From NCBI RefSeq assembly GCF_017744015.1, contig NZ_JAGHRA010000015.1, forward strand, positions 1 to 64,000: a stretch of 64,000 bases of DNA. Direction: 5' to 3'. The notes under the pieces were generated by a model. The model was not told the origin of the DNA and made no database searches. It saw nothing but the letters and a program-made list of their open reading frames with translations. This document shows positions 1-64,000 of the stretch, one piece after another. Source of the DNA: Paracoccus sp. R12_2 (lineage in GTDB: Bacteria; Pseudomonadota; Alphaproteobacteria; Rhodobacterales; Rhodobacteraceae). The stretch's first letter is position 1, and every line of letters begins with the position of its first letter. The position numbers and the translations under genes are program-made.

Positions 1-57
1 TCCATCTGGCGCAGCACACCCATGATCTGGGCTTCTGTGTATCGTGTCTTCTTCATC
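1..57 (-). CDS. IS3-family transposase OrfA, first 19 codons only
   Basis: The frame starts with ATG at 57 and reads MKKTRYTEAQIMGVLRQM before leaving the window. This is the typical opening of the helix-turn-helix OrfA of IS3-family elements (commonly MKK-R-T-E-QI---L). OrfA normally binds the element ends and is joined to the DDE-domain OrfB by programmed frameshifting. A GAGGAG ribosome-binding sequence lies about 6 bases upstream. Whether the element is intact cannot be seen here. Confidence 0.75.
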
Positions 58-123
58 GGAATCTCCTCAGTCATCCTGCCGAGAAAATTCTACTTCCGCA
101 TCCCGTTAAGATCGGGGGGGATT
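1..123 (-). mobile_element. IS3-family insertion sequence, left end (runs off the window)
   Basis: On the minus strand the motif TCGGTAATCC at about 114-123 is followed, some 60 bases on, by the start codon of a transposase OrfA. The same motif, spacing and leader recur on the plus strand at 16290-16352, which marks both as ends of related elements. The element lies mostly left of position 1. It starts inside the phage capsid gene and supplies that gene's last few codons and stop. The exact terminal base is uncertain by a few positions because the other end and any target duplication are outside the window. Confidence 0.7.
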
Positions 124-1959
124 ACCGATCGACTGCGGCACCACGCTGGAGGTCGCGGCGGGCACGAGGTTCTGCGCGACCAGCTGCTCGGCCTTCAGTT
201 CCAGCGAGGCGGGCACGATCAGGAAGGCGGGGCGGACGTTCAGCACCGTCTTCTTGTCGAGACCGGTCTGCTTGGCCATCGCCGCGCGGGCCGCACCCAC
301 GCTGCTCACGTCGAGCGCCGCGCCGGTGCCCGCGAGGTTCTTGTGCGTGGTGTGGAAGAGCGCGTTGCCGTCGGCCATGGCCGGGTTGGCGGTGATGATG
401 CCCCAGACCACGTCCGACTCCAGCTGCGCGATGGAGTTGCCGTACATCGCCGGGATCCGGGTGAAGGCGTCGAGATCGTCGTTGATCAGCGTCTGGCGGG
501 TGATCGCGACCACCCGGCCATAGGTCTTGACCTTGTAGCTCTCCTTGCTCTCGCCGAGCGTCCCGCGCTTGAACTCGCCGCTCTCGCCGACCTCGAGCAG
601 CTGCGGCGCCTCGCCGAGCTGCACCCGGTGCATCGCCTTGAAGTCGGTGGCGAGCACCTGGCGGCAGAACAGCATGAAGGTGCGGGGATAGGCTTCGTAG
701 GCCTGCCGCAGGGTCTTGTTGGTGACCGCCGAGAGGATCTCGGGGAAGTCCGAGGTCGAGTGCAGCGCGCGCGTCGCCACCTCGTCACGCGACAGGCCGC
801 GCGTGTTCACCCCGGCATTGCCGAGGCTTTCGCGGGCGAGCTCCAGCAGCGTCATGCCGCGATACTGCCGGGCCGCATCTTCAAGCTGGAACAGCGTCGG
901 GCTGTAGCGGTGCAGCAGCGCGTTCGCCACCGCGTCGCGGCGGGTGATGCGCTCGTCCCGGCCGCCGAGCGGTACGGAAACGTGCGGGAAGGTCCGGGTC
1001 TCGTCCGACTTCGCCGCGACCTGGTCGAGGATCAGGCGGCGGGACTCGTCGACGCTGACGCCGCGTTTCACCAGATCCTCGGCGAAGCCGCGCTCGAGGT
1101 TCAGCCGCCCGGCCAGATCGTAGATGGTGGAGACACGGTCGCGCTCGGCCTCGCGGGCGTTGGTGGCGACCGCTTCGGTGTCGGGCGCGGGAGTGGCCTG
1201 CGTCTTCGGCTGGCTGCGCGTCTCACTTGCGTGGACCTTCGGTTCGCTGGCCGCGACCTTCGGGTCCGGCGCAGCCGCTTTCGGCTCGGTCATGATGGTG
1301 TCCTCGGTTTCGACCGGCTCGGTCGGCTGGGTGGCGGGGGTTGCGGCGTCGCTCGCCGGGGTCTGGGTCTTGTCCGTCATCTGGGATGCTCCTTGCTCTG
1401 TGGGGGCGTCCCGGCGGTGAAGGACGCAGTCGTGGAGGGGATGCTGGGCGCGGAAGCCCGCGGCGGGGTCGGCGCCGACCGCGACGGCGGAGACCTCGAA
1501 CGGCGTCCAGTCCACCGCGCGCCAGAGTTCGCGCGCGGCCTCGGGTTTCGAGACCTCGAAGCGGTGGACCTGGTAGCCGATGGAGACCGCGCGGATGTGC
1601 CCGGCCTGGATGTCGCGCCAGATTGGCTCGACATCGGCACGCTTGCTGATCCGCACCAGCGCGATGCCCCGCCCGTTCTCGATCCGCGCCGAACCCGGCA
1701 CGACCGAGCCGATCACCGCATCAAGCGTGTCGAGCTCATGCACCTTCAGGAACGGCGCGCCCGCGTTCAGCCGGTCGAGCCGGACATGGGCGGGGTCGAG
1801 GCTGAGTTCCTCGTCATAGGGCTCGCCGAAGAAGGTGGCGCGACGGACGCGCGCCCCGGCCGACCAGACCACCTCGACGGTGCGGCTGTCGGCGTCGGCC
1901 GTGTTGGGCGCAAGCTCCGCCGACCGGCGCATGGCCGGCAGTTCGATCATCGTGTCCAT
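106..1959 (-). CDS. Phage prohead protease-major capsid protein fusion, 3' end cut by an IS element
   Basis: The product (617 aa) joins an HK97-type (Mu-like) prohead protease to a major capsid protein. The protease covers about residues 25-180, with the likely catalytic His74 (FLKVHELDTLD) and Ser126 (IRAVSIGYQ). A Pro/Ala/Thr-rich linker of about 80 residues follows, then the capsid domain from about residue 270 onward. The family assembles the procapsid, and the protease trims the scaffold part. The frame follows the portal gene with 5 bases between stop and start, as in a late operon. The capsid part stops abruptly after VVPQS: the last codons (IGNPPRS and the stop) come from the IS end. 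Related fusions continue for several tens of residues more, so the coat protein is probably non-functional. Confidence 0.85.
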   Translation of the reverse strand: MDTMIELPAMRRSAELAPNTADADSRTVEVVWSAGARVRRATFFGEPYDEELSLDPAHVRLDRLNAGAPFLKVHELDTLDAVIGSVVPGSARIENGRGIALVRISKRADVEPIWRDIQAGHIRAVSIGYQVHRFEVSKPEAARELWRAVDWTPFEVSAVAVGADPAAGFRAQHPLHDCVLHRRDAPTEQGASQMTDKTQTPASDAATPATQPTEPVETEDTIMTEPKAAAPDPKVAASEPKVHASETRSQPKTQATPAPDTEAVATNAREAERDRVSTIYDLAGRLNLERGFAEDLVKRGVSVDESRRLILDQVAAKSDETRTFPHVSVPLGGRDERITRRDAVANALLHRYSPTLFQLEDAARQYRGMTLLELARESLGNAGVNTRGLSRDEVATRALHSTSDFPEILSAVTNKTLRQAYEAYPRTFMLFCRQVLATDFKAMHRVQLGEAPQLLEVGESGEFKRGTLGESKESYKVKTYGRVVAITRQTLINDDLDAFTRIPAMYGNSIAQLESDVVWGIITANPAMADGNALFHTTHKNLAGTGAALDVSSVGAARAAMAKQTGLDKKTVLNVRPAFLIVPASLELKAEQLVAQNLVPAATSSVVPQSIGNPPRS

Positions 1960-1964
1960 GAAGG

Positions 1965-3521
1965 TCAGTCCTGTTGGTCGGCCTGCGCCGTATCGGTTTC
2001 CGCGTCGGCGGCCGGGTCGTCGGTGTCGGGTTCTTCGGCGGCCGGATCGGTCGCCGCGTCACTGCTCTGCGCGCTGCCGGTCTTGGTGACGCGGCGTGGG
2101 TCGCTGTCGAGCACCAGCCCCAGCGCGTCGAGCTTGGCGTTTGTCGCGGCGATCTCCGCCAGCACCGCATCGGGGTTCCGGCCCTGTTTCGCGATCACCT
2201 CGGCCAGCGTCATGGTGCCGGAGCGGATCGACAGCAGGTTCGCCATCGCGTCCTTCTGCGGATCGACCGCCTCGAACTTGGGCGGCGACCATTCCACCGG
2301 CACGGTCGGCGACGGGATCTGGCCCGCCGCCCATGCAGCCTCGGTGAACCACCGCCAGACGGGCGCGCAGAACATCGGGATGAACAGCTGCCACTGCACG
2401 GCGTCGATCTGGCGGCGGAACTCGACGAGCCCTGCCCGGATCGAGGAATAGTTCACCTGGCTGAGATCGCCGGTCAGCAGCTCGTAGGGCACCCGGAACC
2501 CGGCCGAGATCGTGTGCAGGCTCGCACGCTTGTATTCGCCGTAGCCGCCTGTGGCGGCGGGCTGGTTGAACCGGATGTCCTTGCCGCCCCGCGCATAGGC
2601 AATCAGCCCCGGCTCGAACTGCTCGACCCGATTGCCGTCGGCATCGACCACGGAGGGCGCGATGCCCTGCTGCGCCTCGTCGTCACCAAAGACGATGGCG
2701 GTGACGCAGGCCTCGGTCTTCTTGCGGACCAGCTCGGCCACCTCGTAGTCGTCGAGATCGCGCAAGCTGCGGATCACCGGCGCGCCCCACGGGACGCCGC
2801 GCGCCTGCGTGCGCTGCTTCTCGTAGACATGGGCGATCTCGCTCGCCGGGACCGGGCGGCTCTGCAGACCGTTCTGAAAGGCGCCATAGGCGTCGCCGGG
2901 ATGTTCTGCATGGAGCCAGTAGGCCCGGCGCTTGCCGACCGGGTCGAACTCGATCCCTTGGACCAGCCGCCCCGCGCCGAGGACGCCGGATTTCGTGGCG
3001 TCGAGGAAGTCTGCCTCCAGCACCTGCAGTTGCAGCGGCACCGGCAGTCCGTCGCTCGCGCGCCGCAGTCGGCGGCGCACCAGGACCTCGCCCGCCTCGA
3101 CCATTTCGCGGCAGATCAGCGTCTGCAGCCCGTAGAAGTCGAGTTGGCCGTCGGCGTCGCACTCCGCCGTCCAGCGCTCGAAGAGCGCGTCGACCTTCCG
3201 GTCCAGCTTGTCGTCGCCGCTGGCCGCGCGCGGCATGATGCCCGCACCGATGATATTGTTCACCAGCACCGCCACGGCCTTGGCCGCATGCGGGTTGTTG
3301 CGCACCAGATCCCGCATCCGGTCGCGCAACAGGGCTCCGGCGACGCCGATCTCGGTGTCGGCCGAGGATCCCGGCGCACGCCAGCCCTCGGTGCGACGCC
3401 CGCGCGCGGCGCCGTCATAGCCCCGCGTCAGGGTCTCGAACGCCTGACGCGCCATCACGCGGCGGGCGGCCATGCGCGGCGCCACCGTGGCGATGGCGTG
3501 ATCGAACCAGGTCGCCGACAT
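1965..3521 (-). CDS. Phage portal protein, lambda family
   Basis: The 518-residue product matches lambda-type portal proteins, which form the dodecameric ring through which DNA enters the capsid. Family features visible are the basic N-terminus, the stretch VRNNPHAAKAVAVLVNNIIG near residue 73, the GLQTL/CREMVEAGEVLVR segment, and the conserved KRASLHTISAGFRVPYELLT region followed by SSIRAGLVEFRR. The C-terminal 60 residues are acidic and Asp/Ala-rich, probably disordered. The start ATG at 3521 overlaps the stop of the small connector gene (TGATG), so the genes look translationally coupled. A GTG one codon earlier is possible. Confidence 0.9.
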   Translation of the reverse strand: MSATWFDHAIATVAPRMAARRVMARQAFETLTRGYDGAARGRRTEGWRAPGSSADTEIGVAGALLRDRMRDLVRNNPHAAKAVAVLVNNIIGAGIMPRAASGDDKLDRKVDALFERWTAECDADGQLDFYGLQTLICREMVEAGEVLVRRRLRRASDGLPVPLQLQVLEADFLDATKSGVLGAGRLVQGIEFDPVGKRRAYWLHAEHPGDAYGAFQNGLQSRPVPASEIAHVYEKQRTQARGVPWGAPVIRSLRDLDDYEVAELVRKKTEACVTAIVFGDDEAQQGIAPSVVDADGNRVEQFEPGLIAYARGGKDIRFNQPAATGGYGEYKRASLHTISAGFRVPYELLTGDLSQVNYSSIRAGLVEFRRQIDAVQWQLFIPMFCAPVWRWFTEAAWAAGQIPSPTVPVEWSPPKFEAVDPQKDAMANLLSIRSGTMTLAEVIAKQGRNPDAVLAEIAATNAKLDALGLVLDSDPRRVTKTGSAQSSDAATDPAAEEPDTDDPAADAETDTAQADQQD

Positions 3522-3730
3522 CACCGGTCCCCGCGCGAGAAGCCCGCGAGCCCGGCCACCGGCAGCGGCCGGGTCGTTCCCGCGATGGCGCGCTCGATGG
3601 TGCGGATGCGGGCGAGCAGATCCTCGGCGGAGCCGTAGTCGACCGACTTGCCGTCATAGCTGACCCGGGTGGTTCCGCTGGCATAGGCCCGGCGCAGCGC
3701 CGAGAGCTCGCTCTCTGTCCAGTCGGTCAT
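3521..3730 (-). CDS. Phage head-tail joining protein, gpW-like
   Basis: This 69-residue protein begins MTDWTESELSALRRAYASG and ends in a flexible Gly/Arg tail. Size, the pattern of an N-terminal helix followed by a short beta hairpin (TTRVSYDGKSVDYGS) and a second helix (EDLLARIRTIERAIAG), and its place between terminase and portal fit the gpW family, which caps the portal after packaging. It starts 2 bases after the terminase stop and overlaps the portal start. Confidence 0.75.
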   Translation of the reverse strand: MTDWTESELSALRRAYASGTTRVSYDGKSVDYGSAEDLLARIRTIERAIAGTTRPLPVAGLAGFSRGDR

Positions 3731-3732
3731 GT

Positions 3733-5739
3733 TCAGAACCATCCTCCGCGCCGTCCGAGCCAGTCGGAGCGGCGCTTGCCCTGCGGGGCCTGTCCCGGCC
3801 GGTTGATCTGCCCGGCGGGATCGGTGTCGGTGGGGGCCGCCCCGAGCTGATCCTCGAGGTCGCGCCATTTCGCCTCAGACCAGCGATCCGCGCCCGCGAT
3901 CCAGGCGGCGGCGCGGGCATAGACCCGGCAATCCAGCGCCTCGTTCCGCTCGCGCAGCTTCTGCCATTCCAGCCGGGCGAAGCCGCGTTTCGTGCGGACC
4001 GTCACCAGCTGTTCGGCAACGAACTGCTTCAGCCATTCGTTCTCGACCCAATGCGGCAGATGCACCGAGCCGGGCGGAAACTCCGCCCCGTCGCCCATCT
4101 CCTCTTCGGTCGGCCGCGCCAGCCGCAGGAAGCGGTAGGTCTCGGCCTTGAAGGTCGACACCGCCACGGTCCAGAGCCGTGCGCCGCGCCGCAGGCGTTT
4201 GCCGCCCTCGGTCGCATCGACGAATGTCGGTCCCGACACCGGGCTGGAACGATTGAACCCCTCGACACCCTTGACCGGCGACACCTGTGCGAACCCCTGC
4301 GCCCGCGACCAGGAATAGACCGCCGGGGCCTCGTAACCGGTGTCGATGGCGAGCCGCGCGATCCTGAGATGCGCGCCGCGTTCATGTGGCCAGCTTCGAT
4401 CCAGCAGCGCGGTCAGCTCCGACCATGCGTCATGCCGATCCGGCCCGCCCTCGATGACGACATGATCGACGAGCCAGCTTTCGAGGCCACGGCCCCAGGC
4501 CCAGACATCGACCTCGATCCGGTCCTTCTGGACGTCGGCACCGGCGGTCAGGAACAGCCCGCCCGCGGGCACCGTGCCGGATGTCCAGCGCTCGCGGCGG
4601 TCGTAGAGCCGCTGCCAGTCCGGCGCTTCCCCGGTCTCGACCCATGTCTCGCCGAGGATCGTGTTCCGGAACGCCTTGATCGCCTCGTCCGACCCCTGTG
4701 CCGCGTTCCATGCCCGCACGATCCGCTCCCAGCTCAGCCAGCCGATCGGCGAGTAGAGCGCCGAGAGGTGATACCCGACCGTGGTCGGATCGGCGGCCGT
4801 GGCGGTTGCCCGCCATTCGCCGCCCTCCAGCATCGCCGTCTTGTGGTGTTCCGCGATTGCCGCGTCGCAGCCCTCGCAGTGGTATTCCGCCGTCTCCGGA
4901 CCGCCTTTTTGCCAGCGCAGCCGGTCGAACTTCAGCCACTGCATCGCGCCGCAATGCGGGCACGGCACGAAGTACCGCCGCTGGTCGCTCGCCTCAAACT
5001 CGCGCTCGATGCGCGACAGCCCCCGGATCGTCGGGGTCGAGACCAGCAGCACCTTGCGCCGATGGGCGAAGGTCAGCGACCGCGCCTCGGCAAGCGTGAC
5101 CGGATCCCCTTCCTCGTCGGCCGAGGCCGGATAGGCGTCGACCTCGTCGAGGAAGATGTACCGCGCCGGGGTCGATCGGAGCCCGATCGCCGAGTTGGCC
5201 CCCGTCATGATCAGGATGCCGCCCGCGAAATCCTTCGACAGCATCGTGTTGCCCGCATCGCGGGATCGCGCGGGCTTCACCCGCTCCCGCAGCTCGGGGC
5301 TTTCGTCGATCAGCGGGTCGATCCGCTGGCGCGAGTTGCGCTTGGCCAGCTCGACCGTGGGCTGGACCGCCAGCATCGGACCCGGCGCCTGGTGGATGGC
5401 GAACCCGATCCAGTTGTTGCCCGCCTCGGTCGCGCCGACCTGCGCGGCCTTCATGAACACGATCCGCTGTGTCGGATCGCCGGGCGACAGCCGGTCCATG
5501 ATCTCGCGCATGTACGGCGTGCGCACCGTGCGATACCGCCCGGGCTCGGCCGAGGCGCGGCCCGACAGCATCCGGTGCCGGTCCGCCCATTCCGAGACGG
5601 TCAGGTCCGGATCGGGCCGGAGCCCGCTGCCCCAGGCGCGCAGGATCTCGCCCGCGCCGTCGAAGTCCGTCAGGCCATCGCCGTTCTCACCGGAAGTCGG
5701 GCCGGACCTCGGCGAGTTCGTCGAGGTGGGCGCGTACAT
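3733..5739 (-). CDS. Phage terminase large subunit, GpA family
   Basis: The 668-residue protein is the DNA-packaging motor and nuclease of a tailed phage. Visible features are a variant Walker A (KAAQVGATE, residues 98-106), Walker B (YIFLDEVD, 194-201), a likely zinc-binding pair CPHC/CEGC (260-263 and 288-291), and an Asp-containing RNase-H-like segment (LTAGADVQKDRIEV) starting near residue 410. Length is normal for GpA-type enzymes. The only convincing start, ATG at 5739, lies 53 bases inside the upstream gene. The domain proper starts at about residue 24, so a non-standard later start cannot be excluded. Confidence 0.92.
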   Translation of the reverse strand: MYAPTSTNSPRSGPTSGENGDGLTDFDGAGEILRAWGSGLRPDPDLTVSEWADRHRMLSGRASAEPGRYRTVRTPYMREIMDRLSPGDPTQRIVFMKAAQVGATEAGNNWIGFAIHQAPGPMLAVQPTVELAKRNSRQRIDPLIDESPELRERVKPARSRDAGNTMLSKDFAGGILIMTGANSAIGLRSTPARYIFLDEVDAYPASADEEGDPVTLAEARSLTFAHRRKVLLVSTPTIRGLSRIEREFEASDQRRYFVPCPHCGAMQWLKFDRLRWQKGGPETAEYHCEGCDAAIAEHHKTAMLEGGEWRATATAADPTTVGYHLSALYSPIGWLSWERIVRAWNAAQGSDEAIKAFRNTILGETWVETGEAPDWQRLYDRRERWTSGTVPAGGLFLTAGADVQKDRIEVDVWAWGRGLESWLVDHVVIEGGPDRHDAWSELTALLDRSWPHERGAHLRIARLAIDTGYEAPAVYSWSRAQGFAQVSPVKGVEGFNRSSPVSGPTFVDATEGGKRLRRGARLWTVAVSTFKAETYRFLRLARPTEEEMGDGAEFPPGSVHLPHWVENEWLKQFVAEQLVTVRTKRGFARLEWQKLRERNEALDCRVYARAAAWIAGADRWSEAKWRDLEDQLGAAPTDTDPAGQINRPGQAPQGKRRSDWLGRRGGWF

Positions 5740-6283
5740 GTCTCTCCAGCACCTTCTGCATCGCGGCTGGCTCCACGGTGATCTGCTGGCCCGTCGCGTC
5801 GCTGCACGAGGCTGACAGTTCGGCCGCCATCAGCGCCGCCGCGCGTGCAGGCCAGTTCACCCACGTGTCCCGTTCCTCCCGCGCCAGGCGGAACACCAGC
5901 GCCAGCGCCCGGGCCCGCTCGATCAACTCCCCCTTCAGCTTCTGGAGCCGGATGCGCCGTTCCTGGGCCTTCAGCACCTCGTTCGCGGTCTTGGCCTGCA
6001 GGAACGTGGTGCCGCCGCCCACCGCCGGAACCGCCAGCCCCTGTTCGCGCAGCGTATCGCCGACAGCCGCCACCGCCGCCTCGGGGACAGGCTTCAGCTT
6101 CGGCGCAGGCGGCTTTCTCGTCTTCGACGGGTCCGTCGTCTCGGCACGCCTGGCGTCGCTGGCCGCCGCGTTGATGCTGCCGTCGGGATAGAGAACCAGC
6201 CGCTCGGCGATCTTCGCCTTCTGGATCGCGCCGCGCGACAGCCCGACATGGGCGGCGTACTGGCGCTCGCTCATGCCCTGCAT
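5687..6283 (-). CDS. Terminase small subunit-like DNA-binding protein
   Basis: The 198-residue protein starts with a helix-turn-helix-like segment (MSERQYAAHVGLSRGAIQ), followed by a Pro/Lys-rich linker and a long amphipathic helical part. This layout and the position directly upstream of the large terminase fit the small subunit that recognises phage DNA for packaging. Related genes are sometimes labelled 'elements of external origin'. ATG at 6283 has GGAG 6 bases upstream and is preferred over an internal ATG three codons later. The 3' end overlaps the large subunit by 53 bases. Confidence 0.7.
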   Translation of the reverse strand: MQGMSERQYAAHVGLSRGAIQKAKIAERLVLYPDGSINAAASDARRAETTDPSKTRKPPAPKLKPVPEAAVAAVGDTLREQGLAVPAVGGGTTFLQAKTANEVLKAQERRIRLQKLKGELIERARALALVFRLAREERDTWVNWPARAAALMAAELSASCSDATGQQITVEPAAMQKVLERHVRAHLDELAEVRPDFR

Positions 6284-6313
6284 CGACGGCTCCGATTATC
6301 ATTCAAAGTCAGG

Positions 6314-6334
6314 CGCTTATCGAGTTGATAAGCG
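6314..6334. promoter_or_regulatory. Inverted repeat between divergent phage genes
   Basis: CGCTTATC and GATAAGCG form a perfect 8-base inverted repeat around a 5-base spacer (GAGTT). It lies in the 111-base gap between the leftward terminase genes and the rightward small gene at 6395. The position suits an operator controlling one or both directions. No regulator gene is visible nearby. Confidence 0.35.
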
Positions 6335-6394
6335 TCGCCACCGGAGCGAACGTCAGTCCAACGAAGCGATGCAACTCACCAAGGAGCCACCACG

Positions 6395-6667
6395 ATGACA
6401 ACCCGACTGAACCCGATCACCACGCCGCGCCACGAACTCCGCGCCGAAAAGGCGCGCCGGAACAAGGAAGCGGCACTCGCCGCCTTCATCGGCAAGAAGG
6501 CCGAGATCGACGAGATGCTCGCCCGCCTGCAGGCGCTCAGCGACGACCATTTCAACTGCGCCCCCGACGAGGCGGGCTGGGCCATGGTCGGTACCCTCGA
6601 ACACTACGCCAGCCTCCTGAAGCGCATCACCGACAGCGCCTTCGGCGAGGGCGAACACGCCCGCTGA
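6395..6667 (+). CDS. Small phage-associated protein of unknown function
   Basis: The 90-residue product is not recognised as a named family. It is charged and mainly helical: a basic N-terminal half (RHELRAEKARRNKEAALAAF) is followed by an acidic segment ending in a short helix (WAMVGTLEHYASLLKRITDSAF). AAGGAG 8-9 bases upstream of the ATG supports translation. It is transcribed divergently from the terminase genes and in line with the DUF3489 gene. Its role is unknown; an accessory or regulatory function is only a guess from position. Confidence 0.6.
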   Translation: MTTRLNPITTPRHELRAEKARRNKEAALAAFIGKKAEIDEMLARLQALSDDHFNCAPDEAGWAMVGTLEHYASLLKRITDSAFGEGEHAR

Positions 6668-6762
6668 TCTCCGGCGCTGCCGGAACTCCCGCCGCGCGCC
6701 CTGCGCGGCTCGGGGTCGTAGAAGGCGCCGCATGACGCGGGCCCGAATACGGAGACGACCCC

Positions 6763-7323
6763 ATGACCAAGCTTTCCGATACCCAAGCCATCATCCTCAG
6801 CGCCGCCGCGCAGCGACCCGAGCACATCGCCCTGCCGCTGCCCGAGAGCCTGCGGGGTGGCGCCGCCGCCAAGGTGGTCGGCGCGATGCTCGCCAAGGGC
6901 TTCCTCGAGGAGGTCGACGCCGACCTGCGCAAGGGCGAGCCTATCTGGCGAGAGACCGGCGACGGCCACGGCGTCACGCTGGTCGCCACCGACGCAGGCC
7001 TCGCCGCCATCGGCATCGAGCCCGAGGACGCGGACACCGCGCCTGCGAGCGCGACCGAGGAGCCCGGGCCGGACACCCCCAACAAACCGGAGGCCGCGCC
7101 CAAGACGCGCACGCCACGCGAGGGCACCAAGCAGGCCAAGCTGATCGCCATGCTGCGCGCACCGGACGGCGCGACAATCGAGGAGATCATGGTTGCCCTC
7201 AACTGGGCGGCGCATACGATCAGGGGTGCCATGGCCGGGGCGCTGAAGAAGAAGCTCGGGCTCGAAGTGACCTCGGAAAAGGTCGAGGGGCGCGGTAGGA
7301 TCTATAGGCTGCCCGCTGACTGA
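6763..7323 (+). CDS. DUF3489-domain protein (winged-helix-like C-terminus)
   Basis: The 186-residue protein has two parts. The N-terminal 85 residues (TQAIILSAAAQRPEHIALPL onward) resemble a small helical DNA-binding fold. The C-terminal part, from about residue 125 (KQAKLIAMLRAPDGATIEEI), matches the DUF3489 family, which looks like a winged helix with an RGRIYRL strand at its end. A Pro/Ala/Thr/Glu-rich linker joins them. Such proteins are common on prophages and islands of alphaproteobacteria. DNA binding is inferred; the biological role is not known. Confidence 0.75.
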   Translation: MTKLSDTQAIILSAAAQRPEHIALPLPESLRGGAAAKVVGAMLAKGFLEEVDADLRKGEPIWRETGDGHGVTLVATDAGLAAIGIEPEDADTAPASATEEPGPDTPNKPEAAPKTRTPREGTKQAKLIAMLRAPDGATIEEIMVALNWAAHTIRGAMAGALKKKLGLEVTSEKVEGRGRIYRLPAD

Positions 7324-7474
7324 TCGCTCAGCTGGGCAACACCACATTGACGCCGTCCCACCCGGGGCGGCGGTCGATCATACCCAAAACGGGACGAAAT
7401 CGACATGAAGAGCCCATTGCAGACAGGCGATGTATTCACCAGTCTGGGAAGACTGATCCTTTGGGAGAGCCGAA

Positions 7475-8065
7475 ATGAGTAACGACCAATATTCTAGCTT
7501 CAAACAGCTTTTTGCACAAGAAAAACGCGGAATTGATTACCGCATAGTGGTCGAGGATAGAGGTTCGGACGTCTTGATCATGGCACCTCATGGAGGAAGA
7601 ATTGAGCCAGGGACATCCGAGATTGCATTTGACATCGCCGGAGGTGCCTTGTCACTTTACTGTTTCGAGGGTCTTCGGACAAGGCCGCACGGCGATTTGC
7701 ACATCACATCTCACAAGTATGACGAGTCGCAGGCTATTGATGCTGCAGAAAAATGCGAAGTTGTTGTTGCAATCCATGGCCGCAGCGACCGTGACGATCC
7801 CGAAACTGTTTGGTTGGGCGGACTGGACGTTCCGACTCTGGAAGAGATGGGAAAGCAACTTAAACTTGCCGGTTTTTCCGTTGAGATTCAGACAGGGGAT
7901 CTTGCCGGTGCTCATCCAAACAACATTTGTAACCGAGGGCGCAAAGGGAGTGGCGTTCAGCTTGAAGTTCCGAAGTCACTTCGGAATGAACTCAAGGCAA
8001 ATTTTGCGCGTCTTAGCGCGTTCTCCGAGGCAATCAGAAGGACGTTTTCGCCTGAACAAGACTGA
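7475..8065 (+). CDS. Poly-gamma-glutamate hydrolase-like protein (PghP family)
   Basis: The 196-residue protein resembles the zinc-dependent poly-gamma-glutamate hydrolases carried by phages that infect capsule-forming hosts. Visible family features are a probable metal-binding start (IMAPHGGRIEPGTSEIA, residues 31-47), LHITSHKYDE near 78, a central VVAIHGRSD and a C-terminal NICNRGRKGSGVQLEVP. There is no signal peptide, so release would need lysis or virion attachment. Base composition is clearly more AT-rich than the genes around it, suggesting a separate arrival as a 'moron' gene. A weak GAG-type ribosome-binding site precedes ATG 7475. Substrate in this host is unknown. Confidence 0.75.
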   Translation: MSNDQYSSFKQLFAQEKRGIDYRIVVEDRGSDVLIMAPHGGRIEPGTSEIAFDIAGGALSLYCFEGLRTRPHGDLHITSHKYDESQAIDAAEKCEVVVAIHGRSDRDDPETVWLGGLDVPTLEEMGKQLKLAGFSVEIQTGDLAGAHPNNICNRGRKGSGVQLEVPKSLRNELKANFARLSAFSEAIRRTFSPEQD

Positions 8066-8093
8066 CCGCTTCATCCGCACAGCTGCCGGAAGG

Positions 8094-8309
8094 CTAACGC
8101 ACCCGAATCGCCTCGAACAGCCTCCGCAGGACGTAGGACCGCACGATGCTGACTACGGTGAAGACCGCGCCCATCTTCAGGTTCTGCGCCAGCGTCGTCT
8201 GCAGCCCGAAGATCGGGAAGATCAGGATCTGCGTGACGACGGCGACGCCGTAGCCGACGATCACGTTGGCGACGGACTCCACGAGCGACATGAGGCGAGT
8301 CTGCTTCAT
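8094..8309 (-). CDS. Small membrane protein, DUF7220-like
   Basis: The 71-residue protein has two predicted membrane segments (VANVIVGYGVAVVTQILIFP, and a second around AVFTVVSIVRSYVL) separated by a short loop, with a basic C-terminus. It resembles the small phage-associated DUF7220 proteins. Its ATG overlaps the stop (ATGA) of the alternative frame inside the upstream C5-methyltransferase gene, which suggests translational coupling to that frame. Function unknown. Confidence 0.7.
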   Translation of the reverse strand: MKQTRLMSLVESVANVIVGYGVAVVTQILIFPIFGLQTTLAQNLKMGAVFTVVSIVRSYVLRRLFEAIRVR

Positions 8310-9496
8310 GTCGCCGCCTCATCCATCGGCCAGCAGTTCAGCCGCGAGAGTTCGCAGCGCATGCGCTGCAACCAGGGGGACCACGCCGTTACCACAGAGG
8401 CGAAGCCGGTCCACCCGGTGGGCCAGCCCATCAGCGCCTCGACGAACAGCGGGTTCAAGGTCCGGCGTGCCTCGGAGGAATCGCTCCCAGCCATCGGCTT
8501 CACCAGGACCTGGCGGCCAAGCAGGCCGTTCACCGGCGTGTTGGCAAGGCTCGTCGCGCCATCCTTGTGATCGCGGGCCGTCGGCGTCATCCACAATCCT
8601 GCCGCATGGGTCAGATCGGCCGACTTGCGCTTGCCCGCGCTCGGCTTGCAGCCGTCGTTCGCCATCGGCGTCGGCCAGTCCCGCGCCATCCGATCCAGAC
8701 CCTTTTCGGCCTTCCGCTCGCCACCCCGGCTGCGGAAACTGTCGATCTGCGGCGTCGGCCAGAGCGCTGCCGTCGTCGCGAGGTTCATGCCGTGCTGCCC
8801 CGCGGCCTGTGATGGCGTCGGTTTGGTCTGCCGGTTCTCGTTGGCGCTGGCGCGGGGCGTCGGCCAGAGCCGTAGCAGCTCCGTCCGGTTGCCGCCACTC
8901 GACCGGGTACCAGAGCAGGCGCGCGGGGTTGGCCAGCTCGTCTCCTTCTCGGATTGCGAGGATGAAGAGACGTTCGCGCTTGTGGGGCGCGCCGACTTCC
9001 GCCGCCGTGAAGAGGCCTGCCGCAAGGCGGTAGCCCATGCCGACCAGTCCTGCGGCGACTTCGGGGAAGCCGAGGCGGAGATGATGGGCGACATTCTCGA
9101 GGAAGACGAACTGCGGCTCGATCTCGCCAACGATCCGGGCGACATGCGGCCAGAGGTGCCGCGAATCGTCTGCACCCCGGCGCTTGCCCGCGACGGAGAA
9201 CGGCTGGCACGGATAGCCCGCAGTGACGATGTCCACCGCGCCGCGCCAAGGACGGCCGTCGAAGGTGGCAACGTCGTCCCAGAGAGGCGCGCGATCCAGG
9301 GACGCGTCTTCCATCCGCGCCACGAGAGTGGCTGCGGCGTAGGTTTCCCGTTCGACATGGCCCACAGCACGATATCCGGGGATGGCGATGGCGAGCCCGA
9401 GGTCGAGTCCGCCAGCGCCGGAGCATAGGGAAAGGCCGAAGAGGCATGCGTCTCTGGCCCCGGAAGCGCTTCCGGAGGAAGGTAAAGCCAGGTCAT
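8306..9496 (-). CDS. Overlapping open frame inside the C5-methyltransferase gene (WPTP-repeat protein)
   Basis: A second frame of the same strand is open from ATG 9496 to the TGA at 8306. Its C-terminal half carries repeated units of the form WPTPRA, LWPTPQ, DWPTPM and WMTPTARDHKDG, then LNPLFVEALMGWPTGWTGF. Sequences of this WPTP/NP-FVE-LMGWP type recur, from memory, in phages as proteins linked to C5 methyltransferases. The stop overlaps the next gene's start (ATGA), as coupled genes do. The N-terminal half is Ser/Arg-rich and may be only a shadow of the methyltransferase, so the true start could be internal. Real translation is likely but unproven. Confidence 0.5.
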   Translation of the reverse strand: MTWLYLPPEALPGPETHASSAFPYAPALADSTSGSPSPSPDIVLWAMSNGKPTPQPLSWRGWKTRPWIARLSGTTLPPSTAVLGAARWTSSLRAIRASRSPSRASAGVQTIRGTSGRMSPGSLARSSRSSSSSRMSPIISASASPKSPQDWSAWATALRQASSRRRKSARPTSANVSSSSQSEKETSWPTPRACSGTRSSGGNRTELLRLWPTPRASANENRQTKPTPSQAAGQHGMNLATTAALWPTPQIDSFRSRGGERKAEKGLDRMARDWPTPMANDGCKPSAGKRKSADLTHAAGLWMTPTARDHKDGATSLANTPVNGLLGRQVLVKPMAGSDSSEARRTLNPLFVEALMGWPTGWTGFASVVTAWSPWLQRMRCELSRLNCWPMDEAAT

Positions 9497-9500
9497 GCAT
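8319..9500 (-). CDS. Phage DNA (cytosine-5) methyltransferase
   Basis: The 393-residue product is a C5 cytosine methyltransferase, which methylates phage DNA, probably to escape host restriction. Visible motifs are motif I (SLCSGAGG, 24-31), motif IV with the catalytic Cys98 (GYPCQPFS), motif VI (ENV, 135-137), motif VIII-like (APHKRERLFIL) and the C-terminal motif X (RLCGNGVVP). Between about residues 215 and 340 the sequence is low-complexity and rich in LADA repeats; another frame of the same DNA carries WPTP repeats there (see 8306-9496). The start ATG at 9500 is chosen because the domain begins at once and the upstream gene ends at 9502. Confidence 0.88.
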   Translation of the reverse strand: MHDLALPSSGSASGARDACLFGLSLCSGAGGLDLGLAIAIPGYRAVGHVERETYAAATLVARMEDASLDRAPLWDDVATFDGRPWRGAVDIVTAGYPCQPFSVAGKRRGADDSRHLWPHVARIVGEIEPQFVFLENVAHHLRLGFPEVAAGLVGMGYRLAAGLFTAAEVGAPHKRERLFILAIREGDELANPARLLWYPVEWRQPDGAATALADAPRQRQREPADQTDAITGRGAARHEPRDDGSALADAADRQFPQPGWRAEGRKGSGSDGAGLADADGERRLQAERGQAQVGRSDPCGRIVDDADGPRSQGWRDEPCQHAGERPAWPPGPGEADGWERFLRGTPDLEPAVRRGADGLAHRVDRLRLCGNGVVPLVAAHALRTLAAELLADG

Positions 9501-9501
9501 G

Positions 9502-10878
9502 TCACGCGGCTGTCTTGCGCTTTCGCGCGGGTTCGGGTGCGGCGTCCAGGTCCAGCGTATCGGCCCGGGCCTCGGCATCGTCGCCCAGCCGCTCGGTCCT
9601 CACCTGCGCGAAGGTCCGACCGTCGCCGTCGAGGATCGCGTCGCGGCCGGTCTCGGCCTGCCAGCGCTCTACGGCGACATCGACATAGGCCGGGCTGATT
9701 TCCATCGCGAAGACGCGCCGGCCGTTGGCCTCGCCCGCCATGATCTGCGAGCCGGACCCCGAGAAGGGCTCGTAGCACAGGCCGCCGCGGGCGACGTGCT
9801 GGCGCATCGGGATGCCGAAGGCGTCGAGCGGTTTCGGCGTCGGGTGGTCGGGCCGGTCGTCCTTGGCGAAGCTCGGCAGCGCCCATGTCGATGGCAGCGT
9901 TTCCTCGGCCACCTTCGGCGGGCGGTTCGGACGGCGCCAGCCCATGAAACAGGGCTCGTGTTTCCAGAGGTAATGGGAGCGGGTCAGAACCCCGCGGTCC
10001 TTCACCCAGATGATCTGCTGATGAACGAAGGCCCCGGCTTTCTCCCAGCAGGCCTCGAGCATCGCCTGACGGCGCGAGGCATGCCAGCAGTACCAGGCGG
10101 CGTCCTCGGCGATGGCTTCCGTTACGGCAGCCGCGATGAAGCCGTCGTAAAGCTCGGCCCCCTGCGAACTGTCATCCCAGGTCGTGCCGTAGGACGCGGA
10201 CCAGTCCTTGTTGCGAGTCGGATGGTTCGAGCCGTCGTAGTCCACCAGATACGGCGGGTCGGTCGCGAACAGGATCGCCCGCTCGCCATTCATCAGGCGG
10301 CGCACATCGTCGTGGCTCGTGCTGTCGCCGCACAGGAGACGGTGGTCGCCGAGGATCCACAGATCGCCCGTGCGCGAGGCCGGGTTGCGCGGGGGTTCGG
10401 GGATGGTCACCGGCGGCACGGAGCCCCCGGCGCCACCTTCTTCACCGTCCCCCTCCGGCACGAAGGCCAGCAGCTTGTCCAACTCGCCGTCGGAAAACCC
10501 GACCAGCGACAGGTCGAAATCCTCGGCCAACAGTTCGTTCAGTTCCGCCGACAGCAGCGCCTCGTCCCAGGTGCCGAGTTCGGTCAGCTTGTTGTCCGCG
10601 ATCCGGTACGCCCGGCGCTGCGCCTCGGTCAGGTGGCCCAGCACGATCACCGGCGCTTCGGTCAGCCCGAGCTGCGTAGCGGCCAGCACGCGCCCGTGCC
10701 CCGCGATCAGCTCTCCGTCTTCAGCAACGAGGCAGGGCACGGTCCAGCCGAACTCGGCCATGCTGGCGGCGATCTTCGCGACCTGATCCGCGCCATGCGC
10801 CTTCGCGTTCTTCGCGTAGGGCTGCAGGCGCGCAAGCGGCCAGGTCTCGATCGCGTCCGGGGCGAAGCTCAGCGTCAT
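9502..10878 (-). CDS. ParB-like domain / N6-adenine DNA methyltransferase
   Basis: The 458-residue protein combines an N-terminal ParB/sulfiredoxin-like domain (residues 15-110, with GHGR at 60-63 and a conserved RIADNKL segment) with a DNA methylase of the N6/N4 class: DPPY at 207-210 is the catalytic motif IV and EPFSGSGSQIMAGE near 377 binds S-adenosylmethionine. This combination is typical of prophages and is thought to modify adenines near specific sites. The C-terminus is Asp/Ala-rich. ATG 10878 is preferred over a TTG three codons upstream. The gene is followed directly by the C5 methyltransferase. Confidence 0.88.
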   Translation of the reverse strand: MTLSFAPDAIETWPLARLQPYAKNAKAHGADQVAKIAASMAEFGWTVPCLVAEDGELIAGHGRVLAATQLGLTEAPVIVLGHLTEAQRRAYRIADNKLTELGTWDEALLSAELNELLAEDFDLSLVGFSDGELDKLLAFVPEGDGEEGGAGGSVPPVTIPEPPRNPASRTGDLWILGDHRLLCGDSTSHDDVRRLMNGERAILFATDPPYLVDYDGSNHPTRNKDWSASYGTTWDDSSQGAELYDGFIAAAVTEAIAEDAAWYCWHASRRQAMLEACWEKAGAFVHQQIIWVKDRGVLTRSHYLWKHEPCFMGWRRPNRPPKVAEETLPSTWALPSFAKDDRPDHPTPKPLDAFGIPMRQHVARGGLCYEPFSGSGSQIMAGEANGRRVFAMEISPAYVDVAVERWQAETGRDAILDGDGRTFAQVRTERLGDDAEARADTLDLDAAPEPARKRKTAA

Positions 10879-10965
10879 GATGGGCAAGGTTCCTCGGTCG
10901 GGTGGATGCCGGTGGCTTCCGGACTCCGGATACCGGACCGGACTCCACGCGGGGTCCAGCGTCGC

Positions 10966-11887
10966 GCCCTCCGATCTTAAGGAAGTTGCCGAACAACTCC
11001 TTCAGGAATGGGTTTGTCTTCGGCACCATGTCGGCCAGGTTGTCGGCAATGATGCCCGCGGGGCGCGAAATCCGCGCTGCCAGCATGCCATAGGCAATGG
11101 TCTGGGCGAACATGTCGGCGAAGCCATCATCGTCCAGGTCATGGATGAGGTTCTTGCGGAATGCTGCCTGCATCGTGGTCATGGGGCCAGTGTCGTCTTC
11201 GGCCTTCAGCAGCTGGTTGACCCGGGCGCGGATGTCCGAGGCAAGCTCGGCAAGACGCGTGGCGAGTTCCTTGGAGGTCTTGATCGTCTCGTTCAGGCCC
11301 AACTCGAACGCTGACGCCCAGTTTGCCCGCCATTGCTGCGTGTCCTCGTGATCATCAGGCCAGATCAGCCTGTTGCGCAGGAGCTTCGCCACATACTCGT
11401 TGTGAAGGCGTGTATCCTGGGCATTCCAGCCGAGCACCTTCATGACGGGGAGGTCGCCAGCCGTCTTGCCGTCAGAGAAGTGGATGAAAGCCAGCTCGCG
11501 CGCGCCCGACTTCCCGAAGCTGGCCGCGAATATCAGGTCGCTTTTATCCCAGGCGCGCCGATCAGCCGTTTGCGCCCCTGAGCGCTTCTTCACCACCAAC
11601 GCCTTCAAGATACGGCGCAGAACGGTCACGGGGATTGCCTTGTTCTCCATCGAAATGAAGAAAATACCCCAGGGTTGGTTGGTCGCCAGCGGGCGCAGCT
11701 GATGGATTTCGCGAATGCTGGCAGTCTCGTCTTTTTTCAGTCCAAGCTCGCTGGCTTCATATTCGAAGACGACATCATCAAAGCCGTAATCCTCGCCGAT
11801 CGGCCATTCCAGCTTGTCGCGCAGAAGCTCGACCAACTGCTCGAAGTTCGAAACCCTGTCGAGATCGGCGGCGCTAACATTTGCCAT
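10966..11887 (-). pseudogene. Truncated methyltransferase-type partner of the PLD-helicase (N-terminal 308 codons)
   Basis: The frame starts ATG 11887, 13 bases after the helicase stop, and encodes about 308 residues (VSNFEQLVELLRDKL to FLKELFGNFLKIGGR) resembling the N-terminal part of large class-I DNA methyltransferases of Eco57I/PglX type. No methylase motif (no NPPY) is present, because the expected catalytic part is missing. After residue 308 the sequence changes to Pro/Arg-rich translation that runs on into the ParB-methyltransferase gene, ending at 10721. The break at about 10966 therefore looks like a recombination joint with the prophage. The truncation follows from comparison by memory with full-length relatives and should be confirmed by alignment. 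Confidence 0.65.
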
Positions 11888-11900
11888 CAGAAAATCACCC

Positions 11901-14900
11901 TCAATTCAATTCCATCCACGCCTTCAGAATCGGCTTCACGCCGACAGGGGCCTGGACCTTGCGCAAGTATGTTTTCGCGATGTGCTTCTCGACTGACTTT
12001 CGCACCGCCGAAAGCTTTTCCTGATCGATCTGAACACGCCGGGGCGTCTTGGGATCGCAACGCACGAACTCGATGATCCGGGAGGCGTCCTCCAAGATCG
12101 CATCGCTTTCGAGATCCGCCAGATACCACTTCACGTCGCCGGCCTCCGCAGACCAGACGTCCTGACCGTCTCGCTCCGAGGCTTCGCGATCATGGGCCGG
12201 ACGCGAGTAGCAGAAGAAGACGCCACGGGCACCGCGCTTCGAGTGCTGTTTGCCGGAAAACACCGAGTCAGGCAGGCTGGACAGATGCGCCTCTAGTTCA
12301 GGATCGGTGGCAAGCAGATCCTGCCATTCCAAGTGCATCTGCTCGTCCGGGCTCGCGATGCCTTCGTACTGCTCGGCGAAGTTGCGGAGGTCCTCATAGT
12401 CATCGTCCTCGCGCAGCAGCTTCTTGCCCTCGATACCGAGCGTCTTCGAGATGCGCAGCGTCTTGTGCGACACACGGTTATAGAGCCGAAGGAGGTCATC
12501 GAGCTCGTCCGGCGGCAAGAAGTTCCAGTAGCCTACGGTCCCGCGCAGATCCTTCTGGTCCGGGTGATCCGTGAGTATCCTCTTCTCGATCTCTGGGTTC
12601 ATGCGGCGATCAACGCGGCCGATCCGCTGCATGAGGCGCACGGGGTTCCAGTGCAGGTCATAGTTGATCAGCCGAGTGGCGTCCTGAAGGTTCAAACCTT
12701 CCGACAGCACATCGGTCGATATCAGCACCCTGATCTCGCTCAAGCCTCGTTTCACGAGGTCAGGGGAACTCGACTCATTGTAGTAGGGTGCGAACCGCTG
12801 GATGACCCGCGACCGATCCCCCTTTGTGCCACTGTCGATCTGATCGACGCCCTCGATGCCGGCCTCCGCTAGCTGGGCCGCAACATAGCGTGCCGTCTCA
12901 CCAAATTCCGAGAAGATGATCACCTTATGATCCTTCAGGATCGGATCATTCTTCAGCAGCTTCTTAAGCTCGTTCAGCTTCTTGTCCTGAGAAGGCTTGA
13001 ACTTTTCAAGCTCGCTCAGGAAGTCCGCGAGCTGGTCTAAGTCCTGGATCGTGTCGTGGACGATCTTCTCGATATCGAATTCGTTGGGGTCAAGCTTCTC
13101 AACCGCGTCGCGCAACTCCTCGGGATAGAGGTCCTCTTCGCCCTCCGCTTCATCAAGGAAGTCAAGCTGCGGCTTGTATCCTATCAGCTTTCCATTGCGC
13201 CGCTTCCAGCGCTCTACTGCCTCCCGTTCATGGTCGGTTTCCGCATTCACGTCCAACCAGGCCAGTAGCTTGTAGAGCAGGCGCCAACATGACAGGCGAA
13301 AAGCTTCTGCTGAGCTTTCAAAGCGCTTCAGGAAATTTGTTCGGATCAGCGCCACCACCTGCTTCCGGCGGCCCTTCTCCATGGCGGGGACGATCTCGGG
13401 ATCATCGCCCTTATAGTAGGCATACGGGTTGTAGATGCCGAGGGTGAAGAGCGGAACACGTTTGTGGAAGGCATCAGCAACCATGTCGAGCAGCTTCCCA
13501 TAGGTCTGCTTGACCGAGTAGTGCGCCACCTTTGGCTTGCGCGGCTCAGGGAAGACAACTGCGCCTCCGCCTTCGCGCTGCATACTCGCCTTCACATAGC
13601 TTCGGCTCCGCTGAACGACGAGCGCATCAAATAGGGAGTCTGTCGCAAACAAGTCGCCAATGTCGGCGGCGTTGATCTCAGCAACCTCCTCATCCCCATT
13701 CGCTCGCAATTGACGCTCAATCGATCGTTCCAACTGTCGGATGTGTCCCGCGAGCGAATGGATGCCGAGCGGCGCATCGGCGAAGTGATCTGCACGGTGT
13801 CGTGAGAACAACTCGACCATGTGCTGAAAATCCAGCAGGCTGTTGTTGATCGGCGTGGCCGTGAGCATGTAAAGTTCCTTGCCCTCAGCGAGATCATACA
13901 GGTGCCAGTAGCGGGATTTGCGCTTGGCACCCTCTTCACCACGGGTGCCGGTGTTTCGAAAGTGATGCGCCTCATCGATGATGATGACATCAGCCTGGGC
14001 TTTGACTTGCTCCAGTTCTTCCTGCATCTTCTCGCGCATCAGATCCGTGTGACTGAAGATTTTCAGCCGACTGAACCCCTTGAACACTTCCGGCAGCCGG
14101 TTCCTGAGCTCCCGCTCCCAAACTGGCGACTTGGCCGACTTCGGCACGAACAGTGCGACGTTCTTGTTTTCATACTGGACAAACCGTTCGATCAGCATGA
14201 GCCCGATGAAGGTCTTGCCCAAACCAACACCGTCGCACAGGAAAGCACCGCCGTATTTCGCAGCCCTCTTAAGCAGCGCCCCATATCCATCCCGTTGGTA
14301 TTTTGCGAGGATCGGGTACAGCCTTGAGGAATTCTTCTCCCATTCGGTGGCGGTCTCCTCGTGTCCGGCGAAATAAAGCTGCATCGATCGCGCATAGACA
14401 TCGAACGGTGGGTAATCGCGGGTGTGGCGCTCAACCGTCTTGAGGACTTCGACCGAAACGTCCTCGGCTTCTTCCCAGCGTTCCTCATACCATTCCTGCA
14501 GGACGGCAACCGGCGTGCCCGTGATCTGGACGTTCAGTTCGATATTCTGGGTGAGCCCTGGGACAGTGAAGTTAGAGGAGCCAACAAGTGCGGATGATCC
14601 AACCACTTCGAGCCGGGCATGTGTGATGTAGGCTTTGGCATGGAACTTGTCCTTCCTATAAACCCGGCACTCGATCTTGCCCGACCGGATCGCCTCGACA
14701 ATTGCTGGAACACCTCTGAGGAAGTGGTTCTTTTCCTTTTCCTGCTCGATGCTTCTGTCTAGGCGGGAGGCAATTTCCTGAAGGCCGGCCTCGAATGCGC
14801 GCTTGGTGCGTTTTGAAACCTCATCCCCCATCAGGATGCGGATATGATCGACTTTTTGCCATTCGTCGCTGAGCGCGAGCAAGGCGCCGATCTCGAAATA

Positions 14901-15032
14901 TCCCGTTGCAATATCGATTGATTTAGAGAGCTGGCACCAGTCGTGCAGGTATCGGAGCGCCTTCCATTCATCGGCGCTATTGTCGACGATGAACAGCTCG
15001 CTGCCGGCCTTGTGGCTTTCTCTCTTCGGCAT
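11901..15032 (-). CDS. PLD-nuclease/SNF2-family helicase, candidate anti-phage or restriction protein
   Basis: The 1043-residue protein has an N-terminal phospholipase-D-like nuclease domain (residues about 15-200; FHAKAYI at 131-137 followed by GSSNFT) joined to a superfamily-2 helicase: Walker A GVGLGKT (268-274), DEAH (353-356), LTATPINN as motif III, and QRIGRVDRR as motif VI. A charged C-terminal region of about 200 residues follows. Such PLD-helicases occur beside large adenine methyltransferases in restriction-like systems; here the partner is truncated just downstream. Only one HxK half-motif is evident, so the nuclease might act as a dimer. AGGA upstream supports ATG 15032. Lower GC than the phage genes suggests separate origin. 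Confidence 0.8.
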   Translation of the reverse strand: MPKRESHKAGSELFIVDNSADEWKALRYLHDWCQLSKSIDIATGYFEIGALLALSDEWQKVDHIRILMGDEVSKRTKRAFEAGLQEIASRLDRSIEQEKEKNHFLRGVPAIVEAIRSGKIECRVYRKDKFHAKAYITHARLEVVGSSALVGSSNFTVPGLTQNIELNVQITGTPVAVLQEWYEERWEEAEDVSVEVLKTVERHTRDYPPFDVYARSMQLYFAGHEETATEWEKNSSRLYPILAKYQRDGYGALLKRAAKYGGAFLCDGVGLGKTFIGLMLIERFVQYENKNVALFVPKSAKSPVWERELRNRLPEVFKGFSRLKIFSHTDLMREKMQEELEQVKAQADVIIIDEAHHFRNTGTRGEEGAKRKSRYWHLYDLAEGKELYMLTATPINNSLLDFQHMVELFSRHRADHFADAPLGIHSLAGHIRQLERSIERQLRANGDEEVAEINAADIGDLFATDSLFDALVVQRSRSYVKASMQREGGGAVVFPEPRKPKVAHYSVKQTYGKLLDMVADAFHKRVPLFTLGIYNPYAYYKGDDPEIVPAMEKGRRKQVVALIRTNFLKRFESSAEAFRLSCWRLLYKLLAWLDVNAETDHEREAVERWKRRNGKLIGYKPQLDFLDEAEGEEDLYPEELRDAVEKLDPNEFDIEKIVHDTIQDLDQLADFLSELEKFKPSQDKKLNELKKLLKNDPILKDHKVIIFSEFGETARYVAAQLAEAGIEGVDQIDSGTKGDRSRVIQRFAPYYNESSSPDLVKRGLSEIRVLISTDVLSEGLNLQDATRLINYDLHWNPVRLMQRIGRVDRRMNPEIEKRILTDHPDQKDLRGTVGYWNFLPPDELDDLLRLYNRVSHKTLRISKTLGIEGKKLLREDDDYEDLRNFAEQYEGIASPDEQMHLEWQDLLATDPELEAHLSSLPDSVFSGKQHSKRGARGVFFCYSRPAHDREASERDGQDVWSAEAGDVKWYLADLESDAILEDASRIIEFVRCDPKTPRRVQIDQEKLSAVRKSVEKHIAKTYLRKVQAPVGVKPILKAWMELN

Positions 15033-15063
15033 CAAATAATCCTAATCTCTGAATAAAAACTGA

Positions 15064-15489
15064 TCACAACACCTCACCCCAGGGGTTGATCAGGTCGACG
15101 CCGCAGCCTTCGAAGTCAGGGGTGTTGCGGGTGGCGACGGTAGCGTCGCGTGTGCGCGCGATGGCAGCGATCTGGCAATGCGCCTGCGCGATCGGTAGGC
15201 CGGCAGCACGCCGGCTGGCGGCAATGGTGGCATAGGCCTCGGCGGCGGCACAGTCGAAGGCGAGTACCCGCCCTGCCAGGTCGTCGCGCAGGATGCGATC
15301 GATTGCGTCTGCCAGGCCGTCGCGGCGCTTGCCGTTATCCATGATCGCGACACCGTAGCGCAACTCGGCCTCGGAGATCGCGGTCAGGTAGATATCGAGC
15401 CCGTCCTGGGCGGCGAGCCACCCCTCGACCCGCGGTTCCGGGGTCGGGCGTAGAAGCTCGAAGACGACATTCGTATCGACGATGATCAT
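15064..15489 (-). CDS. PIN-domain toxin, VapC/FitB type, with altered active site
   Basis: The 141-residue protein is a PIN-domain ribonuclease toxin of the FitB/VapC family. VDTNV at residues 4-8 and SEAELRYG near 39 carry the first conserved acidic residues, and TRNTPDFEG near 120 the last. The third conserved acidic position, usually Asp in a segment like ADCQIAAIA, is His here (AHCQIAAIA, codon CAT at about 15178-15180). A GAT-to-CAT change would give this. Metal binding may be weakened, so the toxin may be inactive. The gene starts 2 bases after the antitoxin stop. Confidence 0.85.
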   Translation of the reverse strand: MIIVDTNVVFELLRPTPEPRVEGWLAAQDGLDIYLTAISEAELRYGVAIMDNGKRRDGLADAIDRILRDDLAGRVLAFDCAAAEAYATIAASRRAAGLPIAQAHCQIAAIARTRDATVATRNTPDFEGCGVDLINPWGEVL

Positions 15490-15491
15490 GT

Positions 15492-15740
15492 TTACGCCTG
15501 ATCGAACGCGGGTGGCTGACGCATGGGCTCATGCGGGGGAAGGTCCAGCTCCACCCCGCCCAGGGGCGCGATCCGGGCCCGGATCGCGGCCGCGAGGTTG
15601 TGGGCGGGCCTTTCCTGGCCAACAACCTGGCGCAGGATTTCGCGGGCCTCTTCCTCCATCGACCGACCGTGCTCGGCAGCGCGAATGCGCAAGCGGCGCT
15701 TCACATCGTCCTCTAGGTTGCGAATTGTAATGCTTGCCAT
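15492..15740 (-). CDS. FitA-type ribbon-helix-helix antitoxin
   Basis: The 82-residue protein begins MASITIRNLEDDVKRRLRIR, the ribbon-helix-helix DNA-binding opening of FitA/VapB antitoxins, followed by SMEEEAREILRQVV. The C-terminal 35 residues, Pro-rich, would wrap around the toxin. ATG 15740 has GGGGA 7-8 bases upstream. It forms an operon with the PIN-domain toxin and would neutralise it and repress the shared promoter. A perfect 15-base palindrome 36 bases upstream is the likely operator. Confidence 0.85.
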   Translation of the reverse strand: MASITIRNLEDDVKRRLRIRAAEHGRSMEEEAREILRQVVGQERPAHNLAAAIRARIAPLGGVELDLPPHEPMRQPPAFDQA

Positions 15741-15775
15741 GAAGTTCCCCGACCATCGGGACGATGCTAGGCGGC

Positions 15776-15790
15776 GATTGCATTGCAATC
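15776..15790. promoter_or_regulatory. Palindromic operator candidate of the toxin-antitoxin operon
   Basis: GATTGCA-T-TGCAATC is a perfect palindrome with a single central base, starting 36 bases upstream of the antitoxin ATG at 15740. Ribbon-helix-helix antitoxins commonly bind such inverted repeats to repress their own operon. The position is right for this; binding is inferred. Confidence 0.5.
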
Positions 15791-16112
15791 AAGCCATAGC
15801 GCGGCACTAGTTTTCGTTCAGTGAAAGCAGAACGAGCCTCCGATAATGAGTTCGATTTCTGTTCCCTCTCGAAGCGTGTCCCTGAAATCGAAGTGTTCGG
15901 CGAGGCTTGCCAAAAAACACTTCATTTTCATAGCCTTAAAAGAAATTCACCGGAACGGCGCAGTCATCAGGTCCGGAGAATATCGGCCCTTAGAGACCAC
16001 TCGCGGGCCGCTTGGCGCCGGGGCCAGTGTTCAGCCCCACCCGCATAACCCCCGAAAACAACGGAAAAATCCGGCCGGAGCCGTATCGTGAGAACGCTTT
16101 CGCGGGGGCAAG
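15791..16112. other. Intergenic stretch with no gene recognised
   Basis: Between the toxin-antitoxin operator and the 3' end of tRNA-Ser I see no convincing gene: short open frames have no family resemblance or good ribosome-binding sites. Being next to the tRNA 3' end, it could hold remains of an attachment site, but no repeat of the tRNA end was found. Confidence 0.4.
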
Positions 16113-16202
16113 TGGCGGAGACGAAGGGATTCGAACCCTCGAGGCCCTTTCGGGCCTGCACCCTTAGCAGGGGTGTGCCTTCGACCACTCGGCCACGTCT
16201 CC
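16113..16202 (-). tRNA. tRNA-Ser (anticodon GCT)
   Basis: The minus strand folds into a 90-base class-II tRNA. The acceptor stem is GGAGACG/CGTCTCC with discriminator G and an encoded CCA at 16113-16115. The anticodon loop CTGCTAA gives anticodon GCT for AGC/AGT serine codons. A long variable arm follows (AGGCCCGAAAGGGCCT contains its hairpin), then a T-arm with GGTTCGAATCC. Its 3' end faces the phage/defence island, as is usual where a tRNA gene was used for integration. Confidence 0.97.
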
Positions 16203-16289
16203 GCCGCTCCGTATATTGGGCGCGCTTGGCGGAGACAAGGGCCTTCTGCCCACAACTTTCGAGCATTGGGATTGGGATAGGTACGCTGC

Positions 16290-16400
16290 TCGGTAATCCT
16301 CCGCATGGAGAAGGGGATTCGGACGTGGAATTTTCCTGGCAGGATGGAAAAAGCGATTCCGATGAAGAAGCGCCGTTTCACACTTCCCGCCCCATCACCG
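16290..16400 (+). mobile_element. Relic of an IS3-family element end
   Basis: TCGGTAATCC at 16290-16299, GGAATTTTCC-GGCAGGATG and GATTCCGATGAAGAAG match the element end at the left edge of the window with the same spacing. An OrfA start follows at 16352 (MKKRRFT), but the frame degenerates at once (LPAPSPPKRP), so only the end survives. The orientation is opposite to the left copy: each element lies outside the 16-kb segment between them. Confidence 0.65.
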
Positions 16401-16506
16401 CCCAAGAGGCCGCCACCTACAAGCCGCAGATGAACGGCTTTGAATATAGGACAAGCTCGGATGTGGACCCAATGACGTCTGTCATGTGTCGTCCAGCGTT
16501 CGCCAT

Positions 16507-16640
16507 GCGCTGATGACCGCCCATGTTCTGGACATCGACCAGAAGGTCTGGGTCGACCGCGGCTATGAACCGGCCTATCCGTATCAGGGCTATACTTCGA
16601 TTGCCGATATCGGCGGCTTGCCGGAGGTCGTCTGGCTGTC
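16507..16640 (+). other. Unidentified coding remnant
   Basis: A short frame reads HVLDIDQKVWVDRGYEPAYP and on through DIGGLPEVVWLS before losing coding character. The composition looks like real protein, but I do not recognise the family. It sits between an IS relic and a degraded oxidoreductase and is probably another gene fragment. Confidence 0.3.
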
Positions 16641-16685
16641 CCCTATTGACAGGACAGCGCGGCGCCCCTTGCCGGGGCAGCGGCA

Positions 16686-17010
16686 GGACCGGTCGCGGGC
16701 GACTGTGACGCGGCGGTGGCCGGTGCGGGCTTCACGGGCCTCGGCGTTGCCCGCCGACGGGCGATGGCGGGGAAATCCGTCGCCGTGTCGGAGGCCGCGT
16801 CGGAGGGCGCGGCTGCCTCGGGGCGCAACAGCGGGCGTCTGAACAACGGCAACAGCTACCCGGTCGCGATCAATCTGTTTGGCCCTCCGAAGGCGCGCGA
16901 ACGGCATCATGCTTTCGATGGGGGGGGCATCGGCATGATCGAACGCAACATCGCTTAGTTTCGCCGCAATTTCCAAGCTGTCCATCATGAGGGCGATCCT
17001 GACACGTTTC
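16686..17010 (+). pseudogene. Remnant of an FAD-dependent amine/amino-acid oxidase
   Basis: The translation shows a DAO-type FAD-binding start (DAAVAGAGFTGLGVARRRA), then SGRNSGRLNNG, then GPPKARERHHAFDGGG and MIERNIA before a stop at 16956. This order matches the first 120 or so residues of gamma-glutamylputrescine oxidase-like enzymes. The first glycine motif is altered, there is no start codon with a ribosome-binding site, the rest of the enzyme is absent, and the frame breaks near an 8-G run at 16918-16925. It is a decayed fragment. Confidence 0.6.
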
Positions 17011-17098
17011 ATCCCCGATCAAGCCTGCCTGCTGATCGAGGCGCGCGGCATCCCCGACCAGCCTCTCAATACGGTCACCGCAAGCCTGCCGGCGTCGC

Positions 17099-17854
17099 CT
17101 AGCGAAACAGGATGTGACGCCGCCCGTCCGGCGTGTGGTGAAAATCGCAATCGACCCGGAAGACGCTTCCCAGCAGGGCAGGGGTCAGGACCTGCGCGGC
17201 GGGACCGTCCGCGACGACCCGGCCCTGTTCCAGCACCAGCAGCCGGTCGCAGAACATCGCCGCATGGTTCAGGTCATGCAGCGCGACGATGCTGGTCAGC
17301 CCAAGGGTCGAGATCAGGCGCAGCAGTTCCAGCTGATGCTGAATGTCCAGATGGTTCGTCGGCTCGTCCAGAAACAACTCGCGCGGCTCTTGCGCCAGCG
17401 CGCGGGCGATCTGGACCCGCTGGCGTTCGCCGCCGGACAGGCTCTGCCAACTGGCGCGGCGAAAGGCGGTCATGTCCACCTGATCCAGCGCGCGATCCAC
17501 GGCAGCCATGTCGGCGGCCGAACATCCGGCCAGCGGCGCGCGGTGCGGCGTGCGGCCCAGCATGACGACATCCTGGACGGTGACGTTCATCTCGGTCGCG
17601 GAATGCTGCTGGACCAGTGCGATGCGCTGCGCCAGGTTGCGCCGGCGCATGCGGCCGATGTCCCGCCCGTCCAGCGTCACCCGGCCCCGGTCGGGGCGGC
17701 GCAGCCCGGCCAGCAACCGCAGCAGCGACGACTTGCCTGACCCGTTCGGCCCCAGCAGCCCCAGGATCGTGCCTGGCCGGACCGACAGCGAAACGTCGTG
17801 CAGGATCTGCTTGCGCCCCACGCTCCAGGACAGATTGGCGGCGGCAATGCTCAT
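17099..17854 (-). CDS. Iron-siderophore-type ABC transporter, ATP-binding protein
   Basis: The 251-residue ATPase has Walker A GPNGSGKS (about 34-41), a Q-loop, the ABC signature LSGGERQRVQ near 137, Walker B (ELFLDEP) and the H-loop (ALHDLNHA). It is closest to the FecE/FepC/BtuD group that powers uptake of ferric siderophores, haem or cobalamin at the inner membrane. The gene overlaps the permease stop by 4 bases, and the three genes form a substrate-binding protein-permease-ATPase operon. The substrate cannot be told from sequence alone. Confidence 0.9.
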   Translation of the reverse strand: MSIAAANLSWSVGRKQILHDVSLSVRPGTILGLLGPNGSGKSSLLRLLAGLRRPDRGRVTLDGRDIGRMRRRNLAQRIALVQQHSATEMNVTVQDVVMLGRTPHRAPLAGCSAADMAAVDRALDQVDMTAFRRASWQSLSGGERQRVQIARALAQEPRELFLDEPTNHLDIQHQLELLRLISTLGLTSIVALHDLNHAAMFCDRLLVLEQGRVVADGPAAQVLTPALLGSVFRVDCDFHHTPDGRRHILFR

Positions 17855-18885
17855 TCCGGGCGCCTCGCGCGATACAGGATCAGCGAAAAGCAGGGCACCC
17901 CGACCAGCGCGGTGACGATGCCGATGGGCAGCGTCTGCTGGGTCATGATGCTGCGCGACACGATATCGGCCAGCACCATGAAGACAGCGCCGACGACCGC
18001 GCAGGCCGGCAGCAGCCGCATATGCCCCGGCCCGACCAGAAAGCGCACCGCATGGGGCACGACCAGCCCGACAAAGCCGATGGATCCGACCATGCTGACG
18101 ATCGTTGCGGTGATCAGTGCGGTCGTGACGAACAGCACCAGACGCACGCGACCCACGGCAATGCCCATCGAGGCCGCCGCGTCATCGCCGAAGGTAAAGG
18201 CGTCCAGCGCACGGGCATAACAGATGCAGATGGCCAGCCCGAACAGCATGACCACCACCAGCAGCTGGAACTCGGGCCAGCGGACGCCGCCGAAACTGCC
18301 CAACAGCCAGAACATCACGTCCCGGGCCTGCTGCGCATTTCCCGAGGTGGTGACGATATAGGCGGTCAGCGCGTTGAACAGCTGCGCCGCGGCCACCCCC
18401 GCCAGGATGGTCCGGTCGGGCCCGCCGCGTCCGCCGTTCGACAAGAGCGCCACGAAGGCAAAGGCCGCCAGCGCCCCCGCAAAGGCCCCGGCGCTGAGCG
18501 AGACGGCGCCCGCGCCGACACCCAGGATGATCACCGCCACCGCGCCGGTCGAGGCCCCGGCCGACACGCCCAGGACGTAGGGTTCGGCCAGCGTGTTGCG
18601 CAGCAGCGATTGCAGGATCGCGCCGCACATGGCCAGCCCCGCCCCGCACAGCGCGGCGACCAGTGCGCGGCTGAGCCGCAGATCCCAGATCACGCTGTCC
18701 TGGATGCGGCTGACCTCGGCCTGCGACCAGCCCAGGTGGCGGGCCAGCGACAATCCGACCGTGGGCAGCGGAATGCGCATCTCTCCGATACTGACGGCCA
18801 GGCCGACGGCCAGCGTCAGGGCCGCAAGGGACACGGCGACCAGGGCGGCGAATCCGCCCCGGCCGGGCAGGGCGACCGTGCTCAT
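17851..18885 (-). CDS. FecCD-family ABC transporter permease
   Basis: The 344-residue membrane protein belongs to the FecCD/BtuC family, with about ten hydrophobic segments. Family marks are LRLSRALVAALCGAGLAMCG and then LAEPYVLGVSAGAS, GSFGG, and GFVGLVVPHAVRFLVGPGH near the end, which contacts the ATPase. It starts with ATG 18885, overlapping the stop of the binding-protein gene by 4 bases; longer open-frame starts upstream would lie inside that gene. It forms the channel of the importer. Confidence 0.92.
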   Translation of the reverse strand: MSTVALPGRGGFAALVAVSLAALTLAVGLAVSIGEMRIPLPTVGLSLARHLGWSQAEVSRIQDSVIWDLRLSRALVAALCGAGLAMCGAILQSLLRNTLAEPYVLGVSAGASTGAVAVIILGVGAGAVSLSAGAFAGALAAFAFVALLSNGGRGGPDRTILAGVAAAQLFNALTAYIVTTSGNAQQARDVMFWLLGSFGGVRWPEFQLLVVVMLFGLAICICYARALDAFTFGDDAAASMGIAVGRVRLVLFVTTALITATIVSMVGSIGFVGLVVPHAVRFLVGPGHMRLLPACAVVGAVFMVLADIVSRSIMTQQTLPIGIVTALVGVPCFSLILYRARRPE

Positions 18886-19889
18886 TCCTGGCGGGATTCC
18901 AACTGCCGGGCAAGTTCCTCGGCGCCATAGATGGTGCGGATGGTCGGATTCATCGCGGCCCCGTTCATGGTCAGGATGTTCCCCTGCTTGACGGCGGGCA
19001 TCTGGCTGACCGACGGGTCGGTGGTCAGAAATTCGATCTTGGTCTCGGCCCGATCCAGATCCCACCGGTTCCGGTCCAGCGACGCAGCGACGATATAGGT
19101 CGGATCGGCGGCGATGATCCCTTCCCAGCCGACGGTGGGCCATTCGGCCTTGGTCGTGATCGCGTTGCTGCCGCCCAACAGATCGGCGATGAAGCCCGAA
19201 GCGCCGTTCCGGCCGCCCAGATAGGCGTCATCGGCCGCCGAAGGGCTGGAAAACCAGAACAGGAAAGTCGTGTCCTCGTCCTTGTCGAACCGGGCGCGCA
19301 GGTCTGCCTCGCGCTGCTTGAACTGTTCGATCAGCGCCTGTCCCCGATCGGCCACGTCGAAGATTCGCGAAAGCTCGTCGATTTCCTGATAGAGCAGGCC
19401 CATGTTCCACAGCTGATCACGGCTGCCATAGATGTCGCCGGCGTCGTCGCGCGTGTTGCAGATCCCCGGCGACAGATAGCTGGGAATGCCCAGATCCGCG
19501 AAATCCTGACGCTTGGCGACCTTGCTTTCGTCGCCCAGCAACAGCGGCAGCTGCGCCGCCACGAAGTCGGGTTCCTTGGCAAGGATGCCTTCCAGGGTGG
19601 GCAGTTCGACGGACAGGATCTCGACCTGTTCGTTGGCCTCTTCCAGTTCCGGCAGCACCTTCGTCGGCCAGAAGGCCGAGGCGGCCAGCCGGTCCTGAAG
19701 GCCCAGCATCAGCAGGATCTCGGCACTGTTCTGGCCCAGGGCGACGGCATTCTGCGGCGCCTGCTCGACCGTGATCTCGACCCCGCAATTCTGCAGCGTC
19801 AGGGGATAGCGCGTCGGCTCGGCATGCACAGGCGCCGCGAAGGCGATGGCGCCAAGAACTGCCGGAAGGAAACGTGATGTAAGGTTCAT
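18882..19889 (-). CDS. Periplasmic substrate-binding protein of the iron-type ABC importer
   Basis: The 335-residue protein has a signal peptide (MNLTSRFLPAVLGAIAFAAP, cleavage near VHA) and a type-III periplasmic binding fold of the FecB/BtuF kind: VALGQNSAEILLMLGL near residue 48 and KEPDFVAAQ, then PTVGWEGIIAADPTYIV in the C-lobe. It would hand a chelated metal or cofactor to the FecCD permease. ATG 19889 is chosen because it gives the signal peptide. It is the first gene of the operon; the upstream region has repeated TAGTTG motifs. Confidence 0.88.
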   Translation of the reverse strand: MNLTSRFLPAVLGAIAFAAPVHAEPTRYPLTLQNCGVEITVEQAPQNAVALGQNSAEILLMLGLQDRLAASAFWPTKVLPELEEANEQVEILSVELPTLEGILAKEPDFVAAQLPLLLGDESKVAKRQDFADLGIPSYLSPGICNTRDDAGDIYGSRDQLWNMGLLYQEIDELSRIFDVADRGQALIEQFKQREADLRARFDKDEDTTFLFWFSSPSAADDAYLGGRNGASGFIADLLGGSNAITTKAEWPTVGWEGIIAADPTYIVAASLDRNRWDLDRAETKIEFLTTDPSVSQMPAVKQGNILTMNGAAMNPTIRTIYGAEELARQLESRQE

Positions 19890-19949
19890 GGTCCGCCGTC
19901 CATAGCTGGATCGTGTTTCGCGGCGGATAGCACCGTGGCCACCGGGCGG

Positions 19950-19970
19950 CAACTAAAATAGTCAACTACT
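19950..19970 (-). promoter_or_regulatory. Repeated TAGTTG motifs upstream of the importer operon
   Basis: On the minus strand two TAGTTG copies lie 13 bases apart, with a short TAGT-TG-ACTA palindrome in the first, about 60 bases before the binding-protein start. The spacing suits a regulator or part of a promoter (the first copy includes TTGACT). An iron-responsive role is only a guess from the neighbour. Confidence 0.3.
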
Positions 19971-20170
19971 CGGGGCCTGCGGGGCGTTGTTGAAGGGGCC
20001 TCTCGGACTCTTTGCGTCAGGCATGACCAAGGCTGACGACCTGCGTGGCCTCACATGTGGTCGCGGGTCCACGCAACCTGCATGGGCGGTTCCGCGTGAC
20101 AGAGCGTCGAGAAGACCGGCCCAGGCGCGTCAACCGAGACGGCGCCCGGCTGACGTTGTCGCGGCAAACT
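19971..20170. other. Intergenic stretch without a recognised gene
   Basis: Together with the flanking motifs this makes about 310 bases between the importer operon and the L,D-transpeptidase terminator. I see only short frames without family resemblance. It contains the importer promoter region at its left. Confidence 0.4.
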
Positions 20171-20193
20171 GAAAAAGGGGGCCTCGCGGCCCC
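20171..20193 (-). terminator. Rho-independent terminator of the L,D-transpeptidase gene
   Basis: On the minus strand GGGGCC-GCGA-GGCCCC forms a perfect 6-base-pair stem with a 4-base loop, followed by a run of five T. It begins 10 bases after the transpeptidase stop codon. Confidence 0.9.
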
Positions 20194-20203
20194 ACTCTGG
20201 AAG

Positions 20204-20854
20204 TCAGATCAGCAGCACCTGCGTGCCGACATTCGACAACCCGAACAATTCCTGGATATGTTCGTTATACAGACCGATGCAGCCGTTAGACGATTTCCGG
20301 CCGATCTTGCGCGTGTCGTGCGTGCCGTGGATGCGGTAATACTGCCAGGACAGATACAGCGCATGAGTACCAAGCGGGTTGTCCGGGCCCGGCGGCACGA
20401 AATCCGGCCATTCGGGATTGCGTTCCTTCATCTCGGGCGTGGGTGCCCAGGACGGTCCTTCAACCTTGCGGATCACCTCGGTCCGGCCGGTGCGAGTCAG
20501 GTCTTGGCTGACCGGGATCGACGACGGATAGACGCGATAGACGCTTTCGTCCTCGGACCAGAAATGCACCGCGCGCGAGGTGATGTCGCACAGGATCGCA
20601 CCATTGGTCAGATGTTCGAAATAGGGCCGCCAGTCCTGTGCGCGGAAGCTGGAAATGTTGTGGCGCTGGTTGGTCTGGGCGTCGTACTGCACCGCCCCCG
20701 CATCCGGCGTTGCGCCAGTAGTCGCGCCGACGATCGGCTGGCCTGTATAGGGGTCGAACTGCTGCGCGACGGACGGCAGCGCCAGACCGGCCGCGCCAAG
20801 CGCTGCGGCCGAACCCAAGAAGGCCCGGCGGTTGAGGGCAGATGATCTGCGCAT
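20204..20854 (-). CDS. L,D-transpeptidase, Tat-exported
   Basis: The 216-residue protein carries a twin-arginine-type signal (NRRAFLGSAAALGAAGLALP) and a YkuD domain with the catalytic pattern HGTHDTRKIG...SNGCIGL near the C-terminus, His and Cys being the active residues. Such enzymes make 3-3 cross-links in peptidoglycan or attach proteins to it. An ATG two codons upstream is possible, but the AAGGA sequence is better spaced for ATG 20854. The gene is transcribed alone and has its own terminator. Confidence 0.9.
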   Translation of the reverse strand: MRRSSALNRRAFLGSAAALGAAGLALPSVAQQFDPYTGQPIVGATTGATPDAGAVQYDAQTNQRHNISSFRAQDWRPYFEHLTNGAILCDITSRAVHFWSEDESVYRVYPSSIPVSQDLTRTGRTEVIRKVEGPSWAPTPEMKERNPEWPDFVPPGPDNPLGTHALYLSWQYYRIHGTHDTRKIGRKSSNGCIGLYNEHIQELFGLSNVGTQVLLI

Positions 20855-21077
20855 CGGCATATGTCCTTCGTTCGGATGGCCGTTCTTGCGGACGGCCTTG
20901 ACTGCTCCGCCTCATGCGGATGGCGAAATATATACGCGTTTCACGGGTTTCGGGCAAATCACAAACCGCTGTCAGAGGCGGCGCTGCAACACCTTTGGCC
21001 GCTCACGGATTCTTGCGTTTGAAGCGGCGCGTGGCATTGGATAGACCTTCGCCTGACGCCTTTGAGGGATGCCGATA

Positions 21078-21590
21078 ATGTTGAAATTCAAGTTGCTTGC
21101 GGTGATGTCGCTGATCGCGCTGGCTGCCTGCCAGCCGCGCACCGCGCCGCAACTGGGCACTGACGGACAGCCGCTGCCGGTCGCCTATCGCATCGATCAG
21201 CGCGAGGCTGCGGAAATTCCCGGCCGTGTGTTGCAGCAAATCAACATGCTGCGCGCCAATACTGGCGCGGCGCCACTGACCCTGAACCCGCAACTCAGCG
21301 CCGCGGCGCTGGCCCATTCGCGTGACATGGCGGCGCAGAACCGGGCCTGGCATTGGGGGTCTGACGGCTCGTCGCCGCTGGACCGGGTGCGCGCGCAGGG
21401 CTATCTTGGCCATGTGGCTGGCGAGAATATCTCGGAAACCTATGAAAACGACATCCAGACGTTGAATGCCTGGATGGCCGAGCGTGACACCCGCGATGTG
21501 ATCATGGACCCCGCCGCGACCAATCTGGGCATTGCCTGGTATCAGGAACCCTCGGGCAAGGTTTGGTGGACGCTGCTGACCGGGGCGTAA
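21078..21590 (+). CDS. CAP-domain (SCP-like) lipoprotein
   Basis: The 170-residue protein starts with a lipoprotein signal (LLAVMSLIALAAC, lipobox LAAC) and continues as a CAP/SCP domain: VLQQINMLRANTGAAPLTLN, AALAHSRDMA, HWGSDGSSPLDRV, GENIS and a C-terminal GIAWYQ strand. These proteins act outside the cytoplasm; the function in bacteria is mostly unknown. ATG 21078 is chosen over an ATG 9 bases earlier because GAGGG is then properly spaced. Convergent with the hydrolase gene downstream. Confidence 0.85.
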   Translation: MLKFKLLAVMSLIALAACQPRTAPQLGTDGQPLPVAYRIDQREAAEIPGRVLQQINMLRANTGAAPLTLNPQLSAAALAHSRDMAAQNRAWHWGSDGSSPLDRVRAQGYLGHVAGENISETYENDIQTLNAWMAERDTRDVIMDPAATNLGIAWYQEPSGKVWWTLLTGA

Positions 21591-21604
21591 CAGCAGCCTG
21601 TCCG

Positions 21605-21623
21605 GGCCACGTTCCTCGTGGCC
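21605..21623. terminator. Hairpin between convergent genes
   Basis: GGCCACG-TTCCT-CGTGGCC forms a perfect 7-base-pair stem in the 48 bases between the CAP-protein stop (21590) and the hydrolase stop (21639). No T-run follows, so it may act as a weak terminator for both sides. Confidence 0.45.
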
Positions 21624-21638
21624 GACGGCATCATCTGC

Positions 21639-22595
21639 CTAGTCGCGCAAGCCGTTCAGAAACGCGATGATCGCCTTGCCGATACGGGCATGGGCCTGTT
21701 TCCGGGCCTCGGGCGATGGGCCGCACAGCGCCGGATCGCCCCCGTCTTCCAGCAGGATCCGGGCGCCCTTGGCGGTGCAGACCGGAAACGCGTCGAAGGG
21801 GCTGGCCTGGGGCAGATCCTGAATGCCGTTGCCGGCGATGGATTTCTGTTTGTCCGACAGGATCAGCAGCGTGGGGACCGCGTCGGACGCCGCGTCGCCT
21901 ACAAAGGCCGCCGCATATTCCGGGTCCAGCGCAACAGCCGCGCCGATCCGCAAATCGCGCCGAGATCGGTCAAGCCTGTCCCTGTCCACCTGTTCGGGCG
22001 CGACATCATGGGCCGCGAACCATGCGCAGTCGGGGCCGCCCGCGTCGTCGCCTGAACAACTGCGAAGGTATCCGTCCGGGTCAAGCCTGCGCCCCGCGAT
22101 GGACAGGGCCGCCGTGCCGCCAAGGGCGAAGCCCGCGACGGCGATCTTGTCCCTGTCCGCGTGATCCGACCAGACAGGATCGCCAAGAACCAGATCCAGA
22201 GCATCGCGGATATCGTCGGGACGGCGCCAGATTTCATCGACGGCCTGCCGCGGGTTCTCTGGGCGGGGGCCGTTCACCTCGACCACCAGAAACCCCGCTT
22301 GTGCCAGGGCCGCAGCAAGCCATGCGCCGGAATTTGCGGCGGATCTCAGACCGCCATGGGACAGCATGACCAGCGGCAACCGGCCTGACGGGACCGGCGC
22401 ATCCGCGGCCGCGGGGGCGCCCTCGAACACCGCGTTTGCGCCGACCGTGACCGACGCGTCTGCTTCTGCGGGATACCAGATCGACAGGGCAAGCGGCCGT
22501 TCGGCGGTATCGATGACCTGCATCACGCCCGGTGCCGATCGGGCCATGCCGGGCGCGGCCAGCATGAACAGAAGCGGAAGCACAGCAAACTTCAT
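21639..22595 (-). CDS. Secreted alpha/beta hydrolase (dienelactone-hydrolase-like)
   Basis: The 318-residue protein has a signal peptide (KFAVLPLLFMLAAPGMARS) and an alpha/beta-hydrolase fold: VMLSHGGLRSAANS forms the oxyanion region, and the nucleophile elbow appears as VAGFALGG, where the usual Ser is replaced by Phe-Ala, so catalysis is doubtful or uses another arrangement. Related proteins are annotated as platelet-activating-factor acetylhydrolase or dienelactone hydrolase. ATG 22595 gives the signal peptide. Substrate unknown. Confidence 0.7.
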   Translation of the reverse strand: MKFAVLPLLFMLAAPGMARSAPGVMQVIDTAERPLALSIWYPAEADASVTVGANAVFEGAPAAADAPVPSGRLPLVMLSHGGLRSAANSGAWLAAALAQAGFLVVEVNGPRPENPRQAVDEIWRRPDDIRDALDLVLGDPVWSDHADRDKIAVAGFALGGTAALSIAGRRLDPDGYLRSCSGDDAGGPDCAWFAAHDVAPEQVDRDRLDRSRRDLRIGAAVALDPEYAAAFVGDAASDAVPTLLILSDKQKSIAGNGIQDLPQASPFDAFPVCTAKGARILLEDGGDPALCGPSPEARKQAHARIGKAIIAFLNGLRD

Positions 22596-22694
22596 TTTGC
22601 GGCTCTGCCGTGATCGGCGGGATCGGACATCACGTGTCTTGTCTCGGCGCTGATGATCCGGCTGCCCGTTGGTCCGCAGGCAGCCGACATGCAA

Positions 22695-23213
22695 TCAGGG
22701 ATAGATGACGATCGGCACGCCGGGGCGCAGCATGGCGTAGACATCCTCGATCTCTTCGTCCTTGACCGCGATGCATCCCGCCGTCCAGTCGCGCTTCTTG
22801 GGTGCAAGCGCGTTGCCCTCGGGCCCCCAGCCATGGATGAAGATGTCACCGCCGGGCTTCTGACCCAGCGCCTCGGCGAAGGCGGTGTCGCGTTCGTTCG
22901 GATAAGAGACACCCACCGACAGGTGATAGGCGCTGCGCGGGTTGAAGCGGTCGATGAAATAGACGCCCTCGGGGGTCTTGCCGTCGCCCTCGAACTGCTT
23001 GGTGCCGATCGGCTCGTTGCCCAGGCCGATGTCATAGGACTTCAGCACGGTCTGGTTGTTCAGCAGATACATCCGCCGCTTGCCCTTGTTGACGACGACC
23101 TGCGTCACCGGGGGGCCGTTATAGGTCTTGAACCTGGATTTCGTGGAACCGCACGCCGCCAGCATGGCCAGCAGCGAAATGGTGACGCTCCGTCGGGTTG
23201 CTCGATACATCAC
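22695..23213 (-). CDS. L,D-transpeptidase family lipoprotein
   Basis: The 172-residue protein starts with a lipoprotein signal (SVTISLLAMLAAC) and has a YkuD-type domain: VVNKGKRRMYLLN, YDIGLGNEPIGTKQFEGDGK, then FIHGWGP and DWTAGCIAVKDEEIED with the catalytic His and Cys. It would modify peptidoglycan from the periplasmic side of a membrane. It is the second transpeptidase in 3 kb but only distantly like the first. It lies upstream of the hydrolase on the same strand with a 99-base gap. Confidence 0.88.
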   Translation of the reverse strand: MMYRATRRSVTISLLAMLAACGSTKSRFKTYNGPPVTQVVVNKGKRRMYLLNNQTVLKSYDIGLGNEPIGTKQFEGDGKTPEGVYFIDRFNPRSAYHLSVGVSYPNERDTAFAEALGQKPGGDIFIHGWGPEGNALAPKKRDWTAGCIAVKDEEIEDVYAMLRPGVPIVIYP

Positions 23214-23273
23214 TGCCTCGGATGGTATGTCTTGTTTTTATGCGCCTTGATTAGCACGAAACCCGTAACCGGG

Positions 23274-24497
23274 CTAGCGGCGCAGGATCTGCGCGACGAT
23301 CTCGACATGCGGGGAAAAGCGGAACTGATCGACCACCCACAGCCGCGCCAGATGCAGTCCGCCCTCGGCCAATATCCGCGCATCCCTTGCAAAATTCACC
23401 GGATCGCAGGCGACGAAGGCGATCTTATCAATCCCCGAGGCAGCGATCTGGCGGCATTGCGCCTCGGCACCCGCTCGGGGCGGGTCGATCACGATTGCGT
23501 CAAAGCGGGCAATTTCGTCGGCCAGCAAGGGGTTGCGGGCAAGATCGCGAATCTCGGTGGTGATGCGGTGCAGCCCCTGCGCGTTGCGCCATCCGGCATC
23601 CAGCGCGGCCAGCGGCGCGCCCAGCCCCTCGACCGCGTGGACCGGGGCGATCTGTGCCAGCGGCAGGCTGAAGGTGCCGCAGCCGGCGAACAGATCGGCG
23701 ATCATCGATGCACCTGACGTGATCTCGCGCACGGCGGCCAGCAGCGCCGCCTCGCCCTCGGCTGTGGCCTGCAGGAACGCCCCCGGCGGCGGCACGACCT
23801 GCGCCCGCCCCATCGGCAGGGCCGGCGCACGGCGGGTGATCGGCTGGCCGTCCCAGTCCAGTCGCGCCAGATCACCCTGATCGCACAGCGCGGCCAGCGT
23901 CTGGAACAGTTCCGTATCCAGCGCCTTGCCGCCCCGCGCCGCAACGTCCAGCCCGGCCGGGCCGTGGATCACCGTCAGCGTCATTTCGGCCGACCGCGAT
24001 GCGCCCGCGGCGACGATCCGGTTCAGCAAGGGCAGCGCCGCGACGATCCGAGGGTGCATGACATGGCAATCGGCAAGATCCACGATCACATCCGAGGCGC
24101 GGGAGTGAAACCCGACCAGCGCGCCCTTTTTCGTCCGCCGCGCCGACAGCACCGCCCGCCGCCGCGACCGCAGCGGCGACACATGGACCCCCGCGACCGG
24201 CGCATCCAGACCCTGCGCGGCCAGTGCCGTCTCGACCACCTGCCGCTTCCACGCGGTGGTAAAATCCTCGGTGGCATGCATCAGCGAACAACCCCCGCAG
24301 GCGCGGTAATGCCCGCAGACCGGCTTTATCCGGTCGGCCGAGGCGGTGAGAATGCGCGGCGCGGCGATCCGACCCTCCGCGGCCTCGCCCTCGATCACCT
24401 CGCCGGGCAGGGTCAGCGGGGCCAGCGCCCGGGCCTGATCGCCCACCGCGACACCGTCGCCGCGCCGCCCCAGCCTTTCGATCCGCCAGATGCTCAC
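23274..24497 (-). CDS. Class I SAM-dependent RNA m5U methyltransferase (RlmC/RlmD/TrmA type)
   Basis: The 407-residue enzyme has a short N-terminal TRAM-like region, iron-sulfur cysteines (CGHYRACGGC at about 62-71 and a Cys near 145), and a methyltransferase domain with LFAGCGTFSLPLA, the DPPR motif (VIDPPRAG) and ACDP with the catalytic Cys near 375. Enzymes of this family methylate uridine 5 positions in 23S rRNA or tRNA; which one cannot be told. The start overlaps the upstream ABC transporter stop by 4 bases. Confidence 0.9.
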   Translation of the reverse strand: MSIWRIERLGRRGDGVAVGDQARALAPLTLPGEVIEGEAAEGRIAAPRILTASADRIKPVCGHYRACGGCSLMHATEDFTTAWKRQVVETALAAQGLDAPVAGVHVSPLRSRRRAVLSARRTKKGALVGFHSRASDVIVDLADCHVMHPRIVAALPLLNRIVAAGASRSAEMTLTVIHGPAGLDVAARGGKALDTELFQTLAALCDQGDLARLDWDGQPITRRAPALPMGRAQVVPPPGAFLQATAEGEAALLAAVREITSGASMIADLFAGCGTFSLPLAQIAPVHAVEGLGAPLAALDAGWRNAQGLHRITTEIRDLARNPLLADEIARFDAIVIDPPRAGAEAQCRQIAASGIDKIAFVACDPVNFARDARILAEGGLHLARLWVVDQFRFSPHVEIVAQILRR

Positions 24498-26338
24498 TCG
24501 GCGGCCTCTTCGGTGCCCAGAAACCCGCCCGACTGACGGTTCCAGTACCGGGCATACAGCCCGCCCTGGGCCAGCAACTCGGCATGCGTGCCCTGTTCGA
24601 CGATGCGCCCGGCATCCATGACGATGATCCGGTCCAGTTCGGCGATGGTGGACAGCCGGTGGGCGATGGCCAGCACCGTCTTGCCATGCATCGCCCGGGC
24701 CAGCGCGTCCTGCACCTGCGCCTCGACCTCGCTGTCCAGCGCGCTGGTCGCCTCGTCCAGGACCAGGATCGGCGCGTCCTTGACGAAGGCGCGGGCCAGC
24801 GCGATCCGCTGCCGCTGCCCGCCCGACAGCTTGACGCCCCGTTCGCCCAGATGCGCGTCATATCCCGTGCGCCCGGCGTGATCCTGAAGCCCCAGGATGA
24901 ACTCGTGCGCCTCGGCGGCCCGCGCCGCCGCCTCGATCTCGGCATCCGAGGCATCGGGCCGGCCATACAGGATGTTGTCACGTGCCGACCGGTTGAACAT
25001 CGCGGTTTCCTGCGTGACCATCCCGATCTGACGGCGCAGGCTTTCCTGCGTGATCCGGCGCAGATCCTGACCATCGATACGGATCGCGCCGCGTTCCACG
25101 TCGTAAAGCCGCAGCAACAGGGCAACCAGCGTCGATTTCCCGGCGCCGGATGCACCGACGATCCCCACCTTCTCGCCCGGCGCGATGTCCAGCGTCAGGT
25201 CGCGCAGCCCGCCCGCATCGCGCCCATAGGCGAAATCGACGTGATCGAACCCGATCCGGCCCTGCACCCGGTCCAGCGTCGCGGCGTCCGGCGCATCGGT
25301 CAGCGCATGCGGCGGCGACAGCGTCTTCATGCCGTCCTCGACCTCGCCGATGCTGCCCCATACCCCCATCAGCGCCATGCTGACCCAGCCGGTCATCTGG
25401 CTCAGCCGCATCGCGATCGCGCCCGAGGCCGCGATGTCGCCGGGCGTCGCCAGGCCCTGCCGCCACAGGATGATCGACCCGCCGACAAGGATTACCGGCA
25501 GCACCCCTGCCACGATCATCAGCGACAGCCGGAACCATGTGGACACGATGCCGAAATCCAGCGCCCGTTCGCGGAACCCCGCCATCGCGCCAAGGGCGGC
25601 GCGATCCTCGTGCTCGGCATGGGCGAACAGCTTGACCGTCTTGATATTGGTGATCGTGTCCACGACCTGCCCGGTCACCATCGCGCGGGCCGAGGCGCGG
25701 GCGCCAGACCGTTGCCGGATGCGCGGCAGAAAGAACCGGATCAGCGCAAAATAGACCAAAAGCCACAGGATCAGCGCGACCGCCCCCCAGCCATCGACCG
25801 ACAGCAGGAACACCGCCGAGCCGATGACCGAGGCCAGAGCGAAGGCCACCACGTTCACCATCTCGCTGGCGACGTCGGTCACGGCACGGGCGGTCTGCAT
25901 CTGCTTTTGCGCCAGCCGTCCGGCGAAATCATCGTCGAAGAACGTCACCGCATGGCCCATCGTCCAGCGATGCAGGCGCGACAGCACCAGTGGCAGGATA
26001 TTGGGGCCGATGATGACGCTGGAACTGGCCGTGGACAGGCCGAAGATCGCCGGGCGCAGGATCAGGAAGAACGCGATGAACAGCGTGATCAACAGCCAGT
26101 TCTGCGACCAGAATCCCGCGGTCGCGGTGCCGCTGACCGCGTCGACGACGCGCCCCAGAAGCATCGCGGCGATCACGTCCGCCGCACCGCCCATGGCCGA
26201 GGCGACCGCAGCGACGCCAAGGCCGCGCCACGCGCCCGACAGGCACCAGCGAAAGAACGCCAGCAGCGTGTCGGGCGGCGGCCCGTCGGCGGGGCGAAAG
26301 GCATCGACCATGCGCCCGAAACGCTGATGCAGGCTCAT
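24494..26338 (-). CDS. ABC transporter, fused permease and ATPase (MsbA-like exporter)
   Basis: The 614-residue half-transporter has an N-terminal six-helix membrane domain (residues about 30-340) and a nucleotide-binding domain with Walker A (GASGAGKST), the signature LSGGQRQRIALARA, Walker B (ILVLDEATSAL) and the H-loop (AIAHRLST). It works as a dimer and exports lipids, drugs or other hydrophobic molecules. The true start is ATG 26338, which overlaps the cca stop by 4 bases; longer frames upstream run into cca. Confidence 0.92.
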   Translation of the reverse strand: MSLHQRFGRMVDAFRPADGPPPDTLLAFFRWCLSGAWRGLGVAAVASAMGGAADVIAAMLLGRVVDAVSGTATAGFWSQNWLLITLFIAFFLILRPAIFGLSTASSSVIIGPNILPLVLSRLHRWTMGHAVTFFDDDFAGRLAQKQMQTARAVTDVASEMVNVVAFALASVIGSAVFLLSVDGWGAVALILWLLVYFALIRFFLPRIRQRSGARASARAMVTGQVVDTITNIKTVKLFAHAEHEDRAALGAMAGFRERALDFGIVSTWFRLSLMIVAGVLPVILVGGSIILWRQGLATPGDIAASGAIAMRLSQMTGWVSMALMGVWGSIGEVEDGMKTLSPPHALTDAPDAATLDRVQGRIGFDHVDFAYGRDAGGLRDLTLDIAPGEKVGIVGASGAGKSTLVALLLRLYDVERGAIRIDGQDLRRITQESLRRQIGMVTQETAMFNRSARDNILYGRPDASDAEIEAAARAAEAHEFILGLQDHAGRTGYDAHLGERGVKLSGGQRQRIALARAFVKDAPILVLDEATSALDSEVEAQVQDALARAMHGKTVLAIAHRLSTIAELDRIIVMDAGRIVEQGTHAELLAQGGLYARYWNRQSGGFLGTEEAAE

Positions 26339-27510
26339 GGCGCGCCCTTTCCGGCCAGAATCGCGGCGTCGATCAGGGCCGGGGCAGGGACCGCGAAATC
26401 GCCTGCGATCCACATTGCCTCGGCGGCCTGCAGGCCACGCCCGACCTCGGCGCCCTGCAGGCAGGGCATCAGGTCGCGCGCGCCGATGGGCAGCGTGGCG
26501 CCCGCCGCATGATGCAGCCTCTCGGTCCAGCCGTCGGGCAGGGCCTGACCCGACGCGGCGCGGATCAGCGCATGGTCGGTCGCCACCTCGGCACCCAGCC
26601 GATAGCCCGCCTCGTCCAGCGACCATCCGGCCTGCAGCGCGTCGGCCAGCACCTGCTGTCCCCGGGCATCGTTTCGCGACAGCCGCAGCGCATCGCCGAC
26701 CTGCGGAACCCGCAGGCAGGCCAGCCTGCGCTGCCACGACGGGGTGGTCGCGGGATCGGTTGCCGCCTCGGCTGCGATCAGGGCGGGCAGGGTGTCGGCC
26801 TTCGCGCCGGGCAGGATCTGCGCCAGAACGCCGGTGCTGTCCATCAGCGCGACCGAAGGCGCGGGATCGGGCGCGGCCAGCAGCTTCCTGATCTCGGCCC
26901 CGATCCGTTCGCGCGCGATCTGCGCCAGCCCGTCCTTCAGCCTCGCGCAGGCGGCGACGGCATCGGGATCGGCCTCGCGCCCATACCACGCCAGAAAGCG
27001 GAAAAAGCGCAGGATGCGCAGATAATCCTCGCGGATGCGCGCCTGCGGATCGCCCACGAACCGCAACCGGCCCGCGGCCAGATCAGGCAGCCCGCCGACC
27101 GGGTCGATCACAGTGCCGTCGCGGTCGGCATAAAGCGCGTTCATGGTGAAATCGCGGCGCCGCGCATCCTCGACCAGATCATCCGAGAAGGCGACGACCG
27201 CGCGCCGTCCGTCGGTTTCCACATCGCGCCGGAACGTCGTGACCTCGAAGCCCCGATGGTCGGCCACAACGGTGATCGTGCCGTGGTCGATCCCGGTCGG
27301 CACCGGCTTCAGACCGGCATCGCGCGCCAGTTGCACCACCGTCTCGGGCCGCGCGTCGGTGGCGATGTCGATGTCGTCCACCGCGCGCCCGATCAGCGCG
27401 TTGCGCACCGCGCCGCCGACCAGAAACCCGCGATGGCCGCCAGCCTCTATGGCGTCCAGAACCGCGCCAAGGCCCGGATCGCGCAACAGATCCGCGGGCA
27501 GCCGGGTCAT
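26335..27510 (-). CDS. CCA tRNA nucleotidyltransferase
   Basis: The 391-residue enzyme of the class-II polymerase beta family adds or repairs the CCA end of tRNAs. Seen are FLVGGAVRNALIGR with VDDIDIATDA (the catalytic Asp pair, residues about 44-52), RRDFTMNALYAD, and EDYLRILRFFRF. The N-terminal head domain is typical; length is normal for the alphaproteobacterial form. ATG 27510 overlaps the Nudix stop by 4 bases. In this genome tRNA-Ser has CCA encoded, so repair may be the main role for that tRNA. Confidence 0.92.
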   Translation of the reverse strand: MTRLPADLLRDPGLGAVLDAIEAGGHRGFLVGGAVRNALIGRAVDDIDIATDARPETVVQLARDAGLKPVPTGIDHGTITVVADHRGFEVTTFRRDVETDGRRAVVAFSDDLVEDARRRDFTMNALYADRDGTVIDPVGGLPDLAAGRLRFVGDPQARIREDYLRILRFFRFLAWYGREADPDAVAACARLKDGLAQIARERIGAEIRKLLAAPDPAPSVALMDSTGVLAQILPGAKADTLPALIAAEAATDPATTPSWQRRLACLRVPQVGDALRLSRNDARGQQVLADALQAGWSLDEAGYRLGAEVATDHALIRAASGQALPDGWTERLHHAAGATLPIGARDLMPCLQGAEVGRGLQAAEAMWIAGDFAVPAPALIDAAILAGKGAP

Positions 27511-28097
27511 CGGTTCAGCCTGTGCGCAAGGCCCAGCATGATCCGTGCCGTCGCGCCCCACAGGTAATAGGGTCCCCAGGGGGCGACGTGATAGCTGCGC
27601 CAGCCGCCGCGCCAGCGGCGCCGTTCGACGCGGTACTGCGCCGGGTCGGCGACATGGGCGAAGGGCAGGGTGAACACCTCGTCGACCTCGCCGGGTTCGG
27701 CGACCGGGACGAACGGGCCACGAATGATGCCGATGACCGGCGTCATGACAAAGCCGGTCACGGTCCGGTGCGGCGCCAGCGTGCCGATCAGATCGACCTG
27801 CGCAGGGTCCAGCCCGACCTCTTCGCGGGCCTCGCGCAGCGCCGCCGCGATCTCGTCGTCGTCGCCCGGGTCGACCTTGCCGCCCGGCAGCGCGATCTGT
27901 CCCGGATGGTGCCGCAGCCCCGAGGCGCGCTTGGTCAGCACCAGCCGCCCGTCATCCTCGTGAAACGCGGCCAGAACCCCGGCAGGCCGTGTCGGCGCGT
28001 CGGGCAGGGGGGCGTTGTCCAGATCGTAATCCGAACTTGGCCCGGCCCTGTCCGCCAGCGCCGCGCGCAGCCGCGATTCCGACCAGCCCTGCGTCAC
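27507..28097 (-). CDS. Nudix hydrolase, CoA pyrophosphatase-like
   Basis: The 196-residue protein has a Nudix box GGKVDPGDDDEIAAAL followed by REAREEVGL (residues about 72-97), preceded by LRHHPGQIALPG, which is the upstream UPF0035-type signature of CoA-cleaving NudL relatives. It probably splits CoA or a similar dinucleotide at the pyrophosphate. The gene overlaps hslO and cca by 4 bases each. Confidence 0.88.
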   Translation of the reverse strand: MTQGWSESRLRAALADRAGPSSDYDLDNAPLPDAPTRPAGVLAAFHEDDGRLVLTKRASGLRHHPGQIALPGGKVDPGDDDEIAAALREAREEVGLDPAQVDLIGTLAPHRTVTGFVMTPVIGIIRGPFVPVAEPGEVDEVFTLPFAHVADPAQYRVERRRWRGGWRSYHVAPWGPYYLWGATARIMLGLAHRLNR

Positions 28098-29152
28098 TCG
28101 GCCGCCCTGTCCTGCGCGTCATCGTCATCGTCGCCGTCCTCGCGGCCGTCCTGCGCGATCGGCTGGCCGTCAGCATCGACGGTCGCCTCGAAACCGAGGC
28201 TGTTGGGATCGAACTCGTAATGCGCGCCGCAGAACTGGCAGTCGGCGGTGACGATGCCTTCGTCCGTGGTCATGTGGGCGATGTCCTTGGCCGAATAGAT
28301 CGACAGCGTGTCGCGCACCCGGTCCGAGGTGCAGGAACAGCCGAACTCGACCCGCTGCGTGTCGAAGACGCGCGGCGCTTCCTCGTGGAACAGCCGCAGC
28401 AGCAGGTCGGTCGGCCCGACCTTGGGGCCGATCAGTTCCAGCGTCTCGACCGTGTCCAGCAGGATATTGGCGCGGTTCCAGTCCTCGGATTCGGCGCCCT
28501 GCAGGATATCGGCCGCCTCGATCAGCCCGCCTTCGCCGCTGCCGCCGTCCCCCGCATCCATCGGCTGGGCCGGCAGGGTCTGCAGCATCACGCCGCCGGC
28601 GCGCCAGTGTTCGGGCTCGCCCGACAATTGCGACCGGCCATGGGCCAGCGAAAACCGGGTCGGCAACTGTTCGGACTGCGCGAAATAGGTCTGCGCGCAG
28701 GACGACAGCGATCCCCCCGACAGGGGCGTGATGCCCTGATAGGGCTGCGAACCCTGACCCTGGTCGATCAGGATCGCGAAGTAACCGTCGCCGATCTGCT
28801 CGAACGCGGGGCGGTCGTCCAGCCGGTCGGTGTCGAAACTGGCCCAGGCGCGGATGCGGGCCGGGGCGCCCTCGCTTTCGGGGGCATAGTAGTCGGCGGC
28901 AATGGTGCGCACCGCGCCGTTGCCGCGCACCTGCAGGCTCAGTTTCCAGCGCAGCTTGATGGTCGGCCCGATCAGCGCCGCCAGCAGCGCCAGCTCGGCA
29001 ACCAGCGCGCTGACCGGGGCCGGATAGGCGTGCCGCGACAGGATGTGGTCCAGCACGCCATCCAGCCGCGCGACGCGACCACGGATCGACGAACGGTCCA
29101 GTTGAAAGGGCAGAACCGTGTCGTCCCAGGCGATCCGGTTGATCATGCTCAT
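28094..29152 (-). CDS. hslO: Hsp33 redox-regulated chaperone
   Basis: The 352-residue protein matches Hsp33, the zinc-binding holdase activated by oxidative unfolding. The four zinc cysteines are in the C-terminal part: CSC (in FGCSCTSDRV) and CQFC (in TADCQFCGAHYEFD). The N-terminal domain starts MSMINRIAWDDTVLPFQLD. The last 25 residues are an acidic tail rich in Asp. ATG 29152 has AAGGA 9 bases upstream; it is the first gene of a five-gene operon with 4-base overlaps throughout. Confidence 0.93.
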   Translation of the reverse strand: MSMINRIAWDDTVLPFQLDRSSIRGRVARLDGVLDHILSRHAYPAPVSALVAELALLAALIGPTIKLRWKLSLQVRGNGAVRTIAADYYAPESEGAPARIRAWASFDTDRLDDRPAFEQIGDGYFAILIDQGQGSQPYQGITPLSGGSLSSCAQTYFAQSEQLPTRFSLAHGRSQLSGEPEHWRAGGVMLQTLPAQPMDAGDGGSGEGGLIEAADILQGAESEDWNRANILLDTVETLELIGPKVGPTDLLLRLFHEEAPRVFDTQRVEFGCSCTSDRVRDTLSIYSAKDIAHMTTDEGIVTADCQFCGAHYEFDPNSLGFEATVDADGQPIAQDGREDGDDDDDAQDRAAE

Positions 29153-29315
29153 GGCGTATCCTTGAAGTTCGTTCTGGCACCGCGCCGGGCGCGGGCCGGG
29201 TCGCGCCCCAATATAATCCTTTCGCCGCCGATCCCAAGGGGGCGCGCGCGGCACGGTTTGCCCGTCGGCATCAGCCGGGCTATGCATCGGTTCCGCAGTG
29301 CTAGCAGGAGCGATC

Positions 29316-29765
29316 ATGATTCCCCGCCTCGGCCCGCCACCGCGCGCCAGCGCAACCTATCGCCGCCGCCCCGGCGCCTATGCGATCCTGGTGCGCGACG
29401 GGCGGATCCTGCTGACCCATCAGACCGCGCCCCGCCCCGAATACCAGCTGCCCGGCGGCGGCGTCGATCCGGGCGAAAGCCCCCTGCCGGCGCTGCACCG
29501 CGAGGTGATGGAGGAAACCGGCTGGACGGTCGGCGGGCTGCGGCGGCTTGGGGCCTATCGGCGCTGCTGTTTCATGCCAGACTACGACCTGATGGCCGAA
29601 AAGCTGTGTTCGGTCTGGCTTGGCCGTCCGATCCTGCGGCGCGGCCCGCCGCGCGAGGCGGGCCACAGCGCCCATTGGATGACACCCGCGCAGGCGCTGG
29701 ACCGGCTTGCCGATCCCGGCGGAAGGAGGTTCTTGGAACGGGCCATTGCGGCCGGTCTTCTGTAG
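29316..29765 (+). CDS. Nudix hydrolase
   Basis: The 149-residue protein has a canonical Nudix box: GGGVDPGESPLPALHREV continued by MEETGW (residues about 45-68). It would hydrolyse a nucleoside diphosphate linked to another group; the substrate is not evident. AGGAG 5 bases before ATG 29316 fixes the start over an earlier GTG. It is divergent from hslO and ends 6 bases from the convergent stop of the response-regulator gene. Confidence 0.88.
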   Translation: MIPRLGPPPRASATYRRRPGAYAILVRDGRILLTHQTAPRPEYQLPGGGVDPGESPLPALHREVMEETGWTVGGLRRLGAYRRCCFMPDYDLMAEKLCSVWLGRPILRRGPPREAGHSAHWMTPAQALDRLADPGGRRFLERAIAAGLL

Positions 29766-29771
29766 CCGCGA

Positions 29772-31067
29772 TCAGCGGCCCGGCAGGCTGACCGGGTCGG
29801 CGGGTCGCAGATATTCGACCAGCACCGCCGACATGTCGTCGGGGCGTTCGCCACGGCAGTATTCCGATACCGACCACGCCATCGATTCCAGAAAGGCGTG
29901 TCCGCCCAGGAAGGCGTTCGTGCGCATGATCGCCTCAAGCCCCTCGTCGCCCAGCATTCGTCCGCCGGGGGTCGTCGCCTCGGTGATCCCGTCCGAGGTG
30001 ATCAGCAGCCGGTCTCCCGGCTCCATCCGGAACTCGATCTCGTCGAAGATCGGCCGTTCGAACACCCCCACCGGCATGCCGCCATCGCCGATCCTGATGA
30101 CCCGCCCGTCCTGTTTCTGCAGCACCGGATGGGGATGGCCCGCCTGAACCATCTGGACCTGTCCGGTGGCGTGGTTCAGTTCGGCATAGATCATCGTGAA
30201 ATAGGTGTCGGTGTTCATCTCCTCCAGCATCATGTTGTTGAAGAAATGCGCCAGCGCCGCGGGCGGCACGGCGTCGCTGCCCGATTGCGCGGCGCGCAGC
30301 GCAACGTTCTGATCCGATGCGCCCGACAGATGCACGGAAAGCTGGGCGGTCAGCAGCGCCGCCGTGACCCCGTGCCCCGAGACGTCCAGCGCGTAAAGCC
30401 CGACCCGGTCGCGGCTGATCGGGAAGAAACCCACCAGATCGCCGCCGATATGCCCCGCAGGCCGCAGCAGCAGCGACAGCTGGATTGGCCCGAACCGGCC
30501 CGCGCGTTCGCGCACCAGCCCCTGTTGCAGCTTGCGCGCCTCGCGCAGGTCGCGGTCGATGGCGGACTGGGTTTCGCGCAGCGCATCCAGTGCCTTGCGC
30601 AGCTGGTCGTTGCTGGCACGCAGTTCCTCTTCAACGCGCAGGATCCGCTCGCCCGCCGACAGACGCGCCAGCAGTTCCTGCCCGGCGACCGGCTTGGTCA
30701 GGAAATCGTCGGCCCCCGCTTCCAGTCCGCGGGCGATGTCGGCCTCGTCCGCGTCCGAGGTCAGCAGGATGAAATAGCCGTGTCCGCTGCGATCCCGCCT
30801 GCGGAACGCACGGCACAACTCCAGCCCGGACATGTCCGGCATCGTCCAGTCCGACAGGATCAGATCCGGCTCGTCCTCATCGCAGGCGGCCAGCGCGGCA
30901 TCGCCGTCCGCAGCCACCGACACCCGATACCCCGCGCGCCGCAACTGCCGTGCGATCAGGTCGCGCTGCGGCCGGTCGTGATCGACCAGCAGCACACTGC
31001 GCGCCCGTCGGACGGCACCGGTGGCAGGGGGGGGGGGAACGGCAGAGGGTCGATTCGCGGCTGTCAT
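29772..31067 (-). CDS. Response regulator with PP2C-type (SpoIIE/RsbU) phosphatase domain
   Basis: The 431-residue protein has a receiver domain (residues about 22-140; VLLVDHD acidic pocket, phospho-acceptor Asp in LILSDWTMPD, Lys in FLTKPV), a coiled coil (about 140-185) and a SpoIIE-like serine phosphatase (LQQGLVRER, GGDLVGFF, LYALDVSGHG, ITSDGITEA). Such fusions dephosphorylate anti-sigma antagonists in partner-switching stress pathways. No partner genes lie beside it. An 11-base run of C on the coding strand (31027-31037) falls at about codons 11-14, so slippage could switch the gene off. Confidence 0.9.
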   Translation of the reverse strand: MTAANRPSAVPPPPATGAVRRARSVLLVDHDRPQRDLIARQLRRAGYRVSVAADGDAALAACDEDEPDLILSDWTMPDMSGLELCRAFRRRDRSGHGYFILLTSDADEADIARGLEAGADDFLTKPVAGQELLARLSAGERILRVEEELRASNDQLRKALDALRETQSAIDRDLREARKLQQGLVRERAGRFGPIQLSLLLRPAGHIGGDLVGFFPISRDRVGLYALDVSGHGVTAALLTAQLSVHLSGASDQNVALRAAQSGSDAVPPAALAHFFNNMMLEEMNTDTYFTMIYAELNHATGQVQMVQAGHPHPVLQKQDGRVIRIGDGGMPVGVFERPIFDEIEFRMEPGDRLLITSDGITEATTPGGRMLGDEGLEAIMRTNAFLGGHAFLESMAWSVSEYCRGERPDDMSAVLVEYLRPADPVSLPGR

Positions 31068-31162
31068 GATCGCCGTTCTAGATCCGGCCGCGTAAAGACG
31101 CGGTAAACCCGTCCGGGCGTTTCGTTCAAACTGTGCCTATCTGCGGCCTCGGCGTGCCGCGA

Positions 31163-32410
31163 TCAGACCAGCAGCTCAGCCAGAATCGTGTCGTTGGTGA
31201 TGTCGCGATAGGCGAACCCGGCATCGCTCAGCCTGCGGGCCAGCGTGATCAGGTTGTCCGGTTCCGTCGTTTCGATCCCGATCAGGACCGAGCCGAAATT
31301 GCGCGCCGACTTCTTCAGGTACTCGAATCGCGCGATGTCATCATCCGGTCCCAGAAGCTGCAGGAAGTCGCGCAGCGCGCCGGGGCGCTGCGGCATGCGC
31401 AGAACGAAATATTTTTTCACGCCGCTGAACCGCTGCGCGCGTTCCTTGACCTCGGGCAGCCGCTCGAAGTCGAAATTCCCGCCCGAACAGACGCAGACCA
31501 CGGTCTTGCCGCCCAGATCGCCCAGATCGCCCAGCACATCCAGCGCCAGCGCCCCGGCGGGTTCCAGCACCACGCCTTCGGTATTCAGCATCTCCAGCAT
31601 GGTCCGGCAGATCCGGTCCTCGGGCGCCAGATACACGTCCGAGGGCGAAAAGCGGCGCAGCGCCTCGAAGGGCAGGCCACCGATCCGGGCGACCGCCGCG
31701 CCGTCCACGAAACTGTCCACCGCAGGCAGGGCGACGGGCGCGCCGGTTTCCAGCGCGGCCTTCAGGCTGGCCCCGCCAAGCGGCTCGGCAAAGGCGAATT
31801 GCGTCGCGGGCGCGGTCTCGCCCAAATAACGGGTGACCCCCGCCGACAGGCCGCCGCCGCCCACCGGCAACACCACCAGATCCGGCGCCCGGCCAAGCTG
31901 GCCCAGCATCTCCAGCCCCACCGTGGCCTGCCCCTCGATGATGTCGGGGGCGTCGAAAGGCGACAGGAACTGCGCCTGCTTCTCGGCGCAGAAGGCCTGC
32001 GCCGCGGCCAGCGTCTGGTCGAAATAATCGCCGGTCAGCACGATTTCGACCGCATCACCCCCGAAAAGCTGTGTCTTGTGGATCTTCTGCTGGGGCGTGG
32101 TGATCGGCATGAAGATCGTGCCGCGCGCGCCGAAATGGCGACACGCATAGGCCACGCCTTGCGCGTGGTTTCCGGCGCTGGCGCAGACGAAATGGGCATT
32201 GCTGCCGGGCGTTCCGTCCATCAGCTTGCGCATCGCGTTGAAGGCGCCGCGCAGCTTGTAGCTGCGCACCGGCGTCAGGTCTTCGCGCTTCAGCCAGATA
32301 TCGGCGCCATATTTCGCCGACAGGTGGTCGTTGCGTTGCAGCGGCGTTGGCTCGAACAGGTCGCGAAGCGCGGCCTCGGCATTCCGGACGGAGGCGACAA
32401 AGTTTTCCAT
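31163..32410 (-). CDS. ilvA: Threonine ammonia-lyase (biosynthetic threonine dehydratase)
   Basis: The 415-residue PLP enzyme converts threonine to 2-oxobutanoate at the start of isoleucine synthesis. The PLP lysine is in SYKLRGAFNAM (about residue 50), the glycine loop is PVGGGGLSAG, and CSGGN is near residue 315. The C-terminal 90 residues form one ACT-like regulatory domain (KKYFVLRMPQRPGALRDFL), the shorter form of the family. ATG 32410 is the first start that fits the domain. Feedback control by isoleucine is expected but not shown. Confidence 0.92.
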   Translation of the reverse strand: MENFVASVRNAEAALRDLFEPTPLQRNDHLSAKYGADIWLKREDLTPVRSYKLRGAFNAMRKLMDGTPGSNAHFVCASAGNHAQGVAYACRHFGARGTIFMPITTPQQKIHKTQLFGGDAVEIVLTGDYFDQTLAAAQAFCAEKQAQFLSPFDAPDIIEGQATVGLEMLGQLGRAPDLVVLPVGGGGLSAGVTRYLGETAPATQFAFAEPLGGASLKAALETGAPVALPAVDSFVDGAAVARIGGLPFEALRRFSPSDVYLAPEDRICRTMLEMLNTEGVVLEPAGALALDVLGDLGDLGGKTVVCVCSGGNFDFERLPEVKERAQRFSGVKKYFVLRMPQRPGALRDFLQLLGPDDDIARFEYLKKSARNFGSVLIGIETTEPDNLITLARRLSDAGFAYRDITNDTILAELLV

Positions 32411-32535
32411 AACCGCTGCCCATGCCGCGAAAGCGCCGGTTTGGCAAGGGGCTGGGGCGCTTGCCGGTCGTCCGGCCCTTGTGAGCGCGCGCGATTGGCC
32501 GTATTCCCCCACGGAAATTCGAAAAGGGTTCCGCC

Positions 32536-33762
32536 ATGTCCGACGCGCCGAAGAAAGTCGTCCTCGCCTATTCCGGGGGGCTCGACACCTCGATCATCCT
32601 GAAATGGCTGCAGACCGAATATGGCTGCGAGGTCATCACCTTCACCGCCGATCTGGGTCAGGGAGAGGAGCTGGAACCCGCGCGCCAGAAGGCCGAGATG
32701 CTGGGCATCGCCCCCCAGAACATCCATATCGAGGATCTGCGCGAGGAATTCGTGCGCGATTTCGTCTTCCCGATGTTCCGCGCCAATGCCTTGTACGAAG
32801 GACTTTACCTGCTGGGCACCTCGATTGCCCGGCCGCTGATTTCCAAGCGGCTGGTGGAACTGGCCCATCAGCACGGCGCCGATGCGGTGGCCCATGGCGC
32901 GACCGGCAAGGGCAACGACCAGGTCCGCTTCGAACTGTCCGCCTATGCGCTGGACCCGGCGATCCGGGTCATCGCGCCCTGGCGGGAATGGAACCTGTCC
33001 TCGCGCACGAAACTGCTGGAATTCGCCGAACAGAACCAGATCCCCATCGCCAAGGACAAGCGCGGCGAGGCGCCGTTCAGCGTCGATGCCAACCTGCTGC
33101 ACACCAGCAGCGAGGGCAAGGCGCTGGAGGATCCCGCCGTCGAGGCCCCGGAATATGTCTATCAGCGGACCGTGAACCCCGAGGACGCCCCCGACACGCC
33201 CGAATATATCGAGGTGACCTTCGAACGTGGCGACGCGGTGGCGATCAACGGCGCCAAACTGTCGCCCGCCACGATCCTGACCGATCTGAACCAGTACGGG
33301 CACAAGCATGGCATCGGCCGGCTGGATTTCGTCGAGAACCGCTTTGTCGGCATGAAGTCGCGCGGCATCTATGAAACCCCCGGCGGCACGATCCTGCTGG
33401 AGGCCCATCGCGGCATCGAACAGATCACGCTGGACAGCGGCGCAGGCCATCTGAAGGACAGCCTGATGCCGCGCTATGCCGAATTGATCTATAACGGCTT
33501 CTGGTTCAGCCCCGAACGCGAGATGCTGCAGGCCGCCATCGACAAATCGCAGGAACATGTCACCGGCACCGTCCGGCTGAAACTCTACAAGGGCAGCGTC
33601 ACCTGCGTCGGCCGCTGGTCGGATCACTCGCTTTACAGCGAAGCCCATGTCACCTTCGAGGACGACGCCGGCGCCTATGACCAGAAGGACGCGGCGGGCT
33701 TCATCAAACTGAACGCCCTGCGGCTGAAACTGATCGGCAATCGCAACGCGCGGGTGAAATAA
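32536..33762 (+). CDS. argG: Argininosuccinate synthase
   Basis: The 408-residue enzyme joins citrulline and aspartate in arginine synthesis. The ATP pyrophosphatase loop is [10 protein letters not shown] (residues about 11-20), followed by [27 protein letters not shown], and KGSVTCVGR. Length and layout are typical of group-I ArgG. The ATG is preceded by a weak AAGG. A strong hairpin lies 12 bases after the stop. The gene is divergent from ilvA. Confidence 0.97.
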
Positions 33763-33774
33763 GGAAAGAGAGAT

Positions 33775-33799
33775 GGGGCCGCGCCTGCCGCGCGGCCCC
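33775..33799 (+). terminator. Hairpin after argG
   Basis: GGGGCCGCGC-CTGCC-GCGCGGCCCC is a perfect 10-base-pair stem with a 5-base loop, starting 12 bases after the argG stop and followed by GTTCCC rather than a long T-run. It also lies just ahead of the DinB-like gene, so partial read-through could feed that gene. Confidence 0.65.
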
Positions 33800-33823
33800 G
33801 TTCCCGGCGGACGGAGGATGGCC

Positions 33824-34339
33824 ATGGCGAGCCCGGACTATGCCCTGACGATGGCACGGTATAACCGCTGGCAGAACGCGAACCTGCTGCGTGCGGCGGA
33901 CAGGATCGGCGTCGATCAGCTTGCGCTGGACAGGGGCGCGTTCTTCGGATCGATCGAAAAGACCTTTCATCACATCTACTGGGCCGACCGGATCTGGATG
34001 AGCCGCTTTTCCGATGTCACGGCACCGGCGGGCGGCATCGCGGACTCGGTGAACTTCGACGGCGGCTGGGACGATTTCCGGGACGCGCGGACCGATCTCG
34101 ACGACAAGATGCTGACCTGGGCCAAGGGCGTCCGGGCAGACTGGTTTGACGGCGATCTGACCTGGTTTTCGGGCGCGATGGGGCGCGAACTCAGCAAGCC
34201 AAAGCGCCTCGTGGTGATGCATATCTTCAACCACCAGACCCATCATCGCGGCCAGATTCACGCGATGCTGACCGCCGCCGGGGAACGGCCCGGCGACACC
34301 GACATCCCGTTCATGCCGGACGACTACGCGACGGCGTGA
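33824..34339 (+). CDS. DinB-family protein
   Basis: The 171-residue four-helix protein belongs to the DinB/YfiT-like family. The metal-binding histidines appear as KTFHHIYWADRIW (about residue 47) and HIFNHQTHHRGQIHAML (about 128-144). Related enzymes are thiol-dependent transferases or metal-binding stress proteins; this one is uncharacterised. GGAGG directly touches an ATG at 33818, so ATG 33824, 6 bases away, is preferred. Confidence 0.85.
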   Translation: MASPDYALTMARYNRWQNANLLRAADRIGVDQLALDRGAFFGSIEKTFHHIYWADRIWMSRFSDVTAPAGGIADSVNFDGGWDDFRDARTDLDDKMLTWAKGVRADWFDGDLTWFSGAMGRELSKPKRLVVMHIFNHQTHHRGQIHAMLTAAGERPGDTDIPFMPDDYATA

Positions 34340-34379
34340 TCCTCCGCGTCGCAACGCCCCAGACCGAAAGGCCCCGCCC

Positions 34380-34913
34380 ATGACCCGTCCCGCCCGCATC
34401 GCCATCCTGACCGTTTCGGACCGTGCTGCGCGCGGCGAATACGCAGACAAGGGCGGGCCGGGTGCCGAGGAGTGGCTGCGCGACGTGATCACCTCTCCGG
34501 TCCAGATCGATCGCCACATCGTGCCCGATGGCCGCGATGTCGTGGCCGCGAAGCTGCGCGATCTGGTTGAGGGCGGCGCCGACCTGATCCTGGTGACCGG
34601 CGGCACCGGCCCCGCGCCCCGCGATCAGACGCCCGAGGCGGTCATGGACATCGCCCACCGCGAATATCCGGGCTTCGGCGAGGAAATGCGCCGCGCCAGC
34701 TTGCGCGAGGTGCCGACCGCGATCCTGTCGCGCCAGACGGCGGTCAGCCGCGATGCCACGCTGATCATCACCATCCCCGGCAAACCCTCGGCCATCGCCA
34801 CCTGCCTGAACGCGGTGTTCGCGGCGGTGCCCTATTGTCTGGACCTGCTTGGTGCCGGCTATATCGACACTGACCCGGCGAAGATCCGGGCGTTCCGCCC
34901 GAAGGCAAAGTGA
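34380..34913 (+). CDS. moaB: Molybdenum cofactor biosynthesis protein MoaB
   Basis: The 177-residue protein of the MoaB/Mog family acts on molybdopterin (adenylylation in Mog-type enzymes). Signature elements are ILTVSDRAARGEYADKGGPG at the start, VTGGTGPAPRDQTPEA near residue 77, and ITIPGKPSA near 140. Other Mo-cofactor genes are not adjacent. It is convergent with the small gene at 34994, separated by a short hairpin. Confidence 0.9.
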   Translation: MTRPARIAILTVSDRAARGEYADKGGPGAEEWLRDVITSPVQIDRHIVPDGRDVVAAKLRDLVEGGADLILVTGGTGPAPRDQTPEAVMDIAHREYPGFGEEMRRASLREVPTAILSRQTAVSRDATLIITIPGKPSAIATCLNAVFAAVPYCLDLLGAGYIDTDPAKIRAFRPKAK

Positions 34914-34923
34914 CCTGTGCCGG

Positions 34924-34939
34924 CACCGGAAAGCCGGTG
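34924..34939. terminator. Short hairpin between convergent genes
   Basis: CACCGG-AAAG-CCGGTG forms a 6-base-pair stem in the gap between moaB and the small gene at 34994. There is no T-run; the terminator call is tentative. Confidence 0.35.
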
Positions 34940-34993
34940 TGTTCGTCACTTCACGATCTTGCAAGCATCCCCACGCGCTGCGCGGCGACCGCC

Positions 34994-35230
34994 TCAGCCG
35001 GATTTCTTGCGGGATGGGCGCGCCTTGGGCTCGACCTGTGCCTGTGCGTCTGCCGCGCGCTTTTCGTCCCGTTCCAGCCGTGCCTCCTTCAGCTTTGCTG
35101 ATTGCTCGTCCCGGCGCGCCCGATCCTCGTCGATGATCTGCATGGCGGCCGCGGTCGTGCGGTCCTGAAGCGTTTCCGGCGGTTTGAAATACTGGCCGAA
35201 CAGCGGGCTTGGTTTGCTTTTGCGCGTCAC
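34994..35230 (-). CDS. Small conserved-looking hypothetical protein
   Basis: The 78-residue protein starts MTRKSKPSPLFGQYFKPPET and continues as a highly charged helix (IIDEDRARRDEQSAKLKEAR) with a basic C-terminus (ARPSRKKSG). It looks like a real coding sequence by composition and has GGGAGAGCC upstream of the ATG. I do not recognise a named family. The charged helix suggests a nucleic-acid or protein contact role, but nothing more can be said. Confidence 0.65.
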   Translation of the reverse strand: MTRKSKPSPLFGQYFKPPETLQDRTTAAAMQIIDEDRARRDEQSAKLKEARLERDEKRAADAQAQVEPKARPSRKKSG

Positions 35231-35652
35231 ATGGCTCTCCCTGAAAATATTGGCATGCGGTGTGAAGGTCCCGACGGGCGGGGTTCTGTGCCCCGGATCC
35301 GGTGTCGTCGGGAATCCCCGGTGCCGTATCTATGACGGTTTGCGTCGCGGCCGTGATGTAGGCTTGGGCGGGTGATGATCGCAAGATCTCCGTGACGCCC
35401 CGCGAAAATGCCGGGTTACACCCCTCTATATGGGAAGTCTGCGGCAGAATACATCCTTGTCATCGCCGATTGTCGAACCATGCGACCCGCAACAGGGTCA
35501 GGCGACCGTGCGTTGCCTGTGTACGCGCTGTGCACGCCCGGTGCCGCCCCGGTGGACGGGATGTGCAGCGAAAAATCCAGCAATTCCTGGGCCTGTCGCG
35601 GATGGACGTGGTAAACCGGCCTCACGCAACGCCCGCCCCGTTGCGCAACGCC
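35231..35652. other. Intergenic stretch of about 420 bases without a recognised gene
   Basis: The region lies upstream of the small leftward gene and downstream of lrgB. Several short frames are open, but none has family resemblance or a good ribosome-binding site. It should hold the promoter of the small gene. No clear RNA fold was seen. Confidence 0.4.
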
Positions 35653-36372
35653 TCAGCCGCCGAACAGTCGCAGCGCAAGGGGGGCGATGATCGCCGTCAG
35701 CACCGCGTTCAGCCCCATGCCGATGCCGGAAAAGGCGCCCGCGGTCTCGTTCACCTGAAAGGCGCGGGCGGTGCCGATCCCGTGCGCCGCGACGCCCACC
35801 GAAAACCCCCTTGCGCGCCAGTCCCTGACCCGCAGCGCGTTCAGCAGCGGCGTGACGATGATCGCACCGAAGATGCCGGTCAGCAGGACCAGTGCGGCGG
35901 TCAGCGTGGGCTGGCCTCCGATCCGTTCCGCGATGCCGATGGCGACCGGCGCGGTGGTGGATTTAGGTGCCAGCGACGCCAGCACAGAGCCTTGGATTCC
36001 AAAGGCTTTCGCAATCGCCAGCGCCGAGAGGACGGCGACCGACGATCCCACGACAAGCCCCGCCAGCATCGGCCAGGCGGCCTTCTTGACGCGCGGAAGA
36101 TTGTCGTAAAGCGGCAGTCCCAGCGCCACTGTTGCAGGCCCCAGCATGAAGTGGACGAACTGCGCGCCCTCGAAATAGGTCGCGTAATCCGTGCCGGTGC
36201 CCCACAGCAGCAGGCCAAGCACGACAACCGCGATCAGCACCGGATTCGCCCAGCTTTTCCTGTGGGTTGCGCGAAATACGGCGTCGCCGATCAGATAGGC
36301 GACCAGCGTCGCGGTCAGCCAAAGCAGCGGACCTTCGGACAGATAGGACCAGATCAGCAGCGGATCAGTCAT
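35653..36372 (-). CDS. LrgB/CidB family membrane protein
   Basis: The 239-residue membrane protein has about seven hydrophobic segments. Family marks are FMLGPATVALGLPLY (about 92-106), LAPKSTTAPVAIGIAERIGG (about 153-172) and GVAAHGIGTARAFQVNETAG (about 202-221). LrgB works with LrgA in controlling murein hydrolase activity or, in some relatives, metabolite export. It overlaps the LrgA gene by 8 bases. Confidence 0.9.
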   Translation of the reverse strand: MTDPLLIWSYLSEGPLLWLTATLVAYLIGDAVFRATHRKSWANPVLIAVVVLGLLLWGTGTDYATYFEGAQFVHFMLGPATVALGLPLYDNLPRVKKAAWPMLAGLVVGSSVAVLSALAIAKAFGIQGSVLASLAPKSTTAPVAIGIAERIGGQPTLTAALVLLTGIFGAIIVTPLLNALRVRDWRARGFSVGVAAHGIGTARAFQVNETAGAFSGIGMGLNAVLTAIIAPLALRLFGG

Positions 36373-36745
36373 CGCCGGGTGCTTTCATCGCCGACGGATC
36401 CTCGGACCCAGTCAGCCGTGCCACCGCGGTGAAGGCCAGCGCGCCTGCGCCGATGGCCAGCACCGTCGATCCCGCCAGCGCCAGTGCAAGCCCAAGCCCG
36501 TATTCGCGCAGCAATCCCCAATGCGCGACGATGCCCACGCCCGCCGGAACGAAGAACAGCGACAGATGTTGCAGCAGCCCCAGCGTCGTGGGCCGGATCC
36601 GTTCGGCGATCGACGGTCGCAGGATGCAGGTCGCGACAAGCAGCAGCAGCCCGACGACGGGGCCGGGCAATGGCAGGTCTAGCGCTCGGGCGGCGATTTC
36701 ACCGACAAGCTGGAAGGACAGGATAATGGCAAGCGTCGCGATCAT
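36365..36745 (-). CDS. LrgA/CidA family holin-like protein
   Basis: The 126-residue protein has four membrane segments and the family element LPLPGPVVGLLLLV (about 24-37) with a later PAGVGIVAHWG. It is the small, holin-like partner of LrgB. The two genes are coupled and together may set cell-wall hydrolase activity or membrane permeability. They are divergent from smc. Confidence 0.9.
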   Translation of the reverse strand: MIATLAIILSFQLVGEIAARALDLPLPGPVVGLLLLVATCILRPSIAERIRPTTLGLLQHLSLFFVPAGVGIVAHWGLLREYGLGLALALAGSTVLAIGAGALAFTAVARLTGSEDPSAMKAPGDD

Positions 36746-36909
36746 GCCGGGACGCTAGCGCCGTCCGTGCATTTAGGCCAGCGGCATCACGACGGGCGCG
36801 CATCTTGTGGATAACTATTCGTGCGATCCCATATCTGGGGTTTTGGTTGACTTGTTGCGGTGGCAGGGCGACAATTCCCTAATCGAGCAGAACATGACGG
36901 AGCGCCAGC

Positions 36910-39900
36910 GTGCGATTCGACCGACTCCGCCTCAACGGCTTCAAGAGCTTTGTCGACCCCACGGATCTGGTGATCCGCGAGGGTCTGACCGGCGTGGTGG
37001 GGCCGAATGGCTGCGGCAAGTCGAACCTGCTCGAGGCGCTGCGCTGGGTGATGGGCGAAAATCGTCCCACCGCCATGCGCGGCGACGGTATGGAGGACGT
37101 GATCTTCGCCGGAACCTCGCGCCGCTCGGCGCGCGGCCATGCCGAGGTATCGTTGACCCTTGATAACCGCGACAGGCTGGCGCCGGCGGGCTTCAACGAC
37201 GAAGATCATTTCGACATCGTTCGACGCATCACCCGCGATGCGGGGTCTGCCTACAAGATCGCCGGCAAGGATGTGCGGGCGCGCGACGTGCAGATGCTGT
37301 TCGCGGACGCCTCGACCGGGGCGCATTCACCCGCGCTGGTCCGGCAGGGACAGATCAGCGAACTGATCAACGCCAAGCCGAAAAGCCGCCGCCGGATCCT
37401 GGAAGAGGCCGCCGGGATCAGCGGCCTGTATCAGCGTCGGCACGAGGCCGAATTGAAGCTGAACGGCGCCGAGAACAACCTGACCCGCGTTGATGACACG
37501 CTGGACCAGTTGACGACGCAAGCCGCAAGCCTCGCCCGACAGGCGCGCACGGCCGCCAAATACCGAGAGATCGGCGCGGCCCTGCGGCTGGCCGAGGGTG
37601 TGCTGCTGTATCGTCGATGGGCCGAAGCCGAGGCCGCGCGGCTGGCGGCAGCCGAAGCGATGGCCGAAGCCGTAAAGGCGGCAGGTGCCGCGGAAACCGC
37701 ATCAAGCGAGGCCAGTGCACGGCGTGAGGCCGCGGACCAGGCGCTGCCACCGCTGCGCGAAGAGGAACAGGTTGCGGCGGCGATCCTGTCGCGGCTGGTC
37801 GTCGAACGCGAGGCGCTGGACGAGGCCGAGGCGCGGGCCGCCGACACGGTTCGTGCGTTGGCCGCGCGCATCGCACAGCTTGATCGCGACATCGAACGGG
37901 AAGAGGCGCTGAACCGCGATGCGGGCGAAGTCGTGGAACGCTTGTCGTGGGAGAAGGCCGAGCTGGAGAAATCCGGTCAGGGCCATGACGGACGGCTGGA
38001 TGCGGCCGCTGCTTGGGCGGACGAAGCCGCCGAGGCACTGCGCGAGGTCGAAGGGCGGCTTGCCGAACTGACCGACGAATCGGCGCGGCTTGCCGCGCGG
38101 CACCAATCGGCGGAACGGCTGGTGTCGGATCTGCGGGCAATGCTGGAGCGCGCGGAACGCGCCGCCGCCGAGGCCGATGAGAATGCGCAGCGCGCCGCTG
38201 CGACCGGCGCCGACGCCGAACAGGCGCTGCGCGACGCCGAAGCAGCGCTGGAGGCCGCAAGCCAGCGTGCCGAAGCCGCGGAGGATGCCTTGGCCGACGC
38301 CGAGGCCGCGCGGGCAGAGGCCGAGACGGGCGAAGCCGCTGCCCGTGCCGCAAGGTCCGAGGCAGAGGGCGAATCCGGTGCGCTGGCGGCCGAGATGGCG
38401 GCGCTGCGTCGGCTGGTCGAACGTGGTCAGTCCGATGGCCACGCGATCCTTGACCGGGTGCGGGTGGCCAAGGGATACGAGGTCGCTTTCGGTGCGGCGC
38501 TTGGCGATGATCTGCGCGCCGGGCTGGCCGAGGATGGCGAAACCGGCTGGCATCTGCTGCCGGGTTGGGACACGCCGCAGGCGCTGCCGCAAGGCGCGAC
38601 GCCGCTGGCGGAACAGGTTTCCGGCCCGGACGCCCTTGCCCGGCGGCTGTCGCAGGTGGGGCTGGTGGCGAATGCCGCATCTGGTGCCGCGATGCAGGCC
38701 GATCTGAAGCCCGGTCAGCGGCTGGTGACGACCCAGGGCGATCTTTTCCGCTGGGACGGAATGCGGGTGATGGCGGGGGATGCGTCGTCGTCGGCCGCGC
38801 TGCACCTGCAAAAGGTCAATCAGCTGAACGAGATCACCACGCAGGCCGAAGAGGCGGAGGCCCGTGCCGCGACCGCGGCCGAGGCGCATGACGCGGCCAA
38901 GGCCCGGCTGGCCGATGCCGCAGGGCGCGAGAAATCCGCCCGCGACGCCCGGCGCGATGCGGAAAGACTGCTGTCGGATGCCTCGCGCGCGGCGACCCGG
39001 GCGGAGTCGGATCTGGCGATGGCTGTCAGCCGCGCGGAATCCGCGCGCGGCGAGGTCGCCCGGCATCAGGCTGACGCGCAGGACGCCCGTAGCCGGCTGA
39101 CGCAGGCGGAACGCGCGCTGTCGGACCTGCCCGATCGCGGCGACGCAGCGGCAGCGGTCGAGAATGCCCGCACCGGCGTCGAGGCCGCGCGCATCGCCAC
39201 CATGACACGCCGTGCCGCACTGGACGAACTGCGCCGCGAAGGCAATGCGCGGATCAAGCGGCTGCAAGAGATCGCCAAGGAAGAATCGGGCTGGAAGCTG
39301 CGGCTGCAACAGGCCGGCACGCGCGCCTCGGAACTGGCCGCGCGCCGCGACGGCACGGCCGACGAACTGGAAGGAGCCGAGGCACAACCCGCCATTCTTG
39401 CCGAGAAACGCGATAGCCTGTCCGAGCGTGAGGCCGAGGCCGAGGCCCGCATGACCCGCGCCCGCGAGGCGCTGTCCGTGGCCGACGATGCGGCCCGGTC
39501 GGCCGCCCATGCCGAACGCGATGCCGAGCGCGCCGCATCCGAGGCGCGCGAGATCCGCGCCGCCCGCGAGGCACGGGCCGAAGCTGCGCGCGACAGCGAA
39601 GCCGCGGCGCGCGCGCGCATCCGCGATGAGACGGAAGGCACGCCACAGGCCCTGCTGGACAGTCTGGGCGATGCCGACACCGACACGCCGGCGACCGCGC
39701 TGGAAGACAAGATCGCCCGCCTGCGCACCCAGCGCGACGGGCTGGGCGCGGTCAATCTGCGCGCCGAGGAGGACAAGCGCGAACTGGAAGAGGAACGCGA
39801 CCGGCTGGCAGGCGAAAAGACCGATCTGGAAGAGGCGATCCGCAAGCTGCGCGCCGGGATCGGCAGCCTGAACCGCGAGGGTCGCGAACGTCTTTTGGCG

Positions 39901-40362
39901 GCCTTCGACACGGTGAACGCAAACTTCACGACGCTGTTCACCAGCCTGTTTGGAGGCGGTGAGGCGCGTCTTGTGCTGGTCGAATCCGACGACCCGCTGG
40001 AAGCCGGGCTGGAAATCATGTGCCAGCCGCCGGGCAAGAAACTGTCCACGTTGTCGCTGCTGTCGGGCGGTGAACAGACGTTGACTGCGCTGGCGCTGAT
40101 CTTTGCGGTGTTCCTTGCCAACCCGGCCCCGATCTGCGTCCTGGACGAGGTCGATGCGCCGCTGGACGACGCCAATGTCAGCCGGTTCTGCGACCTGCTG
40201 GACGAAATGACCCGCCGCACGGAAACCCGCTTCCTGATCATCACCCACCATGCGGTGACCATGGCGCGGATGGACCGGCTGTTCGGCGTCACCATGGTCG
40301 AGCAGGGCGTCAGCCAGCTTGTCAGCGTCGATCTGAAACGTGCCGAGGCTCTGGTCGCCTGA
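36910..40362 (+). CDS. smc: Chromosome segregation ATPase SMC
   Basis: The 1150-residue protein organises and segregates the chromosome. The N-terminal ATPase half has GVVGPNGCGKSNLLEALRWV (Walker A, about 30-49). Two Ala/Glu-rich coiled coils flank a hinge at about 490-620. The C-terminal half has the signature LSGGEQTLTALAL (about 1056) and Walker B PICVLDEVDAPLDD. A GTG at 36910 with GGAG 7 bases upstream is the start; no ATG fits, and the domain begins at once (MRFDRLRLNGFKSF). Partner genes scpA/scpB are not nearby. Confidence 0.96.
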   Translation: MRFDRLRLNGFKSFVDPTDLVIREGLTGVVGPNGCGKSNLLEALRWVMGENRPTAMRGDGMEDVIFAGTSRRSARGHAEVSLTLDNRDRLAPAGFNDEDHFDIVRRITRDAGSAYKIAGKDVRARDVQMLFADASTGAHSPALVRQGQISELINAKPKSRRRILEEAAGISGLYQRRHEAELKLNGAENNLTRVDDTLDQLTTQAASLARQARTAAKYREIGAALRLAEGVLLYRRWAEAEAARLAAAEAMAEAVKAAGAAETASSEASARREAADQALPPLREEEQVAAAILSRLVVEREALDEAEARAADTVRALAARIAQLDRDIEREEALNRDAGEVVERLSWEKAELEKSGQGHDGRLDAAAAWADEAAEALREVEGRLAELTDESARLAARHQSAERLVSDLRAMLERAERAAAEADENAQRAAATGADAEQALRDAEAALEAASQRAEAAEDALADAEAARAEAETGEAAARAARSEAEGESGALAAEMAALRRLVERGQSDGHAILDRVRVAKGYEVAFGAALGDDLRAGLAEDGETGWHLLPGWDTPQALPQGATPLAEQVSGPDALARRLSQVGLVANAASGAAMQADLKPGQRLVTTQGDLFRWDGMRVMAGDASSSAALHLQKVNQLNEITTQAEEAEARAATAAEAHDAAKARLADAAGREKSARDARRDAERLLSDASRAATRAESDLAMAVSRAESARGEVARHQADAQDARSRLTQAERALSDLPDRGDAAAAVENARTGVEAARIATMTRRAALDELRREGNARIKRLQEIAKEESGWKLRLQQAGTRASELAARRDGTADELEGAEAQPAILAEKRDSLSEREAEAEARMTRAREALSVADDAARSAAHAERDAERAASEAREIRAAREARAEAARDSEAAARARIRDETEGTPQALLDSLGDADTDTPATALEDKIARLRTQRDGLGAVNLRAEEDKRELEEERDRLAGEKTDLEEAIRKLRAGIGSLNREGRERLLAAFDTVNANFTTLFTSLFGGGEARLVLVESDDPLEAGLEIMCQPPGKKLSTLSLLSGGEQTLTALALIFAVFLANPAPICVLDEVDAPLDDANVSRFCDLLDEMTRRTETRFLIITHHAVTMARMDRLFGVTMVEQGVSQLVSVDLKRAEALVA

Positions 40363-40428
40363 CCTGGGTCGCGCTAGGCTGCGCACCGAATCCGGCCTGT
40401 CCGGAGCCACAGCTTGACGAGGACCATC

Positions 40429-40884
40429 ATGAGCATCGAAGCGACCCTTGCCGAAAAAGGCATCACCCTTCCGGACGCGCCCGCGCCGGCGGCGAATTAT
40501 GTGCCCTTCGTGAAAAGCGGGAACCTGATCTTCGTGTCGGGCCAGATCAGCGCGGACGAGAACGGGCTGATCAAGGGCAAGTTGGGCGACGGCATGTCGG
40601 TCGAGGACGGCGCTGCCGCCGCCCGCCGCTGCGGGCTGTCCTTGATTGCGCAACTGAAAGCCGCGATCGGCGATCTGGACGGCGTCAAGCGGGTCGTGAA
40701 GCTGACCGGCTTCGTGAACTCGACCTCCGACTTCACCGATCAGCCCAAGGTCATCAACGGCTGTTCCGACCTGATGGTCGAGGTGTTCGGCGATGCCGGA
40801 CGCCACGCCCGCGCCGCCGTCTCGGCCCCGTCGCTGCCGCTTGGCGTCGCGGTCGAGATCGAGGCGATCTTCGAGGTCGCGTGA
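40429..40884 (+). CDS. RidA family protein (enamine/imine deaminase-like)
   Basis: The 151-residue protein belongs to the RidA/YjgF group, subfamily with the extended N-terminus (EATLAEKGITLPDAPAPAAN). GQISAD sits near residue 41 and the substrate-binding Arg is in AGRHARAAVSAPSLPLGV (about 123-140), followed by VEIEAIFEV. Members deaminate reactive enamines made by PLP enzymes, such as ilvA upstream in this window, though no operon link exists. GAGG before ATG 40429 fixes the start. Its stop overlaps the next gene (TGATG). Confidence 0.9.
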   Translation: MSIEATLAEKGITLPDAPAPAANYVPFVKSGNLIFVSGQISADENGLIKGKLGDGMSVEDGAAAARRCGLSLIAQLKAAIGDLDGVKRVVKLTGFVNSTSDFTDQPKVINGCSDLMVEVFGDAGRHARAAVSAPSLPLGVAVEIEAIFEVA

Positions 40885-41639
40885 TGGCCGGCCTGCCGCC
40901 CGAATTCCTGCGCCTGCCCATCGCGCATCGCGGCCTGCACGGCGAGGGCGTGCCCGAAAACAGCCTGGCGGCCGCGACGGCGGCCATCGAGGCGGGATAT
41001 GCCATCGAGATGGACATCCAGCCCGCTGCGGGTGGTGTGCCGATGGTGTTTCACGACTATGACCTTTCGCGGCTGGCGGGCGATCAGGGGTTCATCGCGG
41101 ATATCGACCCCGACGACCTGGCCGGGATGCGGCTTCTGGACAGCGACGAGCAGATCCCGACGCTGGCCGCCATGCTGCGGCTGGTTGACGGGCGGGTGCC
41201 GCTGCTGATCGAGATCAAGGATCAGGACGGTCGCCTTGGCCCGCATATCGGTGATCTGCCCGGTCACGTCGCCGACCAGGTGAAGGGCTATCAGGGTCCG
41301 GTCGCGGTGATGTCGTTCAATCCGCATGTCGTGAAGGCGTTTCACGATCTGGCGCCGGATATCGCCGTCGGCATCACCTCTTGCGGTTTTCCGGGCAAGG
41401 ACTGGCCCGCGCTGGACGAGGAGACGCGCAAGCGTCTGGCCGACATCGACGATTTCGCGGATTGTGGCGCGTCCTTCATCTCGCATGACAGGCAGGATCT
41501 GACCAACCCGCGTGTCGATGCCTTGAAGGCACAGGGCGTGCCGATCCTGTGCTGGACAGTGCGCAGTCCCGAACAGGAGGAGGCCGCGCGCCGTGTCGCC
41601 GACAACATCACCTTCGAAGGCTATGCCCCGCAAATCTGA
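40884..41639 (+). CDS. Glycerophosphodiester phosphodiesterase
   Basis: The 251-residue TIM-barrel enzyme cleaves glycerophosphodiesters to glycerol-3-phosphate. The active site is seen as IAHRGLHGEGVPENSLAA (residues about 14-31), EMDIQP near 42 and FHDYDLSRL near 56. No signal peptide, so it is cytoplasmic. The ATG overlaps the RidA-family stop, so the two genes are coupled. A strong terminator follows. Confidence 0.92.
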   Translation: MAGLPPEFLRLPIAHRGLHGEGVPENSLAAATAAIEAGYAIEMDIQPAAGGVPMVFHDYDLSRLAGDQGFIADIDPDDLAGMRLLDSDEQIPTLAAMLRLVDGRVPLLIEIKDQDGRLGPHIGDLPGHVADQVKGYQGPVAVMSFNPHVVKAFHDLAPDIAVGITSCGFPGKDWPALDEETRKRLADIDDFADCGASFISHDRQDLTNPRVDALKAQGVPILCWTVRSPEQEEAARRVADNITFEGYAPQI

Positions 41640-41647
41640 GAGTATCG

Positions 41648-41677
41648 GGCGCCGCGGAAAATCCGCGGCGCCTCTTT
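41648..41677 (+). terminator. Rho-independent terminator
   Basis: GGCGCCGCGGA-AAA-TCCGCGGCGCC is a perfect 11-base-pair stem with a 3-base loop, followed by TCTTT. It starts 8 bases after the phosphodiesterase stop and ends the RidA-phosphodiesterase operon. Confidence 0.88.
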
Positions 41678-41825
41678 GCGTCCCGCGATGGCCGGGGGAG
41701 TTGCACCCCCCGGGCCCCCTGCGCGGGCGGGCCGTTCGAGGCCGCATGCCCTGTACAGGCCGCGCCGCATCCCGTGATGACACGGCGGGCTGACAAACCG
41801 GATCGCAACGCATAGCTTGCCACGC

Positions 41826-42959
41826 ATGAGCGCGCCTCTGACCCTGACCACGCATCCCGCCATTGCCGCCATCCCGCCCGATCGCTGGGACGCGCTTGGC
41901 GACGGCAATCCGTTTACCGCCCACCGGTTTCTGCATGCGCTGGAAAGCTCTGGCTCGGTCGGCAAGGGCACGGGCTGGCAGCCGCTGCATCTGACGGTCG
42001 AGCGCGGGGACGAGATCGTGGGCGCCGCGCCGCTTTATGCAAAGTCCCACAGCCAGGGCGAATACATCTTCGATCACGCATGGGCACAGGCCTATCTGCG
42101 CGCCGGTGGTGACTATTACCCCAAGCTGCAATGCGCGGTGCCGTTCACACCCGCATCCGGCGCAAGGCTGCTGTCGCCAGATCCCGCTGTGCGGCAGGCG
42201 CTTCTGGCCGGGATGACGCAGATTGCGGAACGGGGCGGGGCGTCGGGTGTGCATGTCACCTTCTGCACAGAGGCAGAGGCCGGGCTGGGGGCGGACGCGG
42301 GTTTCCTGCCACGCGTGACCCAGCAGTTCCACTGGTTCAATCGCGACTATCAAGACTATGACGATTTTCTGGCCGACCTGTCGTCGCGCAAACGCAAGGC
42401 CTTGCGCAAGGAGCGTCAGCGCGCCCGGGAATTCGGCGGCACGATCCGGCACCTGACCGGCGACGATCTGCGCCCCGAACATTGGGATGCGTTCTGGGTC
42501 TTCTATCAGGATACCGGCAGCCGCAAATGGGGCACGCCCTATCTGACACGCGCCTTCTTTGACGAGGTCCAGCGAACCATGCGCGATGACGTGCTGCTGG
42601 TGCTGGCCGAACGCGAGGGACGTCCGGTCGCGGGGGCGCTGAACTTCATCGGGCCGGACGCGCTATACGGTCGTTATTGGGGCTGTGTCGAGGATCACGC
42701 CTTCCTGCATTTCGAACTGTGCTACCATCAGGCGATCGACTATGCGATCGCTCACGGTCTGGCGCGGGTCGAGGCTGGGGCGCAGGGCGAACACAAGCTG
42801 GCGCGGGGGTATCTGCCTGCCGAAATCCATTCGTTGCACTGGGTTCGCGACGAGGGTTTTCTGCGCGCACTGGCCGAATATCTGGATCAGGAACGCGCCG
42901 CCATGGGGCAAGAGATCGAATTTCTGACCGATTGGGGCCCGTTCCGAAAATCGGGCTAG
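41826..42959 (+). CDS. GNAT/FemAB-like acyltransferase (COG3146 type)
   Basis: The 377-residue protein starts LTTHPAIAAIPPDRWDALG and continues with family segments AHRFLHALESSG, the DHAWAQAYLRAGGDYYPKLQ region and a C-terminal acetyltransferase-like fold (RKALRKERQRA, FYQDTGSRKWGTPYLT, ARVEAGAQGEHKLARGY). The family is widespread in proteobacteria and is thought to transfer acyl or aminoacyl groups; the substrate is unknown. ATG 41826 is chosen because the domain starts directly. It stands alone. Confidence 0.85.
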   Translation: MSAPLTLTTHPAIAAIPPDRWDALGDGNPFTAHRFLHALESSGSVGKGTGWQPLHLTVERGDEIVGAAPLYAKSHSQGEYIFDHAWAQAYLRAGGDYYPKLQCAVPFTPASGARLLSPDPAVRQALLAGMTQIAERGGASGVHVTFCTEAEAGLGADAGFLPRVTQQFHWFNRDYQDYDDFLADLSSRKRKALRKERQRAREFGGTIRHLTGDDLRPEHWDAFWVFYQDTGSRKWGTPYLTRAFFDEVQRTMRDDVLLVLAEREGRPVAGALNFIGPDALYGRYWGCVEDHAFLHFELCYHQAIDYAIAHGLARVEAGAQGEHKLARGYLPAEIHSLHWVRDEGFLRALAEYLDQERAAMGQEIEFLTDWGPFRKSG

Positions 42960-43113
42960 CCGCGCAACGGCAGGGGTGGAGAGCGGACACATAAGTCGCC
43001 GGGCCGGAATCCCTTGGCCTGAGGGCCCAGTGTGTGACCAATCTATGCGATTGGGCCCGTGCCCAAACCGTTTGGCGACGCCTTGTCCGGGTTGGTCGCG
43101 CCTATATATGCGA
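42960..43113. other. Intergenic stretch before a large inverted repeat
   Basis: No gene is seen between the acyltransferase and the inverted repeat. A smaller repeat, TGGTCGC...GCGACCA (about 43093-43116), abuts the large one. Confidence 0.35.
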
Positions 43114-43170
43114 CCAGGCTCGATTTCGCCGCCTGCCGGGATGGAGCGCAAGAGACGAAATCGAGCCTGG
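43114..43170. repeat. 15-base perfect inverted repeat
   Basis: CCAGGCTCGATTTCG (43114-43128) and CGAAATCGAGCCTGG (43156-43170) form a perfect 15-base-pair stem around a 27-base loop. It lies in the convergent gap between the acyltransferase and the peroxiredoxin, 49 bases from the latter's stop. It could be a bidirectional terminator, though no T-run follows, or the footprint of a small mobile repeat. Confidence 0.75.
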
Positions 43171-43218
43171 TGGTGTTGAAGGCGCCGACCTTGAAGTCAG
43201 TCGGCCAGGACGCCGCGA

Positions 43219-43704
43219 TCAGACTTTCTCAAGCAGCGCCTCGCCGGCACTGACGCTGCATGTGCCGGGCGAATCCTCGACATCGATGACCTCGACAGCG
43301 CCATCGCGCAGCAGGGCGGCAAAACGCTTGCAACGCCCGAACAGACCTGCCGGTGGCGCATCGAAATCCAGGCCCAGTGCCTTGGTCACCTGTCCGTCGG
43401 CATCGGCCAGGACGTCGATTCCGGCGTCGGGTGCGCCGGTCGCCTTGGCCCATGCGGCGCACACGAAAGGATCATTGACCGTCAGGCAGACGATCCGCGA
43501 AACGCCCTTGTCGCGAAACTGCTGCGCGGTCCGGATGAAGCTGGGCATATGCGCGTTGGTGCAGGTGCCGGTGAACGCGCCGGGCAATCCGAAAACGGCC
43601 ACGCGCCCGCTGGCCAGTTCGGCGGTATCCACCGCTTCGGGGCCGTCTGCCCCGACTTTCAGCAATTGACCTTCGGGAAACTTGTCGCCGGGCTGGATGC
43701 TCAT
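43219..43704 (-). CDS. Peroxiredoxin, Prx5-like (redoxin domain)
   Basis: The 161-residue thiol peroxidase reduces hydroperoxides with glutaredoxin- or thioredoxin-type donors. The peroxidatic Cys is in GAFTGTCTNAHMPSF (about residue 48), with VNDPFVCAAWAKATG near 76 and the closing Arg motif KRFAALLRDG near 122. ATG 43704 has GGAG 7 bases upstream. It is divergent from a flavoprotein with 79 bases between the starts. Confidence 0.93.
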   Translation of the reverse strand: MSIQPGDKFPEGQLLKVGADGPEAVDTAELASGRVAVFGLPGAFTGTCTNAHMPSFIRTAQQFRDKGVSRIVCLTVNDPFVCAAWAKATGAPDAGIDVLADADGQVTKALGLDFDAPPAGLFGRCKRFAALLRDGAVEVIDVEDSPGTCSVSAGEALLEKV

Positions 43705-43783
43705 TGCGTACTCCATGAATTGCAACGGATTCGCGCCGACTATAGGCTGCGGTCGAAAGACAGGCCAGCGGCGGAAAAATCTT

Positions 43784-44983
43784 ATGCGTATCGTGATCCT
43801 TGGGGCAGGGCAGGCTGCGGCATCCATGGCGGCGCGCCTGCGGGCCAAGGGGCATGACGGGCCGTTGACAGTGATCGGCGCCGAGTCGGTCGCCCCGTAT
43901 CAGCGCCCGCCACTGTCCAAGGGATACCTGCTGGGGCAGATGGGGTTGGACCGGTTGCTGCTGCGCACGCCTGAATGGTGGGTCGAACAGGGCATCGATC
44001 TGCGCCTGTCGGAGACCGCCACCGCCATCGACACCGCCGCGCGTCTGGTCACCACGGATCGCGGCAGCGTTGAATACGACGCGCTTGCGCTGACGCTGGG
44101 GTCGGCGCCGCGCCGACTGCCTGCCGAGATGGGTGGCGATCTGGCCGCCGTGCATGTCGTGCGCAGCCTTGCCGATGTCGATGCAATCCAGCCCGAGATG
44201 CGCCCCGGCCGCCGCCTGATCGTGATCGGTGGCGGCTATATCGGGTTGGAGGCCGCAGCCGTAGCCCGAAAGCTGGGGCTCGAGGTGACGCTGCTGGAAT
44301 CCGCGCCGCGCATCCTGGGCCGCGTCGCCGCGCCCGAGACGGCCACGATGATCCGCGACCTGCACCTGTCCCGCGGGGTCCGGATCCGTGAAGCCGTCAG
44401 CATCGACCGGATCACCGGCACCGACCGCGCCACGGGGGTGGTCCTTGCGGACGGGCAGGAACTGCCCGCCGATCTGATCGTGACCGGCATCGGCGTCTTG
44501 CCGGAAACCCGGCTTGCGCAACAGGCGGGGCTGACAATCGACAACGGCATCACAACGGACGATCGCGGTCTGACCTCGGATCCGGCGATCTGGGCGGCCG
44601 GAGACTGCGCAAGCTTTCCGTTCCAGGGCGAACGGATCCGACTGGAAAGCGTTGGCGGCGCGATCGACATGGCCGAGGCGGTCGCCGACAACATGCTGGG
44701 GGCAGACCGGTCATACGAGGCAAGGCCATGGTTCTGGTCCGACCAGTTCGACGCCAAGCTGCAGATCGCGGGTCTTGGAACCGGCTACGACCAGATCGTG
44801 ACGCGCAAGGCCGACGGCATGCATGGCGGATCGGTCTGGTATTTCCGCCTGGATCGCCTGATCGCGGTGGACGCGCTGAACGACGCCCGCGCCTACATGA
44901 TCGGGAAAAGGCTGATCGAGGCCGGTCGCTCGCCCGATCCACAGGAAATCCGGACCGCCACGAACCTCAAGGCGCTGATGTGA
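43784..44983 (+). CDS. FAD/NAD(P)-dependent ferredoxin reductase-like oxidoreductase
   Basis: The 399-residue flavoprotein has an FAD site (RIVILGAGQAAASMAARLR), the PYQRPPLSKGYLLG segment, an NAD site (RRLIVIGGGYIGLEAAAVA, about 146-164), WAAGDCAS with the FAD aspartate, and a C-terminal reductase domain (RPWFWSDQFDAKLQIAGLG). It matches rhodocoxin/putidaredoxin-type reductases that pass electrons from NAD(P)H to a [2Fe-2S] ferredoxin, often for a P450 or dioxygenase; none is adjacent. ATG 43784 gives the FAD site at residue 7. Confidence 0.92.
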   Translation: MRIVILGAGQAAASMAARLRAKGHDGPLTVIGAESVAPYQRPPLSKGYLLGQMGLDRLLLRTPEWWVEQGIDLRLSETATAIDTAARLVTTDRGSVEYDALALTLGSAPRRLPAEMGGDLAAVHVVRSLADVDAIQPEMRPGRRLIVIGGGYIGLEAAAVARKLGLEVTLLESAPRILGRVAAPETATMIRDLHLSRGVRIREAVSIDRITGTDRATGVVLADGQELPADLIVTGIGVLPETRLAQQAGLTIDNGITTDDRGLTSDPAIWAAGDCASFPFQGERIRLESVGGAIDMAEAVADNMLGADRSYEARPWFWSDQFDAKLQIAGLGTGYDQIVTRKADGMHGGSVWYFRLDRLIAVDALNDARAYMIGKRLIEAGRSPDPQEIRTATNLKALM

Positions 44984-45016
44984 CCTTCCTCTTTGCCGAA
45001 ATACCCTCGGGGGGGG

Positions 45017-45037
45017 CGGGGGGCAGACAGCCCCCCG
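45017..45037 (+). repeat. G/C-rich inverted repeat upstream of rsmD
   Basis: CGGGGGGC-AGACA-GCCCCCCG is a perfect 8-base-pair stem with a 5-base loop, preceded by an 8-G run and the sequence CCTCTTTGC. It lies between the flavoprotein stop and the rsmD start, so it may be the flavoprotein terminator or a structured rsmD leader. A similar CCTCTTTGC plus G/C-rich block occurs at 41672-41735. Confidence 0.6.
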
Positions 45038-45056
45038 GCTGTCGCGGGACGCAATC

Positions 45057-45629
45057 ATGAGGATCGTCGGCGGCAATCTGCGCGGCCTGAAGCTGGCCGA
45101 ACTGGGCGATGGCGACATCGCGGCGCATCTGCGTCCCACCACCGACAGGGTGCGCGAGGCGATCTTCAACCTGCTGACGAACGGGGCACAGGGCAATCCG
45201 GTGCCGGGCGCGCGGGTGCTGGACCTTTTCGCTGGGACCGGCGCGCTGGGACTGGAGGCGTTGTCGCGCGGCGCGGCGCGCGCAGCCTTTGTCGATGACG
45301 GTGTGAAGGCGCGGGCGCTGATCCGAGCCAACGTCGAAAAGGCGCGGGCGATGGGCGTGACCGATTTATGGCGTCGCGATGCGACCCGGCTGGGGGTCAA
45401 CCGTGCCGCGCCCTACAACCTGATCTTTCTCGATCCGCCCTATGGTCAGGGGCTGGGCGAACAGGCGGTCGCCTCGGCCCTGCAAGGGGGGTGGGTCGCG
45501 CCCGGCGCGATCCTGGTCTGGGAAGAGGCCCGTCCGCCGCTGGTGCCCGCGCCACTGATGCAGATCGATCAGCGGCGCTATGGTGACAGCGTGGTCACAC
45601 TGGTGCGGGCACCCGACGATCTGGCCTGA
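45057..45629 (+). CDS. rsmD: 16S rRNA (guanine(966)-N(2))-methyltransferase
   Basis: The 190-residue enzyme methylates G966 of 16S rRNA late in 30S assembly. It begins MRIVGGNLRGLKLAEL, has RPTTDRVREAIFNLL near 31, the SAM motif VLDLFAGTGALGLEALSRGA (about 56-75) and the catalytic DPPY in LIFLDPPYGQG. Length is normal for RsmD. The start is the ATG just after a G-rich repeat with weak GGGACG as ribosome-binding site. Confidence 0.95.
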   Translation: MRIVGGNLRGLKLAELGDGDIAAHLRPTTDRVREAIFNLLTNGAQGNPVPGARVLDLFAGTGALGLEALSRGAARAAFVDDGVKARALIRANVEKARAMGVTDLWRRDATRLGVNRAAPYNLIFLDPPYGQGLGEQAVASALQGGWVAPGAILVWEEARPPLVPAPLMQIDQRRYGDSVVTLVRAPDDLA

Positions 45630-45906
45630 CATGCGTGCGGACCCGAATTGCTGCCATGCATTCATGGCTTTCGTCTTGTGTGACCGACGCCATTGCGCAT
45701 TCAGGCCGGCGATCTGTCGGCACCGCGACCGGACCCGTGATCGTCCCGACAGGAAAGCCCTGATGCGGAATCCTTCGGCGGCGGGGCGCCGCGATCACAG
45801 AAGCTTCAGCCATGCGTCACGCGGTCGTCACAGTCCTGCCTAGGATAGCGTGATCCCGCGCCGCGAAGCGGTGCGGTGTTCAACGCGATCTGCAGGGATG
45901 GAAGCT
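45630..45906. other. Intergenic region upstream of the metallophosphatase
   Basis: About 280 bases between rsmD and the metallophosphatase hold no recognised gene. It is more AT-rich near its start and should contain the metallophosphatase promoter. No clear Pho-box repeat was found by eye. Confidence 0.35.
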
Positions 45907-48369
45907 ATGAGCTGGAATATTGGCGGCTGGGGTGGACACGCATCGTTGTCGGGCCTTGGGGATTGGGGCAAGGCGTTTGATCGGCTGGAGTCGTTCAGCC
46001 ACAAGTTCGACCTCGACTGGTCGGCAAAACCGTGGTTCGGTCATGGACCGGGCAAGGGATGGTGGTGGGATTGCCGCCCCGACAAGCCGGAACCCGACAA
46101 TGCCGCGCCACTGGCGGCTGACGACTATCTGCGCACGGATGATCGGCGATTCTCGGTCGATGTGCTTGCCAATGACAGCGACTCCGATGGCGACAAGCTG
46201 ACGATCACCCACATCAACGGGATCGAAGTTGGCCGTCGCGACAAGGTCTTGTTGAAGAACGAGGACGGCGAAAAGCTGGGCTGGGCCAAGCTGAACAAGC
46301 AGGGCGAAATCGTCATTCACAAGTTCAAGAATGTCGATCAGATCGACCTGAGCTATACCGTGTCTGACGGCAAGGGCGGCGAGGATGAAGGCAAGCTGAC
46401 CGTAGGCAACGCGGACAGCACCTTCCGCCTGAACCTGCTGCATTTCACCGATCAGGAGGCCGGTGCCCGCGCGGTCGAGGACGCGCCGCGCCTGTCGGCG
46501 GTGCTGAACGCCCTGCGTGACGAGGACGTGGATGCCGATGGCACGCTGACGCTGTCATCGGGCGATGCCTATATTCCGGGCCTGTTCTTCGACGCATCCG
46601 CTGATGTCTATGATGCGCCGGGCGTCGCCGACATCCTGATCCAGAACGAACTGGGTGTGCAGGCCGTGGCGCTTGGCAACCACGAATTCGATTTCGGCAC
46701 CGCCACGCTGGCCGGTCTGATTTCGGGCGATGCGGCCGAAGACTTTGCGGGCACAGCCTTCCCCTATCTGTCGGCCAATCTCGATTTCTCGACCGACCCC
46801 AATCTTGCGCCGCTTGCAGTGGCCGGTGGTCAGGCCCCGTTGGCCAACACCGTCACGTCTTCGGTGGTGCTGGAATCGGGTGGCGAACTGATCGGCGTCG
46901 TCGGCGCGACAACCCCGACGCTGGACCGCATTTCCAGCCCGGGATCAGTGGGAATTCTTCCCGAATGGGCCGATACCACCCCGACCGAGGCCGAAATCGC
47001 CGCGCTGGCCGAACTGATCCAGGCCGAGGTTGATGCGCTGCTGTTGGCCAATCCCGGCATGAACAAGGTGGTGCTGCTGGCCCATATGCAGCAGCTTTCC
47101 ATCGAACAGGCGTTGGCGCCGTTGCTGGAGAATGTCGATATCATCGTCGCTGGCGGATCGAACACGCGCCTTCTGGATGAGAACGACCGCTTGCGCGACG
47201 GCGACACCGCGCAGGGCCCGTATCCGATCTTTGTCGAAAACGCCGCCGGGACCACGACCGCGATCGTGAATACCGATGGCAGCTACAAATATGTGGGCCG
47301 CCTGGTCGTCGATTTCGACGCCGACGGCAACATCATCCCCGCCAGCTATGATGCGGATGTCTCGGGCGCCTATGCGACCGATGCGCAGGGCGTTGCTGAC
47401 TTGGGCGCCGAAGATCTGGTCGATCCCGAGATCCAGCAGATCGCGGACAGCATCCTTGATCAGATCCTTGCGTCGGAAGGCAATGTCCTTGGTGTCTCGA
47501 ACGTTTTCCTGAACGGAAACCGCTCGGGGATCGATACCGCGGCCGATCCCGACGGCGTGCGAACGCAAGAGACCAATCTGGGCAACCTGACCGCGGACGC
47601 CAATCTTTCCTACGCCAACGATGTGCAGGACGACGTCGATGTCTGGCTGTCGCTGAAGAATGGAGGCGGAATTCGCGCCTCGATCGGTGAGATCGTCGTG
47701 CCCGCAGGCGGGTCCGAGGCCGTGCGGACCGTCAATGCCGAAGTGCGCGACGCCGAAGGCAATGTCGTGAAGCCCGAGGGCGGCATCAGTCAGAACGACA
47801 TCCAGACAGCGCTGGCGTTCAACAATGATCTGTCGGTCGGCATGCTCAGCGCGGCAGAGATCGCGACATTGCTGGAATACGGCGTTGCCGGCCTGCCCGA
47901 CGCGAATGGGCGCTTCCCGCAGATATCCGGGATCCGGTTCAGCTTCGATCCGACGGCGGATGCGGGCGACCGCATCGACGACGCCGTCTTCATCGATCCG
48001 GAGACCGGCGAGATCCGCGGTGTGCTGATGAATGACGGCGAGATCGTGAATCCCGGTCAGGAATACGGCGTCGTGACGCTTGGCTTCCTGGCGACCGGCG
48101 GCGACGGCTATCCGTTCCCGACCGGTGATGATCTTGATTTCGTCTCGTTGACGAATGGCGGCGGTCGCAGCGGCGACGCGACCTTCGCCGACGACGGCAC
48201 CGAACAGGACGCGTTCGCCGAATATCTTCTGGCCAATCATGCCACGACCGAGACCGCGTTTGACGATGCGGATACCGGTCGCGACATGGACAGCCGGATC
48301 GTTAACCTGGCGTGGCAGGACGGTCTGGCGCTGGATACCGCGGTGGACGAATTCCTGTTTGCCGCCTGA
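45907..48369 (+). CDS. Large metallophosphatase/5'-nucleotidase, probably secreted by type I export
   Basis: The 820-residue protein has a Gly/Trp-rich N-terminus (NIGGWGGHASLSGLG), a cadherin/VCBS-like domain (about 75-180; DVLANDSDSDGDKLTIT), a calcineurin-like phosphoesterase domain (LLHFTDQEAGARAVEDAPRL, SSGDAYIPGL, GNHEFDFG) and a 5'-nucleotidase C-terminal domain (ANLSYANDVQDDVDVWLSL region, LKNGGGIRAS, NDLSVGMLSAAEIATLLEYG). There is no cleavable signal peptide and the C-terminus is Asp-rich and hydrophobic-ended (DEFLFAA), which fits type I secretion. ATG 45907 is preferred over ATG 45898. It may supply phosphate or nucleosides outside the cell. Confidence 0.85.
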   Translation: MSWNIGGWGGHASLSGLGDWGKAFDRLESFSHKFDLDWSAKPWFGHGPGKGWWWDCRPDKPEPDNAAPLAADDYLRTDDRRFSVDVLANDSDSDGDKLTITHINGIEVGRRDKVLLKNEDGEKLGWAKLNKQGEIVIHKFKNVDQIDLSYTVSDGKGGEDEGKLTVGNADSTFRLNLLHFTDQEAGARAVEDAPRLSAVLNALRDEDVDADGTLTLSSGDAYIPGLFFDASADVYDAPGVADILIQNELGVQAVALGNHEFDFGTATLAGLISGDAAEDFAGTAFPYLSANLDFSTDPNLAPLAVAGGQAPLANTVTSSVVLESGGELIGVVGATTPTLDRISSPGSVGILPEWADTTPTEAEIAALAELIQAEVDALLLANPGMNKVVLLAHMQQLSIEQALAPLLENVDIIVAGGSNTRLLDENDRLRDGDTAQGPYPIFVENAAGTTTAIVNTDGSYKYVGRLVVDFDADGNIIPASYDADVSGAYATDAQGVADLGAEDLVDPEIQQIADSILDQILASEGNVLGVSNVFLNGNRSGIDTAADPDGVRTQETNLGNLTADANLSYANDVQDDVDVWLSLKNGGGIRASIGEIVVPAGGSEAVRTVNAEVRDAEGNVVKPEGGISQNDIQTALAFNNDLSVGMLSAAEIATLLEYGVAGLPDANGRFPQISGIRFSFDPTADAGDRIDDAVFIDPETGEIRGVLMNDGEIVNPGQEYGVVTLGFLATGGDGYPFPTGDDLDFVSLTNGGGRSGDATFADDGTEQDAFAEYLLANHATTETAFDDADTGRDMDSRIVNLAWQDGLALDTAVDEFLFAA

Positions 48370-48385
48370 TCCTCTCCGACCATCG

Positions 48386-48415
48386 CCCGCCGCGCATGAA
48401 TTGTGCGGCGGGTTT
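48386..48415 (+). terminator. Terminator after the metallophosphatase
   Basis: CCCGCCGC...GCGGCGGG forms a perfect 8-base-pair stem with an 11-base loop, followed by TTT. It starts 17 bases after the stop and lies ahead of the convergent folA stop, 12 bases on. Confidence 0.75.
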
Positions 48416-48426
48416 GACCGCACGGA

Positions 48427-48918
48427 TCAGGACGCCGCGATCCGGCGATACTCGGTCAGGCGGCAGATCGGATCTTCCTGCCGCAGAACGCGGCTGTCAG
48501 TGACCATCCAATCGACCGGGTTCAGCGCGGGAAAGAACGTGTCCGCCCCCTCGACGCGGGTCTCGACCGTGGAGAGCAGGATGCGATCGGCAAGCGGCAT
48601 CATCTGGCGATAGATTTCGCCTCCGCCTATGCAATACACGCGCTGATAGCCCGCCGTCCGTGCGACGCTCAGCGCGTTGTCGAAGGTGGTGAAGATGGCA
48701 CCCTGCCGGTCATCGCCTGATGCGCGAGAGATGACGATGTTCAGCCGGTTGGGCAGCGGCCTTTTGGGCAGGCTTTCCCATGTCTTGCGGCCCATCACGA
48801 TGGCGCCGCCCGTCGTCTCGCGCTTGAAGAAGGCGAAATCCTCGGGGATGTGCCAGGGGATGGTGTTGCCACGGCCGATGGCGCCATTCAGATCCTGGGC
48901 TGCGATCAGGGTCAGCAT
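48427..48918 (-). CDS. folA: Dihydrofolate reductase
   Basis: The 163-residue enzyme makes tetrahydrofolate. It begins MLTLIAAQDLNGAIGRGNTI, then IPWHIPEDFAFFKRETTGGA with the catalytic acidic residue (about 28), MGRKTWESLP near 43, the CIGGGEIYRQMMP motif near 95, and ends with a typical beta strand. It lies 5 bases downstream of thyA; the two enzymes form the thymidylate cycle. Confidence 0.96.
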   Translation of the reverse strand: MLTLIAAQDLNGAIGRGNTIPWHIPEDFAFFKRETTGGAIVMGRKTWESLPKRPLPNRLNIVISRASGDDRQGAIFTTFDNALSVARTAGYQRVYCIGGGEIYRQMMPLADRILLSTVETRVEGADTFFPALNPVDWMVTDSRVLRQEDPICRLTEYRRIAAS

Positions 48919-48923
48919 GACGA

Positions 48924-49730
<807 letters not shown>

Positions 49731-49774
49731 CAGTTCCCCTGCGGCTGAACCGTCCCGATGCGAAACAGCTATCT

Positions 49775-49797
49775 TTCTTGGCGGCCCGTGCCAAGAA
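49775..49797 (-). terminator. Hairpin between the serralysin gene and thyA
   Basis: TTCTTGGC and GCCAAGAA form a perfect 8-base-pair stem around a 7-base loop, starting 7 bases after the serralysin stop at 49804. It is 45 bases upstream of the thyA start and is the likely terminator of the protease gene. Confidence 0.7.
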
Positions 49798-49803
49798 GGG
49801 AAG

Positions 49804-51354
49804 CTAGAACAACAGATCTCCGTCGCTCAGCGGGCGGTCGTCGGCCAGAACGATATGCAGATCGGAAACGCCGTCTCCGTCCAGATCAGCGAACAGGTGC
49901 AGCTTGTCGTTCCTCTCGACCGCGCGAAGGACACCTTCCTCCAATGATCCACGCCCGCGACGGAAGTCGTCCAGACCCAAATTTCGCAGGTCAAGAAGAT
50001 CCTGGCTGCGCGTGAAGTCGCGGATCAAGTCCACATCGCCGCGTCGAATATCCTGTGATCGGAACACAAACACATCCGCGCCTGCGCTGCCGCTCATGAT
50101 GTCTGTTCCGCGACCGCCGCGCAGGCGGTCGTTTCCGCCCCCGCCGGACAGCGAATCGTCGCCATGATCACCCCATATGATGTCATCGTCGGCGTGCCCC
50201 CACAGCAGGTCGTTCCCGGATTGCCCTCGCAGGCGGTCATTGCCAGTCCCGGCCAGCATCCTGTCATTGCCACTGCCGCCGCGAAGAATGTCGCTGTTCG
50301 GACCGCCGTCAAGAAAGTCCGCGCCATTGTCGCCGATCAGCAGGTCCGCACCCAATTGACCATACAACCGGTCATTGCCGGAACCGCCGTCAAGATTGTC
50401 GCTGTCGTTGCCGCCGTGCAGAGTGTCCGCGCCACCCGACCCCGCCAGCCTGTTGGCGGCGCGGTTTCCCAGGATCACGTCATCGCCGCTGCCGCCGCGG
50501 GCATTTTCGATCAAGGTGCCATAGGCGATCCCCAGCGTGCCGTGCCAGCCCAGCACGTCCGAAAAAGACCCGGGCTGCAGATCGATGCGTTGATCGTGCG
50601 GGTCGCGGGACATGTTCAGCATATCGATGCCCCCGGTGTCGTGGATCGTCAGCAGGACCGGCTGAAGATCGCTGCGGTTGTCCAGCAGGTCGCTGAACTC
50701 TTGATAGATGTCCGTCGCTGTGCCGTCGAAACCATAGACATCGCCGCGCTTTTCGACCTTCGGCGTCCCGTAAAGCCGATGGATCGCCAGAATATCCGCG
50801 GGCATCGGGGTCAGCACATAACCATAGCTGGCGCTGACATTCGGGTTCTCGAATGGTGCGAAATACGACATGACCGACATCTGCCAGCTGTCCAGCGCGA
50901 AATTCTGATCCCCCCAGCCGGCCGATCCGTTGTAGTTTCCGGCATGTCCCAGGCCCAGGGCATGACCGATCTCGTGAATCCAGGTCTGCGTGTAGTAGCT
51001 GACAGTCTCGCTTCCATAGGCGTTCAGCCAGTCGCGCCCGACATTCGCGACCGACCACAGCAGGGTATGATCATTGGATCGGTAACCATAGGAATAGGCG
51101 CCGACATCGCTGTCGGTCAGGTGCAGATCGTGATTATTCGCCGTGCCGTTCATCGCGAATCTCAGCCCCGAGACCGCACTCCAGGCATCCAGCGCAAGCC
51201 TGACGATTCCGCGATCCGCGCCGGTCGTGAAATCCGTGTAAACGCGCAGCGCATCACCGGTCTGCACATCGAAAGAGGCAGCAGGGTAGCCCGCATCGTT
51301 GAAATAGCCGGTGGTCAGATAATTCGCGATTCGAGAGGCGTCCGCATACGACAT
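49804..51354 (-). CDS. Serralysin-like secreted metalloprotease with RTX repeats
   Basis: The 516-residue protein combines an M10 metallopeptidase domain (zinc motif [11 protein letters not shown] at about 131-141, Met-turn SVMSYF near 166) with RTX calcium-binding repeats ([14 protein letters not shown]-type nonapeptides, about 300-430) and a C-terminal hydrophobic end (SDGDLLF). This is the serralysin layout: export by a type I system through the C-terminal signal, activity after calcium binding. No propeptide or signal peptide is needed. ATG 51354 ([13 protein letters not shown]) is preferred over TTG 51372 because AAGGA is well spaced. No type I export genes lie in the window. Confidence 0.92.
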
Positions 51355-51573
51355 CACAAAATTCCTTCTCAAATTGCGTGTGCATTAGCGCCTTGCGATT
51401 CGTCGCTCAAGCTGCAGACGGCCAATTTCGGAGTGATTGAAATTCAAATGCAACACAGCTGTTTCATTGCAGAGCATAGCATGGCTATTTGGACATGAAG
51501 GGGTGTCGGCCCCGTGACTCGGGCGACGTGCTTGCCTATACGGACCGGGACAGGTGTTAAATGGTTCGAAAAG

Positions 51574-52134
51574 ATGCAGATTGAGCAGACTTCCCTGCCC
51601 GGCGTGCTGGTCATCACACCGGCAAGACACGGCGATGATCGCGGGTTCTTTTCCGAAAGCTGGAATCGCAAGGCCCTGGCAGCGGCCGGTGTGGACATGC
51701 CCGAGTTCGTTCAGGACAATCATTCGATGTCGCGTCAGGCGGGAACATTGCGGGGGCTTCATTACCAGGCGCCGCCCCATGCACAGGGCAAGCTGGTGCG
51801 CTGCGGGCGCGGGCGGCTTTTCGATGTGGCTGTGGATGCGCGGCGCGGCAGCCCGACCTATGGCGAATGGGTTGGCGCGGAACTGTCGTTCGAGAACGGC
51901 CGGCAACTGTGGATCCCTGCGGGTTTTCTGCACGGCTTCGTCACGCAGGAACCGGACACGGAAATCATCTATAAATGCACCGCATATTATGATCGCGACA
52001 GCGACGGCGCTGTGGCATGGGACAGTCTTGGGATCGATTGGGGCGTGACCGCGCCGATCCTGTCGGGCAAGGACCGTGCCGCGCCGGGCTTCGCGGAATG
52101 GAATTCTCCTTTCGTTCATGAAGGTGACGCATGA
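51574..52134 (+). CDS. rfbC: dTDP-4-dehydrorhamnose 3,5-epimerase
   Basis: The 186-residue cupin enzyme epimerises dTDP-4-keto-6-deoxyglucose for L-rhamnose. Seen are [13 protein letters not shown] (about 25), [10 protein letters not shown] with the catalytic region, [18 protein letters not shown] (about 60-77), [14 protein letters not shown] and [13 protein letters not shown] 51574 ([11 protein letters not shown]) begins the domain. It is first in an rfbCBDA operon and overlaps rfbB by 4 bases. Confidence 0.95.
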
Positions 52135-53168
52135 AAATTCTTGTGACGGGCGGGGCGGGGTTCATCGGTTCCGCGGTGGTGCGCCTTGCGGTTCAGCGTG
52201 GCTTTGACGTCGTGAATCTGGACGCGCTGACCTATGCGGCGAACCTGTCCAACGTCGCGCCTGTGGCCGGCAGCCCGCGCTATAGCTTTGAGCATGCGGA
52301 TATTCGCGACCGCGCCGCGCTGGACCGGATCCTGGCGCAGCATCGACCCGATGCGGTGATGCACCTCGCCGCCGAAAGCCATGTCGACCGTTCCATCGAC
52401 GGGCCGGGCGAATTCGTCGAGACGAACGTGATCGGCACCTTCAACATGCTGGAAACGGCGCGGGCCTATTGGGTGCGCGAAGGTCGCCCCCAGACATTTC
52501 GGTTCCACCATATCTCGACCGACGAGGTATTCGGTTCGCTTGGCAAGACCGGGCAGTTCACCGAAGATACGCCCTATGACCCGCGCAGCCCCTATTCGGC
52601 CAGCAAGGCGGGGTCGGATCATCTGGTCCGTGCGTGGCACGAAACCTACGGCTTGCCGGTTGTGCTGACCAACTGTTCCAACAATTACGGCCCCTATCAT
52701 TTCCCCGAGAAGCTGGTCCCGGTGGTGATCCTCAGGGCGCTGGCTGGTGAGACGATCCCGGTCTATGGCGACGGTGGTAACGTCCGCGACTGGCTGTATG
52801 TCGAGGATCATGCCGACGCCCTGTTGCTGGTGCTTGCGAAGGGGAAGATCGGGCGCAGCTACAATATCGGCGGCGAGAACGAGGCGACGAATATCGATCT
52901 TGTGCGCACGATCTGCGCACATATGGATGAACTGCATCCTACCGGCGCCGCGCATGATCGGCTGATCTCGTTCGTGCCCGACCGTCCCGGTCACGATCGT
53001 CGCTATGCGATTGATCCGACGCGGATCCGGGATGAGCTGGGCTGGCGCCCGTCGGTCACCGTTGACGAGGGGCTGCGCCGCACCGTCGCCTGGTATCTGG
53101 ACAATCGGGACTGGTGGCAGCCGCTGCTGTCGCGCGATGGCGTTGGTCGGCGGCTGGGGACCGCGTGA
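52131..53168 (+). CDS. rfbB: dTDP-glucose 4,6-dehydratase
   Basis: The 345-residue short-chain dehydrogenase-type enzyme has the NAD motif [13 protein letters not shown] (about 5-17), [25 protein letters not shown], and the catalytic YSASK (in [16 protein letters not shown]), followed by [20 protein letters not shown]. It converts dTDP-glucose to the 4-keto-6-deoxy sugar. Start overlaps rfbC by 4 bases and its stop overlaps rfbD. Confidence 0.97.
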
Positions 53169-54025
53169 TGCAGGGATTGCTGGTCTTTGGCCGGACCGGG
53201 CAGGTCGCGCGGGAACTGGCAGAACGTGCGCCGGGGGCCGTTTTCCTGGGCCGCGATGACGCCGATCTGACCGATCCTGATGCCTGCGCGCAGGCGCTGC
53301 GTTCTGCCGCCCCGCGCCTTGTGATCAACGCTGCCGCCTATACCGCGGTGGATCGTGCCGAGGCCGAGGCCGAGGCCGCGCATCTGGTCAACGCATTGGC
53401 GCCCGCTGCGATTGCGCGTGCGGCGGCCGGTCTTGGCGTGCCGCTGTTGCATGTCTCGACCGATTATGTCTTCGACGGCAGCGGCGACGCCCCACGGACC
53501 GAGGATGCGGCGACCGCACCGCTTGGGGTCTATGGCTCCACCAAGCTTGCGGGCGAAAATGGCGTGATCGATGCCGGGGGGCAGTCGGCCATCCTTCGGA
53601 CATCCTGGGTGTTCTCGGCTCATGGCGGGAATTTCGTGAAGACCATGCTTCGGCTTGGTGCCGAACGTGACGAACTGGGCATCGTTGCGGATCAGGTGGG
53701 CGGGCCGACCGCCGCCGCCGACATCGCCGATGCGCTTCTTGCGATGGGCAAGGCGATGCTGGCGAAACCCGAGCGTCGGGGCATCTATCACTTTTCAGGG
53801 ACGCCGGACGCAAGCTGGGCCGATCTTGCGGTCGAGATCTTCGCCCAGGCGGGGTTGGCCTGCAATGTGCGACGCATCGCCACGTCGGAATATCCGACTC
53901 CGGCGCGGCGCCCGTTGAATTCGCGGCTGGATTGCGGTGCCATCGCCCGCGATTTCGGTATCACGCGCCCGGATTGGCGCAAGGGGCTGGCCGAGGTGCT
54001 GGCAAGGCTGGAGCAGGACAGATGA
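53168..54025 (+). CDS. rfbD: dTDP-4-dehydrorhamnose reductase
   Basis: The 285-residue enzyme reduces the keto sugar to dTDP-L-rhamnose. Seen are GRTGQVARELAER (about 9-21), VINAAAYTAVDRAEAE, VSTDYVFDGSGD with the catalytic Tyr/Thr context, and YGSTKLAGE with the Tyr-Lys pair. ATG 53168 overlaps the rfbB stop (TGATG); the longer open frame upstream runs within rfbB and is rejected. Confidence 0.95.
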   Translation: MQGLLVFGRTGQVARELAERAPGAVFLGRDDADLTDPDACAQALRSAAPRLVINAAAYTAVDRAEAEAEAAHLVNALAPAAIARAAAGLGVPLLHVSTDYVFDGSGDAPRTEDAATAPLGVYGSTKLAGENGVIDAGGQSAILRTSWVFSAHGGNFVKTMLRLGAERDELGIVADQVGGPTAAADIADALLAMGKAMLAKPERRGIYHFSGTPDASWADLAVEIFAQAGLACNVRRIATSEYPTPARRPLNSRLDCGAIARDFGITRPDWRKGLAEVLARLEQDR

Positions 54026-54894
54026 CACAGCGCAAAGGCATCATTCTGGCGGGCGGGTCCGGCACCCGGCTGTATCCGATCACCATGGGCGTGTCGAAGC
54101 AGCTTCTGCCGCTATATGACAAGCCGATGATCTACTATCCGATCACCGTGCTGATGCTGGCCGGCATACGCGAGATCGCGATCATCACCACCCCCGAGGA
54201 TCAGGCCCAGTTCCAGCGGCTTCTGGGCGATGGCGACCAATGGGGGCTGCGTTTCGAATGGATCATCCAGCCGTCGCCCGACGGGCTTGCGCAGGCCTAT
54301 CTTCTGGCCGAGGATTTCCTGGCCGGCGCACCGTCCGCGATGGTACTTGGCGACAATATTTTCTTTGGCCACGGCTTGCCGCTGTTGATGGCGGCGGCCG
54401 ATGCGCGGGATACGGGCGGGACTGTCTTCGGCTATCGCGTCAGCGACCCCGAACGCTACGGGGTGGTCGATTTCGATCCGCAGGGACGCGCGCGGGCGAT
54501 CGTCGAAAAGCCCGCCAAGCCTCCGTCCCACTATGCGGTGACGGGTTTGTATTTCCTTGACGGCACCGCCCCCAAGCGTGCTGCGCAGGTCAAGCCATCG
54601 GATCGCGGCGAGCTTGAAATCACGACGTTGCTGGAAAGCTATCTGGCGGATGGCGAACTGACGGTCGAAAAGATGGGGCGCGGTTTCGCGTGGCTGGACA
54701 CCGGCACCCATGCCAGCCTTCTTGATGCAGGGAACTTCGTCAGGACTTTGGAAAACCGGCAGGGCCTGCAGACCGGCTGCCCGGAAGAGATCGCGTTCGA
54801 AGCCGGATGGATCGATGCGGATCAGCTTCGCGACCGCGCCGCGAAATTTTCGAAGAACGCCTATGGCAAGTATCTGCTGAATTTGCTCGACTGA
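54022..54894 (+). CDS. rfbA: Glucose-1-phosphate thymidylyltransferase
   Basis: The 290-residue enzyme makes dTDP-glucose, the first step of the rhamnose pathway. The nucleotide-binding start is ILAGGSGTRLYPITMGVSKQ, followed by DKPMIYYPITVLMLAGIREI, LGDNIFFG with the metal Asp, and FAWLDTGTHASLL. ATG 54022 overlaps rfbD by 4 bases, so all four rfb genes are coupled. Confidence 0.97.
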   Translation: MTQRKGIILAGGSGTRLYPITMGVSKQLLPLYDKPMIYYPITVLMLAGIREIAIITTPEDQAQFQRLLGDGDQWGLRFEWIIQPSPDGLAQAYLLAEDFLAGAPSAMVLGDNIFFGHGLPLLMAAADARDTGGTVFGYRVSDPERYGVVDFDPQGRARAIVEKPAKPPSHYAVTGLYFLDGTAPKRAAQVKPSDRGELEITTLLESYLADGELTVEKMGRGFAWLDTGTHASLLDAGNFVRTLENRQGLQTGCPEEIAFEAGWIDADQLRDRAAKFSKNAYGKYLLNLLD

Positions 54895-55038
54895 TCGGCG
54901 GCTGGCCGGCCCGTTCGCGGCATGTCTGCCAGAACCATGGCGACAAGGGACTTTCACGGCAGTCCTGCTGCGGATAGGAACGCAGCCGGTCGGCGTGTCT
55001 GCGCAGTCCTGGGAAGTCAGTCCAAACAAGAGAACGCC

Positions 55039-56070
55039 GTGAGCCAGCCAGACCCTACCAGACCCAGAATTGCGGCGATCGTCGTCACCTTCAACAGGCG
55101 GGCGCATCTGCAGAAAACACTGGCGCGGCTATTGGCCGAGCCGCTGGATCACGTGGTCGTCGTCGACAACGGATCATCAGACGGCAGTCGGGAATGGCTT
55201 GCCGCGCAGGATGATCCAAGACTTCAAGTGATCGAGATGCCGCATAACGGTGGCGGGGCGCTTGGCTTCGAGACCGGGATGCGCAAGGCGCAGGCGCGCT
55301 TCGATCCGGATTGGTATCTGCTGATGGACGATGACGCGCGTCCGCAGACAGGCGCGATCGCCGAATTCAGACAAGGGCTGGAACTGGATCGCTGGGGGGA
55401 TGCCGACGCGCTTGCCGCAGCGGTGCGTTTTCCCGACGGCCGCATCTGCGAGATGAACCGCCCATGGGTCAACCCCTTCAAGAGCATCTCGGTCTTCTTG
55501 CGCGTGATCGCAGGTGGCGGACGCGCCGCATTCCACATCCCGGATGCGGCTTACGCGACGGATCAACCCAGGGTGTTGGACGGCACGTCCTTCGTCGGGT
55601 TCTTCGTCGCGCGCGCGGGCGTGCGGCGTGCGGGATTCCCGGACGGGCGTCTGTTCATTTATGGCGACGATGTCCTGTACACGCTTGGGCTGACCCAGTC
55701 GGGCGGAAAGCTGCTGTTCGCCCCCGAGCTGCGGTTCGAACATGAATGCGGGGTTCAGACGGCCGGCGCGATGCTGCGGCCGCTCTGGAAGACCTACTAC
55801 CATCACCGTAATCTCTGGTTCGTCTATCGTCGCACGGCGGGGCGGATGCTGTTCCCGTTTCTGATCGCGGCGATGGTTCCCAAATGGCTGGCGAAGGGCA
55901 GATCGCTGCCCCCACCCGAGCGTGCCGTCTGCCGGCGCCTGATCCGTCTGGCGATAACGGACGCCTTCCGCGGCAATCTTCGGCGCGACCATCCCGAGAT
56001 TCTGGCGATTGCCGATTCGGCAACTGCGGCCGGCAACACCGGCGATCAGGAAATGTCGCGGCAGGACTGA
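55039..56070 (+). CDS. Family-2 glycosyltransferase (galactofuranosyl/rhamnosyltransferase-like)
   Basis: The 343-residue GT-A enzyme has IAAIVVTFNRRAHLQ at residues 10-24, VVVDNGSSDGSREWL, and the metal motif MDDDARP (about 97-103), with YGDDVLYTLGL as a later acidic motif. It resembles GlfT2- and rhamnosyltransferase-like enzymes and lies 144 bases after rfbA, so it may use dTDP-L-rhamnose for a surface polysaccharide. GTG 55039 is preferred because the domain begins ten residues later; ATGs at 54922 and 54937 remain possible. Confidence 0.85.
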   Translation: MSQPDPTRPRIAAIVVTFNRRAHLQKTLARLLAEPLDHVVVVDNGSSDGSREWLAAQDDPRLQVIEMPHNGGGALGFETGMRKAQARFDPDWYLLMDDDARPQTGAIAEFRQGLELDRWGDADALAAAVRFPDGRICEMNRPWVNPFKSISVFLRVIAGGGRAAFHIPDAAYATDQPRVLDGTSFVGFFVARAGVRRAGFPDGRLFIYGDDVLYTLGLTQSGGKLLFAPELRFEHECGVQTAGAMLRPLWKTYYHHRNLWFVYRRTAGRMLFPFLIAAMVPKWLAKGRSLPPPERAVCRRLIRLAITDAFRGNLRRDHPEILAIADSATAAGNTGDQEMSRQD

Positions 56071-56128
56071 CGGACCGTCCGGTTTGCCACCAAACCTTCG
56101 GACGCGGTGCGGGTGTCGGGCAGGCCGT

Positions 56129-56689
56129 TCAACCCTGCTGTCTGGCGATATCCTCGATCAGCACCTTGTCGACAGAAAGCTCGGTCGCGTCCTGCGCCGC
56201 CTTCAAAAGTCCTTCACGCATCACGCGCAGTCTGGCCTCGGCGGTGAAGTTCCCGTCGAAGGCGCCCGTATTGGCCAGCACCATCAGCTGTCGCAGCAAT
56301 GCATCGCGCAGCCGGTGTTCCTGTTGCTTCATCGCTTCCAGATCGGCTTCGGTCGTCTCGACGGTCAATGTCATGATCATCATCGCGCCCATATCGCCAT
56401 TGCGCATCATGGGCACGAAAAATTGCGATGGAAACGTGAACCAGGCCGCAGCGCCGGGGTCGCCGCCATGTCCGTCGCCCTCATGCCCGCCCCCGCCATG
56501 CGCATCCTCAGAGTGACCGGTATCGGTAGAGCCATGTGCCGCGGTAGTCGCCGTTGCATCCGCTGCGCTTGATCCGTCTGCGTGCGCACCTTCTGCGTCT
56601 GCCGTGGCTGCGGGCCTCAGCATGTCGCCGCCGATGCTGCCCGCGGCAAGCGCCAGGACGGGGATCAGCATGATCAGGATTTTCTTCAT
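56129..56689 (-). CDS. FliL-like flagellar basal-body-associated protein
   Basis: The 186-residue protein has one N-terminal membrane segment (MKKILIMLIPVLALAAG), a His/Gly/Asp-rich linker (HGSTDTGHSEDAHGGGGHEG), and a C-terminal domain (FTFPSQFFVPMMRNGDMGAM, LTVETTEADLEAM) like FliL, which sits round the stator and supports motor output. Position at the end of the flg operon supports this. ATG 56689 gives the membrane anchor. Confidence 0.75.
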   Translation of the reverse strand: MKKILIMLIPVLALAAGSIGGDMLRPAATADAEGAHADGSSAADATATTAAHGSTDTGHSEDAHGGGGHEGDGHGGDPGAAAWFTFPSQFFVPMMRNGDMGAMMIMTLTVETTEADLEAMKQQEHRLRDALLRQLMVLANTGAFDGNFTAEARLRVMREGLLKAAQDATELSVDKVLIEDIARQQG

Positions 56690-56699
56690 TCCGCGCACC

Positions 56700-57425
56700 T
56701 CAATAGGGAAGCAGGATATCGGCGATCTGCTGGCCGTATCGCGGCTGCTGAACATCCGTGATCTGACCTCGACCGCCATAGGAAATGCGGGCGCCTGCGA
56801 TCCTGTCATATTCGATTTCGTTGTTGCGGTCGATGTCGCCCGGCCGTACGAAGCCGGATACCGTCAGTTCGCGCAATTCATAGTTCACGCGGACCTCTTG
56901 CATGCCCTGTATCTGCAATGTGCCGTTCGGCAGGCGCTCGATGACCGTGGCGGCGACACGCAGAGTCAGCTTGTCACGGCGCGTGATGTTGCCGCTTCCC
57001 TTGTAGGTCGATGATGACGAGGCGTCTGCGAGGTCGTCGAAGCTTGCGCCTTCCGGCAGCTTGTCGGCAAGCCGCTGGGGAATCCCGATCATTTGCGGCA
57101 TGCTGACCTCGTCTCCGGCCGCGCGCGACCGACCCGAACTGTTGCTGATTTCCGCGCGGTCGTCGATCTCGATCACCACGGTCAGGATGTCGCCGCGTGT
57201 CGAGGCGCGCCGGTCGCTGATCAGCGACGAGGTTGTGCCGGCCCACAGCGACGCCGCTGCTTCGGGACGGCCCGAATCGACCGGAATGTCCAGCGGCGGA
57301 TTGGTCATGGCGATGAATTCCTCGCTGTTGCGCGGAGAACTGAGCGTGGGTGCCTGGCCGACATTGGCAACCCGAGAGCAGGCACCCAACGCCAGGACAA
57401 GACAAAGAAGATGTGTGGATTTCAT
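56700..57425 (-). CDS. flgH: Flagellar L-ring protein FlgH
   Basis: The 241-residue lipoprotein (lipobox ALGACS) forms the outer-membrane L ring of the flagellum. Typical segments are SLWAGTTSSLISDRRASTRG, DILTVVIEIDDRAEISNSSG, the Ser-rich GSGNITRRDKLTLRVAATV and LPNGTLQIQGMQEVRVNYE, then GFVRPGDIDRNNEI. The partner P-ring gene flgI is not in the window. Confidence 0.95.
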   Translation of the reverse strand: MKSTHLLCLVLALGACSRVANVGQAPTLSSPRNSEEFIAMTNPPLDIPVDSGRPEAAASLWAGTTSSLISDRRASTRGDILTVVIEIDDRAEISNSSGRSRAAGDEVSMPQMIGIPQRLADKLPEGASFDDLADASSSSTYKGSGNITRRDKLTLRVAATVIERLPNGTLQIQGMQEVRVNYELRELTVSGFVRPGDIDRNNEIEYDRIAGARISYGGRGQITDVQQPRYGQQIADILLPY

Positions 57426-57449
57426 GCGGTATTCCTTGTCTTTCTACTG

Positions 57450-57863
57450 TCAGCGACCGGCCAGAAGGCTGCCGTCGGGCATCACGCGGGCGGTGATCGT
57501 GCTGCGGGAATCCAGATTCATCACCCGGACCAGATCGCCGGCGGCGCCGTCGCCAAGGACCCGTCCCTCGGCCTCGATGCGCAGCGGTCCGCGCAGAAAC
57601 GACAGGCGTACCAATTGATTGCGGCTGACCAGCCTGGGGGCCTGCAACAGGTTGGCGTGGATCGGCCGGCCTTCGTAAATGGTGATGCGTGTCTGCAATC
57701 CGATCGCCTGCGACGGATCGCTGAGACCCGAACGCGCGCTGTCTATGGCGCGCAGGTCGGCTGCGGAAATGACCGTGCCGGCGGGCAGGGTGCGGGCCGC
57801 CGCCAGAGTCCCGGCCTGGGCCGAGACGGGTAGCAGCAGCAACAGGGCAAGGGCGCGGATCAT
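57450..57863 (-). CDS. flgA: Flagella basal-body P-ring formation protein FlgA
   Basis: The 137-residue periplasmic chaperone has a signal peptide (MIRALALLLLLPVSAQA) and a SAF domain (LAAARTLPAGTVISAADLRA, QAIGLQTRITIYEGRPI, RVMNLDSRSTITARVMPDG). It assists P-ring assembly. The short form is usual in this group. ATG 57863 overlaps the flgG stop by 3 bases (ATGA-type overlap). Confidence 0.92.
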   Translation of the reverse strand: MIRALALLLLLPVSAQAGTLAAARTLPAGTVISAADLRAIDSARSGLSDPSQAIGLQTRITIYEGRPIHANLLQAPRLVSRNQLVRLSFLRGPLRIEAEGRVLGDGAAGDLVRVMNLDSRSTITARVMPDGSLLAGR

Positions 57864-58648
57864 CAACGCACCTGCGTGGTCGCGCCAAGCATCTGGTCGG
57901 CGGCGGTAATGACCTTGGCGTTCAGTTCATAACCGCGCTGCGCCTTGATCAGCTCGGTGATCTCTCGCACCGCATCGACCGAGCTTTCTTCAAGGTAGCC
58001 CTGCCGCAGCGTGCCCAGACCCTCCTGTCCGGGATTGGCGACCTGCGCCGCGCCCGATGCGGCGGTTTCCAGAAACAGGTTCGACCCGATCGCTTCCAGC
58101 CCTTTTTCGTTGGAAAAGCTGGCAAGCGTGAACTGGCCCAGCAACTCGGGTTCGACCCGGTCGTTGAAATAGGCATAGACCTCGCCGCCGGCATTGATCG
58201 AGATTGACCGGGCGTCGTCGGGAATGGTGATGCCGGGCACCACCGGATAGCCGTCCGAGGTCACGATCTGCCCTTCGGCCGATCTTTTCAGCCCGCCGTC
58301 GCGTGTATATCCCGACAGACCGGAAGGAAGCGTCACCTCCAGATAGCCATCGCCGTCGATCGCCATGTCCAGATCGCCTCCGGTCTGGCTCAGCGATCCC
58401 TGTTGCAGATTGATGCTGACCGCGCTGGGTCGGACGCCCAGTCCCAGTTGAACGCCGGCGGGGATCACGGTGCCGTCGGCCGCCGTCACGGTGCCGGGGC
58501 GAGTCGCCTGCTGATAATGCAGGTCGGCGAACTCGGCCCGCCGCGCATTGAAGCCTGTTGTCGACATGTTGGCGAGGTTGTTCGAGATGACCTCGACGCG
58601 GGTTTGCTGGGCGCTCATGCCGGTCGCGGCAATCTGAAGGGCTCTCAT
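57863..58648 (-). CDS. flgG: Flagellar distal rod protein FlgG
   Basis: The 261-residue protein forms the distal rod. The N-terminal signature is MRALQIAATGMSAQQTRVEV then ISNNLANMSTTGFNARR; DGDGYLEV and SGYTRDGGLKRSAEGQIVTS follow; the C-terminus has LEESSVDAVREITELIKAQR and the ANAKVITAADQML-type heptad region. Length matches FlgG exactly. Confidence 0.96.
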   Translation of the reverse strand: MRALQIAATGMSAQQTRVEVISNNLANMSTTGFNARRAEFADLHYQQATRPGTVTAADGTVIPAGVQLGLGVRPSAVSINLQQGSLSQTGGDLDMAIDGDGYLEVTLPSGLSGYTRDGGLKRSAEGQIVTSDGYPVVPGITIPDDARSISINAGGEVYAYFNDRVEPELLGQFTLASFSNEKGLEAIGSNLFLETAASGAAQVANPGQEGLGTLRQGYLEESSVDAVREITELIKAQRGYELNAKVITAADQMLGATTQVR

Positions 58649-58659
58649 GGTTTTTCCTC

Positions 58660-59376
58660 TCAGCGGGTCATGGATGTGATCGCGTTGCGGATCCGCTGAT
58701 CCTCGCGGTCAAGGAAGGATTGGCCCAGCTCGTAGGCGCGCTGGACCTCGATCATGCGGGTGATTTCGAAAACGGCATCCACGTTGGATTCCTCCAGGAA
58801 ACCCTGGCGGATACTCGCGTCCTCGACCGGCTCGGGGTCGCCGTCGATGGCGAAGCCGGTGCCTCCGTCATGAGTGATCTGCGCGCCTTCCGGTGGAGCA
58901 AAGACGCCGATGCGGCCGAAATTGATGCCGTTTGCCGACAGCGTGCCATCGGCACCAACGCCGACCTTGCTGGCGCCCGCCGGAATGATGATAGGCGCCT
59001 GGCCTTCGTCCAGCAGGCGATGGCCGTCCGCGTTCATCAGTTCGCCTTCCGGCGACGGCATGAAGGCCCCGGCGCGTGTCAGGCGCGGTCCCTCCGGTGT
59101 TTCCAGCATGAAGAAACCGTCGCCCTCGAGCGCCAGATCGAACGTGCCGTTGGTCTGCGTCAGTACGCCCTGATCCAGATCGACAAGCCGGCCGCGGGCA
59201 TGCGCCATGGATAACGTGTCGCCTTGTCGATCAAGGGCGGACAGGTGTTCGGCGAAGATCACGCCTTCGCGGCGAAAGCCGGTCGTATTTGCGTTGGCAA
59301 TGTTGTTTGCGACCACGCGCATTTCGTTCATCAATCCGGATTGCCGGGTCAGCGCCGCGTAGATCGCGTTGTCCAT
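58660..59376 (-). CDS. flgF: Flagellar proximal rod protein FlgF
   Basis: The 238-residue protein starts MDNAIYAALTRQSGLMNEMR, has VVANNIANANTTGFRREGV, LEGDGFFMLETPEGPRLTRA, and the C-terminal FLEESNVDAVFEITRMIEVQ followed by RAYELGQSFLDREDQRI. This is the FlgF rod subunit, paired with flgG immediately downstream. Confidence 0.95.
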   Translation of the reverse strand: MDNAIYAALTRQSGLMNEMRVVANNIANANTTGFRREGVIFAEHLSALDRQGDTLSMAHARGRLVDLDQGVLTQTNGTFDLALEGDGFFMLETPEGPRLTRAGAFMPSPEGELMNADGHRLLDEGQAPIIIPAGASKVGVGADGTLSANGINFGRIGVFAPPEGAQITHDGGTGFAIDGDPEPVEDASIRQGFLEESNVDAVFEITRMIEVQRAYELGQSFLDREDQRIRNAITSMTR

Positions 59377-59379
59377 GGT

Positions 59380-59646
59380 TCAGCTTCCCGCGATCAGGGG
59401 GATGATCTGACCGACATAGAAATCGGACAGGGCGGTGGTCATGAAGCTCATGGTGACCCAGAAGACCACCAGCATCAGCCCGACCTTGGGAACGAATGTC
59501 AGGGTCATTTCCTGCACCGAGGTCAATGCCTGGAAAAGTCCGATGACGACCCCCGCAACCAATGCCACACCCAGCATCGGGGCCGAGATCCGGACAGAGA
59601 TCAGCAAGGCCTGGCGCAGCATGTCGAACAGAAGAGTTTCGCTCAT
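59380..59646 (-). CDS. fliQ: Flagellar export gate protein FliQ
   Basis: The 88-residue protein has two membrane helices (LGVALVAGVVIGLFQALTSV and VGLMLVVFWVTMSFMTTALS) separated by QEMTLTFVPK, typical of FliQ, which with FliP and FliR forms the export gate. Its place between fliE and flgF, apart from fliP and fliR (not in the window), is notable but known in alphaproteobacterial clusters. Confidence 0.93.
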   Translation of the reverse strand: MSETLLFDMLRQALLISVRISAPMLGVALVAGVVIGLFQALTSVQEMTLTFVPKVGLMLVVFWVTMSFMTTALSDFYVGQIIPLIAGS

Positions 59647-59649
59647 GGC

Positions 59650-59940
59650 TCAGACCGGCATCCGCAGGATTTCCTGATAGGCCTCGACGACCTTGTCGCG
59701 GATCGCGACCACGGTCTCCATCGCCAGCTGGGATTCGGCGATTGTCTGGACCAGTTGGTGGGTGTCGGTCTGGCCGGTCATCGCGTCGGTCGACACCGCG
59801 TCGACCTGGGCCATCTGGGCGGCAAAGTCCTGGGCCGCCTCGCCCAGTTTCGCGACCGAAGTGGGGGCGGCGGCCAGGTCGGGTTGAACCGCGCTGCGCG
59901 CGGCGTTGTAGGCATTGGCGGCATTGATTGCAGTGATCAT
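59650..59940 (-). CDS. fliE: Flagellar hook-basal body protein FliE
   Basis: The 96-residue protein links the MS ring/export gate to the rod. Its C-terminal half carries DAMTGQTDTHQLVQTIAESQ and LAMETVVAIRDKVVEAYQEI, followed by LRMPV, the usual FliE ending. Genes on both sides are spaced by 3 and 11 bases. Confidence 0.93.
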   Translation of the reverse strand: MITAINAANAYNAARSAVQPDLAAAPTSVAKLGEAAQDFAAQMAQVDAVSTDAMTGQTDTHQLVQTIAESQLAMETVVAIRDKVVEAYQEILRMPV

Positions 59941-59951
59941 GAAAAATCCTT

Positions 59952-60344
59952 TCAGCGACGCAGAATATCCAGAAGGGACGCGCCCATCTGTCTGGTCTGT
60001 TCGAACATCTTCAGATTGGCTTCGTAGCTGCGCCCGGCCTCGCGGGAATCCGCGATTTCGATGACCAGGTTCACATTCGACCCCAAATAATATCCCTGCT
60101 CATCGGCCATGGGGTGGGACGGATCATAGATCCGTGGCAGTTCGGTGCGGTCGAGGATGGTTTTCGAGACTTCGACGGTGCCGCTGGGACGACCGAATCC
60201 CACAGCCTCCTCGAAGGCGACCAGTTTTCGGCGATACCCCGGCGTGTCTGCGTTCGCGACGTTCTCGGCCACGCGACGCAGCCGTTCGGCCTGGGCCTGC
60301 ATGCCGGACGCGGACAGTCGAAGGGGGGATACGGGTTCTGCCAT
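59952..60344 (-). CDS. flgC: Flagellar proximal rod protein FlgC
   Basis: The 130-residue protein shows the rod signature: LRLSASGMQAQAERLRRVAE then NVANADTPGYRRKLVAFEEA, and ends YEANLKMFEQTRQMGASLLD. ATG 60344 is used; a longer open frame upstream overlaps flgB and is rejected. Follows flgB by 11 bases. Confidence 0.94.
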   Translation of the reverse strand: MAEPVSPLRLSASGMQAQAERLRRVAENVANADTPGYRRKLVAFEEAVGFGRPSGTVEVSKTILDRTELPRIYDPSHPMADEQGYYLGSNVNLVIEIADSREAGRSYEANLKMFEQTRQMGASLLDILRR

Positions 60345-60355
60345 GAATACCTCCC

Positions 60356-60748
60356 TCAGGCCCGCCGGCCGATGCTGGTCCGCATCAGGTCGAGGGCCGA
60401 GCGATAGATCCCAAGCGACAATTCGTGCTCGCGCTTGAGTTCGGCTGCCTTCAGCATTTCGGCCTCCAGCGAGACAGAATTGCCGTTGGGCGAGACTCCG
60501 GTCTCGGTCTGAGCGACACGAAGTTCGGCGGGTGACCATGTCGGGACGGGCAGATGCCGGGGGCTTGTGGTCCGAATTGCCGCAAGGTCGTCGCGGCGGC
60601 GATAGCTGTCCTCGAACGGCTGCAGATCCTGTGCCTTGAAGCCAGGGGTGTCGGCATTGGCGATATTCCTGGCGACGATGGTCTGTCGTTCGGTCACATG
60701 CTGACCCATTGCGCGGGCCATTCGCATCATTTCGATCTTCTCAAACAT
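60356..60748 (-). CDS. flgB: Flagellar proximal rod protein FlgB
   Basis: The 130-residue protein begins MFEKIEMMRMARAMGQHVTE and has QTIVARNIANADTPGFKAQD, ending LKREHELSLGIYRSALDLMR. It is the first gene of the leftward flagellar operon. GAGGAG before ATG 60748 supports the start. A 97-base gap separates it from the divergent fliI. Confidence 0.94.
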   Translation of the reverse strand: MFEKIEMMRMARAMGQHVTERQTIVARNIANADTPGFKAQDLQPFEDSYRRRDDLAAIRTTSPRHLPVPTWSPAELRVAQTETGVSPNGNSVSLEAEMLKAAELKREHELSLGIYRSALDLMRTSIGRRA

Positions 60749-60845
60749 GAGGCTTCTCCTCATTGGCGATAACCGGGTCTTAACTCCGAATGGTTTAGAA
60801 ACCGTTTCGGAAGCACGAGTTCGGCTCAGGCAGGAGAAGCGCGAA
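60749..60845. promoter_or_regulatory. Divergent flgB/fliI promoter region
   Basis: The gap holds GGTTTAGAAACC (a 5-base inverted repeat with 2-base spacer) overlapping GAAAC-C-GTTTC, and TTAACTCCGAATGGTTTA, which is only partly like a CtrA site. A sigma-54 motif was not found. Both flagellar units should be controlled from here. Confidence 0.4.
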
Positions 60846-62183
60846 ATGGATAAACTTGAATCGATCGCCCACCGCATAAGGCATTTGCGGCTGGCGCAGC
60901 ATTTCGGCCGCGTGCAGTCCATTCGCGGCGGCCTGATCCGCGTCGAGGGGTTGAACGGTCGCGCGTCGGTCGGCGACAGGGTAATGATTTCATTGCAGGA
61001 AAGCGGCGTGGCAGGCGAGATCGTGGGCCTTGCGCCGCGTCATGCCGAGGTGCTGCCCGAAGGCCATCCCGAAGGGTTGTCCGTCGGCGCCGAGGTCGAG
61101 TTGCTGTTCGCGCCGACGATTTCGCCCTGCGACGCCTGGATCGGCCGAATCATCGATCCGTTGGGGCAGCCTTTGGACGGCCGGGCGTTGCCGAAAGGAA
61201 TCGAGCCGCGTCCGTTCAGGTGCGAGGCACCGCCGGCCGTTGGCCGCAAGCGGCTTGGCTCGCGGCTGCCGACCGGGTTCGCGGTGTTCGACACGCTGCT
61301 GCCGCTGGTCGCGGGGCAACGGATCGGCCTGTTCGCGGGATCCGGCGTGGGCAAATCGACGCTTCTGTCGGGCCTGGCGCGTGGGGTGCAGGCCGATGTG
61401 GTGGTCATCGCGATGATCGGAGAGCGCGGGCGCGAACTGCGCGAATTCGTGGACAAGACACTGGGCCCCGAGGGGATGGCGCGCGCGGTCATCGTCACCG
61501 CGACATCCGATCGCTCGCCCCTGATCCGGCGGCGCTGTGCCTGGGCGGCGATGGCCGTTGCCGAACATTTCCGCGATCAGGGCAAGCATGTGCTGCTGCT
61601 GGCCGATTCGATCACCCGCTTTGCCGAAGCGCACCGCGAGATCGCGCTGGCCGCGGGCGAGCCGCCCAGTTATCGCGGGTTTCCTCCGTCGGTTTCGAAC
61701 GTTGTCATGGCTCTTGCCGAGCGTGCCGGTCCCGGTCTTGAGGGGGGCGGAGACATTACGGGGATCTTCAGTGTGCTTGTGGCAGGCTCTGACATGGAAG
61801 AACCCGTGGCCGACATTCTGCGGGGCACGCTGGATGGGCATGTCGTCTTGGAACGCAGCATCGCCGAACGCGGGCGCTTTCCCGCCATCGATGTCGTTCG
61901 ATCGGTGTCGCGCTCGCTGCCCGATGCGGCGAGCGCGGACGAGAACGGTCTGATCGCCCGCGCCCGCGCCGCCTTGGGGTCGTATGCTGAATCGGAACTG
62001 ATGATCCGCGCCGGCCTGTATGCGCCCGGAACCGATCCGCGCCTGGACGAGGCCGTGAAGCTGTATCCGCAACTGGACGATTTCGTGACCCGTCGCAGTG
62101 AATCTCTCCAGCAGAGTTTTATGGAACTGGCGGACGCCTTGCGTGTTCCGGCACGGACAATGGCCGGCGTGCGCAGCGCGTGA
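60846..62183 (+). CDS. fliI: Flagellum-specific ATP synthase FliI
   Basis: The 445-residue ATPase powers unfolding and delivery of flagellar export substrates. Visible are Walker A (GSGVGKST, about 175), EPPSYRGFPPSV, GERGRELREFVDKTLG, LLLADSITRFAEAHREIALA and the C-terminal YPQLDDFVTRRSESLQQSF. It resembles F1-beta-like rotary ATPases in its middle domain. ATG 60846 has AGGAG about 10 bases upstream; a longer frame upstream lies in the promoter region. Partner fliH is not adjacent. Confidence 0.95.
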   Translation: MDKLESIAHRIRHLRLAQHFGRVQSIRGGLIRVEGLNGRASVGDRVMISLQESGVAGEIVGLAPRHAEVLPEGHPEGLSVGAEVELLFAPTISPCDAWIGRIIDPLGQPLDGRALPKGIEPRPFRCEAPPAVGRKRLGSRLPTGFAVFDTLLPLVAGQRIGLFAGSGVGKSTLLSGLARGVQADVVVIAMIGERGRELREFVDKTLGPEGMARAVIVTATSDRSPLIRRRCAWAAMAVAEHFRDQGKHVLLLADSITRFAEAHREIALAAGEPPSYRGFPPSVSNVVMALAERAGPGLEGGGDITGIFSVLVAGSDMEEPVADILRGTLDGHVVLERSIAERGRFPAIDVVRSVSRSLPDAASADENGLIARARAALGSYAESELMIRAGLYAPGTDPRLDEAVKLYPQLDDFVTRRSESLQQSFMELADALRVPARTMAGVRSA

Positions 62184-62296
62184 ATCGCATCAGCGCGAAG
62201 CTGCTTGGCTTAATGAATGTTAGAAGGGAGTTTCGGGCCATTGCGTCCGATTCGACGATTTGCAACTGTCTCGCAGCCAATGGAAAGGAGGGCGGG

Positions 62297-63028
62297 ATGG
62301 CGATTACGGACTATTTTATCCGCTATCTTCAACGGCGTGATACGCTGTCCGAGGCTGACTTGTCCCGTCTGCGCAGCTTGCGTACCGAGCATGTTTCATT
62401 CGCGCCGGGCGAGGTGATCGTGCCGGTGGAACGCATCGCCGCAAGAAGCTGCATGATGTTGCGGGGATTGTCGGCACGGTCCCATCAGCTTGTCGGCCGC
62501 CCCGAGGAACGGGTCATCACGGCGCTGCATGTTCCCGGCGACTTCGTGGATCTGCATGGTTTCGTGCTGGCCGGGCTTGAACATTCTGTCATTGCCGTCG
62601 GCCCCGCCGAGGTCGAGTTCGTCAGCCATGATCAGTTGACCGAGATTACGGAAAATTTCCCTCATCTCACGCGCATGATGTGGATGGCGACGCTGATCGA
62701 TGCAGCCGTGCATCGGCAATGGCTGGTGGCTGCGGCATCCTTGCGATCCAGCGCGCATCTAGCGCATCTTCTGTGCGAGATCTACACACGGCTGAACGCA
62801 GTCGGCGCGGCCGCAGACAATCGCTTTTCATTGCCGCTGCTGCAGCGCGAACTGGCGGATATCCTGGGCTATTCCCCGATTCACGTGAACCGCGCGGTGC
62901 GTGATTTGCGCGACCGCGGCCTGATCCGCTGGTCGGGTGCGGATGTGACCATTCTTGACTGGCAAGGGCTGGCAACGCTGTCGCGGTTCGATCCGACTTA
63001 TCTGGACATGGAAAAGATGCGCCGCTGA
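62297..63028 (+). CDS. Crp/Fnr family transcriptional regulator
   Basis: The 243-residue protein has a cyclic-nucleotide-type beta-roll (residues about 20-130) and a Crp helix-turn-helix (ELADILGYSPIHVNRAVRDL, about 189-208). It lacks the clustered N-terminal cysteines of oxygen-sensing Fnr, so another signal or none is likely. AGGAGGG 7 bases before ATG 62297 is a near-perfect ribosome-binding site and sets the start. It follows fliI in the same direction by 113 bases and may be expressed with it. Confidence 0.92.
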   Translation: MAITDYFIRYLQRRDTLSEADLSRLRSLRTEHVSFAPGEVIVPVERIAARSCMMLRGLSARSHQLVGRPEERVITALHVPGDFVDLHGFVLAGLEHSVIAVGPAEVEFVSHDQLTEITENFPHLTRMMWMATLIDAAVHRQWLVAAASLRSSAHLAHLLCEIYTRLNAVGAAADNRFSLPLLQRELADILGYSPIHVNRAVRDLRDRGLIRWSGADVTILDWQGLATLSRFDPTYLDMEKMRR

Positions 63029-63030
63029 TC

Positions 63031-63873
63031 TTACTGGCACAGTCGCCAGCCACTGCGCCGGGAGGCCAGATCCAGATGAAGATGGTTGGCATGGGCGGCG
63101 TTCGCGCCCGGCCCAAGAACGGTCGTGAAGAACAGGCAGGCTGCCCCCCGAACCGCACGCTGAAAGGCTTCTTCTGTGCCGCCACTGTCTTCGCGGGGCG
63201 CGACGTCCAGCAGATCGCGGTCGGCGAAGGTGAAACCCATGATGTCGATCGCGTTGCCCAAGGCATGTTCGGACAGGTCGGGACGGTCCTTGCCGGTTCC
63301 GACGCGGGCGCGGCAGGCATAGGTCGTGCCAAGCCGAAGGCCGGTGACGCGCGGCGCGCCGGGCAACGCGGCTGCGGCCGGTCGCAGGAAATCGCGCGCC
63401 CAGAAACCCAGGGCGCGTGCAGTGTCGCAGCGCATCTCGGCGCCGCCCTCCAGTTCCAGGTCAGGCAGGATGTGCGTCACCCGGATCGGACGCGCGATGC
63501 CGCAATCGCGATCCTGCGGGTCAGTGATGGCCGGGCGGTCCTCGTATCGCGTTCCAAGCATCGTCAACGCCAGCCGACAGGCCGCCTCTTCTCCGTCGCT
63601 TTCGCGCAGCACGAACCATCTTGGCGGAGGTGGTGGCCCGAAGGCCTGTTCAGCTTTCGGACTGTCGGGTTCAGCGCCGTCGTTTTCACCATCACTTTTC
63701 GCGATTTCGTCAGGCCGCTCGGTACTGGCAGGTTTCTCGGGCGGACGCGTGTCGTCGGCCCTGTCGAGCGGCAATTCGGTTTGGGGTTCAGTGGCTTCGG
63801 GCGGGCGGTCCTGCGCGATGGCCGCCGTGGTGATCAGGCAAAAGGCGGCGATGGTCAGCAGGTATGTTCTCAC
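63031..63873 (-). CDS. Secreted extensin-like protein
   Basis: The 280-residue protein has a signal peptide (YLLTIAAFCLITTAAIAQ), a Pro/Glu/Asp-rich linker (about 22-85) and a C-terminal extensin-like domain: EEAACRLALTMLGTRYEDR, DCGIARPIRVTHI, the RVGTGKDRPDLSEHALGNAI segment, and HANHLHLDLA, a possible metal site related to D-Ala-D-Ala peptidases. A cell-wall role is inferred. The GTG start at 63873 overlaps the upstream stop (GTGA); it is convergent with the Crp/Fnr gene, with stops 2 bases apart. Confidence 0.85.
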   Translation of the reverse strand: MRTYLLTIAAFCLITTAAIAQDRPPEATEPQTELPLDRADDTRPPEKPASTERPDEIAKSDGENDGAEPDSPKAEQAFGPPPPPRWFVLRESDGEEAACRLALTMLGTRYEDRPAITDPQDRDCGIARPIRVTHILPDLELEGGAEMRCDTARALGFWARDFLRPAAAALPGAPRVTGLRLGTTYACRARVGTGKDRPDLSEHALGNAIDIMGFTFADRDLLDVAPREDSGGTEEAFQRAVRGAACLFFTTVLGPGANAAHANHLHLDLASRRSGWRLCQ

Positions 63874-64000
63874 GGCTGTTCATCCAGTGGCGGCACCACG
63901 AACCCGTCGGGCAGGGCGCCCGACAATGCATCGCTTAGCGGGTCGGCAGCGGACGGTTCGGCCAGGGCGTCGGCTTCCGCTTCCGAGGTGTTTTCGATGA
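63870..64000 (-). CDS. C-terminal end of an unidentified gene (runs off the window)
   Basis: The minus-strand frame from the window edge reads SEAEADALAEPSAADPLSDA and on to FVVPPLDEQP, with a TGA at 63870-63872 that overlaps the GTG start of the extensin-like gene. The acidic, Ala/Pro-rich tail gives no family. The overlap suggests the two genes are one operon. Confidence 0.5.
   Translation of the reverse strand, partial: IENTSEAEADALAEPSAADPLSDALSGALPDGFVVPPLDEQP

Follow-up and report, generated by a model that had tools for sequence, protein, structure and literature searches.

A probable two-subunit restriction–modification system with a PLD nuclease, broken at a prophage joint in Paracoccus sp. 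R12_2

The closest described systems

Type ISP restriction–modification enzymes, represented by LlaGI and LlaBIII, carry an N-terminal Mrr-like nuclease, a translocase, a methyltransferase and a target recognition domain (TRD) in one chain, as described in the accessible passages of PMC3874165. A different arrangement is given, in the part of PMC12839542 available, for the DUF499-centred, BREX-related Type-2 systems, which consist of an HKD-SNF2 helicase, an N6-methyltransferase, a DUF499 ATPase and DUF3780. The Type IV enzyme SauUSI brings together a PLD nuclease, an SF2 ATPase and an SRA-type reader of methylated DNA in a single chain, according to the consulted section of PMC7913695. CglI and NgoAVII, as portrayed in the excerpts consulted, are also restriction–modification systems that combine a PLD nuclease with an SF2 ATPase.

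The locus discussed here lies in a 64,000-nucleotide stretch of Paracoccus sp. R12_2 (assembly GCF_017744015.1, contig NZ_JAGHRA010000015.1, positions 1 to 64,000 of the forward strand), which we call the window. It holds an intact gene for a PLD nuclease–SNF2-type helicase and the beginning of a gene whose intact homologues encode a methyltransferase. Such pairs resemble LlaGI and LlaBIII in having an SF2 motor, a methyltransferase and a Type_ISP_C recognition domain, and perhaps also in a coupler just before the methyltransferase. They differ in being two genes (separate ORFs, and not a single polypeptide, both in the window and in the loci examined), in having a PLD instead of an Mrr-like nuclease and in an extra N-terminal domain, the N-domain, on the methyltransferase protein. 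With the COG1743-DUF499-SNF2 operons and the BREX-related Type-2 systems, the pair has in common an HKD/PLD nuclease fused to an SNF2 helicase and an N6-methyltransferase in the same operon (PMC12839542 and PMC7641849, each in the portion available), but it mostly lacks DUF499 and its methyltransferase is mostly Type ISP-like. Because the pair is without two defining Type ISP features and without DUF499, we file it under neither system. SauUSI likewise has a PLD domain and an SF2 ATPase in one chain, whereas the helicase here has no SRA domain and has a methyltransferase partner.

Existing names cover the two proteins one at a time. The PADLOC model C3a139 ("HKD+Snf2") matches the helicase and names one protein, and the partner falls under a separate PADLOC name, REase_MTase_IIG. 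Among NCBIfam models the best for the helicase is NF042964 ("phospholipase D-like domain-containing anti-phage protein"), yet at 156.8 bits against a curated cut-off of 1100 the helicase is a non-member. The methyltransferase half is not new, since NCBI already names several partners "type ISP restriction/modification enzyme". We found no description of such partners paired with a PLD motor, or of a common N-domain, in the titles, abstract openings and passages of the papers listed, a scope outside which REBASE and most subscription journals fall. The pair is not described in the available parts of PMC5737866, PMC7913695, PMC12839542, PMC7641849, PMC3874165, PMC3710099, PMC12707154, PMC12715929 and PMC11090510.

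The broken partner gene and its joint with a prophage

The helicase gene occupies 11901..15035 on the minus strand, and the partner ORF (10721-11887, minus strand, 388 aa) starts at 11887, 13 bases past the helicase stop codon. A sequence-only reading of the window had described this partner as the first 308 codons of a large methyltransferase-like protein with no catalytic motif, and comparison with an intact relative bears it out. Residues 1-309 are 91% identical to the start of the 1318-aa partner in a Rhodobacteraceae MAG contig (L016), whose helicase is 96% identical to that of the window; beyond residue 309 the ORF tail has no significant alignment with the L016 partner, and the 388-aa ORF as a whole has no Pfam domain at E <= 0.01. 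The retained 5′ part (10962..11887, minus strand, 308-309 codons) comprises the N-domain, which spans residues 1 to about 195, and a region, about 203-308, that is likely a coupler-like helical domain. The methyltransferase and TRD are missing, the break falling just 5′ of all the methyltransferase and TRD domains known from intact partners. From there the ORF reads through about 80 foreign, out-of-frame codons (10721..10961, minus strand) before it reaches a stop. The window copy of the system is probably dead.

The joint, at 10961..10962, has an overlap of about 1 nt and no homology between its two sides. On its far side lies a prophage remnant (127..10961, minus strand) with genes for a ParB-methyltransferase, terminase large subunit, portal and head/protease proteins. 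The phage ParB-like/N6_N4 DNA methyltransferase (9502..10887, minus strand, with an ATG at 10878) is a prophage gene outside the system. The head/protease ORF runs into the end of an IS3-family element at 1..126, a segment that matches IS3-family elements in several plasmids. Window base 1 is also the start of the contig (C6), and the replication and tail parts of the prophage are absent from this contig.

Phage relatives show where the joint falls. Window 127-10961 matches a replicon of Shinella sp. PSBB067 (NZ_CP069303) at about 87-90% identity, in three pieces amounting to 59% of a 16,500-base query, and the Shinella replicon runs on past the joint position through RuvC-like, primase/helicase, exonuclease and helicase genes. 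Eighty phage relatives were compared, namely 79 of the best 80 viral loci (L144 was left out) and Shinella. Their match to the window extends exactly to 10961 in 50, to 10964 in 6, less far in 24 and beyond in none, and past the joint point 76 of 78 have 100 nt or more in common with one relative, L177, and 38 have 500 nt or more. Window 1-15100 had no megablast match in 50,697 records of known phages. The sequence-only reading had the phage module replacing part of the methyltransferase; as an insertion, this is not supported. Insertion of the prophage at an attachment site was rejected, because the tRNA-Ser 3′ region has no second copy of 13 nt or more in the window and the joint, past which the relatives extend, is not a phage end. 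On the phage side the joint falls inside a prophage that normally goes on further, and an IS3 end truncates this prophage as well; a joint made by deletion or rearrangement, or else an assembly error, is therefore a better match than insertion. Contig C17 was considered as the continuation of the prophage and set aside: it carries a terminase of its own, at about 75% identity, and we therefore take it to be a second, related prophage. It also begins with an IS3 end.

In the case of an assembly error, two sequences from a single cell or sample would have been put together by mistake, and an intact version of the real partner gene might exist that failed to assemble. The genome is a 51-contig, 4.07 Mb draft, the contig begins at an IS3 end, and other related prophages are present, all of which lend this explanation some weight. 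So does the comparison with other genomes: among 125 genomes of the same genus, with two places scored in each, the two sides are joined in the window genome only. The phage side starts at the joint position in 35 of the 124 others (joint position taken as query 1436-1442, counted by hand with a 46-nt piece in G839 left out), and in G785 the partner side ends exactly there. Against a misassembly, the lost half of the partner had no match in the 51-contig genome at E <= 0.01, although the same search found a match in all 4 control genomes, which carry an intact pair. Of the phage replication region, too, the genome contains no more than the part that reaches the joint and a weak fragment on contig C10. 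In addition, the joint has no repeat, its overlap being about 1 nt, and the genome is reported as 99.99% complete and 0.07% contaminated. We consider an assembly error unlikely, and a deletion or rearrangement in the window lineage is the likeliest origin of the joint.

The helicase, its intact partners and the conservation of the pair

The helicase ORF is intact, with 1044 codons from a TTG at 15035 or 1043 from the ATG at 15032, and the PLD/SNF2 helicase of 1043 residues in the sequence-only reading is confirmed by Pfam matches to PLDc_2 (residues 37-187), SNF2/ResIII and Helicase_C (686-810). The window protein has the HxK, GSSN, Walker A, DEAH and motif VI sequences, and their core residues are invariant across 78 sequences (77 loci and the window) with the sole exception of the A of DEAH, which is kept in 77. 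The SF2 motor of Type ISP enzymes has its counterpart in SNF2/Helicase_C, where Walker A, the core of DEAH and motif VI do not vary. The Mrr-family PD-(D/E)XK nuclease does not: no Mrr family is found among the Pfam matches, and the nuclease domain is PLDc_2 with an invariant HxK. An alignment of the helicase (A3) drew on 30 of 78 loci. The structure model of the helicase, in which parts of the PLD region are poorly modelled, has SNF2 remodellers as its structural matches. DISARM DrmD-type models score below their curated cut-offs (NF038317, 140.6 against 610 bits; NF038318, 95.5 against 950).

We then ask how often this helicase is found with a methyltransferase. Loci were searched for by the helicase alone, and the best 80 of 548 were used. 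Two were left out because the helicase runs off the contig (L057 and L070), and 14 of the remaining 78 have less than 2.5 kb downstream, which leaves 64 scored for pairing. A same-strand methyltransferase homologue lies downstream in all 64 and is clear in 63; the unclear case, L060, combines a weak methyltransferase match with a frameshifted helicase locus. The partner ORF starts within 100 nt of the helicase stop in 45 of the 64 loci and 100 to 2000 nt away in 19. ORFs between the two genes were scanned in 10 cases, and 9 have a Pfam match: Fic in two (one with a Schlafen domain), AAA ATPases in two, Gp49, DUF3800 in two, DUF6998 and a weak AbiEii. Of 8000 candidate proteins scored, 6747 match the helicase at E <= 1e-20, a figure that takes in distant matches. 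The pair is a widespread and conserved unit of two genes, and a two-gene unit had been proposed in the sequence-only reading. An intact pair is present in Paracoccus lutimaris CECT 8525 (L025).

This pairing bears on whether the helicase could act alone, as a Type IV-like, modification-dependent nuclease for which the methylase break would be irrelevant. SauUSI offers a precedent in its PLD and SF2 composition (PMC7913695, in the section consulted), and the window helicase ORF is intact. However, neither an SRA domain nor another reader is found among the helicase Pfam matches (E <= 0.01), and with 63 clear pairings we hold this explanation to be very unlikely. A truncated partner that kept some use, as a docking decoy or a regulator of the helicase for instance, would account for the retention of the N-domain and coupler-like domain and for a low dN/dS relative to L016 (0.059/1.08). 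Pairwise dN/dS, however, mostly records history from before the break, the ORF ends in foreign codons, and no second copy ending at the same point occurs in the loci examined. More broadly, the loci and genomes searched contain no clean homologue that stops at the break and lacks a methylase domain; the protein-database search covered proteins of about 725 aa and longer. We give a useful fragment scarcely any credence.

Past the break, intact partners have N6_Mtase and Eco57I domains, the adenine methyltransferase motif NPPY and usually Type_ISP_C, which agrees with the earlier suggestion that the missing part is an adenine methyltransferase. The partner alignment was built from 41 of the 44 downstream ORFs that are long and closed, without L026, L060 and L094, and the domains in these 41 are Eco57I in 40, N6_Mtase in 40, Type_ISP_C in 33, MmeI_Mtase in 16, SLFN_AlbA_2 in 4, DUF7008 in 3 and TaqI_C in 3, the Schlafen AlbA_2 domain being C-terminal. 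The methyltransferase and Type_ISP_C of Type ISP enzymes are thus both found in intact partners, and the window copy is without them owing to the break. A search of solved structures ranked 7lo5 (DrdV), LlaGI and LlaBIII first. The earlier reading had seen a partial likeness to DISARM and BREX; judged by sequence, the partner layout appears to be the methyltransferase–TRD of LlaGI and LlaBIII rather than that of DISARM or BREX. In L063 the methyltransferase and TRD parts are on separate ORFs, and in L022 an IS66-type transposase gene separates the methyltransferase part from the Type_ISP_C part while the helicase is still open.

The N-domain has no convincing fold match in the PDB, and the structure model covering it is of moderate confidence (mean pLDDT 74.3). 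It is the part richest in near-invariant columns across the 41 partners. Eight of the 41 sit on a divergent methyltransferase chassis as judged by identity (the 8 without Type_ISP_C are a separate count), and in these the N-domain is the most conserved part, which is not so by mean identity among the other 32. The fragment alignment (A1) comprises 33 of 43 partners, with divergent ones among those left out. In the genomes searched, the occurrence of the N-domain tracked that of the helicase. From these patterns of conservation and co-occurrence we infer that the N-domain docks the motor. Apparent fusions were also weighed as evidence that the two proteins act together. Two of them, P0184 and P0245, have PLD, helicase, methyltransferase and TRD in one chain, but were dropped since the C-terminus of the helicase looks frameshifted as read from the protein letters; in P0241 the two proteins are joined internally, and P0342 joins more distant relatives.

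The least probable explanation, that the pair belongs to the DUF499-centred, BREX-related Type-2 systems and has lost its ATPase gene, has in its favour the same HKD-SNF2 effector layout (PMC12839542, in the part available) and a PADLOC HmaA match of 93.9 bits. Against it, the best PADLOC model is C3a139, which scores 194.9 bits and also ranks first for all 4 of the other helicases scanned, and the partner methyltransferase is Type ISP-like in 33 of 41. The DUF499 ATPase (PF04465) is matched in a single genome among 20 that carry the pair (the window genome not among them), that match being counted genome-wide and not by position relative to the pair.

Upstream of the helicase and outside the pair, an ORF for a PIN-domain (VapC-like) toxin (15064..15489, minus strand) lies before a tRNA-Ser (GCT) gene (16113..16202, minus strand), about 1.1 kb upstream of the helicase and a possible site of island insertion. 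In L016 and L018 (2 of 9 loci scanned) a tRNA-Ser (GGA) gene precedes the helicase by about 0.5 kb or less, and in L017 a tyrosine integrase lies directly upstream. Because of these neighbours the system may be carried on islands. The window itself gave no attachment repeat: the tRNA-Ser 3′ region (16081-16160) has no other copy of at least 13 nt.

A proposed mechanism and what it would mean

We judge it probable that the locus preserves what is left of an ATP-dependent restriction–modification system with two subunits, Type ISP-like but split and with a PLD nuclease, whose methyltransferase and TRD were lost by deletion or rearrangement into a prophage. What the analysis shows is the gene pairing, the domain content, the conserved catalytic motifs and the sharp break. 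By analogy with Type ISP enzymes, in an intact system the second protein, made up of N-domain, coupler, N6-adenine methyltransferase and TRD, would bind a specific site and methylate self DNA. On unmodified DNA it would hand over to the helicase through the N-domain and coupler, whereupon the SNF2 motor would translocate and the PLD domain would cut away from the site. The role would presumably be defence. In the window genome, the methyltransferase and TRD would have gone when a deletion or rearrangement joined the gene to an internal point of the prophage. A motor-nuclease left without target recognition would explain why the genome can tolerate an intact nuclease ORF with no methylase to go with it, and L022, with its partner split by a transposase and its helicase open, is a second case that fits tolerance of the nuclease beside a broken methylase.

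A wider proposal, which we put forward tentatively, is that of a modular class in which one PLD-SNF2 motor-nuclease is common to varied methyltransferase-specificity chassis (Type ISP-like, PglX-like and Type IIG-like) by way of an N-terminal docking domain. The nuclease would be inert alone, so specificity modules could be swapped or lost without killing the host.

The family matters more than the broken copy, being widespread and named piecemeal. Its halves go separately by "helicase-related protein", the database name of the helicase homologues, and by "type ISP restriction/modification enzyme" or "REase_MTase_IIG", which hides both the nuclease and the pairing. If our reading is true, standalone "Type IIG" and "Type ISP" calls on these partners are incomplete, and a PLD nuclease can replace Mrr in Type ISP-like enzymes. 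Through the N-domain one could then test clearly how a single motor links up with specificity subunits of different kinds, and the broken copy in Paracoccus would be an example from nature of a restriction nuclease outliving its methylase.

Prophage sequence and the toxin neighbour

Within the prophage remnant of the window, the stretch at 7311-8100 is without a match in the related prophage of Shinella sp. PSBB067 and encloses a poly-gamma-glutamate hydrolase ORF (7475-8065, + strand). The same genome carries more prophage sequence related to that of the window on contigs C17 (loci L262 and L263) and C10 (L264), and C17 begins with an IS3 end, as does the window contig. On the other side of the helicase, a short ORF (15481-15740, - strand) adjoins the PIN toxin and resembles a ribbon-helix-helix antitoxin of the FitA/VapB type.

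Rearranged partner genes and accessory genes in other loci

The partner gene is interrupted or divided in two homologous loci. An IS66-type transposase gene sits between its MTase and Type_ISP_C parts in L022 (12145-18089), where the helicase is intact, and L063 (13038-20083) encodes the two parts as distinct ORFs (650 and 598 aa, respectively) separated by approximately 3.3 kb of small ORFs. In P0241, a database protein of 1520 aa, the helicase contributes its first two thirds and the partner, fused to these, its second half; this protein, too, has the appearance of a deletion product of the PLD-SNF2 helicase/partner system. Directly downstream of the helicase, the gap before the MTase gene holds varied accessory genes in nine loci (L035, L038, L051, L061, L071, L073, L080, L084, and L090), including Fic, Schlafen AlbA_2, AAA ATPases, Gp49, DUF3800, DUF6998, and a weak AbiEii, and resembles a cargo site.

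Divergence of the helicase and partner genes

When the window system (10962-15035) was compared with L016, a Rhodobacteraceae locus with an intact partner, silent divergence of the helicase came to a dS of 0.39, far below the 1.08 of the partner fragment. Because of this disparity, the helicase and partner genes may have had separate recent histories.
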